Positions 1 through 37,112 of a stretch of DNA of 37,112 nt are shown piece by piece. A model generated the notes under the pieces. That model was given only the letters and a program-made list of their open reading frames with translations, was not told where the DNA came from and did not search any database. How positions within the stretch are numbered: the stretch's first letter is position 1; every line of letters starts with the position of its first letter. The position numbers and the translations under genes are program-made. Source of the stretch: Pseudomonadota bacterium. GTDB taxonomy: Bacteria; Pseudomonadota; Gammaproteobacteria; Burkholderiales; Burkholderiaceae_D. The stretch is taken from positions 1 to 37,112 of the forward strand of contig JAKACN010000018.1 in the NCBI GenBank assembly GCA_021821365.1, in the 5' to 3' direction.

Positions 1-733
1 CGTACACCGGGTCGTTCGGCGCGGCGGCCAGCTTGTCGAGGAAGAACTGCAGGATCTTTAGGCTGGTCTTGACGTTCAGGTTGAAGGTGCGGTCGACGAA
101 CTTGAACAGCCGCGCGCCGCGTGCATGGAGCGATTCCAGTTCCGCCATGAACGCATCGAGGTCGAAGGGCCATGCCGTCTTGTCGAGCGACGACAGGCAG
201 AACTCGCACTTGAACGGACAGCCACGCGAGGCTTCCACATACAGCGTGCGGTGCGCGATGTCGTGCTCGTTGTAGAGCGCATACGGGAGCTTGATCTCAT
301 TCATCGGCGGCTGCACGCCGGCGTGGATCTTCATCAGCGGCTTGGGGCCGTTCAGGATCTGCCGGCACAGCTTCGGAAAGGTGACGTCGCCCCAGCCGGT
401 AACGACATAGTCGGCCATTTGTGCAATGGGCTGCAGTTCGGTCTCGTGCGACACCTCAGGCCCGCCGAGCACGACGACGATCTCCGGCGCCACACGCTTG
501 AGCACCGCCACCACCTTGGCCGCCTCTTCCGCATTCCAGATGTACACACCGAGGCCAACGATGCGGGGGCGATATTCCAGTATCTTTTCGACCACGTCGG
601 TGGTCCTGGTGCCGATCACGAATTCTTCCAGCCGCGTCGATGCCTGCAGATCGCCCATGTTGGCGAGCAGGTAACGCAAGCCGAGCGATGCGTGGGTGAA
701 ACGGGCGTTCAGGGTGGCAAGAAGGATGGTCAT
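1..733 (-). CDS. B12-binding domain radical SAM protein (partial, C-terminus beyond left edge)
   Basis: The frame is open from an ATG at 733 through the left edge, giving 244 residues. It begins MTILLATLNARFTHASLGLR, which is typical of cobalamin-binding radical SAM proteins of the DUF4080-associated type. The N-terminal ~140 residues form a Rossmann-like B12-binding domain with a GLGVYIWN strand and the segment VVVLGGPEVSHE. The radical SAM cluster motif CPFKCEFC (CX3CX2C) follows at about residue 185 and should bind a [4Fe-4S] cluster and S-adenosylmethionine. The substrate is unknown. No strong ribosome binding site is visible before the ATG. The C-terminal part is missing because the window ends. 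The family call is firm; the function is not. Confidence 0.88.
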   Translation of the reverse strand, partial: MTILLATLNARFTHASLGLRYLLANMGDLQASTRLEEFVIGTRTTDVVEKILEYRPRIVGLGVYIWNAEEAAKVVAVLKRVAPEIVVVLGGPEVSHETELQPIAQMADYVVTGWGDVTFPKLCRQILNGPKPLMKIHAGVQPPMNEIKLPYALYNEHDIAHRTLYVEASRGCPFKCEFCLSSLDKTAWPFDLDAFMAELESLHARGARLFKFVDRTFNLNVKTSLKILQFFLDKLAAAPNDPVY

Positions 734-895
734 GGAAGATTCGGGCAGATCGGTGAGCGGGTATTTTACGCTTGTGGGCGAGGGGGCCGGTCCGCAGAGG
801 CGGCTTTGCGCGACAAGTCACAGGCCGGGATTGCCTTCCAGCCTGTGCAACTCCACATGCGAGGCATGCTGCGACCGCGCACACCACCCAAGTGC

Positions 896-1720
896 TTACT
901 TCATCGCCGCAAACTGCGTCGCCGCAAAGTGCCCCTTCATGACATAGACATCCGGATTCGGATGCAATCCATCGCCGCAAATGTCCCACACGCTCTTGCC
1001 GGTGCTGGTCAGGTATTGCTTCAGGTAAGCGGTCTGGTCGATGACCGGGACGCTCTCGGCCGCAGCGGCGTCGCGCTGGGCCTGCGTAATCTGGTCATAG
1101 CTCAGGTCGCCGGCATGATTGCCCGGCCCGATCGTTTCGACGATGACTTTCTTGCCGTTGGCTTTGGCGATCTGGATCAGCTGGCGCACGCGCGAAGTGG
1201 TATTCGCCATCGTGTCGTGCGAGTGGTATTCGATGATGACGTGCGTGGCTTTGGATTGGGCCATCTGCTGAGTCCATGCCGGGTAGACGCCGTCGCCGGC
1301 GAGCGCGTTTTCCGCCAGGCGGCCCGGGCTGCCCATGTTGTGGACCGCCAGCCCGGTGTCAGCGGCAAATACGGCCGGCGCGGGTTGGTCGACGCGGCCC
1401 CAGTCGGTGTTCGGCATCCATCCCCAGATGATCGAATCGCCATAGTATTCAACCAGCGCCGGCGCGCTCGCGGCGGGGTTTGCGCTGTCTGCGGCAGGTG
1501 CGGGCGGCGCAGCTTCCTGTACAGGCGTGGGAGGCTGCGGCTGTGCTGTCTGGACGACATTCGTCTGCGCGGGAACCGCTCCGGCCGGTGCCGCTGCCGG
1601 CTGCGACACCACCGCCGCTTCGGAGGATTGCACATTGCTCGATGGAGTAGCACTTCCGCCGTTTCCTCCGCAAGCAGCGAGCAGGAATGGAACAACTGCA
1701 AAGAACGCGGATAGTTTCAT
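896..1720 (-). CDS. SGNH/GDSL-type hydrolase-like lipoprotein
   Basis: A 274-residue protein with a lipoprotein signal peptide: the lipobox FLLAAC puts the lipidated cysteine at residue 17. A low-complexity Pro/Ala/Gln linker (about 20-88) follows, then an SGNH-hydrolase-like domain. The block I motif YYGDSIIWGW carries the putative nucleophile Ser96, and block V reads DGLHPN with Asp250 and His253. Block III, normally GxND, reads EYHSHDT instead, so catalysis is uncertain. The likely role is an esterase or carbohydrate-deacetylase-like enzyme anchored at the cell envelope. An in-frame GTG three codons upstream (1729) is an alternative start. I chose the ATG because the signal peptide reads naturally from MKLSAFF. 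Confidence 0.8.
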   Translation of the reverse strand: MKLSAFFAVVPFLLAACGGNGGSATPSSNVQSSEAAVVSQPAAAPAGAVPAQTNVVQTAQPQPPTPVQEAAPPAPAADSANPAASAPALVEYYGDSIIWGWMPNTDWGRVDQPAPAVFAADTGLAVHNMGSPGRLAENALAGDGVYPAWTQQMAQSKATHVIIEYHSHDTMANTTSRVRQLIQIAKANGKKVIVETIGPGNHAGDLSYDQITQAQRDAAAAESVPVIDQTAYLKQYLTSTGKSVWDICGDGLHPNPDVYVMKGHFAATQFAAMK

Positions 1721-2155
1721 GATATGCACCAGGAATGCGTGGGCCCGGCAAGCGCAGGAATGGCTTTGCCCGGCGCCGTACGCGCATGCAGCCGCGGCGA
1801 TTAGTGCCTAAGGACAAATATCATTGTGCCAAGCCAATGGGCGGGATGACCGATGGAAAGACAAGCTGATCTACGGAAAGTTTCCACGCGGAGGCGAGCT
1901 GCCGGAATTGCGTGCATTGGCTGATGCAAGAACAGCATCGATTCGACATTGCCGATCGTGATCGGCTTGATGCAATGACATCATGCATGACGGATGTTCA
2001 CGCCGGGCATCTTCCATGAACAAATCTGGATTGCGCGATAACTTATCAAGCGAGGCCCGGTAGCGTGCGTTATGCGCATGATTCGTCGCGACGCGAAACG
2101 TCATTGCATTTCGTACGCGCAGCGCACGCTACGCATTTTGCTTCGGCCTTCGGAG
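1721..2155. other. 435-bp non-coding gap with a nested inverted repeat
   Basis: No convincing gene is present. The gap separates two minus-strand genes, so it should hold the promoter of the SGNH lipoprotein gene. The main structure is a perfect inverted repeat GCCGATC-GT-GATCGGC at 1951-1966, flanked by CATTGC and GCAATG, which could be an operator or small hairpin. A 77-codon open frame on the minus strand (1871-2104) has no recognisable domain and I did not accept it. Confidence 0.4.
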
Positions 2156-3841
2156 CTAGAATTCCTCCCACTCGCTCCCTGCGGCAAGCGCCGGGGCGGC
2201 GATGGATCTCTTCACCGGGCGTCGTGCCGCTACAGGCGTCGGGAGCGAGACCGGCCTCGCTCCCGGTGCGGCAACCGCCAGGCGCGTGGTATCCACCTGG
2301 AATGCGCTCACGAGCTGCACCAGTTGCTGCGCCTGCTCCTGCATCGCCTCGGACGCGGCCGCTGCCTGTTCCACCAGCGACGCATTCTGCTGCGTCACTT
2401 CGTCCATTTGTGCGATGGCCTGGTTGATCTGCTCGATGCCGGCGGTCTGCTCTCGCGAAGCCGCCGTGATTTCGCCGACGATGTCGCTCACGCGCTTCAC
2501 GCTGCCCACGATTTCGCCCATGGTCGCGCCGGCATCGTCGACGAGTTTGGCGCCGACACGGATCTTTTCGACCGAGTCGTTGATCAGGGTCTTGATCTCC
2601 TTCGCTGCGCCGGCGGAACGCTGCGCGAGACTGCGCACTTCGGTGGCGACCACGGCGAAGCCGCGTCCCTGCTCGCCGGCGCGCGCCGCCTCCACGGCGG
2701 CGTTGAGGGCGAGGATGTTGGTCTGAAAAGCGATGCCGTCGATCACGCCGATGATATCGACGATCTTCTTCGCCGATTCATTGATGGATCCCATGGTGTC
2801 CACCACCTGCGACACCACCGCGCCACCTCGACCGGCGACGTCGGACGCGGAAAGCGCGAGCATGTTTGCCTGCTGTGCATTGTCGGCGTTCTGCTTGACG
2901 GTCGAGGTCAGTTCCTCCATCGAGGACGCGGTCTGCTGCAGCGAGCTGGCCTGCTTTTCGGTGCGGGCGGACAGGTCGAGGTTGCCGGAGGCGATTTCGC
3001 CCGATGCCGTCGCGATGGTATCGGTGGCATGGCGCACCTGCGCGACGATGTTGGCGAGGTTGTCGCGCATTCCACGCATGGCGTGCAGCATGCTCGACTG
3101 GTCGTTCTGCTTGAGTTCAATATCCACCCGCAAGTCGCCGGAAGCGATGCGCGTGGCGACGGATGCCGCGAATTCCGGCTCGCCGCCGAGCCGCTTCAAC
3201 AGACCGCGCGTGATGAGAACACCGATGCCCGCCGCAATCATGATGGCAAGAATGCCGAGCGCAAGCATGACGGTGCGCGCATTCACAAAGGTCCGGTTCG
3301 CCGTCGCACCCGAAGCCTCGAGCTGGTCGACCTCGAACTTGATGAGCGCATCCAGGCTGGCCTGGTATTCCTTGAGAACGGGGCGCAACTCGGCCGCAAG
3401 GAAGGCTTTCGCTTCCGGAATCTTGTCGTCGTTGATCAGTGCGATGAGCTTTTCCTGCCCCTGGATATACTTGGCGCGCGCCTCGGACGCATCCCACAGC
3501 AGTTCCTTGCCCCTCTGCTGGGTGATCATCTTTTTCAGCGTAGAGAAATCGGATGACGCTTGCGCGCGCGCATCCGCGATGTCGCCGGCTTGCTTCTGCC
3601 GGTCATCCTTGCTGTCGGTCAGCATCATGTTCCGGAGCGCGATGGCCACCCGGTTGGTCTGTGCCTTGATGTCCGAGGCTGCCGCGATCTGCGGCCATCT
3701 GTTCTGAACGATGGCACTCGTGCCGCTGTCGAGGCTGCTTAACTGGCTGAGTCCGACGGCGAGGATGATCCACAATAAAATGCAGACGCTGCCGAAGCTC
3801 AGCGCAAGGCGCGTGCCGACTTTCATGTTTCGAATATCCAT
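2156..3841 (-). CDS. methyl-accepting chemotaxis protein (transmembrane chemoreceptor)
   Basis: A 561-residue chemoreceptor that would control CheA autophosphorylation. The ATG at 3841 ([16 protein letters not shown]) is the usual start for this family; the frame continues upstream without a credible start. TM1 spans about 12-34. A periplasmic four-helix-bundle sensor of the Tar/MCP type spans 35-190 and contains the RNMMLTD segment. TM2 spans 191-212, HAMP about 213-265 and the cytoplasmic signalling coiled coil 270-515. The conserved hairpin tip lies near 365-400 ([20 protein letters not shown]). The C-terminus is a flexible linker ending in EWEEF, similar to the NWETF pentapeptide that tethers CheR/CheB in enteric receptors. 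The ligand is unknown. No other che gene is in view. Confidence 0.95.
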
Positions 3842-4023
3842 GGGATTGTGCTTGCTGGAGATAGGGGGAGGCCGCTTCGCTGCTGCGCGAAGAAACTGGC
3901 GTGCAAGCTTATATTGCGTGAAGAAGTTGCCGCAGCACAAGTAAAAATTGCCGCGACCATACCGGCGATGCAAAATTCCAACGCCGCAGTGACCGAGAGT
4001 AAGTAGAGAGGGAGAGTCGAGAT

Positions 4024-4047
4024 GCCGGCGATCGGAAGATCGCCGGC
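4024..4047 (-). terminator. hairpin downstream of the acyl-CoA ligase gene
   Basis: A perfect inverted repeat with arms GCCGGCGATC/GATCGCCGGC and a 4-nt loop lies 32 bp past the ligase stop codon on the minus strand. There is no T-run after it, so it may be a 3' stabiliser or a weak terminator. Its position between two co-directional genes supports a transcript-end role. Confidence 0.45.
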
Positions 4048-4078
4048 CGCGAGGGAAGGGACGGGATGGCGATGCGTG

Positions 4079-5746
4079 CTACTTCGCCATCTCCTTCTCC
4101 TGCAAACTGCGCCACATCACCTTGCCGGTGGCGGATTTCGGCAGCGCCTCCACGAACTCCACGATGCGCGGCACCTTGTACGCAGCCATCTTGTCATGCG
4201 CCCACCTGACGATGTCGTCTTCGCTGGCCTCGACGCCGGCGCGCCTGACGATCACCGCCTTCACCGTCTCGCCGCGATAGGCATCGCGCGCCGCGATGAT
4301 GCAGCATTCCTGCACTGCCGGATGCTGGTACATCATCGACTCGACCTCCGCCGGCCACACCTTGAAGCCGCTGGCGTTGATCATGCGCTTGAGGCGATCG
4401 GTGAAGAAAAAGAAACCTTCCGCGTCCATGTAGCCAAGATCGCCGGAACGGAAGAATCGCTTGCCGTCGAGTTCCGCGAAGGCTTCCGCGGTCTTCTTCG
4501 GATCGTTCCAGTAGCCCTGGAATACCTGCGGGCCGTGAATCCAGATTTCGCCGGTCTCGCCCTGCGGCATTTCCTTGAACGTGTTCGGGTCGACGATGCG
4601 CGAATCGACGTTGAGGTAAGGAATGCCGAGGCATTGCTGCTTCATGCGCTTGGGTGGGTTGATGTGCGTTGCCGCCATCGTCTCGGACAGGCCGTAGCCT
4701 TCCATGTATTCCTGGCCGGTGAGTTCCAGCAGCTTCTGCGCGATTGCCGCCGGCATCGCGGCGCCGCCGCCGGAGACACGCTTCAGGCCCGAGATGTCGT
4801 ACTCGGCGAGGCGCGGATTGGACAGGAAATCGATCATCATGGTCGGGATCAGCGTCCACGTCGTTACCTTGTAGCGCGTGATGAGCTGGCCCGCCGCGTC
4901 GCGGTCCCAGCGCGGCAGCACGACGATGCCACCGCCGGAGAAGATCATGGTGTTCATCACCGACTGCATGCCGGTGACGTGGAAGAAGGGCAGCACCGCG
5001 AGCGTGACATGGTCCGGCACATTCGGCCCGGACCATGCGGGGCCGGCTGCCGCATTGAACATCAACGAGCGATGCGTATGCACGCAGCCCTTGGGTTTGC
5101 CAGTCGTGCCCGAGGTGTAGGGCATGCAGGCGAGGTCATCCGGACCGGCCTCATGCGCGCGCGGCTGGCGCCGCTCCGCCACGGCCGCCTTCCACGCCGC
5201 CACGCCGGGCGCCGCCGCGATCCCGTAGGGCGCGCGCACGAAATCCGGCACGTTGAGTTCGGTCGGCGCAATCAGGTAATCGGAATACGCGCCCACGATG
5301 GCATGCAGAAGTCCGCCCGCCCCACCCTCGCCGACCAGCGGCGCGACCCGCCCATACAACTCCTGCGCGACGATCGCAACCTTGGCGCCGCTGTCGTCCA
5401 CGTAGTGCCGCAACTCGTCGGTCACCAGCATCGGGTTGACCGGCACCACCATCGCATCGGCGCGCAGGATGGCGTAGAAGGCGATGATGAATTGCGGACT
5501 GTTCTGCATGTCGAGCAGCACCCGGTCGCCACGCTGCACGCCGCAGACGTGCTGCAGGTAGCCGGCGAGCGCCAGCACTTCCTCATGCATCTGGCGATAG
5601 CTGAGCACCGTGTCGTAGAAGATGATGGCCGGCTTGTCGGGGTAGCGGCGCGCGGACACTTCAAGGTTCACATAGACGCTGGTTTCCGGCGCCGTGATCG
5701 AGTAGGGAAGGCCCTCCGGCCAATAGCGGTAGTGGCTGGTGTTCAT
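4079..5746 (-). CDS. long-chain fatty-acyl-CoA ligase (AMP-dependent synthetase)
   Basis: A 555-residue ANL-superfamily adenylating enzyme that should activate a fatty or related carboxylic acid to its CoA thioester via an acyl-AMP. The phosphate-binding loop YTSGTTGKPKG is at 210-220, the A5 motif GYGLSET at 350-356, the A7 Asp in RSGDLGY near 436, the A8 hinge region TDRLKRMINASG after that, and the catalytic A10 lysine in KSATGK at 542. The start is the ATG at 5746, preceded by the purine-rich GAGAGAG. The open frame extends 39 codons further upstream without family similarity. The gene is divergent from the glutathione transferase gene. Substrate chain length cannot be set from sequence alone. 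Confidence 0.92.
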   Translation of the reverse strand: MNTSHYRYWPEGLPYSITAPETSVYVNLEVSARRYPDKPAIIFYDTVLSYRQMHEEVLALAGYLQHVCGVQRGDRVLLDMQNSPQFIIAFYAILRADAMVVPVNPMLVTDELRHYVDDSGAKVAIVAQELYGRVAPLVGEGGAGGLLHAIVGAYSDYLIAPTELNVPDFVRAPYGIAAAPGVAAWKAAVAERRQPRAHEAGPDDLACMPYTSGTTGKPKGCVHTHRSLMFNAAAGPAWSGPNVPDHVTLAVLPFFHVTGMQSVMNTMIFSGGGIVVLPRWDRDAAGQLITRYKVTTWTLIPTMMIDFLSNPRLAEYDISGLKRVSGGGAAMPAAIAQKLLELTGQEYMEGYGLSETMAATHINPPKRMKQQCLGIPYLNVDSRIVDPNTFKEMPQGETGEIWIHGPQVFQGYWNDPKKTAEAFAELDGKRFFRSGDLGYMDAEGFFFFTDRLKRMINASGFKVWPAEVESMMYQHPAVQECCIIAARDAYRGETVKAVIVRRAGVEASEDDIVRWAHDKMAAYKVPRIVEFVEALPKSATGKVMWRSLQEKEMAK

Positions 5747-5863
5747 TGTCTCTCTCGTTCTTGTAGTAAAGCTGATTATAGTTCGCAGCGGAAAACTTGC
5801 ACGATGCTGCGCCCTGCACGATTGTGCACCCTGAGCTACCATCGGGAATGTTAAGTTGTTCAC

Positions 5864-5881
5864 AATTGACCGGCGTCAATT
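5864..5881. promoter_or_regulatory. inverted repeat in the ligase/gstA divergent intergenic region
   Basis: A perfect inverted repeat AATTGAC-CGGC-GTCAATT lies in the 179-bp region between the divergent ligase and glutathione transferase genes. This is a good position for a repressor or activator operator. A TATAAT-like -10 for the minus-strand ligase gene is at 5780-5775, but no matching -35 is clear. No regulator gene adjoins it, so the binding protein is unknown. Confidence 0.4.
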
Positions 5882-5925
5882 CGACGCCGGCGGTCCGCAT
5901 TCACCCACGTCATGAAAGAGAGTCG

Positions 5926-6534
5926 ATGAAACTGTATTACGCTACCGGAACATGTTCCCTTGCACCGCATATCGTCCTGCTGGAAACCGGCCTGCCTTTC
6001 GATACGGAAAAGGTCAGCCTGGCGACGAAGAAAACAGCTGGCGACGTTGATTATTTCAGCATCAACCCGAAAGGCTATGTGCCGGCGCTGCAGCTCGACA
6101 ACGGCGAGATCCTGACGGAAGTGCCGGCCGTCGTGCAATACATCGCCGACCTCGCGCCGGAGAAGCAGCTGGCGCCCGCATTCGGCACGATGGAACGTTA
6201 CCGGCTGATCGAGTGGCTCAACTTCATCTCGACGGAATTGCACAAGGGATTCGGCGTGCTGTTCCATCCGGGGCCGGAGGAAACGAAGCAGGCTGCCCGG
6301 GAACTGCTGGCCGCGCGCCTCGCCATCGTCGAGAAGCAATTGCAGCGGCACGAGCACATCGCGGGGAACCAATTCAGCGCGGCGGATGCCTATCTCATCA
6401 CTGTGCTGGGCTGGGCCAGGCCGCTGAAATTCGACCTGGCCCGCTGGCCCGCGGCGCAGGCTTACCAGCAGCGCGTGTCGTCCCGCTCCACGGTGCATGC
6501 CGCCATGGTGGCGCAGGGCCTGATCAAGGAATGA
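5926..6534 (+). CDS. gstA: beta-class glutathione S-transferase
   Basis: A 202-residue cytosolic glutathione transferase. The N-terminal thioredoxin-fold domain starts MKLYYATGTCSLAPHIVLLE. Cys10 is at the position of the beta-class catalytic cysteine, and the following Ser-Leu-Ala-Pro-His is typical of bacterial GstA proteins. The cis-Pro segment GYVPAL and the EVPAVVQYIAD glutathione-site segment are present, followed by an all-helical C-terminal domain. Length matches the family (about 200 aa). The start is set by the purine-rich AAAGAGAG just upstream. The gene is divergent from the acyl-CoA ligase and 37 bp before the patatin gene. The physiological electrophile is unknown. Confidence 0.92.
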   Translation: MKLYYATGTCSLAPHIVLLETGLPFDTEKVSLATKKTAGDVDYFSINPKGYVPALQLDNGEILTEVPAVVQYIADLAPEKQLAPAFGTMERYRLIEWLNFISTELHKGFGVLFHPGPEETKQAARELLAARLAIVEKQLQRHEHIAGNQFSAADAYLITVLGWARPLKFDLARWPAAQAYQQRVSSRSTVHAAMVAQGLIKE

Positions 6535-6571
6535 CCGCGCGCTGCAATGCCAATTCCTCGCATTGCAAACA

Positions 6572-7723
6572 ATGGATTCAGGGATACGACTCATCGGCAC
6601 CAGGCCGCGCGTGGCGCTGGTGCTGCAAGGTGGCGGCGCACTCGGCGCCTACCAGGCCGGCGTGTACCAGGCGCTGCATGAGCATGCATTGACACCCGAC
6701 TGGGTAGTCGGCACCTCCATCGGTGCGCTCAACGCGGCGCTCATTGCGGGCAACGAGCGCGCCACGCGCCTGGCGCGCCTGCGCGAATTCTGGGACGAGA
6801 TCGCGCACCATGACCTGCTCGACATGCGCCAGGTTCCCGACGTCGCGCGCCGCCTGAACACCATGCTGACCACCATCGACTCGGTAACGCGCGGCGTACC
6901 GGGTTTCTATTCGCCGCGCTGGTTCAGTCCGTTCGTCGCCGGCCTTCCGGTGCAGCCGGAAAGCGCCAGCTTCTATGACACCGGCCCGCTCGAAGAAACG
7001 CTCGGCCGCCTGGTCGATGTCGATTACCTGAATTCTTCCGACGGCATCCGCCTCACCGTGAGCGCGATCAAGGTTACCTGCGGTCATCTCGAAAATTTCG
7101 ACACCGCGCACCGGCGCGTCGGCATCCAGCATGTCATGGCCAGCGGCGCCTTGCCGCCCGGCTTCCCGCCGGTGCGCGTCGACGGCGAGCTGTACTGGGA
7201 CGGCGGACTGTATTCCAATACGCCGCTCGAAATCGTGCTGGCCGACGAGCCGCGCGTCGATACGCTCTGCTTCATGGTGGACTTGTGGAGTTCGGAAGGG
7301 CCGGAGCCGATGACGCTGGAGCAGGTGCACACGCGCCAGAAGGATGTGCTGTACGCCTCGCGGTCGCGCCGGCATATCGACGCTTACCTGCGCGGGCACC
7401 GGCTGCGGCGCCTGGTGCGCCTGCTGCGCGAGAAGGTGCCCGACCACATGCTGAGCGCCGAAGAGCGCGCGGAAATCGACAAGGTCGGCACCGACAGCAC
7501 GATCCATATCATCCGCCTCGCCTATGCGGGACGCGACTGGCAGATGGCTTCCAAGGACATCAACTTCGCGCGCGGTTCGATCGAGTGGCGCTGGGAACAG
7601 GGCTACAAGGACGCCATGCGCGCCATCGATCATGGAGCCTGGCACACCGCCGCACCTGAGGGGGCCGGCGTGCTGGTGCACGAAATCATGCCGGAGTCGA
7701 TGCGGATCTGCGAAGGCCGCTGA
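6572..7723 (+). CDS. patatin-like phospholipase (RssA/DUF3734-type)
   Basis: A 383-residue patatin-family hydrolase with a Ser-Asp dyad. The oxyanion-hole motif GGGALGAYQAG starts near residue 20, the nucleophile elbow GTSIG places Ser49, and the catalytic Asp is in WDGGLYSN near residue 210. The ~150-residue C-terminal extension resembles the DUF3734 region found in proteobacterial homologues. The expected activity is lipid acyl hydrolysis in the cytoplasm or at the inner membrane. The ATG at 6572 is preferred over the in-frame TTG at 6563. A small hairpin (TGCAATG at 6543-6549, CATTGCA at 6561-6567) sits just before the start and hides no obvious Shine-Dalgarno. The gene probably shares a transcript with gstA. 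Confidence 0.9.
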   Translation: MDSGIRLIGTRPRVALVLQGGGALGAYQAGVYQALHEHALTPDWVVGTSIGALNAALIAGNERATRLARLREFWDEIAHHDLLDMRQVPDVARRLNTMLTTIDSVTRGVPGFYSPRWFSPFVAGLPVQPESASFYDTGPLEETLGRLVDVDYLNSSDGIRLTVSAIKVTCGHLENFDTAHRRVGIQHVMASGALPPGFPPVRVDGELYWDGGLYSNTPLEIVLADEPRVDTLCFMVDLWSSEGPEPMTLEQVHTRQKDVLYASRSRRHIDAYLRGHRLRRLVRLLREKVPDHMLSAEERAEIDKVGTDSTIHIIRLAYAGRDWQMASKDINFARGSIEWRWEQGYKDAMRAIDHGAWHTAAPEGAGVLVHEIMPESMRICEGR

Positions 7724-7855
7724 CTTCCCCGCACTGCCGCACCGCCATCGCCGCCATCCCGGCACCGCTGCGCGTCAAGGCAGAACTTTCCGTTTGCGCA
7801 TAGGATAGCGGTGCAGCCCGCCATTCCCCTCGAACGAGAAGAAAAGGAACCGATC

Positions 7856-8836
<981 letters not shown>

Positions 8837-8848
8837 TCGTCTTCCCTC

Positions 8849-8877
8849 GCGGCCGCTGCGGCGAAGGCAGCGGCCGC
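8849..8877 (+). terminator. GC-rich hairpin after the aldo/keto reductase gene
   Basis: Perfect 11-bp arms GCGGCCGCTGC/GCAGCGGCCGC with a 7-nt loop start 13 bp after the reductase stop codon. No T-run follows, but the stem is very stable. It separates the reductase from the acx regulatory region. Confidence 0.55.
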
Positions 8878-8887
8878 CCCTCTCCAT

Positions 8888-8906
8888 CGGTTCGGAAATC
8901 GAACGC
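8888..8906. promoter_or_regulatory. putative AcxR enhancer (upstream activating sequence) of acxABC
   Basis: The inverted repeat CGGTTCG-GAAAT-CGAACGC is centred about 118 bp upstream of the acxA -24 element. This is the expected position for a sigma-54 activator site. The same geometry (GTTCG-N5-CGRAC) recurs at 14484-14502 and 18627-18645, each upstream of another -24/-12 promoter. Assignment to AcxR is inference. Confidence 0.6.
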
Positions 8907-8910
8907 TTCG

Positions 8911-8931
8911 GACGTCCGGATTCTGGACGTC
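8911..8931. promoter_or_regulatory. second inverted repeat in the acx upstream region
   Basis: GACGTCC and GGACGTC form perfect 7-bp arms around a 7-nt centre, starting five bases after the putative enhancer. The left arm also lies in the palindrome CGGACGTCCG (8909-8918). It may be a second activator site or bind another regulator. Confidence 0.35.
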
Positions 8932-9014
8932 GCACGCCGCCTCTCCCTCCTCCACCCTTTCCCCGTTTTCGGCAAGCCATTGACGGCAAAGGGAATTTCA
9001 CGAAATGCCATCGC

Positions 9015-9029
9015 TGGCACAGCGCTTGC
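9015..9029 (+). promoter_or_regulatory. sigma-54 (-24/-12) promoter of acxABC
   Basis: TGGCAC-AGCGC-TTGC matches the RpoN consensus TGGCAC-N5-TTGC exactly. It lies 98 bp before the acxA ATG. A start site would be expected about 12 bases downstream of the -12 element. A sigma-54 activator gene follows the operon, and an inverted repeat lies about 118 bp upstream. Confidence 0.88.
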
Positions 9030-9127
9030 GAAATGAAGCCCGAACCATCGTGGTGAATGCGGTGTGTTTTGGTTACGGCGCCGTTTTCTCGGCACCCGTG
9101 AAAGACAACAACGGAAGGAGATAGGCT

Positions 9128-11272
9128 ATGCAAGTGCAATCACAAGTGCAGGTGATGGGTATCGATGCCGGCGGCACGATGACCGACACCTTTTTCGTTC
9201 GCTCCGACGGCCGCTTCGTCGTCGGCAAGGCGCAGAGCAATCCCGAGGACGAATCGCTCGCGATCTTCAATTCCTCCAAGGATGCGCTGGCGCACTGGAA
9301 GCGCGACGTCGATGATGTGTATCCCGAGCTGCTGACCTGCGTGTACTCCGGCACGGCGATGCTGAACCGCGTGGTGCAGCGCAAAGGCCTCGATGTGGGC
9401 CTGATGGTGAACAAGGGCTTCGAGCACGTGCATTCGATGGGGCGCGCCATCCAGTCCTACCTCGGCTATGCGCTGGAAGAGCGCATCCACCTCAACACCC
9501 ACCGCTACGATGAGCCGCTGGTGCCGCTGTCGCGCACCCGCGGCGTGACCGAGCGCACCGACGTGCAGGGCGAGGTGGTGGTGCCGCTGCGCGAAGATGA
9601 AGTGCGCCAAGCCACGCGCGAACTGGTCGCCGCCGGGTCGAAGGCCATCGTGATCTGCTTCCTGCAGTCGCACAAGAACGGCAACAGCGAGCAGCGTGCC
9701 CGTGATGTCGCGCGCGACGAGCTGAAGAAGATGAGCTGCGACATCCCGGTGTTCGCCTCGGTGGACTACTATCCGCAGCGCAAGGAAAGCCATCGCATGA
9801 ACACCACCGTGCTGGAAGCCTACGCGGCGGAACCCTCGCGCCAGACACTGAAGAAGGTCAGCGACCGCTTCAAAAAGCACGGCGCGAAATTCGATCTGCG
9901 CGTGATGGCGACACACGGCGGCACCATCAGCTGGAAGGCGAAGGAGCTGGCGCGCACCATCGTCTCCGGCCCGATCGGCGGCGTGATCGGTTCCAAGCTG
10001 CTGGGCGAGGCGCTGGGCTATGACAACATCGCCTGCTCCGACATCGGCGGCACCTCCTTCGACATGGCCCTGATCACCAAGGGCAACTTCGCGATCGCCT
10101 CCGATCCTGACATGGCGCGCCTGGTGCTGTCGCTGCCGCTGGTGACGATGGATTCCGTCGGCGCGGGCGCGGGCAGCTTCGTGCGGCTCGACCCGTACAG
10201 CGGCGCGATCAAGCTCGGACCGGACAGCGCCGGCTATCGCGTCGGTACCTGCTGGCCGGAGAGCGGACTGGATACGGTTTCCGTGTCCGACTGCCACGTC
10301 GTGCTTGGCTACCTCAATCCGGACAACTTCCTTGGCGGCGCCATCAAGCTCGACGTGGACCGCGCGCGCCAGCACATCAAGCAGCAGATCGCCGATCCGC
10401 TCGGCCTGTCGGTGGAAGACGCGGCCGCCGGCGTGATCGAACTGCTCGATCTGCAACTGCGCGAGTACCTGCGTTCGAACGTCAGCGCGAAGGGTTACAA
10501 CCCGACCGACTTCGTGTGCTTCTCCTACGGCGGCGCCGGCCCGGTGCATACCTACGGCTATACCGAAGGGCTGGGCTTCAAGGACGTGATCGTGCCGGCC
10601 TGGGCGGCGGGCTTCTCGGCCTTCGGCTGCGCCTGCGCGGATTTCGAATACCGCTACGACAAGAGCGTGGACCTGGCCGTGCCGCAGCATGCCACCGATG
10701 CGGCCAAAGTACAGGCCGCACAGACCATCCAGAACGCATGGGCCGACCTGGCTGCCAAAGTGATCGAGGAATTCAAGATCAACGGCTTCAAGGCGGAAGA
10801 GGTGATCCTGCGCCCCGGTTATCGCATGCAGTACATGGGCCAGCTGAACGATCTCGAAATCAGCTCGCCGATTTCCAGCGCGGCCACCGCGAAGGACTGG
10901 GACCAGATCGTCGATGCCTTCGAGGAAACCTATGGCCGCGTCTACGCCAGCTCGGCGCGCTCGCCGGAACTCGGCTTCTCCGTGACCGGCGCAATCATGC
11001 GCGGCATGGTGATGACGCAGAAGCCGGTGCTGCCGGAAGATCCGGAAGGCGACAGCAAGCCGCCGAAGGAAGCGCACATCGGCACCCGTCCGCTGTACCG
11101 CGGCAAGCAATGGCATGAAGCCGTGCTGTGGAAGATGGAAGCGCTCAAGCCGGGCAACGTCATCGTCGGCCCCGCCATCATCGAATCCGACGCCACCACC
11201 TTCGTCGTGCCGCGCGGCTTCTCGACCACGCTCGACAAGCATCGCCTTTTCCACCTGAAAGAAGTCAAGTAA
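9128..11272 (+). CDS. acxA: acetone carboxylase beta subunit
   Basis: A 714-residue protein of the hydantoinase A/acetone carboxylase beta family, close to the ~717 residues of the Xanthobacter beta subunit. The ASKHA-type nucleotide-binding start GIDAGGTMTDTF is at 11-22, with later phosphate and adenosine elements such as CSDIGGTSFDMA. This subunit is thought to phosphorylate the substrates of ATP-dependent acetone carboxylation (acetone + bicarbonate to acetoacetate). Identity rests on the order beta-alpha-gamma (714/774/168 residues), which is specific for acetone carboxylase rather than hydantoinase or acetophenone carboxylase. A strong AAGGAG precedes the ATG. The gene is driven by the sigma-54 promoter at 9015. 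It is cytoplasmic, within an alpha2beta2gamma2 complex. Confidence 0.93.
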   Translation: MQVQSQVQVMGIDAGGTMTDTFFVRSDGRFVVGKAQSNPEDESLAIFNSSKDALAHWKRDVDDVYPELLTCVYSGTAMLNRVVQRKGLDVGLMVNKGFEHVHSMGRAIQSYLGYALEERIHLNTHRYDEPLVPLSRTRGVTERTDVQGEVVVPLREDEVRQATRELVAAGSKAIVICFLQSHKNGNSEQRARDVARDELKKMSCDIPVFASVDYYPQRKESHRMNTTVLEAYAAEPSRQTLKKVSDRFKKHGAKFDLRVMATHGGTISWKAKELARTIVSGPIGGVIGSKLLGEALGYDNIACSDIGGTSFDMALITKGNFAIASDPDMARLVLSLPLVTMDSVGAGAGSFVRLDPYSGAIKLGPDSAGYRVGTCWPESGLDTVSVSDCHVVLGYLNPDNFLGGAIKLDVDRARQHIKQQIADPLGLSVEDAAAGVIELLDLQLREYLRSNVSAKGYNPTDFVCFSYGGAGPVHTYGYTEGLGFKDVIVPAWAAGFSAFGCACADFEYRYDKSVDLAVPQHATDAAKVQAAQTIQNAWADLAAKVIEEFKINGFKAEEVILRPGYRMQYMGQLNDLEISSPISSAATAKDWDQIVDAFEETYGRVYASSARSPELGFSVTGAIMRGMVMTQKPVLPEDPEGDSKPPKEAHIGTRPLYRGKQWHEAVLWKMEALKPGNVIVGPAIIESDATTFVVPRGFSTTLDKHRLFHLKEVK

Positions 11273-11283
11273 GGAGACAGACC

Positions 11284-13608
11284 ATGAATATGATGTCCAG
11301 CAAGGAAGTCGGCTTTGCCGACCTGCTCAAGACCGGCCAGACGCTCAAGGAATTCCGTGACGGCATCCTGGAACGCACCGCCGCGACGGGCCACTACAAC
11401 GGCCTGGAGCGCCTCGAATTCCGCGAGAAGGATCCGATCCATTACGAGAAGCTGTTCTCGAAGCTGCGCGGCGGCCTGGTGCATGCACGCGAAACGGCGA
11501 AGAAGATCGCGGCCAGCCCGATCGTGGAGCAGGAAGGCGAACTGTGCTTCACGCTCTACAACGCGGCCGGCGACTGCGTGCTGACCTCGACCGGGATCAT
11601 CATCCACGTCGGCACCATGGGCGCGGCGATCAAGTACATGATCGAGAACAACTGGGAAGACAATCCCGGCATCAATCCCGGCGACATGTTCACCAACAAC
11701 GACTGCTCGATCGGCAATGTGCACCCCTGCGACATCGCCACCATCGTGCCGATCTTCGCCAAGGGCAAGCTGGTCGGCTGGGTCGGCGGCGTCACGCACG
11801 TGATCGATACCGGCGCGGTCACGCCGGGTTCGATGTCCACCGGCCAGACGCAGCGCTTCGGCGACGGCTACATGATCACCTGCCGCAAGACCGGCGTGAA
11901 CGACACGCCGCTGCGCGACTGGCTGCACGAAAGCCAGCGCTCGGTGCGCACGCCGAAGTACTGGATCCTGGACGAGCGCACCCGCATCGCCGGCTGCCAC
12001 ATGATCCGCGACCTGATCGAGGAAGTGATCGAGGAGGAAGGCCTGGAAGCCTACGAGCAGTTCTCCTACGAAGTGATCGAGGAAGGCCGGCGCGGCCTGC
12101 AGACCCGCATCAAGGCGATGACGCTGCCGGGCAAGTACCGCAAGGTGGCCTTCGTCGACGTGCCCTACGCGCATGAGGACGTGCAGACCTCCAACGCCTT
12201 CGCCAAGCTCGATTCCATCATGCACTCGCCGGTGGAAATGGAGATCCGCAAGGACGGATCCTGGCGCCTCGATTTCGAAGGCGCGAGCCGCTGGGGCTGG
12301 CACTCCTACAACGCGCACCAGGTGGCCTTCACCAGCGGCATCTGGGTGATGATGACGCAGACCCTGGTGCCGACCCAGCGCATCAATGATGGCGCCTACT
12401 TCGGCACCGAGTTCCACCTGCCCAAGGGCAGCTGGATGAACCCGGACGACCGCCGCACCGGCCACGCGTATGCATGGCACTTCCTGGTGTCGGGCTGGAG
12501 CGCGATGTGGCGCGGACTGTCGCAGGCCTACTTCAGCCGCGGCTACCTGGAAGAAGTCAATGCCGGCAATGCCAACACCTCGAACTGGCTGCAGGGCGGC
12601 GGCATCAACCAGGACGGCGACATCCACGCGGTCAACAGCTTCGAAGCTTCGTCCTGCGGCACCGGCGCCTGCGCGATCAAGGATGGCCTGAACCATGCGG
12701 CCGCGATCTGGAATCCCGAAGGCGACATGGGCGACATCGAAATCTGGGAAATGGCCGAACCGCTGCTCTACCTGGGCCGCAACGTGAAGACCAACTCCGG
12801 CGGCTACGGCAAGTATCGCGGCGGCTGCGGCTTCGAGACGCTGCGCATGGTGTGGAAGGCACAGGACTGGACCATGTTCTTCATGGGCAATGGCTACATG
12901 AACAGCGACTGGGGCCTGATGGGCGGCTATCCGGCAGCGACCGGCTATCGCTTCGAAGCGCACAAGACCGGCCTGAAGGAGCGCATTGCCGCCGGCGACA
13001 CGCTGCCGCTGGGCGCGGATGCCAACCCGGACCTGCCGGATTACGAGAACCACCTGAACGCGGGTGCGACCGTCAAGCGCGACAAGCAGTGCATGACCAC
13101 CGAGGACTGCTACGACAACTACGACCTGTACCTGAACTACCTGCGCGGCGGCCCGGGCTTCGGCGATCCGCTCGATCGCGAGATCGACGGCATCGAGCGC
13201 GACCTGAACAACGCGCTGCTGCTGCCCGAGTACGCGCAGAAGGTGTACGGCGCAGTGGCGAAGAAGGACGTCAACGGCATCTTCACCGTCGATGCGAAGA
13301 AGACCGCGTTGATGCGCCTGGAAATCCGCAAGCAGCGCCTGGCGCGTTCGCAGCCGACGCGCGAATGGATGAAGGGAGAACGCGACCGCATCCTGGTCAA
13401 GCACGCCTCGACGCAGGTACAGCATATGTTCGCCACCAGCTTCGGCATGTCGACGAAGTTCGAGCAGCAGTTCCGCAATTTCTGGGACCTGCCGACTTCC
13501 TGGACCCTGACCGAAGATGAGCTGGATGTGCCGACCTACGGTTCGAAGTTCCGCATGGACCTGTCGCAGATGCCCGATGTCAAGACCGTCGTGCTGGTCG
13601 AAGAATAA
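11284..13608 (+). CDS. acxB: acetone carboxylase alpha subunit
   Basis: A 774-residue hydantoinase B-family protein, matching the ~776-residue alpha subunit of Xanthobacter acetone carboxylase. The segment NNDCSIGNVHPCDI carries His147 and Asp150, and GGVTHVID carries His172. With an offset of three these correspond to the residues described as Mn ligands in the Xanthobacter enzyme (His150, Asp153, His175), as I recall them. The subunit should carboxylate the activated enol form of acetone to acetoacetate at the Mn site. The ATG at 11284 follows a clear AAGGAG, 11 bp after the acxA stop, indicating co-transcription. The open frame extends further 5' inside acxA but without similarity. Confidence 0.94.
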   Translation: MNMMSSKEVGFADLLKTGQTLKEFRDGILERTAATGHYNGLERLEFREKDPIHYEKLFSKLRGGLVHARETAKKIAASPIVEQEGELCFTLYNAAGDCVLTSTGIIIHVGTMGAAIKYMIENNWEDNPGINPGDMFTNNDCSIGNVHPCDIATIVPIFAKGKLVGWVGGVTHVIDTGAVTPGSMSTGQTQRFGDGYMITCRKTGVNDTPLRDWLHESQRSVRTPKYWILDERTRIAGCHMIRDLIEEVIEEEGLEAYEQFSYEVIEEGRRGLQTRIKAMTLPGKYRKVAFVDVPYAHEDVQTSNAFAKLDSIMHSPVEMEIRKDGSWRLDFEGASRWGWHSYNAHQVAFTSGIWVMMTQTLVPTQRINDGAYFGTEFHLPKGSWMNPDDRRTGHAYAWHFLVSGWSAMWRGLSQAYFSRGYLEEVNAGNANTSNWLQGGGINQDGDIHAVNSFEASSCGTGACAIKDGLNHAAAIWNPEGDMGDIEIWEMAEPLLYLGRNVKTNSGGYGKYRGGCGFETLRMVWKAQDWTMFFMGNGYMNSDWGLMGGYPAATGYRFEAHKTGLKERIAAGDTLPLGADANPDLPDYENHLNAGATVKRDKQCMTTEDCYDNYDLYLNYLRGGPGFGDPLDREIDGIERDLNNALLLPEYAQKVYGAVAKKDVNGIFTVDAKKTALMRLEIRKQRLARSQPTREWMKGERDRILVKHASTQVQHMFATSFGMSTKFEQQFRNFWDLPTSWTLTEDELDVPTYGSKFRMDLSQMPDVKTVVLVEE

Positions 13609-13640
13609 TCCGGCCCGCACCACACACGAAAGGAAGCAAG

Positions 13641-14147
13641 ATGTCTACTTATACGAGTGAACAAATCAAGAACCTGGTCGATGGCAAGCTGGACTGGGAC
13701 ACCACGCTGCGCATGCTGTCGATGCCGAAGGACGGCGAGCGTTTCCGCATGTATGTCGAGACCCTGCAGAAAAAGCTGGGGTGGAACGACCGCATCGTCC
13801 TGCCGCTGGGCCCGCACATGTACATCGTACAGCAGGCCAGGACGAAGAAGTGGGTCACGCAATGCGACTGCGGGCATGTGTTCTGCGACTACCGCGAGAA
13901 CTGGAAGCTGCACGCGAACGTCTATGTGCGCGACAACGAGGAAGCCATGACGGAAGTCTATCCGCGCCTGATGGCCCCCGACACCAGCTGGCAGGTGTAC
14001 CGCGAGTACTACTGCCCGGAATGCGGCACCATGCACGACGTCGAAGCGCCGACCCCATGGTATCCGGTGATCCACGACTTCGAACCGGACATCGAGGCGT
14101 TCTACAAGGAATGGGTGAAGCTGCCGGTGCCGGAGCGGGTGGATTGA
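13641..14147 (+). CDS. acxC: acetone carboxylase gamma subunit
   Basis: A 168-residue protein, the same length as the Xanthobacter gamma subunit. It carries paired cysteine clusters, CDCGHVFC at 75-82 and CPEC at 125-128, consistent with a structural zinc site. The conserved start SEQIKNLVDGKLDW is typical of AcxC. It should complete the alpha2beta2gamma2 complex in the cytoplasm. GAAAGGAAG precedes the ATG, and the gene lies 32 bp after acxB in the same operon. Its presence distinguishes this cluster from two-gene hydantoinase loci. Confidence 0.94.
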   Translation: MSTYTSEQIKNLVDGKLDWDTTLRMLSMPKDGERFRMYVETLQKKLGWNDRIVLPLGPHMYIVQQARTKKWVTQCDCGHVFCDYRENWKLHANVYVRDNEEAMTEVYPRLMAPDTSWQVYREYYCPECGTMHDVEAPTPWYPVIHDFEPDIEAFYKEWVKLPVPERVD

Positions 14148-14158
14148 TGTAAACCCCT

Positions 14159-14436
14159 TGTCCACGAAAAACACAAAAGACACGAAAAGTGGAAAAGACG
14201 GAAACTGACGTTAATGCTGTTCAGTCAATCCGGGCTGTCCTTGTGACGTCGTCCCCGTGAAGGCGGGGACCCAGTTTCTTGCGGTTCAAATACCGCCAGA
14301 CTGAATTCCCGCCTTCAGAGGGTATAAGGTTTCACCTTGACTGAACCCACCCAGCAGAAACGTGCAATAGCGTTCTTCGCGAGGCATGAGGTCTTCAGCC
14401 TCTGCAACAGGGCACGCCGAGTGTTTTTCGTGGACA
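14159..14436. repeat. segment bounded by inverted copies of the denitrification-region repeat
   Basis: Bases 14159-14188 are identical to one arm (34800-34829) of the palindrome between norQ and norD. Bases 14421-14436 match the end of the opposite arm in inverted orientation. The ~280-bp segment has no coding content and contains the GTCCCCG/CGGGGAC palindrome. It could be a degenerate miniature element or two independent repeat insertions. Confidence 0.55.
14250..14269. repeat. small GC-rich palindrome (REP-like)
   Basis: GTCCCCG-TGAAGG-CGGGGAC is followed by ACCCAGTTTCTT. It looks like a short dispersed extragenic palindrome. Only one copy was noticed in this window, so its repetitive nature is inferred. 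Confidence 0.4.
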
Positions 14437-14480
14437 AACATGAATGAAACACGACTTCAGTGACCCCATCGTTCGATTGC

Positions 14481-14505
14481 CGGCCGTTCGATTTTCGGAC
14501 GGCCG
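14481..14505. promoter_or_regulatory. putative AcxR enhancer upstream of the regulator gene
   Basis: 10-bp arms with one mismatch surround a 5-nt ATTTT centre; the core CCGTTCG-ATTTT-CGGACGG spans 14484-14502. The core matches the spacing of the sites at 8888 and 18627 and is centred about 135 bp upstream of the -24 element at 14628. Because T-rich sequence follows, it could instead be a terminator of acxABC, or serve both roles. Confidence 0.45.
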
Positions 14506-14598
14506 TTTCGTTTTCGGCCGGCCGGCCTCTCCCCCGGCCAGCATCGTTCAAGCACGATCCGGCGGCATGCCTAGAGAGAGAAAAAACAGCGCGCGTCA

Positions 14599-14618
14599 CG
14601 CTGGCGGACATGCCAGCG
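14599..14618. promoter_or_regulatory. inverted repeat next to the acxR -24 element
   Basis: CGCTGGC-GGACAT-GCCAGCG has perfect 7-bp arms and ends 10 bp before the -24 element. This is a suitable position for a repressor or accessory protein. A lone GCGTTCG half-site overlaps its right end. Confidence 0.35.
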
Positions 14619-14627
14619 TTCGATTGC

Positions 14628-14643
14628 TGGCATGTGCCTTGCT
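14628..14643 (+). promoter_or_regulatory. sigma-54 (-24/-12) promoter of the regulator gene
   Basis: TGGCAT-GTGCC-TTGCT fits the RpoN consensus with one change (C to T at the sixth base). It lies 162 bp before the acxR-like ATG, which implies a ~145-nt leader. Together with the upstream inverted repeat it suggests positive autoregulation. Confidence 0.7.
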
Positions 14644-14804
14644 GGGTTGTCACCCCGACATCTTTATATCAAGACGGTAATCAATCGAATGGAGTAGGAT
14701 AGGCCGACAAGATGCCTTGGCAAGCCGCCAAAAGGCACACCGGCACGCAGGGAGCGAACAAATCGAGAGAGCCCGGACAACCCGGGCCGATGAGGAGATA
14801 CGGA

Positions 14805-16820
<2,016 letters not shown>

Positions 16821-16833
16821 TTTTCGGCGCAAA

Positions 16834-16869
16834 AATAGAGGGAGCGCCACGCACAGCGCTCCCTCTATT
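16834..16869 (-). terminator. intrinsic terminator between convergent acxR and the acyl-CoA synthetase gene
   Basis: Perfect 13-bp arms AATAGAGGGAGCG/CGCTCCCTCTATT surround a 10-nt loop. On the minus strand the stem ends in a TTTTT run, so it is a good intrinsic terminator for the synthetase transcript. On the plus strand it lies 13 bp after the acxR stop but lacks a long T-run. Confidence 0.8.
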
Positions 16870-16904
16870 GCGTGGACGGTTCATTCCATACGTCATGCCT
16901 CCTG

Positions 16905-18408
16905 TCACGTCGAGGACAAGGTTTGTCTCAACGCGGTTTTCAGGACCTTGCCGTAGTTGTTCTTCGGAAGGGCGGGCACCATGCGGTATTCCTTCGGGCG
17001 CTTGAAGCGGGCGATATGGGCCAGGCACAAGGCATCGAGCTCGGCGGTCGCGACCGGCTTTCCCTTCGCGCAGACGACGAAGGCAACCACCTCCTCGCCC
17101 CACTCCGCGCTATGGCGACCGACCACGGAGACTTCGGCCACCGCCGGATGCATCAGCAGCACTTCCTCCACTTCGCGCGGATAGATGTTCGACCCGCCGC
17201 TGATGATGATGTCCTTCGAGCGATCCTTCAGCGTGAGGAATCCGTCGTCATCGAACCTGCCGACGTCGCCGGTATGGAGCCAGCCGTCGCGCAGCGTCTG
17301 TCCGGTGGCCTCGGGATTGTTCCAGTAGCCGTGCATCACGGTCGCCCCGCGCACGACGATCTCGCCGCTCTCCCCCGCCGGCACCTCCCTGCCATCCGCA
17401 TCGACGACGCGCACCTCCACCGCCGACTGCGCCACGCCCACCGAGCCGAGCCGCTCCAGGTAGCGCGCATGCTCCGTCTGCGCGAGATGGAATTTCGACA
17501 GGGCGGTGATCGTCATCGGCGTTTCGCCCTGGCCGTAGATCTGCACGAAGCGCTGCCCCATCACCCGCAGCGCGCGGCGAATGTCCTCGACATACATCGG
17601 CCCGCCGCCATACACGATCGTCTTGATGCCTTCCGCAGCCCCGGCATGCGACGCGCAATGGTCGACCAGTCGACGCACCATGGTGGGCGCGGCGAACATC
17701 GACAGGTTGCGGTACCGCCGGCCCAGTTCGCCGATTTCCTCGACCGAGAAGCCGCCGGACTCGGGCACCACATGCCGCGCACCGGCCAGCACATGCGGAA
17801 AGTTGTACAGACCCGCGCCGTGCGACATCGGCGCCGCATACAGCATGCTGTCGTTCATCGTGACCGTATCGACGTCGGTGAAGTAGCACTGCGTCATGGC
17901 CAGCAGGTTGTCATGCGTGAGCATCACTCCCTTGGGTTTGCCCGTCGTGCCGGAAGTGTAGAACAACCAGGCAAGGTCGCCCGGTGTGTAGTGCGCTATC
18001 GACGCTTGCCCGTCCGCGGCAAACAGGGAGCGGTATTGCGCGGAGGCGACGCTGACTATCGCTGCCGCGGCCGGGACATCGAGGGCGTCCGCGACAAACA
18101 GCAAGGCGACGCCGGCGTCGTCGAGAATGTATTGCACTTCCTTCGGATGCAGTTTGGCGTTGATCGGCACAGCGACCAGACCCGCATGCCAGATCGCATA
18201 CAGGATCTCGAGGTAAGCGGGACAGTTGTGCATGAACAGGCCGACGCGATCGCCGCGCCGCAGAGCGAAGCGATTGCGCAATGCATCCGACAAGGCGCAG
18301 ACACGACGCGCCAGTTCCCGATAGCTATAAAGCTCTCTGTTGCCGTGCGCGAGCGCCGGCCGATCGGGAAATCGCTTTGCGACGCGTGAGAAGATTCGCC
18401 AGATTCAC
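16905..18408 (-). CDS. acyl-CoA synthetase (AMP-binding), N-terminus interrupted by an apparent frameshift
   Basis: An ANL-family CoA ligase of about 500 residues. The body contains FYTSGTTGKPKG, the A5-like GQGETP, TGDVGRF, KDRSKDIIISGG and the terminal LPKNNYGKVL with the catalytic lysine. The natural start appears to be GTG at 18408 (VNLANLLT) after AAAGGAAC. That frame hits a stop about 27 codons later, whereas the next frame reads RVAKRFPDRPALAHGNREL and runs into the body. The join is near 18384 and needs one base removed or two added. This is either a sequencing error or a real lesion; otherwise translation would have to start at TTG 18293 without the N-terminal segment. A -24/-12 promoter at 18509-18494 suggests co-regulation with acxABC, so acetoacetate is a candidate substrate (inference). 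Confidence 0.85.
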
Positions 18409-18493
18409 TCGTGTTCCTTTCCTTGGTCTGTGGCCTGTTGCCTGGTTGATGGCCGCGCACCATTCTTGATGCCGCGCCCCCGGCATGCCCTTT

Positions 18494-18509
18494 CGCAAAG
18501 AGCATGCCT
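18494..18509 (-). promoter_or_regulatory. sigma-54-like promoter of the acyl-CoA synthetase gene
   Basis: On the minus strand the sequence reads AGGCAT-GCTCT-TTGCG. It keeps the invariant GG and GC dinucleotides at correct spacing and differs from TGGCAC at the first and sixth bases. It ends about 86 nt before the GTG start. It is divergent from the -24/-12 promoter at 18779, and both flank the shared inverted repeat at 18627. Confidence 0.6.
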
Positions 18510-18626
18510 GCCGCCCGCATTGCCGCGACACCCGCGAAAGGCCTTGTGCCGTGTGGCTTTCCGCATGTTCCACGTCGCGTAACCATTCCTTCGCCGCCGT
18601 TTCGAAACCGGTCGCTCCTTCGGAAT

Positions 18627-18645
18627 GCGTTCGAAGGTCGAACGC
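18627..18645. promoter_or_regulatory. putative shared AcxR enhancer between divergent sigma-54 promoters
   Basis: GCGTTCG-AAGGT-CGAACGC is a perfect inverted repeat (8-bp arms if the AGG core is taken as spacer). Its centre is about 128 bp from the minus-strand -24 element and 143 bp from the plus-strand one. It is the best copy of the motif also found upstream of acxA and acxR. Confidence 0.65.
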
Positions 18646-18778
18646 GCCCGCCGCTGCATCAACGATGGCGACGACGTCCTGCACATCGCACGCATTCGCG
18701 CGCTTCCATGCGTTTCCCTTCTGGTGTCATGCTGGCGCGTGTTCCCGCGTTCCGTTCTCGATCGAGTGTGGCAGTCAC

Positions 18779-18794
18779 TGGCATGCTCCTTGCA
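18779..18794 (+). promoter_or_regulatory. sigma-54 (-24/-12) promoter of the 53-residue small gene
   Basis: TGGCAT-GCTCC-TTGCA matches the RpoN consensus except for T in place of C at the sixth base. It ends 55 bp before the ATG at 18850. The rest of the 438-bp gap (18409-18846) holds no recognisable gene. Confidence 0.8.
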
Positions 18795-18849
18795 AAAATC
18801 GGTGCAGACCTGATGCATCGGCATCAGCTAACCGCACACGGAGCACATG

Positions 18850-19011
18850 ATGGAAAAGCCCGCACAACCCACGAAGGAACAGGTCCGGAGATATCTGGAA
18901 CAGCGGCAGCGCGAGCGCCGTCCGCCGCCATCCATGGAGGAAATCCGGCGCCAGCTTGGATGGGGAATGGCCTGCGGGAATGGCTTGTTACCGACCTTGC
19001 GCCGCCTGTGA
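18850..19011 (+). CDS. small unknown protein (53 aa) under a sigma-54 promoter
   Basis: The frame MEKPAQPTKEQVRRYLEQRQ continues with a Pro-rich turn and then MEEIRRQLGW near residue 38. It is an Arg/Gln/Glu-rich, probably two-helix protein with no signal peptide or membrane segment. A GGAG at 18840-18843 is spaced six bases from this ATG, which favours it over the ATG one codon upstream. A near-consensus -24/-12 promoter lies 55 bp before it. I do not recognise a family with certainty. The charged amphipathic composition suggests a cytoplasmic binding or regulatory role. The C-terminus after LGW looks less protein-like and the gene could be truncated there. Confidence 0.6.
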   Translation: MEKPAQPTKEQVRRYLEQRQRERRPPPSMEEIRRQLGWGMACGNGLLPTLRRL

Positions 19012-19041
19012 GCGCTGCGCCTTTTCGCGGCGTGCGCAGCG

Positions 19042-19701
19042 TCAGCGCTTCCGCGCCAATGTCAGGCCATCGCCGATCGGCACCATGGATAAATCGATCC
19101 GCTGGTCCTGGTGCAGCTTGCGATTGAAATCCTGGATCGCCGCGGTATCCTCGTCCATCGCCGGCAGGGCGACGCGCCCGCCCCACAGCACGTTGTCCAC
19201 GGCGATTACGCCACCGGCGCGCAGCAACCGCAGGCAGCGTTCGTAATAGGCGTCGTAGCCGGTCTTGTCGGCATCGATGAAGGCAAAGTCGAAGGCGCCT
19301 TCCTGTCCCTGCGCGATCAGGTCATCCAGCGTCTGAAGCGCCGGCGCGATGTGCAGCACGATCTTGTGCGCGACGCCGGCCTTGTCGAAGCAGGCGCGCG
19401 CCACGTCGGTGTATTCGCGGCTGATGTCGCAGGCGATCACGCGCCCGTCGTCCGGCAATGCAAGCGCAACGGCAAGCGCACTGTAGCCGGTGAAAACGCC
19501 GATCTCCAGTGTGCGACGCGCCCCCAGCATTTTCACCAGTAGCGCCATGAACTGGCCCTGCTCGGGCGCGATCTGCATATTGGCGAGCGGATGCCGGTGT
19601 GTTTCCGCGCGGAGTTCCGCGAGCACCGGATGCTCCCGCAGCGATACATCGAGCAGGTACCGGTACAACGCGTCGTTCAAATCAATGGTGCGGTTCGACA
19701 T
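19042..19701 (-). CDS. class I SAM-dependent O-methyltransferase
   Basis: A 219-residue enzyme of the catechol/caffeoyl-CoA O-methyltransferase family. The SAM-binding motif I reads LEIGVFTGYSALAVALAL, followed by VIACDISREY and the metal-site segment FIDADKTGYDAYYE. A second metal ligand region, DNVLWGGRV, is also present. It should methylate a vicinal hydroxyl using a divalent cation. The ATG at 19701 (MSNRTIDLND) has purine-rich AGGAAGAG upstream and is the normal family start. The next 11 upstream codons lack similarity. The gene converges on the small sigma-54-driven gene, and its natural substrate is unknown. Confidence 0.92.
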   Translation of the reverse strand: MSNRTIDLNDALYRYLLDVSLREHPVLAELRAETHRHPLANMQIAPEQGQFMALLVKMLGARRTLEIGVFTGYSALAVALALPDDGRVIACDISREYTDVARACFDKAGVAHKIVLHIAPALQTLDDLIAQGQEGAFDFAFIDADKTGYDAYYERCLRLLRAGGVIAVDNVLWGGRVALPAMDEDTAAIQDFNRKLHQDQRIDLSMVPIGDGLTLARKR

Positions 19702-19894
19702 GCCTGGCTCTTCCTCAGCCTGCGCCTGAAACAATTGCGCTGGACGTCTATACTTTCAGTCATCGCATCACCGGTCGGCATTTCCTGCCGCCACGACGCT
19801 AAGCGTGCCGTGACAACCTGCCCGACACTACACGCATCGCCGCTCCGCTCCTTGCGACAGCACAAGGAGTGTCGCGCCTTTCCCGAGGAACAAC

Positions 19895-20737
19895 ATGCAA
19901 CAATCAAACTCGTCCCGCATGCCTGCCGTCTTCTTCGGCCACGGCAGTCCGATGAATGCCCTTGACGAGAACGCCTATACCCGCGCATGGCGGCAGATTG
20001 CCGCGGGCATGCCGAAGCCGAAGGCGATTCTGTCGATTTCGGCCCACTGGTACACGCGCGGCACCCTGGTCACCGCCATGGAGTCGCCGAGGACGATCCA
20101 CGATTTCGGCGGCTTTCCGCAGGCGCTGTTCGACATCCGTTATCCTGCCCCCGGCTCGCCGGCGCTCGCGTCCCGCGTGCGCGAACTGCTCGCGCCGGTC
20201 GATGTGCAACCCGATCATTCCTGGGGCCTGGACCACGGCACCTGGTCCCTGCTGGTGAAAATGTTTCCGGATGCCGACGTGCCTGTCGTCCAGCTCAGCA
20301 TCGACGCCACCCGTCCGAACCATTTCCATGTCGAGATGGGGCAGCGCCTTGCGCCGTTGCGCGACGAGGGCGTGCTGATCATGGCCAGCGGCGACGTGGT
20401 GCACAACCTGCGCGCGATGAACCGGAGCGGCGGCGCCGCTCCCGACTGGGCCGAGCGCTTCAATCATGCCGTGCGCGATTGCCTGCTGGGCGGGGAAGTC
20501 GAGCGCCTGGCTGATTATGCGCAATGGGGACCGGATGCGCGCCTGGCGGTGCCCACGCCCGAGCACTTCCTGCCGCTGCTCTACATCCTCGGCACGCGCC
20601 GCAAGGGCGAACCGATTTCGATTCCTGTAGACGGCATCGAGCTCGGCTCCATCAGCATGATGAGCGTAGCGGTCGGTGCGCCGCCTCCGTTGTCGCCCGG
20701 ACAGCGACAGGCCGTCGCGGCTGCCGATGATCAATGA
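19895..20737 (+). CDS. ygiD: 4,5-DOPA dioxygenase extradiol-like protein (LigB superfamily)
   Basis: A 280-residue member of the class III extradiol ring-cleavage dioxygenase family. The early motif FFGHGSPMNA (His16) and SISAHWYTRG (His51) supply metal ligands. Later LDHGTWSLL and GDVVHNLR carry further conserved histidines. Family members such as YgiD cleave L-DOPA or act on related catechols. The start follows GAGGAAC. Proximity to a catechol-type O-methyltransferase gene (divergent, 193 bp away) is suggestive of aromatic chemistry but not proof. Confidence 0.9.
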   Translation: MQQSNSSRMPAVFFGHGSPMNALDENAYTRAWRQIAAGMPKPKAILSISAHWYTRGTLVTAMESPRTIHDFGGFPQALFDIRYPAPGSPALASRVRELLAPVDVQPDHSWGLDHGTWSLLVKMFPDADVPVVQLSIDATRPNHFHVEMGQRLAPLRDEGVLIMASGDVVHNLRAMNRSGGAAPDWAERFNHAVRDCLLGGEVERLADYAQWGPDARLAVPTPEHFLPLLYILGTRRKGEPISIPVDGIELGSISMMSVAVGAPPPLSPGQRQAVAAADDQ

Positions 20738-20962
20738 CGCGTCCGGCGCACCCGCGATGGCGCATGCCTGACTGCATGAAGCAGCGGCCGGAAGCGCATG
20801 CTAAACTCTTGCGACTTGCGCGACAGGACGTCATCCCGCCGATGCCGAAACGCATCTGTTCGCGATGCGCATACCCCATCAGCATCCTCTCCTTCGATAG
20901 GTCTCGATAACGTCCTGCCAAGATAACCGCCAGCGCGCTTTCGCCAGGGATGCCCAAAGTAG

Positions 20963-22351
20963 ATGCCATTGATTGAAAAAATAAAAAGCCGGGTAAAACT
21001 TTCCATCGCAAAAAGAGCGCGGCACACGGGGCGGATTTCGCGGCACACCCTCCGCTACGCCATTTTCCTCGGCGGTGCGTCCTGCGTCGCGCTCGTTTCG
21101 CTCGGTTTTGCCCGGCTGGCCGAGGTGATGCTGTCCTGGAATGCGAGCCTGTTCCACGCGCACTGGTGGCTGGCCTTTCTCGTGCTGCCCTTCGGCCTTG
21201 CCGGACTGCGCTGGCTGACGATCCGCTATGCCCTCCAGGCGCGCGGCAGCGGCATTCCGCAAATCATCGCCGCCATGACCTTGCCCGCCGGCAGCGGCGC
21301 GCAGGCGATTCTCGTCTCGCTATTCCAGTCGCTCTGGAAAATCGTGCTCACCGCCGCCGGCCTGCTCGCGGGCGCCTCGATCGGACGCGAAGGCCCGTCA
21401 GTGCAGGTGGGCGCCGCCGTGATGTGGGCGTGGGGCGATTTCTGGCACGAAAAAATGCGCATGGGCCCGGGCTTCCGCTCCGAGGCCCTGATCGCGGCGG
21501 GCGCGGCCGGCGGACTGGCCGCCGCGTTCAACACGCCGCTTGCAGGTGTGGTGTTTGCGATCGAGGAACTGGGACGAGGCAGCGCCGTGCGCTGGGACAG
21601 GATCGTGCTGTCGGGCGTACTCACCGCAGGCTTCCTGTCGCTGGCACTGTTCGGCAATTATTCCTATTTCCGGCTCGACGCACCGATCCTGATCCTGAAC
21701 GGCACCTGGGGCGCAGTCGTCGCCTGCGGTTTGGCCGGCGGCGTATTCGGCGGCCTGTTTTCCAGCACACTCATCCGCGGCTTGCCCGGCCTGCTGCCGA
21801 ACCGTTTTCGCAGCCTGCCCGCGCAATACCCGGTCCGCGCCTCCTTCTGTTGCGGGCTGGTCGTCGCCGTTCTCGGCTTGCTGGCCGGCGGAACCACCTA
21901 CGGCACGGGTTACGAACAGGCATCGGCATTGTTGAACGGCCACGTTGCGGAGAGCCACTTTTTCGGCGTCGCAAAATGGGTGGCGACCGTCGTGTCCTAC
22001 TTTGCCGGCATCCCCGGCGGCATCTTTACACCGTCGCTCGCGATCGGCGCCGGCATCGGCGATTACGTAGCGCTGCTGTTGCATGGCGCCGCCGAGCCGC
22101 GCATCCTGGTGCTGCTGTCGATGGCCGCGTTCCTGGCGGGCGCCACGCAGGCGCCAATCACCGCCAGCGTGATCGTCATGGAGATGACTCATGGACAGGA
22201 CACCATGCTCTACCTGCTCGCGGCAACACTGATCTCCTCCTTCGTGTCGCGCCAGTTCAGTCCGCACCCGTTCTATCACGCGGTGTCCAAGCATTTCAGG
22301 CGCGAGGCCGTCGCCGTCGAAGAGAAACGAAAAGAAGGCGGCCGGACCTGA
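20963..22351 (+). CDS. ClC-type chloride channel / H+-Cl- antiporter
   Basis: A 462-residue polytopic inner-membrane protein. The three ClC selectivity-filter signatures are present: GSGIPQ at 95-100, GREGPSVQ at 141-148 with gating Glu143, and GIPGGIFTPSLAIG near residue 350. A Glu pair at 201-202 in AFNTPLAGVVFAIEEL matches the proton-path glutamate region of antiporter-type ClCs, so H+/Cl- exchange is likelier than a passive channel. No CBS domains are present. The N-terminal ~30 residues are Lys/Arg-rich and cytoplasmic. No strong ribosome binding site is seen before ATG 20963. The next gene starts 148 bp later, after a T-tailed hairpin. Confidence 0.93.
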   Translation: MPLIEKIKSRVKLSIAKRARHTGRISRHTLRYAIFLGGASCVALVSLGFARLAEVMLSWNASLFHAHWWLAFLVLPFGLAGLRWLTIRYALQARGSGIPQIIAAMTLPAGSGAQAILVSLFQSLWKIVLTAAGLLAGASIGREGPSVQVGAAVMWAWGDFWHEKMRMGPGFRSEALIAAGAAGGLAAAFNTPLAGVVFAIEELGRGSAVRWDRIVLSGVLTAGFLSLALFGNYSYFRLDAPILILNGTWGAVVACGLAGGVFGGLFSSTLIRGLPGLLPNRFRSLPAQYPVRASFCCGLVVAVLGLLAGGTTYGTGYEQASALLNGHVAESHFFGVAKWVATVVSYFAGIPGGIFTPSLAIGAGIGDYVALLLHGAAEPRILVLLSMAAFLAGATQAPITASVIVMEMTHGQDTMLYLLAATLISSFVSRQFSPHPFYHAVSKHFRREAVAVEEKRKEGGRT

Positions 22352-22458
22352 CGCCGTCCGTCCGCGCGCCACATGTCTGCGGGCGGCAGCGGACTTGTTA
22401 CTCCATGTAGCTCCTTCTTGAATTCGACCGCGCAAACACCATATGGCAAATGCCCGGC

Positions 22459-22481
22459 AACGGGCACGGAACCCGTTTTTT
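22459..22481 (+). terminator. intrinsic terminator after the ClC gene
   Basis: AACGGG-N7-CCCGTT is followed directly by a run of six T. It ends only a few bases before the AGGAGC ribosome binding site of the DUF2076 gene. It therefore lies inside that gene's leader if transcription starts further upstream, and could act as an attenuator. Confidence 0.65.
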
Positions 22482-22499
22482 CGATCAGGAGCACACGCG

Positions 22500-23177
22500 A
22501 TGCAATCCCACGAAAGCCAGATACTGCAGGATTTTCTCAACCAGCTCGTTCAGGCGCGCGGCGTCAACAAGGAGCCCCAGGCGGAAGCGATGATTTCGCG
22601 TGCCGTCGCGCAGCAGCCGGATGCCGCCTATCTCCTCGTGCAGCGCGCGATCCTGCTGGACCAGGCATTGAATGCCGCCAGGTCGCAGATTGCGCAACTC
22701 GAAGGCGAGCTGCAAACGGCACGCGCAGGCAAGAACGCCAGCGGCAGTTTCCTGGACGACGGCGCGTCCGACTGGGGACGAAGCGCCACAACGCGTCCCG
22801 TCACGGCGGGCACGGCAGTGCCGCCCGCGCAGCCGGGCTATGCGCCACCGCCAGCGCCGGAGGCATCGCGCCCCGGATTTTTCAGCGGAGGCGCAGGCGG
22901 CTTTCTCGGCAACATGGCGGCAACGGCGGCAGGCGTGGCGGGTGGCGCGTTCCTGTTCCAGGGGATCGAGAATCTGCTCGGGCACCACGGCACGGGCTTC
23001 ATGGGACAAGGCCTGCAGAGCAGCCAGCCGGCGGAAAACCTCACCGTCAACAACTTCTATGAAGGCGATGCGCCGTCTCGCCACCGCGCGGACGACGGCA
23101 CCACCTCGCGCAACGCCTTCGATGATGTCAGCGACATCGGCGTCGACAGCTTCGACGACGACGCCACGTCGATCTGA
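22500..23177 (+). CDS. DUF2076 domain-containing protein
   Basis: A 225-residue protein of the DUF2076 family, whose function is unknown. The N-terminal ~85 residues are helical with the conserved AYLLVQRAILLDQAL segment and a short coiled coil. A Pro/Ala linker leads to a Gly-rich hydrophobic stretch (about 125-165, GGFLGNMAATAAGVAGGAFLF) that looks like a glycine-zipper membrane segment. The tail is acidic with EGDAPS, DDVSDIG and FDDD. The ATG at 22500 follows AGGAGC. Some relatives are described as periplasmic ligand-binding sensor proteins, but nothing here proves that. Confidence 0.85.
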   Translation: MQSHESQILQDFLNQLVQARGVNKEPQAEAMISRAVAQQPDAAYLLVQRAILLDQALNAARSQIAQLEGELQTARAGKNASGSFLDDGASDWGRSATTRPVTAGTAVPPAQPGYAPPPAPEASRPGFFSGGAGGFLGNMAATAAGVAGGAFLFQGIENLLGHHGTGFMGQGLQSSQPAENLTVNNFYEGDAPSRHRADDGTTSRNAFDDVSDIGVDSFDDDATSI

Positions 23178-23188
23178 GGTGACCGCCA

Positions 23189-23218
23189 GCGCGGCAAAGC
23201 CTGCACGCCTTGCCGCGC
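23189..23218. terminator. bidirectional hairpin between convergent genes
   Basis: Perfect 9-bp arms GCGCGGCAA/TTGCCGCGC with a 12-nt loop lie in the 51-bp gap between the convergent DUF2076 and permease genes. Position and symmetry support a shared terminator, although no T-run is present. Confidence 0.55.
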
Positions 23219-23228
23219 CGGCGCGACT

Positions 23229-24017
23229 TCAGTAGCCTTCCATCACCGGAATCTTCCGCTCGCGTACCGCAACCGGTCCGAGGCCATACACCGCCACCGC
23301 CAGCACGGCCAGGCACCAGACGATCAAGGCGCCTGATGGCAAGTCGTAGATCGTCGAGATCACCAGTCCCGCTGCATAGCCGCCGATGCCGACCGCATAG
23401 GCGATCGGCAGGCGCCGCGATTCCGGATAGTTGCGCACCGCGAGGCCGGGCACGATGAGGCTGGCGAATACCAGGTAGACGCCGACGAGCTGAACCGAAA
23501 TCGTGACCGCCAGCGCGAACAGCAGGTAGAAGGCGAGCCGCCCTAAGTAATTGCGGAAGCGGAACACGATGAAGGCGATCACTGCCGTCGCAATCGCCGG
23601 CACGAGCAGCTGGTCGTAGCGCACCCACAGGATCTGCCCGGCGAGCAAGTCGCGCAGGTGTTCGCCGCCGTGCGGATTGTGCGCCAGCAGCAGCAGGCTG
23701 CCGGTGGCGGCAAGGACGAACACCACGCCGATCTGCGCTTCCTGCACCTCCGGCCAGCGCCGCTCGGTCCAGGTCAGCAGGAAAGCGCCCAGCACCGCCG
23801 CGATGCCGGCCGCCACCTGCACCGCCCATGCCTGCTCGAAATCGGCCAGGCCGGCGACGATCACGCCGAGCGCGGCGATCTGTGCAATCGCGAGATCGAT
23901 GAACACGATCCCGCGGCGCAGCACCTGCGCGCCCAGCGGCACATGCGTCGCAAGGACCAGCACGCCGGCGAGGAAGGCCGGCCCGATGATCGAGAAGTCA
24001 ATGGCGTCAGCGTTCAT
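23229..24017 (-). CDS. znuB: metal (probably zinc) ABC transporter permease
   Basis: A 262-residue integral membrane protein of the ABC-3 (ZnuB/MntB) family with about eight hydrophobic segments. The signature GIVFIDLAIAQIAALGVIV near the N-terminus and VGVYLVFASLIVPGLAV later match family elements. The ATG at 24017 overlaps the stop codon of the upstream substrate-binding protein gene (ATGA), indicating translational coupling. It should form the membrane channel for metal import. No ATPase gene accompanies it in this operon, and a hairpin follows the stop. The substrate (zinc versus manganese) is inferred from the operon partners. Confidence 0.88.
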   Translation of the reverse strand: MNADAIDFSIIGPAFLAGVLVLATHVPLGAQVLRRGIVFIDLAIAQIAALGVIVAGLADFEQAWAVQVAAGIAAVLGAFLLTWTERRWPEVQEAQIGVVFVLAATGSLLLLAHNPHGGEHLRDLLAGQILWVRYDQLLVPAIATAVIAFIVFRFRNYLGRLAFYLLFALAVTISVQLVGVYLVFASLIVPGLAVRNYPESRRLPIAYAVGIGGYAAGLVISTIYDLPSGALIVWCLAVLAVAVYGLGPVAVRERKIPVMEGY

Positions 24018-24928
24018 TTGGATGCCTCCAGGAGCCGCCGAATGCTGTCGTCGAACAGGCCGAACAGGTCCTTGGCCGCATCGCTGCCGCCCACCGTGAA
24101 CGGCAGCATCACCGCCGGGATGTGCGCATGCTCGGCCAGCCACTCGGAGGGCCGCGCATCCTGGTAGGCGCCGCGGATGACCATCTTCGCCGGCTGGCGC
24201 TGCAGCTGATTGACCAGCTCGGACAGATGCGCCGCGCTCGGCTCGACGCCCGGTTTCGGTTCCAGCGTGCCGACCTCACGCATGCCCAGCCAGTTGAGCA
24301 GATAGGTCATGTTCTTGTGATGGACCACCACCGCCGTGCCTTTCAGGGGCGCGCCCTGCTGCTCCCACTTTTTCATGGCGGCCGTCCAACGGCCGCTGAA
24401 GTCCTTGTAGCGCGCCTGGTAGAAAGCGGCATTGGCGCTGTCGATTTCGCTCAGGCGCCTGGCGAGCGCGTCGGCGACGCGGGCGATGTTGCGCGGGTCC
24501 TGCTGGATGTGCGGATTGCCCGCGGCATGCACGTCGCCCTGGCTGCGGTCGACATGACTCGGCACTTCCAGCCGGGGCACGAAGCTGCCCGCCTCGAAGT
24601 AGCCGGGCTGGCCGGGCATGATCCTGCCATTGCCGGATTGCTGCAGCAGAACCGGCAGCCAGCCGGTCTCCAGTTCCAGCCCGGTGCAGACCAGCAGGTC
24701 CGCATTGCGCGTGCGCGCGATGAGACTCGGCCGCGCTTCGATGCGGTGCGGGTCCTGCAGCGCGGTGGTGGCGCTGGTGACCTTCACCTTGTCGCCGCCG
24801 ATCTCGCCGGCGAGCGATGCCCATTCGGGTTCGCAGGCGAGGATGTTGACCGTGGCGAATGCCGGCGATGCGACGATAGCCGCCATTGCCGCCATCAGGC
24901 CGAACAGAATTTTTTTCATGTTGCTCAT
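24014..24928 (-). CDS. znuA: metal ABC transporter substrate-binding protein (ZnuA-like)
   Basis: A 304-residue periplasmic cluster A-I solute-binding protein. The signal peptide ends at about Ala25 (SPAFA). Candidate metal ligands are His61 in LQDPHRIEARPS, His140 in AGNPHIQQDP, His203 in VVVHHKNMTY and Asp283 in VGGSD. This His/His/His/Asp set is usual for ZnuA/MntC-type proteins. The His-rich loop of classical ZnuA is absent; a short HVDRSQGDVHAAGNPH segment replaces it. AGGAG precedes the ATG at 24928. The gene sits between the outer-membrane barrel gene and the permease gene, with tight spacing. Zinc is the likeliest metal, but manganese or another divalent ion is possible. Confidence 0.88.
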   Translation of the reverse strand: MSNMKKILFGLMAAMAAIVASPAFATVNILACEPEWASLAGEIGGDKVKVTSATTALQDPHRIEARPSLIARTRNADLLVCTGLELETGWLPVLLQQSGNGRIMPGQPGYFEAGSFVPRLEVPSHVDRSQGDVHAAGNPHIQQDPRNIARVADALARRLSEIDSANAAFYQARYKDFSGRWTAAMKKWEQQGAPLKGTAVVVHHKNMTYLLNWLGMREVGTLEPKPGVEPSAAHLSELVNQLQRQPAKMVIRGAYQDARPSEWLAEHAHIPAVMLPFTVGGSDAAKDLFGLFDDSIRRLLEASK

Positions 24929-24937
24929 GTCATGCTC

Positions 24938-26371
24938 CTAGAAGCTGTGAGCGCCGTGTGCGCCCAGGCTCATGATGTACTGCAGGAAAACCTCGTGGTC
25001 GGTGGCATCCGGACGGGAACGGTCGCGCGCCAGTTGCAGGCGAATGCGGCTGAACTCGGAGGGCGAGTAGTCGAACATGATGCTGGTGCGCGAGGGATTG
25101 TAAGCGGCCAGTTGCCGGAAGTCCGCATTCGACAGCGCGCCGCTGTTCACGAGGCCGATGCCGGGCGTGCCGGAATGCAGCCTGTCGTAGCGCAACCCCG
25201 CGCGCCACATCGGCATGAACTGGTAGACCGCTTGCGCATACCACCCGGACTGCGCGCTGGCATAGGCGCCCGCGGCGGTGCCGAGGGATTGCGCCAGCGT
25301 GTCGTAGGTCAGCGTGCCGCTTTCCTTGCGATGGAAGAATTCGCCCTGCAACTTGAAGTTGGTCTGCGTGGCATTGCCGTTCGGCGCCCATTTGTACACG
25401 GCATCGGCGATCCACATGTTGGCATGGCCGCTGATGGCATCGGTCACGCCGGTGCCGGCGCGGTCAATGTCGGCATAGGTGCGATTGGTCGCGCCGGTAT
25501 GCAGGAAGGAAAGCCCGGCGCGCCAGCTCGCGCTTTCGCCGATGTCGTCGCCGATATGCGCGAACAAGGCGCCCGAGCCGATGCCGTTCTTGTTGCGGTC
25601 GTTGCCGGGAAAGGCGGCGCCGCTGCCGGCTTCCGCCCCGAGCTCAAAAAAGCGATCGGTCGGCGCCAGCCACTTGAGCTGCAGTCCGTCCGGCTTGAAC
25701 TGGCCACCGAAAAATGCCTGGTAGGCCAGCGGCGCGTCGACGAAGTCCCAGACGTGCGCGTGCTGGCTGTTCAGGTAGCCGACGGAAGACAGGAAGCGGC
25801 CGCCGCGCAGGTTGACGCCGTTCGAGATGCCTTTCGTTTCGAAAAAGGCTTCCTCGACACTGACGGTGTTGTCGGAAGCCAGGGAAAAGGTCAGCTGGCC
25901 GGCAAAGCGCGGATCGACGTTGGCGCGCAGCGTCAGCTCCGATTCGCCGAGATTGAGGCCGCGCTTGCCGGGGCCGATTTCATCGCCGCCGGGCACGAAG
26001 CCCTGGATGCGGTATTGCTGCGGATCCTGCGACAGGTTGGCGTAGGTGCCGCCGAGAATAAGGGACACCTCGGGATTGAAGGCACTCGCGCCGCCGGCCG
26101 CTACCGGCGCAGGAACGGGAGCAGGGGCGGGCGCGGCCTGCGCGGATTGGGCGGATTGTGCGGATTGGGCCTGCGCTTCGGCGGCCTGCAGGCGTGTTTC
26201 GAGCGCGCGAATACGCGTTTCGTAATCCTGCTTCATCTGCCGGATTTCTTCACGCATCTGCGCAAGTTCCGGGGCGCCGGCCGCCGGAGCGCCGGCCGCG
26301 AATGCGGGCGCGCACCATGCGGCCAAACTGGCGGCGGCCATTGCCGACGCCAGGACGGGTCGTTTCATCAT
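24938..26371 (-). CDS. outer-membrane beta-barrel protein of the metal-uptake operon
   Basis: A 477-residue exported protein. The signal peptide ends near FAAG (about residue 26). A coiled coil at about 35-72 (AQMREEIRQMKQDYETRIRA) and an Ala/Gln/Ser repeat linker (AQS units) follow. The remaining ~370 residues show alternating hydrophobic strands and end SLGAHGAHSF, with Phe as the final residue as is common for outer-membrane barrels. The coiled coil plus barrel layout resembles phosphate-selective (OprO/P) porins. It starts 10 bp upstream of the substrate-binding protein gene, suggesting it admits the same metal through the outer membrane. AGGAAAG precedes the start ATGATG. The function is inferred from context. 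Confidence 0.8.
   Translation of the reverse strand: MMKRPVLASAMAAASLAAWCAPAFAAGAPAAGAPELAQMREEIRQMKQDYETRIRALETRLQAAEAQAQSAQSAQSAQAAPAPAPVPAPVAAGGASAFNPEVSLILGGTYANLSQDPQQYRIQGFVPGGDEIGPGKRGLNLGESELTLRANVDPRFAGQLTFSLASDNTVSVEEAFFETKGISNGVNLRGGRFLSSVGYLNSQHAHVWDFVDAPLAYQAFFGGQFKPDGLQLKWLAPTDRFFELGAEAGSGAAFPGNDRNKNGIGSGALFAHIGDDIGESASWRAGLSFLHTGATNRTYADIDRAGTGVTDAISGHANMWIADAVYKWAPNGNATQTNFKLQGEFFHRKESGTLTYDTLAQSLGTAAGAYASAQSGWYAQAVYQFMPMWRAGLRYDRLHSGTPGIGLVNSGALSNADFRQLAAYNPSRTSIMFDYSPSEFSRIRLQLARDRSRPDATDHEVFLQYIMSLGAHGAHSF
26143..26169 (-). repeat. 9-bp tandem repeat encoding the Ala-Gln-Ser linker
   Basis: Three imperfect copies of GGATTGGGC lie in tandem within the barrel gene and encode repeated Ala-Gln-Ser units between coiled coil and barrel. 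Copy number could vary between strains without a frameshift. Confidence 0.5.
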
Positions 26372-26441
26372 GTTCTTTCCTGATTGAGAAATAGTGTTCG
26401 GGCCGGGCCCGTTTCAGGCCGGCGACCAGGCGAAACAGCAA

Positions 26442-26759
26442 TCAGGCGTGGGCGGGAGGAGCGCGCGAATCGAAGGCGCGCGGAACGGGAGGGAGTTGCG
26501 CGACGAGCGGAATGGCGACTCCCGTTTCGCACGGCGCTGCCAGCAAGGCCAGCTCGGGAGGCGAACCGGCTAGGCCGGCGCCGATCGCGGCAAAGGCGAG
26601 GCACTGCTCGCACTGCAGGTCCGCCGGCAACTGCTTGTCCTGCACCTTGCCGGAGGTCGCGATCGACGACAGGTGCGAAATCGCGTGCGTGATCCCCAGC
26701 TGCTGCGAAACCAGCAGGAGCACGAAAGCAAATTGCGCAAGGACTCGACGGGCGTTCAC
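26442..26759 (-). CDS. small exported protein preceding the metal-uptake operon
   Basis: A 105-residue protein starting at GTG 26759. The N-terminal signal peptide (FAFVLLLVSQQLGITHA) is followed by ISHLSSIA, then a conserved-looking DLQCEQCLAFAAIGAGL segment and a further cysteine. The CEQC pair and the histidines could bind a metal. It resembles short DUF2946-like exported proteins found beside metal transport genes. It lies 71 bp upstream of the barrel gene on the same strand, and a 21-bp palindrome precedes it, so it is probably the first gene of the operon. The exact function is not recognised. Confidence 0.7.
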   Translation of the reverse strand: MNARRVLAQFAFVLLLVSQQLGITHAISHLSSIATSGKVQDKQLPADLQCEQCLAFAAIGAGLAGSPPELALLAAPCETGVAIPLVAQLPPVPRAFDSRAPPAHA

Positions 26760-26778
26760 TTGATCAGGAATGGTGCAA

Positions 26779-26799
26779 CAGGATCGCGACGCGATCCTG
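26779..26799. promoter_or_regulatory. perfect 21-bp palindrome upstream of the metal-uptake operon
   Basis: Arms CAGGATCGCG and CGCGATCCTG flank a single central base, 20 bp upstream of the first gene of the operon. A TATAAT -10 for the minus strand is at 26839-26834, so the palindrome lies just downstream of the likely start site. It could be an operator (a metal-responsive repressor is the natural guess) or an mRNA hairpin. Confidence 0.5.
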
Positions 26800-26887
26800 A
26801 ACTGTTGTCACGGCAATAATGGCAGGTGGGCAGATTATAGCAACAGGACTGGGCAGCACGTTCATCACTCCCGCGATCGTTACATCA

Positions 26888-27544
26888 TTACCCGCCGACA
26901 AGGCCGGCGGCGATGTTGATCGTCAGGCCGATGATGGCCGCGTTGAACAGGAAACTCAGGACGGATTGCGCAAGAGCCGCCTTGCGCATTGATGACGAAA
27001 TGATGCTGATGTCCGAGGTTTGCGCGGCCACCGCGATCGTGAACGAAAAGTACAGGAAATCCCAATAGCTGGGCCTTGGGCAATCCTCGGGGAAACGTAG
27101 CGGCTTGGCATCCGGCGCGGCGCGGTAGTACAGGTGGGCGTAGTGGAACGTATAGATCGTCCCCAGCAGCAGCCAGGAGCCGAACACGGTGGATGCCGTG
27201 AAGACGTAATGGAACAGCCTGATGCTGCCGGATACATGCCGGGCGGACGCCAGTTCCGCCACGATGGCAACCAGGCTGAGCAGTGCGCCGAGCGACATCA
27301 CGGCCAGCACAAATACCGCATTGCTGTCTTCCTGGCGCGCAAGGCGATGCATGTGATTCTCGTCGCTTCGCGCCACCAGCCAGGACATCAGCGCAAGATA
27401 CGCCCAGACTGCGGTATTCCAGCCTGCAAGCGCCCGGACCACCGGCCCCCAGGTCTGCGGGGCGGCCAGGGCAACGACGGCCCCGGCCATCAGGGAACTC
27501 ATCAGACGCGGATGGGAGCGAAGGAGTTGCAGGCGTCGGTGCAT
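26888..27544 (-). CDS. DUF1345 family membrane protein
   Basis: A 218-residue inner-membrane protein with about five transmembrane segments. The conserved DUF1345 features are present: ALMSWLVARSDENHMHRLARQED after TM2, YTFHYAHLYY near the middle, and YWDFLYFSFTIAVAAQTSDI towards the end. That last segment resembles the pore region of ion-channel-like families, and the function is unknown. The ATG at 27544 is used; a GTG four codons upstream (27556) is possible. It lies 80 bp after cysE on the same strand. Confidence 0.85.
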   Translation of the reverse strand: MHRRLQLLRSHPRLMSSLMAGAVVALAAPQTWGPVVRALAGWNTAVWAYLALMSWLVARSDENHMHRLARQEDSNAVFVLAVMSLGALLSLVAIVAELASARHVSGSIRLFHYVFTASTVFGSWLLLGTIYTFHYAHLYYRAAPDAKPLRFPEDCPRPSYWDFLYFSFTIAVAAQTSDISIISSSMRKAALAQSVLSFLFNAAIIGLTINIAAGLVGG

Positions 27545-27623
27545 TGCATGGGGCACAAGTGGCGGTGCCCTATTGTAATCAAGTTGCGAATGCCGTTTCC
27601 CGAAACGATGCGACGTCGCCGCT

Positions 27624-28481
27624 TCACAAGGTCTGGTCCATCTCGACCGAGGGACAGCTGTCAGGGCGATGGTGGCGCACGATGCGCGCCGGCACGCCGG
27701 CCACCGTGCAGTGCGGTGGCACCGGCTTCAGCACCACGCTGCCGGCCGCGACCTTGCTCATCGCGCCCACTTCGATATTGCCGAGGATTTTCGCGCCCGC
27801 ACCGATCATCACGCCCTCCCGGATCTTTGGATGGCGGTCGCCGTGTTCCTTGCCGGTGCCGCCGAGGGTGACGTTCTGCAGTATCGAAACCTTGTCTTCG
27901 ACCACCGCCGTTTCACCGATCACGATGCCAGTGCCGTGGTCGAGCATCACGCCGCCGCCAATGCGCGCAGCCGGATGGATGTCCACTGCGAACGCCGCGG
28001 ACGCCTGGTTCGACAGCGCGAAGGCCAGCTCCGTGCGCCCCGCCTGCCAGAGCGCATGCGCGACGCGGTAGGCCTGCAGGGCGTGAAAGCCCTTCAGGTT
28101 GAGCAGCACATGCAGCGAATCCGGGCAGGCCGGATCGCGCTCCCGCACGGCGGCCAGGTCGTCCGTGACCTGCGCAACGATGGCAGGGTGCTCACGCAGG
28201 ACATCTTCCATCAGTTCACGCAGCGCCGGCTCCGGCAAGTCGTCGCAGGCAACCCGGCGCGCCAGCACGGCCGCAACGATCGATGCGGGAGACGGCTGCG
28301 CCAGCACCAGCGACTGCACGCGCCCGCGCAGCAGCGGCTCGCGCCGCGCGACAGCCTGTGCCGCATCGCGGATGCCGTGCCAGATCTCGCCCTCTTCGCC
28401 GGACGGGGATGGAACCAGGGCCACACGCGGCATGGCTGGTACGGCGTGTCCGGTATGCAGGACGTGGGCTTCTGCTTTCAT
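27624..28481 (-). CDS. cysE: serine O-acetyltransferase
   Basis: A 285-residue left-handed beta-helix acetyltransferase that makes O-acetylserine from serine and acetyl-CoA, the first step of cysteine synthesis. The N-terminal helical SATase domain (about 25-150) contains DLPEPALRELMEDVLREHP. The active-site His is in MLDHGTGIVIGE, and a second conserved His in GDRHPKI is followed by the hexapeptide repeats IGAGAKILGNIEVG and PARIVRHH. Length is near the usual ~270-310. The ATG at 28481 follows AGAGGAC. The open frame extends further 5' with no similarity. A hairpin in the leader may regulate it. Confidence 0.92.
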   Translation of the reverse strand: MKAEAHVLHTGHAVPAMPRVALVPSPSGEEGEIWHGIRDAAQAVARREPLLRGRVQSLVLAQPSPASIVAAVLARRVACDDLPEPALRELMEDVLREHPAIVAQVTDDLAAVRERDPACPDSLHVLLNLKGFHALQAYRVAHALWQAGRTELAFALSNQASAAFAVDIHPAARIGGGVMLDHGTGIVIGETAVVEDKVSILQNVTLGGTGKEHGDRHPKIREGVMIGAGAKILGNIEVGAMSKVAAGSVVLKPVPPHCTVAGVPARIVRHHRPDSCPSVEMDQTL

Positions 28482-28530
28482 GGCGGTCCTCTCGGTTGCG
28501 GCCTCGCCGCGTGAAACATGCATGAAACAA

Positions 28531-28563
28531 AATGGCCGCAGGTTTTTCAACACTGCGGCCATT
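28531..28563 (-). promoter_or_regulatory. possible attenuator/terminator hairpin in the cysE leader
   Basis: AATGGCCGCAG-N11-CTGCGGCCATT is a perfect 11-bp stem. On the minus strand it is followed by TTTTG, about 50 bp before the cysE ATG. An intrinsic terminator upstream of an amino-acid synthesis gene suggests attenuation, but no clear Cys-rich leader peptide is seen. The rest of the 318-bp divergent region (28482-28799) holds no gene. Confidence 0.4.
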
Positions 28564-28799
28564 GGAATCTGACGAAAAACGCGCACGCTAGTCGGCAAGC
28601 CCCTCTGGCCGCCGGCGACAACACATCGACATGGAAACAACTGACTTGTGCATCCGTCAAAACAAAAAGAAAATTGAGAGCGGCAAACAAGTTTGTGTCA
28701 GCCGTTCCAGCCATTAAAGCATATTTTCCGGATTTCGGCGCAGACTGCGCCGCAGGGACGATTCTTGCTGCGAGCACCGATTTTCAACGCCCTGCCAAC

Positions 28800-29270
28800 A
28801 TGGAAACACAACGCATAGGACTGATCGCGGATACGCACGGCTTGCTGCGCCCCGAGGCGCGGGTGGCGCTCAAGGACGTCGACCTCATCATTCATGCCGG
28901 CGATATCTGCGACGCCGCGGTGTTGCAGGCGTTGCGTGAGATCGCGCCGGTGGTTGCGGTGCGCGGCAACAATGACCGCGGCGCCTGGGCCGAGACGCTG
29001 CACGACAGGGAAACCGTGACCGTCGGCGGCGTGACGATTCATGTGGTCCATGATCTCGCCGATCTCGCTCTCGACCCGAAGAGCGCCGGCATCCAGGTGG
29101 TCGTCAGCGGTCACTCGCACCGCCCCTCCGCGAAAAGGGAAGGCGGGGTGCACTATGTCAATCCCGGCAGCGCCGGACCGCGCCGCTTCAAGCTGCCGAT
29201 CTCGCTCGGCTTTCTGCATATCAAGGACGGCGACGTGCGCGTCGAATTGCAGGCCCTGGAGGTGGATTAG
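28800..29270 (+). CDS. YfcE/MJ0936-type metallophosphoesterase
   Basis: A 156-residue calcineurin-like phosphoesterase. The metal-binding motifs are in order: LIADTHG (D-x-H), IIHAGDICD (GD), VRGNNDRG (GNND), and VVSGHSHRPS (GHSH). This compact single-domain form matches the YfcE family, which hydrolyses phosphodiesters in vitro; the physiological substrate is unknown. The ATG at 28800 opens METQRIGLIADTHG, leaving no room for a signal peptide, so it is cytoplasmic. The gene is divergent from cysE and 123 bp before nirK. Confidence 0.9.
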   Translation: METQRIGLIADTHGLLRPEARVALKDVDLIIHAGDICDAAVLQALREIAPVVAVRGNNDRGAWAETLHDRETVTVGGVTIHVVHDLADLALDPKSAGIQVVVSGHSHRPSAKREGGVHYVNPGSAGPRRFKLPISLGFLHIKDGDVRVELQALEVD

Positions 29271-29332
29271 CGGTCCGGCACGCCGCTTGCGTTAACGCGT
29301 GCGCGCCGTTCCCGATGGGGCACCATGCACGC

Positions 29333-29356
29333 CAATATTGAAATATGGCAATATTG
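29333..29356. promoter_or_regulatory. paired CAATATTG palindromes upstream of nirK
   Basis: Two identical 8-bp palindromes at 29333-29340 and 29349-29356 are spaced 16 bp centre to centre, about 40-60 bp before the nirK ATG. A further palindrome GCGTTAACGC is at 29289-29298. The AT-rich pair stands out from the surrounding DNA and could be a site for a nitrogen-oxide-responsive repressor such as NsrR, or part of the promoter. Assignment is speculative. Confidence 0.4.
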
Positions 29357-29392
29357 TAATGTGCCGTTTCCCATCGCCCGGAAAGGATATCC

Positions 29393-30922
29393 ATGAAAGC
29401 TATCCCCCTCCCACGCCTTGCCTTCCGCGCCACTTCGTTCATCCTTGCCCTGCTTCTGGCCGCTTGCGGTGAAACGGTCGCGACCTCGTCCGCGTCGTCC
29501 GGTCCCCCAACCGCGTCAGCGCAGACCGCCTCCCCCGCTTCCCCCGCCGCCTCGCGCTACGATCCCGCGAAGATGGATCTCAAGCCGGTGCCGGCCAAGG
29601 TGACCTCCGAGCGGCACAGCGGCCCCTACGCCGAAGGCAGCGCGCTCAGCACCACGGCGGTGCTGAAGCCGCTGGATCCGTCGCCGGTGAAAACGATACG
29701 CCTGGACACCACCCACAAGATCATCGAAATCGCGCCGGGCGTGCGATTCAGCGCCTGGACCTTCGGCGATCAGGTGCCTGGGCCGACGGTTCACGTCAGG
29801 GTGGGCGACCGCATCAAGTTTTCGATGACCAATCGCAGCGACGAACCCGTGCCGGGGCCGAAGATGACAGCGGCACCGATGATGCACTCGATCGACTTTC
29901 ACGCCGCGATGGTTTCGCCCGAAGACAAGTACCGCTCGATTGCCCCCGGGCAGACCATCGAATTCGAGTTCACGCCCAATTATCCCGGCGTCTACATGTA
30001 CCACTGCGGCACGCCGATGACGCTGGAGCATATCGCCTCGGGCATGTACGGCGCTGTCGTGGTAGAACCGCGCGAGGGCTACCCGACCAAGGTCGACCGC
30101 GAATACGTCATCATCCAGAGCGAGTTTTACGTGAAGCCCGCGCCGGGCAATGCCAAGGTGGAAGGCGTGCCGCTGTACGTGCTGGACGGCGAGCGCCTGC
30201 GCAATGCGCAGCCAACCCATACCGTGTTCAACGGCGTGCACAACGGCATGATGCGCAATCCGCTGCCGGTGAAACCCGGCGAACGGGTGCGCCTGTATGT
30301 GCTGAACGTCGGCCCCAGCAAGACCTCCAGCTTTCATGTGGTCGGCACCATCTTTGACCGCGTCTGGTTCGAAGGCAATCCGGATAACCAGTTCCGCGGC
30401 ATGCAGACAGTCCTGCTCGGCTCATCCAACAGTGCGATCGTGGAATTCATGATTCCGGAAGAAGGCTCCTACGTGATGGTAGACCATCACTTCGCCAATG
30501 CGTCGCAAGGCGCGGTCGGCTTGCTCAGCACCGGGGCCGCCGGCGAAAATGCCACCGAGCACCACAACATCGCCGCCTCGCCGACGCCCAGCGCTCCCGA
30601 TACGGCTCAGGCGAAGCTCCAGTTCGAATCGAAATGCCTCGCCTGCCATGCGCTGGTGGGCGGCAGGGGCAAGAAGATCGGCCCGGACCTGGCCGGCGTC
30701 ACCAAACGCCGTACCGACGACTGGCTGCGGCGCTGGCTGAAGTCGCCCGAGGACATGCTCGCCAGCGATCCGGACGCCAAGGCCTTGCTCAAGGAACACA
30801 ACAACCTGCCGATGCCGAACCAGAACCTGTCGGACAAGGAAATCGCCGGCCTCATCAAGTATTTCCATTGGGTCGACTCGAATCCGGCCGCGCCGGCGAC
30901 CGAAGGGAAAGCAAAATCATGA
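29393..30922 (+). CDS. nirK: copper nitrite reductase, lipoprotein with C-terminal cytochrome c domain
   Basis: A 509-residue NO-forming nitrite reductase. The lipobox LLLAAC places the lipidated cysteine at residue 25. Two cupredoxin domains follow (about 105-235 and 240-385). Type 1 copper ligands are His165, Cys205, His213 and Met218. Type 2 copper ligands are His170, His204 and a His in MVDHHF (365/366), with catalytic Asp168 and His315. A C-terminal class I cytochrome c domain has CLACH at 415-419 and a likely axial Met474, as in three-domain Ralstonia-type NirK. It should reduce nitrite at the periplasmic face, with the attached haem passing electrons to copper. The start follows GGAAAGGA. 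Its stop overlaps the next gene's ATG. Confidence 0.95.
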   Translation: MKAIPLPRLAFRATSFILALLLAACGETVATSSASSGPPTASAQTASPASPAASRYDPAKMDLKPVPAKVTSERHSGPYAEGSALSTTAVLKPLDPSPVKTIRLDTTHKIIEIAPGVRFSAWTFGDQVPGPTVHVRVGDRIKFSMTNRSDEPVPGPKMTAAPMMHSIDFHAAMVSPEDKYRSIAPGQTIEFEFTPNYPGVYMYHCGTPMTLEHIASGMYGAVVVEPREGYPTKVDREYVIIQSEFYVKPAPGNAKVEGVPLYVLDGERLRNAQPTHTVFNGVHNGMMRNPLPVKPGERVRLYVLNVGPSKTSSFHVVGTIFDRVWFEGNPDNQFRGMQTVLLGSSNSAIVEFMIPEEGSYVMVDHHFANASQGAVGLLSTGAAGENATEHHNIAASPTPSAPDTAQAKLQFESKCLACHALVGGRGKKIGPDLAGVTKRRTDDWLRRWLKSPEDMLASDPDAKALLKEHNNLPMPNQNLSDKEIAGLIKYFHWVDSNPAAPATEGKAKS

Positions 30923-31356
30923 TCCGTGCGAGGAAGGCTGCGACCACGCTGATGCTTGCGGCATGGTGCACCGCGGCCTTGCCGTGCGGCCGCTGCGTGG
31001 AAGACAAGGTGGCCGCCGTCTATGATCATGCGGAACTGCTGCGCGCCGAAGCGGCGCACCACCACGTCGCCTTTTGCGTGATCGAAGGCAACCTGCCGCC
31101 TGGTGATTCCACGCAACGCGACATCGTGCGGGCGGCGGAAGAAGCGCGAGGCGTGGATCGCGGCAGCGTGCGCGTTTCCGTCGATAACCCTGCCCTGTCC
31201 TTTTCCTTCGATCCGGCCCGCACGTCGGTGGAGCGTGCAGTCCGGATGATGAACAGGAGGATTTCCGCGCTCGGCTTGCGCCTGGAGCCGATACGCGTGA
31301 TGGAACGCACCGCCGAACTGAAGAGCATTGGCAGCACGCAAACTTCCCGGCCTTGA
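30919..31356 (+). CDS. exported CGRC/His-rich protein coupled to nirK (possible copper chaperone)
   Basis: A 145-residue protein whose ATG overlaps the nirK stop (ATGA), so translation is coupled. A signal peptide (about 1-20) precedes a CGRC motif at 23-26 and a HHH run at 47-49 with Cys53. The rest has a beta-alpha-beta-beta-alpha-beta pattern (VAFCVIEG, then DIVRAAEEARGVD, SVRVSVDNPALSFSFDPA, SVERAVRMMNRRISALG, LRLEPIRV), like heavy-metal-associated (HMA/MerP-like) domains. It lacks the canonical GMTCxxC placement because its cysteines lie N-terminal. It could deliver copper to NirK in the periplasm. I do not recognise a named family, and the function is inference from coupling and metal-ligand content. 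Confidence 0.75.
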   Translation: MIRARKAATTLMLAAWCTAALPCGRCVEDKVAAVYDHAELLRAEAAHHHVAFCVIEGNLPPGDSTQRDIVRAAEEARGVDRGSVRVSVDNPALSFSFDPARTSVERAVRMMNRRISALGLRLEPIRVMERTAELKSIGSTQTSRP

Positions 31357-31500
31357 AAACGTCATACGTAAGATTTGCAAGGAAAGGTAAAAAACACGCG
31401 CAACATTCCGTGAGCCGCCAGCGCGGCCCGCTCCCCTCGCCAGAGCGACAGCCTTGATGTTTGTCGCCTCTCCGGCGCTGCAGGATTGCCACAAGGAGCG

Positions 31501-31516
31501 TGGCACCGTTATTGCT
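31501..31516 (+). promoter_or_regulatory. sigma-54 (-24/-12) promoter of the nor operon
   Basis: TGGCAC-CGTTA-TTGCT is an exact RpoN consensus match, 35 bp upstream of the 41-residue peptide gene and 173 bp before norC. nor operons controlled by the NO-sensing activator NorR use such promoters in Ralstonia-type bacteria. One GT-N7-AC sequence, a possible NorR half-site pattern, is at 31387-31397. No norR gene is in the window. Confidence 0.85.
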
Positions 31517-31550
31517 GTGCCCGGTTATCTCGACCATGGAGGGATAGCTC

Positions 31551-31676
31551 ATGCATGGCACTGCATTGTACGTTCCGCTCAGACTCCTCAGCTTCCTGGT
31601 CCTGCTGCTCATGTTGTGCGCCATCATCTACGGCGGCTACATTTCAGTGACTTACTGGTCGGGCATCGGCGTCTGA
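31551..31676 (+). CDS. 41-residue single-pass membrane peptide at the head of the nor operon
   Basis: The frame MHGTALYVPLRLLSFLVLLL runs on to a Tyr/Gly-rich end (about YGGYISVTYWSGIGV). Residues about 10-29 form one strong transmembrane helix. GGAGGGA at 31537-31543 gives an excellent ribosome binding site. The gene lies between the sigma-54 promoter and norC, 12 bp before norC. Its first position in the operon and good translation signals argue that it is real. It may be a small subunit or assembly factor of the NorBC complex. I know no named family for it. Confidence 0.7.
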   Translation: MHGTALYVPLRLLSFLVLLLMLCAIIYGGYISVTYWSGIGV

Positions 31677-31688
31677 CGGGACGATGCC

Positions 31689-32561
31689 ATGAACAAGCGA
31701 CAAAGCCGCCTTTTCGCCATCGTATCCACCGCCATCGTCGGCGTCGCCTTCCTCGGCATGACGATCGACACCCATCGCCAGGTCGACAAGCTGACCAACG
31801 CGCAAAACCTGACACCCCAGGTCATCCACGGCAAGGACGTCTGGCACAAGTACAACTGCATCAATTGCCACACCCTGTTCGGCGAGGGCGCCTACTATGC
31901 GCCGGACCTGACGAAGATCACGCAATACCGCGGCGCGCCCTACCTGCGCGCCTACCTGCACGATCCGTCCAAGTTCTACAACGAGCAGCGCCACCGCCGC
32001 CTGATGCCGAACGAACACCTGGCCGATAACGAAATCAATGACCTGCTCGCCTTCCTCGACTGGGTCAGCAAGGTCGACAACCAGAACTGGCCGCCGCGCC
32101 CGATCCTGGTGACCGGCGCGACGATTCCCGGCACCGGCGCCTCGCCCGCGCAGCAGCAGAATCCGGCCGGCGTGCCGGCCGGCGGTCCGCAGAAGGCGCC
32201 GGGCGCACGCCCTGTCACGACGGGCGACGATCCTGTCGCACTCGGCGAGACGCTGTTCCATTCATCACCACCCGGCTGCTTCGCCTGCCACTCGATCGCG
32301 CCCGGCGTGAACCTGGTCGGACCGTCGCTCTCCGGTGTCGCGACACGCGCGCAGCAGATGATCGGCTCCGGCCAGTACAAGGGTTCGGCCAAGGATGCGG
32401 CAGGCTACATCCGCGAGTCGATCCTCAAGCCGAGCGCCTACCTCGTGCCCGGCCCGACCTTCTCCGCGAACGGCCAGTCCTTCATGACGGACAACTACGG
32501 CAAGGAACTCAAGCCCGAGCAGGTCGACCAGCTGGTCGCCTACCTGATGAGCCTGAAATAG
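31689..32561 (+). CDS. norC: nitric oxide reductase cytochrome c subunit with an extra C-terminal cytochrome c domain
   Basis: A 290-residue protein, about twice the usual ~150 residues of NorC. The N-terminal anchor helix (about 7-25) and the NorC domain follow the family: CINCHTLFGEGAYYAPDL with haem motif at 57-61, distal-Met region RLMPNEH (Met106) and DWVSKVDNQNWPPRP. A Pro/Gly/Gln-rich linker (about 140-180) leads to a second class I cytochrome c domain with CFACH at 197-201 and probable ligand Met266. It should pass electrons to NorB from the periplasm, with the second haem as an added entry point. The gene is followed by norB 13 bp downstream. Confidence 0.92.
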   Translation: MNKRQSRLFAIVSTAIVGVAFLGMTIDTHRQVDKLTNAQNLTPQVIHGKDVWHKYNCINCHTLFGEGAYYAPDLTKITQYRGAPYLRAYLHDPSKFYNEQRHRRLMPNEHLADNEINDLLAFLDWVSKVDNQNWPPRPILVTGATIPGTGASPAQQQNPAGVPAGGPQKAPGARPVTTGDDPVALGETLFHSSPPGCFACHSIAPGVNLVGPSLSGVATRAQQMIGSGQYKGSAKDAAGYIRESILKPSAYLVPGPTFSANGQSFMTDNYGKELKPEQVDQLVAYLMSLK

Positions 32562-32574
32562 AGGGAGAACCGCA

Positions 32575-33954
32575 ATGCGATATCGTTCCCAGTCAGTCGC
32601 GTACTGGTACTTCGCGGTGGCGATGGTGCTGTTCGGCCTGCAGCTCGTGTTCGGATTGCTGTCGGCATCCAAGTATCTCGGCCCCGATCCGCTGCTCTAT
32701 ATCCTGCCGTTCGACGTCACGAAGATGATCCACACCAATCTGCTGGTCGTCTGGGTGCTCACCGGCTTCATGGGCGCGACCTACTGGATGGTGCCGGACG
32801 AATCGCGCTCCGAGCTCTACAGCGTGAAGCTCGCGTACGTGCAATTGATCCTGTGGGTGATCATGGGAGTGACCGCGGTCATCGGCTACCTGTTCCGCTA
32901 CGGCACGGGAAACAAGCTGCTGGAACAACCGCTGCCGCACAAGATCGTGATCGTGATCGTCATGCTCATGTTCCTGTACAACATCGGCATGACGATCAGG
33001 AACTCCGGCCGCTTCACCACCACCGAAGGCGTGCTGCTGCTTGGACTCGCGCTCGCCGCCGTGCTGTACCTGCCCTCGCTGATCGACTACCGCAACTACA
33101 CGATCGGCATCTTCTACCGCTGGTGGACCATCCATCTGTGGGTGGAAGGCGTGTGGGAAATGATCCAGGGCGGCTTCCTCGCCTATCTGCTGATCCGCCT
33201 GTCGGGCGCAGACCGCGAGGTGATGGAAAAATGGCTGTATGTCATTGTAGGGCTGGTCTTCATCGCCGGCATCATCGGCACCGCGCACCATTACTACTGG
33301 GTCGGCGTGCCGCACTACTGGCTGCCGATCGGCGGCTTCTTCAGCGCGCTGGAGCCGCTGGCATTGATCGGCATGGCAATCTACGCCTACTCGGCGATAC
33401 GCCGCGCCGGCGTCGCGCATCCGAACGTGCTCGCTCTGCACTGGACCATCGGCAGCGCCGTCTTCACCATGTTCGGCGCTGGCCTGCTCGGGCTGGCGCA
33501 CACCTGGCCGAGCGTGAACAAATGGACGCACGGCACGCTCATCACCGCCATGCACGGCCACGCCGCCTTCTACGGCGCCTACGCCATGATCGTGCTGGCG
33601 ATGATCAGCTATGCGCTGCCCTCGATCACGCGCGAGCGGCCAGAACAAGGCACCGCCATCGGACTCTGGTCCTTCTGGCTGCAACTGGCGGGCATGTTCG
33701 GCATGACGCTCTCCTTCGCGACCGCGGGCATCGGCCAGGTGTACCTGGAACGCATCCTCGGCCTCGGCTACCTCGACACGCAGCTGCGCATCCAGGTGCA
33801 TTTCCTGATGCTGGTCGTCACCGCATCGCTGTTCACCATCGGCGCAGCATTGTTCATTTGGGACTTCTTCCGCCACGCGCCGCATTTCGAGACGTGCGAG
33901 GCGGACGAACCGGAGCCGGTGATCACGGGCCGCGCCGGAACGGCCATACCCTGA
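32575..33954 (+). CDS. norB: nitric oxide reductase large (haem b) subunit
   Basis: A 459-residue, 12-helix haem-copper-oxidase-superfamily protein that reduces two NO to N2O at a haem b3/non-haem FeB centre. FeB ligands are His187 and Glu191 in IHLWVEGVWEM plus His238 and His239 in GTAHHYYW. Haem ligands are His53 in KMIHTNLL and the His327/His329 pair in MHGHAAFYG. Further cNOR glutamates (about Glu117, Glu195, Glu260) are conserved. The single-subunit qNOR N-terminal extension is absent, so this is the cytochrome-c-dependent class, consistent with norC upstream. GAGGGAGA precedes the ATG. norQ starts 8 bp after the stop. Confidence 0.96.
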   Translation: MRYRSQSVAYWYFAVAMVLFGLQLVFGLLSASKYLGPDPLLYILPFDVTKMIHTNLLVVWVLTGFMGATYWMVPDESRSELYSVKLAYVQLILWVIMGVTAVIGYLFRYGTGNKLLEQPLPHKIVIVIVMLMFLYNIGMTIRNSGRFTTTEGVLLLGLALAAVLYLPSLIDYRNYTIGIFYRWWTIHLWVEGVWEMIQGGFLAYLLIRLSGADREVMEKWLYVIVGLVFIAGIIGTAHHYYWVGVPHYWLPIGGFFSALEPLALIGMAIYAYSAIRRAGVAHPNVLALHWTIGSAVFTMFGAGLLGLAHTWPSVNKWTHGTLITAMHGHAAFYGAYAMIVLAMISYALPSITRERPEQGTAIGLWSFWLQLAGMFGMTLSFATAGIGQVYLERILGLGYLDTQLRIQVHFLMLVVTASLFTIGAALFIWDFFRHAPHFETCEADEPEPVITGRAGTAIP

Positions 33955-33961
33955 GTCGAGC

Positions 33962-34771
33962 ATGCAACGGATGCAGATCGCCGCAAGCCGCCCCGCCGAT
34001 GAGCCGTTCTACGTTCCCGGCGGCGACGAAGTTCGCATCTTCGCGCAGTGCCACGCGCGCCAGCTCGCCGTCATGCTCAAGGGCCCGACCGGCTGCGGCA
34101 AGACGCGTTTCGTCGAACACATGGCATGGCGCCTCGGCCGTCCCGTCATCACCATCTCCTGCCACGACGACCTGACGGCGAGCGACCTGGTCGGCCGCTA
34201 CCTGATCCGGCATGACAGCACCGCGTGGCAGGATGGCCCGCTCACGCGCGCCGTACGCGAGGGGGCGATCTGCTATCTCGATGAAATCGTCGAAGCGCGC
34301 CAGGACACAGTCGTGGTGCTGCATCCGCTCACCGATTACCGGCGCACTCTGCCTCTCGACAAGACCGGCGAACTGATCGAGGCGGCACCAGGCTTTCAAC
34401 TGGTCGTGTCCTACAATCCCGGCTATCAGCGCATGCTCAAGGACCTGAAGCCGAGCACGCGCCAGCGCTTCGTCGCGCTCGACCTCGGCTTTCCTCCGGC
34501 GGAGCGCGAGATCCGCATCGTGCAGCACGAAAGCGGCGCCGACCATCCGGCCGCGCATGCACTGGTCTCGCTCGGACAGCGGCTGCGCGGCCTGCAGGAC
34601 CGCGGCCTGGCCGAAGTCCCGAGCACGCGCCTGCTGATCGCCGCCGCGCGCCTGATCGCAAGCGGCATCGACGCGAAGGAAGCGTGCTACGCGGCATTGG
34701 TGTCGCCGCTCTCAGATGATGCTTCGCTCGTTGGTGCGATGCGCGACCTCGTGGACGCCACATTTGTGTAG
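33962..34771 (+). CDS. norQ: NorQ/CbbQ-family MoxR AAA+ ATPase
   Basis: A 269-residue AAA+ ATPase. Walker A GPTGCGKTR is at 41-49, Walker B-like AICYLDEIVEARQDT near residue 105, and the sensor/arginine region SYNPGYQRMLKDLKPSTRQRF near 155. It is the CbbQ/NirQ/NorQ type. With NorD it is needed to assemble or activate the NorBC complex, probably insertion of the non-haem iron. Start choice between ATG 33962 and 33971 is open. It follows norB by 8 bp and shares the operon. Confidence 0.94.
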   Translation: MQRMQIAASRPADEPFYVPGGDEVRIFAQCHARQLAVMLKGPTGCGKTRFVEHMAWRLGRPVITISCHDDLTASDLVGRYLIRHDSTAWQDGPLTRAVREGAICYLDEIVEARQDTVVVLHPLTDYRRTLPLDKTGELIEAAPGFQLVVSYNPGYQRMLKDLKPSTRQRFVALDLGFPPAEREIRIVQHESGADHPAAHALVSLGQRLRGLQDRGLAEVPSTRLLIAAARLIASGIDAKEACYAALVSPLSDDASLVGAMRDLVDATFV

Positions 34772-34798
34772 TCAGTTGAATTGACGGGAGCTTGAGAG

Positions 34799-34872
34799 AT
34801 GTCCACGAAAAACACAAAAGACACGAAAAATTCTCTGTTGATTTTCGTGTCTTTTGTGTTTTTCGTGGACAT
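34799..34872. repeat. perfect 31-bp-arm inverted repeat between norQ and norD
   Basis: The arms at 34799-34829 and 34842-34872 are exact reverse complements around a 12-nt loop. The arm starts ATGTCCACGAAAAACACAAA and is AT-rich, unlike its surroundings. A 30-bp identical arm copy is at 14159-14188. In the nor transcript it would form a very stable hairpin between norQ (stop 34771) and norD (start 34903), which could act as a partial terminator or processing/stability element. Confidence 0.9.
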
Positions 34873-34902
34873 GGTTTTTTGCCCTGCATTTCTCACCTGA
34901 TC

Positions 34903-36927
34903 ATGGCCGAAGCGGAAGATGTCTTGCAGGAGGTAGCGCGTCACACTACTGCATATGCGCAGGGTTTATGGCAACGGCATCGCGCCGGAAGTGCCGCGTC
35001 CTCGGTGAGACTCGCCGATGTCGCGCAACGCATCGGCCTGCTGCTCGCGGCTGTCTTCGGCGATGCAATGCCGCTGCGCCCCGCGCAAGCTACCGCGCCG
35101 ACCACGATGCTGCGGGCGCTATTTCGACGGCATGAGCAACCCGCCGCGCAAACTGCGCTGCCCGCCACCGACGGGCAGACGATCTGGCTTCCGCCCGAAC
35201 TGCCGGCATCCGATGCGGCCATCGAACGTTACCGCATCCTCGCGCTGCAGCAGGCCATGCGCGCCGCGCGCGGCGGCGTGCACCTGTGCACATCCTTCGC
35301 AACATCGCTGGAACGCGACATGTTCCTGCTGCTGGAAGCGGTTGCCGCCGACCATGCGCTGGCCTGTTTGCTGCCCGGCCTTGCAGCGCCGCTGAACGCA
35401 TTGCGCCAGGACGCATTGACGCAACGCCCTTCGGCCGATCGCCTCAAGGCGGGCCGCCGGCGCGTGGAAGACGTGTTGCGCAACATCCTGCAAACCGATT
35501 GCCGCGCCGCGCCGCCTGGGATCCCCATCACGCGCGCGCCGCCGGACTCCTGGCAACAGGCCCGCAAGCTTGCCGCCGCCATCGCACACGAGTCGGAACC
35601 TGCGCTGCAACGCATGCAGCATCCGCTGTGCAAGGACATGTGGACCGGCGAGCTGAGAACACCCACGTCGCGCGGCGTGGATCGCGCTACCGGCGACGAA
35701 ACGGCAACGTCGTCCGACGAAAGGAAGCCGCGCAGTGCCCGTCTTGCGCGCCGTCCCGAGATCCGGGAGGCGCCAGAGGACGAAGACGAACAACGCACCG
35801 GCGCATGGATGGTGCAGACCGCGCAACCGCAGGAGCAGGCGGAAGACCCGGTCGGCATGCAGCGCCCCACCGACCGCGATGCATCGACCGCTGCGGAAGA
35901 CTTTGCCGACTCGCTATCCGAACTGCCGGAAGCGCGCCTCGTGTCGACGCCCGGGCAAGCGAAGGAAGTGCTGCTGTCCGACGATCCGCCGCCGTCCCGA
36001 TCCAGGAAACCGGACTCCGGCTCTGGGCATGGCCGGCCGCATTTCATCTACCCCGAATGGGACTACCGCATCCACGCCTACCGCGAGCGCGGCGCGCGCG
36101 TTCACCTGCTGCCGCCGCAGCATGGATCGCCGCAATGGGTTGCGAGGACCTTGTCCGAACACCGCGCGATGCTCGACGCAATCCGACGTCGCTTCGAGAT
36201 GCTGCGCGCGGACCGCCTGCGCCTGCGCAAGCAGATCGACGGTGACGACGTCGATCTCGATGCCTGTATCGAGAGCCGCGCCGATCTCCGCGCGGGCCGG
36301 CCGATGGCGCAGGGCTTATACCAGACCGCGCGCATGATCCGGCGCGACATGGCGATTTCGCTCCTGATCGACATCAGCGGCTCCACCGACGCCTGGATAT
36401 CCGCCCGCCGGCGCGTGATCGACGTGGAGCGCGAAGCGCTATTGCTGGTCTGTTTCGCCCTCGACGGCATGAACGAACCCTTCGCCGTGCACGCCTTCTC
36501 GGGCGAAGGTCCGGGCATGGTCACGCTGCGCACGCTCAAGGATTTCGATGAGCCGCACAGCGATACCGTGGCGCTGCGCATCGCCGCGCTGGAACCGGAG
36601 CGCTACACGCGCGCCGGAGCGGCGATCCGCCACGTCTCCGCCACACTCATGCAGCAGCCGGCAAAGCATCGCCTGCTCCTGCTGCTCTCGGACGGCAAGC
36701 CGAACGACATCGACGATTACGAAGGAAAATATGGCGTGGAGGATATGCGGCAGGCAGTCACGGAAGCGAAACTGCAAGGCATCTTTCCGTTCTGCCTGAC
36801 CATCGACCGGCAAGCCGCGAATTACCTGCCGCAGGTTTTCGGTGCGCACCAGTATGCGCTGCTGCCGCGTCCGGAGCTGTTGCCGTCGGTGCTGCTGGAT
36901 TGGCTGAGGCGACTGGTGGCGCATTAA
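34903..36927 (+). CDS. norD: NorD, VWA-domain NO-reductase activation protein
   Basis: A 674-residue protein. A helical N-terminal half and a charged, low-complexity middle (about 240-370, rich in Asp, Glu, Arg) precede a C-terminal von Willebrand factor A domain. The MIDAS motif DISGS is near 490-494 within SLLIDISGSTDAW. The family partner is the MoxR-type ATPase NorQ; together they activate NorBC. The start at ATG 34903 (MAEAEDVLQEV) is chosen because the upstream in-frame sequence falls inside the inverted repeat. No obvious Shine-Dalgarno is seen, which with the hairpin suggests separate control of norD expression. Confidence 0.92.
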   Translation: MAEAEDVLQEVARHTTAYAQGLWQRHRAGSAASSVRLADVAQRIGLLLAAVFGDAMPLRPAQATAPTTMLRALFRRHEQPAAQTALPATDGQTIWLPPELPASDAAIERYRILALQQAMRAARGGVHLCTSFATSLERDMFLLLEAVAADHALACLLPGLAAPLNALRQDALTQRPSADRLKAGRRRVEDVLRNILQTDCRAAPPGIPITRAPPDSWQQARKLAAAIAHESEPALQRMQHPLCKDMWTGELRTPTSRGVDRATGDETATSSDERKPRSARLARRPEIREAPEDEDEQRTGAWMVQTAQPQEQAEDPVGMQRPTDRDASTAAEDFADSLSELPEARLVSTPGQAKEVLLSDDPPPSRSRKPDSGSGHGRPHFIYPEWDYRIHAYRERGARVHLLPPQHGSPQWVARTLSEHRAMLDAIRRRFEMLRADRLRLRKQIDGDDVDLDACIESRADLRAGRPMAQGLYQTARMIRRDMAISLLIDISGSTDAWISARRRVIDVEREALLLVCFALDGMNEPFAVHAFSGEGPGMVTLRTLKDFDEPHSDTVALRIAALEPERYTRAGAAIRHVSATLMQQPAKHRLLLLLSDGKPNDIDDYEGKYGVEDMRQAVTEAKLQGIFPFCLTIDRQAANYLPQVFGAHQYALLPRPELLPSVLLDWLRRLVAH

Positions 36928-36940
36928 GGATGTATACGTG

Positions 36941-36970
36941 GTCCACGGAATACACTGAAAACACGGAAAC
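36941..36970 (+). repeat. degenerate copy of the norQ-norD repeat
   Basis: GTCCACGGAA-N9-AACACGGAAAC resembles the repeat arm (GTCCACGAAAAACAC...ACACGAAAA) with A-to-G changes. It lies 13 bp after the norD stop. It suggests a dispersed extragenic repeat family in this genome. Confidence 0.45.
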
Positions 36971-37074
36971 AAGGACCGGACCTTCCGTAATGGAATGGAC
37001 GCCTCCTTTCAGAAACGGCATCTGAGTGCCAAAGTGGAGTTGTCACCAACCACCTTGAAAAGGAGGCATCCAAA

Positions 37075-37112
37075 ATGAAGATTACGACAATCGGCGTCGA
37101 TTTGGCGAAGAA
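37075..37112 (+). mobile_element. IS110-family transposase, N-terminal fragment at right edge
   Basis: The frame opens MKITTIGVDLAK after a strong AAAGGAGG ribosome binding site and runs off the window. This start is characteristic of IS110-family DEDD transposases, where the first Asp of the catalytic site lies in GVDLAK. The left end of the element must lie between norD and 37075, but IS110 elements lack clear terminal inverted repeats, so the boundary is not visible. Only 12 residues are in view. Confidence 0.75.

What the first reader, a model, noticed from the sequence alone, without database searches (positions are those of the whole stretch)
8888..18794. Four -24/-12 promoters with a common inverted-repeat enhancer define a putative AcxR regulon
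Seen in sequence: GTTCG-N5-CG(A/G)AC inverted repeats at 8888-8906, 14484-14502 and 18627-18645. Each is centred about 118-143 bp from a -24/-12 element (9015, 14628, 18509 on the minus strand, 18779), and the last two promoters share one repeat. A TGGCAY-N5-TTGC pattern is expected only about 0.14 times by chance on both strands of a 37-kb window with even base composition, yet three acx-region promoters fit it, plus the nor promoter; the fourth acx-region one is near-consensus. Known: sigma-54 activators bind palindromes about 100-200 bp upstream, and AcxR/AcoR-type activators control acetone or acetoin genes. Inference: the repeat is the AcxR binding site.
Basis: partly seen in the sequence, partly recalled or inferred. 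Interest (0 to 1): 0.85.

Follow-up and report, generated by a model that had tools for sequence, protein, structure and literature searches.

The report
Acetone-pathway switch with shared binding sites
A bacterium's acetone-eating genes, the regulator that probably controls them, a likely acetoacetate-activating enzyme and a tiny unknown protein all sit behind the same kind of DNA switch, and the same switch sequence recurs beside acetone genes in many other bacteria, which offers a testable binding site for that regulator.

Summary
Confirmed and largely explained. The three palindromes (8890-8904, 14486-14500, 18629-18643) and four -24/-12 elements are present. The own genome holds 22 GTTCG-N5-CGRAC places, no more than its reversed control. 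The 3 here have -24/-12 elements nearby; of the 19 others, one has a one-mismatch element and none an exact one within about 350 bp. In 81 acx loci GTYCG-N5-CGRAC is over 100 times denser upstream of acxA than elsewhere. A weight matrix built without the window ranks the sites 1, 2 and 4 of 37 kb and adds 8914-8928. Operator letters differ with the AcxR recognition helix. Best reading: AcxR enhancer sites driving sigma-54 promoters of acxABC, acxR, an acyl-CoA ligase and a 54-aa protein. The third site is weakest, but a homologous small protein in another genus has its own operators and promoter beside acx. AcxR and its sigma-54 promoter were known (PMC2864759, PMC2244623); my searches found no AcxR operator. 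The serious rival, an IclR site (same consensus form, PMC8222616), fits poorly: 3 of 103 stretches show an IclR gene. No binding or transcript was measured.

The parts
8890..8904 (.). AcxR operator A1 (GTTCGGAAATCGAAC), centre 118 bp before the acxA -24 element
   Evidence: score 22.3, rank 2 in window
   Evidence: score 15.9, rank 3 in window
9015..9029 (+). -24/-12 promoter of acxABC (TGGCACAGCGCTTGC)
9128..11272 (+). acxA, hydantoinase A-type subunit
   Evidence: 94% identical to L001
11299..13608 (+). acxB, hydantoinase B-type subunit (start chosen from homology; the ORF list starts this frame at 11128)
13641..14147 (+). acxC, acetone carboxylase gamma subunit
   Evidence: PF08882
14471..14485 (.). 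weak adjacent operator copy (GTTCGATTGCCGGCC)
   Evidence: score 9.4, rank 5
14486..14500 (.). AcxR operator R1 (GTTCGATTTTCGGAC)
   Evidence: score 22.9, rank 1
14628..14642 (+). -24/-12 promoter of acxR (TGGCATGTGCCTTGC)
14712..16820 (+). acxR, GAF - sigma-54 activation (AAA+) - Fis-type HTH enhancer-binding protein; the only sigma-54 activator found on this contig
18629..18643 (.). shared operator of the divergent pair (GTTCGAAGGTCGAAC), centre with two G, weakest of the three
   Evidence: score 13.0, rank 4
18495..18509 (-). -24/-12 promoter of the acyl-CoA ligase (AGGCATGCTCTTTGC, one mismatch)
16905..18408 (-). AMP-forming acyl-CoA synthetase, probably acetoacetate-activating (inferred); likely GTG start at 18408 behind AAGGAAAGGAA, but the first codons lie in another frame than the body (frame break near 18390)
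   Evidence: homologues at 50-62% identity in acx loci L017, L040, L041, L043, L068, L074 (partial), L077, L201
18779..18793 (+). -24/-12 promoter of the small ORF (TGGCATGCTCCTTGC)
   Evidence: same 15-mer at acx or phaZ promoters of L199, L200, L201, L202, L206, L207
18847..19011 (+). 54-aa small protein of a multi-copy family (consensus PTKEQVRxWLxxR...PPPxPxEIRRxLGW)
   Evidence: no Pfam family near its cut-off

Best explanation
The palindromes are enhancer sites for AcxR, the GAF-AAA+-Fis enhancer-binding protein encoded at 14712-16820. On sensing acetone or a related compound (inferred), AcxR dimers bind GTYCG-RWWWY-CGRAC sites, mostly about 80-150 bp upstream of the -24 element, oligomerise, and by DNA looping remodel sigma-54 RNA polymerase at -24/-12 promoters. 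This turns on acxABC (acetone to acetoacetate), acxR itself (positive autoregulation) and, from one shared operator at 18629-18643, a divergent pair: an acyl-CoA ligase that probably makes acetoacetyl-CoA, and a 54-aa protein of unknown action. Shown: sites, promoters, spacing, conservation, and the link of operator letters to the AcxR recognition helix. Inferred: binding, effector, looping, ligase substrate, role of the small protein.
For: GTYCG-N5-CGRAC density is 12.8 (acxA) and 28.1 (acxR) per 10 kb upstream in group A and 30.2 upstream of acxA in group B, against 0.10-0.22 elsewhere. A matrix trained on 71 sites of the 80 named loci, without the window, gives window sites 14486, 8890, 8914, 18629, 14471 as the top five. 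Of 14 regions of family genomes with an AcxR gene that do not overlap training loci, 13 have an operator (score 10.5 or more) with an outward -24/-12 of at most one mismatch at 100-133 bp (11 before acxA, 2 elsewhere: L199, L202). The same is seen in C. metallidurans CH34, P. phymatum STM815 and Ancylobacter polymorphus (close relatives of the first two were in training). The spacer, left free in the selecting pattern, is 89-98% A/T at its three middle positions. A T half-site occurs in 33 of 41 loci with sites for AK helices and in 0 of 16 for SR/AR helices. acxA distances favour a 10.3-bp period. Own genome: no exact -24/-12 near the 19 other palindromes; 0 of 16 fetched palindromes in relatives away from acx have a -24/-12 of up to one mismatch within 190 bp (one of the 16 is an own-genome place). 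The small-protein homologue in another genus has operators plus promoter beside acx.
Against: 20 of 77 acxA upstreams show no operator at score 11 or more; 14 of 54 group A loci have no exact site. In group B none of 17 acxR upstreams has a recognised -24/-12, so autoregulation is not general. M. extorquens CM4, with acxR-acxABC, has only a weak match (4.8), though 135 bp from the promoter. L198 has AcxR and no operator. acsX relatives lack an operator plus promoter within 400-450 bp upstream; L017 has such a pair further up. The small protein lies near acx in 2 of 17 family genomes with AcxR, window included, some of these stretches being short, and in none of the 80 named loci. The 18629 site has a GC-containing centre. 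A chance operator-plus-promoter combination lies inside a coding gene of L195. The helix-operator link rests on two clades and may be one event; 4 of 71 regulators had no readable helix and were left out. The phase signal is weak for acxR (p 0.02, 0.06 on distinct distances; best period 13.8). The palindrome is not enriched genome-wide and its form also fits IclR sites.
Confidence: 0.88

Rival explanations
1. The palindromes are binding sites of an IclR-family regulator (PcaR/HmgR type), whose consensus GTNCG-N5-6-CGNAC has the same form.
For: PMC8222616 gives that consensus (passages). In a relative the look-alike GTTCGATTATCGAAC lies between what I read by eye as a CoA-transferase gene pair and an IclR-type gene (L153). 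In the own genome one of the 19 other palindromes (C236:11946) lies about 400 bp from the IclR_C domain of a protein closely similar to that of L153.
Against: No IclR_C match on the window's contig; 3 of 103 stretches (80 named loci, 22 further regions, window; two are duplicates, some are short, some lack acx) show an IclR-type gene by a home-made profile at E 1e-5, while AcxR is found in 71 of 81 loci. At acxA, sites lie 87-151 bp upstream of -24/-12 elements, an enhancer position. Operator letters vary with the AcxR helix.
Confidence: 0.04
2. Only acxABC and acxR are AcxR targets; the third palindrome and the divergent promoters at 18495-18509 and 18779-18793 are chance or decayed.
For: Weakest operator (13.0) with a GC-containing centre; one promoter has A for the first T; the ligase shows a frame break; no operator plus promoter near the start of acsX relatives; the 14 other genomes of the genus searched have no similar DNA here beyond short matches in two, over the small ORF.
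Against: Fourth best site of 37 kb in a matrix trained elsewhere; two outward-facing promoters at 127 and 143 bp that match each other over GGCATGCTCYTTGCRAAA; ribosome-binding-like sequences before both genes; a small-protein homologue in another genus has its own operators plus TGGCATGCTCCATGC beside acx; acsX homologues lie in 8 of 96 other acx-type stretches.
Confidence: 0.2
3. The repeats are conserved only through shared descent of the acx region, without function.
For: Many loci are close relatives (acxB 83-94% identical), so counts are not independent.
Against: Sites recur at different distances and singly or in pairs spaced 15 to 33 bp, and in front of different genes (second acxR copies, PHB depolymerase, CoA transferase, an FMO-type oxygenase), with an AT-rich centre that was not selected for.
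Confidence: 0.02

Closest known systems
AcxR / sigma-54 control of acetone carboxylase (Xanthobacter autotrophicus Py2, Cupriavidus metallidurans CH34)
   Same: acxABC with an AcxR-type activator and a TGGCATGNNNNTTGC promoter in the acxR-acxA region of CH34, induction on acetone given there as a personal communication (PMC2864759, passages); AcxR and sigma-54 control in X. autotrophicus as cited in PMC2244623 (passages).
   Different: There acxR precedes or diverges from acxABC and no operator is given in the passages read; here acxR follows acxABC, has its own operator and -24/-12 element, and a third operator serves a ligase and a small protein. The original X. autotrophicus paper is not held.
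Paraburkholderia phymatum acx locus (Bphy_6150-6153)
   Same: Same acxABC-acxR order; the authors suggest that the downstream sigma-54 regulator controls acxABC (PMC8305402, passages). Operators found here at both promoters.
   Different: No binding site in the passages read; neither the ligase nor the small ORF was found by tblastn in the 16 kb fetched.
IclR-family operators (PcaR, PcaU, PobR, HmgR)
   Same: GTNCG-N5-6-CGNAC consensus form (PMC8222616, passages).
   Different: Different protein family; no IclR gene on the window's contig; enhancer spacing to -24/-12 elements.
AcoR-type GAF enhancer-binding proteins (acetoin)
   Same: GAF - AAA+ - Fis HTH architecture (domains; the resemblance to AcoR is recalled).
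   Different: Their operators were not compared here.

Membership tests
sigma-54 enhancer-binding protein, AcxR type | sigma-54 interaction AAA+ domain, GAF sensor, Fis-type HTH | tested here: met
   PF00158, PF01590, PF02954 all above cut-off
sigma-54 enhancer-binding protein, AcxR type | encoded near acxABC in relatives | tested here: met
   71 of 81 loci (window included) hold an AcxR-like gene over 250 bits
sigma-54 enhancer-binding protein, AcxR type | binds the palindrome and activates with RpoN | not testable with these tools
   indirect only: link of recognition helix and operator letters
sigma-54 promoters | TGGCAY-N5-TTGC at the proper place before the gene | tested here: met
   three exact, one with one mismatch in the acx region; 75 of 77 acxA upstreams with at most one mismatch
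acetone carboxylase operon | three subunits including the gamma subunit | tested here: met
   PF05378/PF01968/PF19278, PF02538, PF08882; acxB 94% identical to named relatives. Acetophenone carboxylase models score far below their cut-offs. Enzyme activity not tested
AcxR regulon membership of the acyl-CoA ligase and small protein | operator plus outward -24/-12, repeated in another genome | tested here: inconclusive
   small protein: repeated in one other genus; ligase: close pair only in the window; in L017 an operator (13.5) and a one-mismatch promoter lie before a 72-aa ORF and the ligase
IclR-regulated genes | IclR gene nearby | tested here: not met
   none on contig C387; 3 of 103 stretches

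The most novel reading that the evidence does not exclude
AcxR controls a wider ketone-use programme built from one operator: acxABC, itself, acetoacetate-activating enzymes (ligase, CoA transferase, thiolase), PHB depolymerase, even an FMO/Baeyer-Villiger-type oxygenase with a hydrolase, plus several unrelated small proteins (54, 72 and 77-86 aa) that different lineages have put behind the same enhancer and that may tune the carboxylase or storage metabolism.
Probability: 0.35. Interest if true: 0.65.

Novelty: new member of a known kind. Interest (0 to 1): 0.5.

Why it matters
It gives AcxR a specific, testable operator (GTYCG-RWWWY-CGRAC), which would let acetone regulons be read from sequence, and it points to unstudied small proteins and PHB depolymerase as possible parts of acetone metabolism. 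It also warns that the same palindrome form belongs to IclR regulators, so the form alone cannot assign a regulator.

Tried and rejected
IclR reading: judged unlikely from gene context. Genome-wide regulon beyond this contig: of 19 other GTTCG-N5-CGRAC places in the own genome, only L120 shows a -24/-12 of up to one mismatch (both strands of one short palindromic stretch), so no further member was found (two stretches were cut short by contig ends, and degenerate operators were not sought there). The tight pattern GTTCGRWWWYCGRAC did not separate genomes with and without AcxR: 22 of 60 genomes, own included, have it. Of the 16 places fetched, none has a -24/-12 of up to one mismatch within 190 bp; I read the genes of three: two lie inside a reading frame that looks like transketolase, one between a CoA-transferase-like pair and an IclR-type gene (read by eye). 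acsX relatives carry no operator plus promoter close upstream. No NorR-type site (GTCA-N3-TGAC, up to one mismatch) lies just upstream of the nor promoter. The small-protein family as generally sigma-54-driven: 5 of 40 domain hits have a -24/-12 of up to one mismatch in the 245 bp upstream (3 exact), against about 0.03 expected per stretch; suggestive only, and three of the 40 are double or doubtful hits. The first phaZ query had a wrong frame and was redone. In one search loci L088-L099 were skipped through a naming slip and done.

Caveats on counts: the matrix was trained on sites from the 80 named loci, so its counts on those loci are partly circular; searches are the cleaner tests. In one search four of 81 loci dropped out for acxA because too little or no upstream DNA was held. 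Papers: only passages were seen of PMC2864759, PMC8305402, PMC3621897, PMC2244623, PMC8784404 and PMC8222616; all others were seen as listings, which for several calls were capped.
Full report
What is there. The window is contig C387 of a 5.27-Mb draft of 419 contigs. A congener, G006, is identical over 5,058 bases to Noviherbaspirillum denitrificans TSA40 (L082 against L001), so the window is very probably a Noviherbaspirillum. Gene order: acxA 9128-11272, acxB 11299-13608, acxC 13641-14147, acxR 14712-16820 (GAF, sigma-54 activation, Fis HTH), an AMP-forming acyl-CoA ligase on the minus strand, a 54-aa ORF at 18847-19011 and an O-methyltransferase 19042-19734 (-).

The three palindromes are exact, the -24/-12 elements are at the stated places, and the distances of 118, 135, 127 and 143 bp follow from these coordinates. 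The own genome has 22 palindromic places in 5.27 Mb, so about 0.15 are expected in this window and 3 are seen; the palindrome is not enriched genome-wide (20+12 matches, reversed control 23+18). None of the 19 other places has an exact -24/-12 within about 350 bp (two stretches were cut short by contig ends) and one has a one-mismatch element. TGGCAY-N5-TTGC occurs 77 times in the genome against 10 for the reversed pattern, so sigma-54 promoters are a real class here.

Conservation. Eighty named loci around acxB relatives were fetched, the best of 383. With the window that is 81 loci: 54 with AcxR at 46% identity or more (group A), 17 with a more distant AcxR (group B) and 10 with none found. 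Exact GTYCG-N5-CGRAC lies 60-330 bp upstream of acxA or acxR in 40 of 54, 14 of 17 and 5 of 10. Densities are 12.8 and 28.1 per 10 kb (group A acxA, acxR), 30.2 and 3.3 (group B acxA, acxR) and 22.2 (no AcxR found, acxA), against 0.10-0.22 elsewhere. Some of the elsewhere hits are acxR promoters too: in L035, L037, L038 and L049 a site lies beyond acxC; in L037 and L049 a second acxR gene follows it, 52% identical to the window's in L049. A -24/-12 with at most one mismatch is there in 75 of 77 acxA upstreams, an operator with matrix score of 11 or more in 57 of 77, both in 55 of 77 (the matrix was trained on many of these sites). For acxR the figures in group A are 36 (operator), 32 (promoter) and 30 (both) of 53; in group B 15 of 17 have an operator and none a recognised -24/-12. 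Matrix background in the rest of the same loci: 25 sites in 1.586 Mb.

Independent checks. The matrix, which never saw the window, ranks 14486, 8890, 8914, 18629 and 14471 first to fifth of the window. In the family, 17 of 392 genomes, own included, have AcxR at E 1e-150; of the 14 fetched regions not overlapping training loci, 13 show operator plus promoter, 11 of them before acxA; L198 shows none. C. metallidurans CH34, said to induce acetone carboxylase on acetone (personal communication in PMC2864759), has GTCCGGAATCCGGAC 140 bp from its promoter; P. phymatum has operators at both acxA and acxR; Ancylobacter polymorphus has one; M. extorquens CM4 only a weak one.

Link to the regulator. 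Of 71 regulators, 67 have a readable recognition helix: IAKSTLY (once VAKSTLY) in 50 and I[SA]RSTLY in 17. With a pattern that leaves the third base free, 33 of 41 AK loci with sites have a T half-site (9 more have no site) and none of 16 SR/AR loci (1 more has no site); Fisher 1.3e-8, but the two groups are largely two clades, so this may be one event. acxA distances prefer a period near 10.3 bp (64 sites; Rayleigh p about 8e-5 at 10.5 bp, 0.008 on distinct distances); acxR distances do so much less (40 sites, p 0.02 and 0.06).

The third unit. Operator 18629-18643 has centre AAGGT and scores 13.0. The two outward promoters match over GGCATGCTCYTTGCRAAA. The minus promoter leads to a GTG at 18408 behind AAGGAAAGGAA; the residues read from there (VNLANLLTR) resemble the N-terminus of the L017 homologue (MNLAHLLLR), but the body of the gene continues in another frame. 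This is either a sequencing error or a broken gene. The plus promoter leads to the 54-aa ORF (GGAG before ATG 18847), a member of a small-protein family with matches in 20 of 60 genomes, own included. In G035, another genus, a homologue lies between acxR and acxA with its own operator-like sites, TGGCATGCTCCATGC and a ribosome-binding-like sequence, followed by separate operators and promoter for acxA. None of the other 15 family regions has one, nor any of the 80 named loci.

A wider regulon in relatives. Operator plus promoter pairs also precede a PHB depolymerase divergent from acxR (L202; in L199 with an exact promoter and operator-like sites below the score cut), a 3-oxoacid CoA-transferase subunit (L078), a thiolase with a degenerate -24 (L056), an LRAT-domain protein (Pfam run on L059; L054, L067, L080 alike by eye), a 77-86-aa protein (L035, L037, L038, L039, L049) and a 72-aa ORF before the ligase (L017). 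In Beijerinckia indica an AcxR-like regulator with the same helix lies beside a flavin monooxygenase-like gene and a serine hydrolase with operator plus one-mismatch promoter. These are single predictions. A chance combination inside a coding gene in L195 shows that false positives occur.

Rival and novelty. IclR-family regulators use GTNCG-N5-6-CGNAC (PMC8222616, passages), so the motif form is not specific. No IclR_C match lies on C387 and 3 of 103 stretches show an IclR-type gene. Searches for a published operator (open-access library only, lists partly capped, Sluis et al. 2002 not held) showed none in the listings and passages seen. The system is a sigma-54 enhancer-binding-protein regulon of a known kind with a newly proposed operator.

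Noticed in passing
window 18380-18410 (-): The acyl-CoA ligase has its likely start codon and first residues in a different frame from the rest; draft assembly error or broken gene.
   Followed up: partly
L199 6100-6560 (-): A relative keeps an acxA-like promoter, operators and leader start, but no acxABC was detected in the 19 kb fetched; acxR there is divergent from a PHB depolymerase gene.
   Followed up: partly
L214 4111-5409 (-): On a Neorhizobium petrolearium plasmid an extra sigma-54 factor gene lies two genes from an AcxR-like activator, with CoA transferase and hydantoinase-type genes.
   Followed up: no
L035, L037, L039, L049 about 13.0-15.2 kb; L038 from about 11.8 kb: A second AcxR-like gene with its own operator and -24/-12 lies downstream of acxC (gene read in L037 and L049; the others inferred from the same operator-promoter layout).
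   Followed up: partly
G000:C400:1050-1330 (L165): A paralogue of the 54-aa protein in the own genome also lies behind an exact TGGCAY-N5-TTGC, without an AcxR operator.
   Followed up: partly
window 31501-31515 (+): Exact -24/-12 before a cytochrome c gene (norC-like) of a nor cluster; no NorR-type site seen just upstream at up to one mismatch.
   Followed up: partly
window 125-5854: Three long plus-strand ORFs have no Pfam or NCBIfam match; long opposite-strand ORFs overlap them and were not analysed.
   Followed up: no
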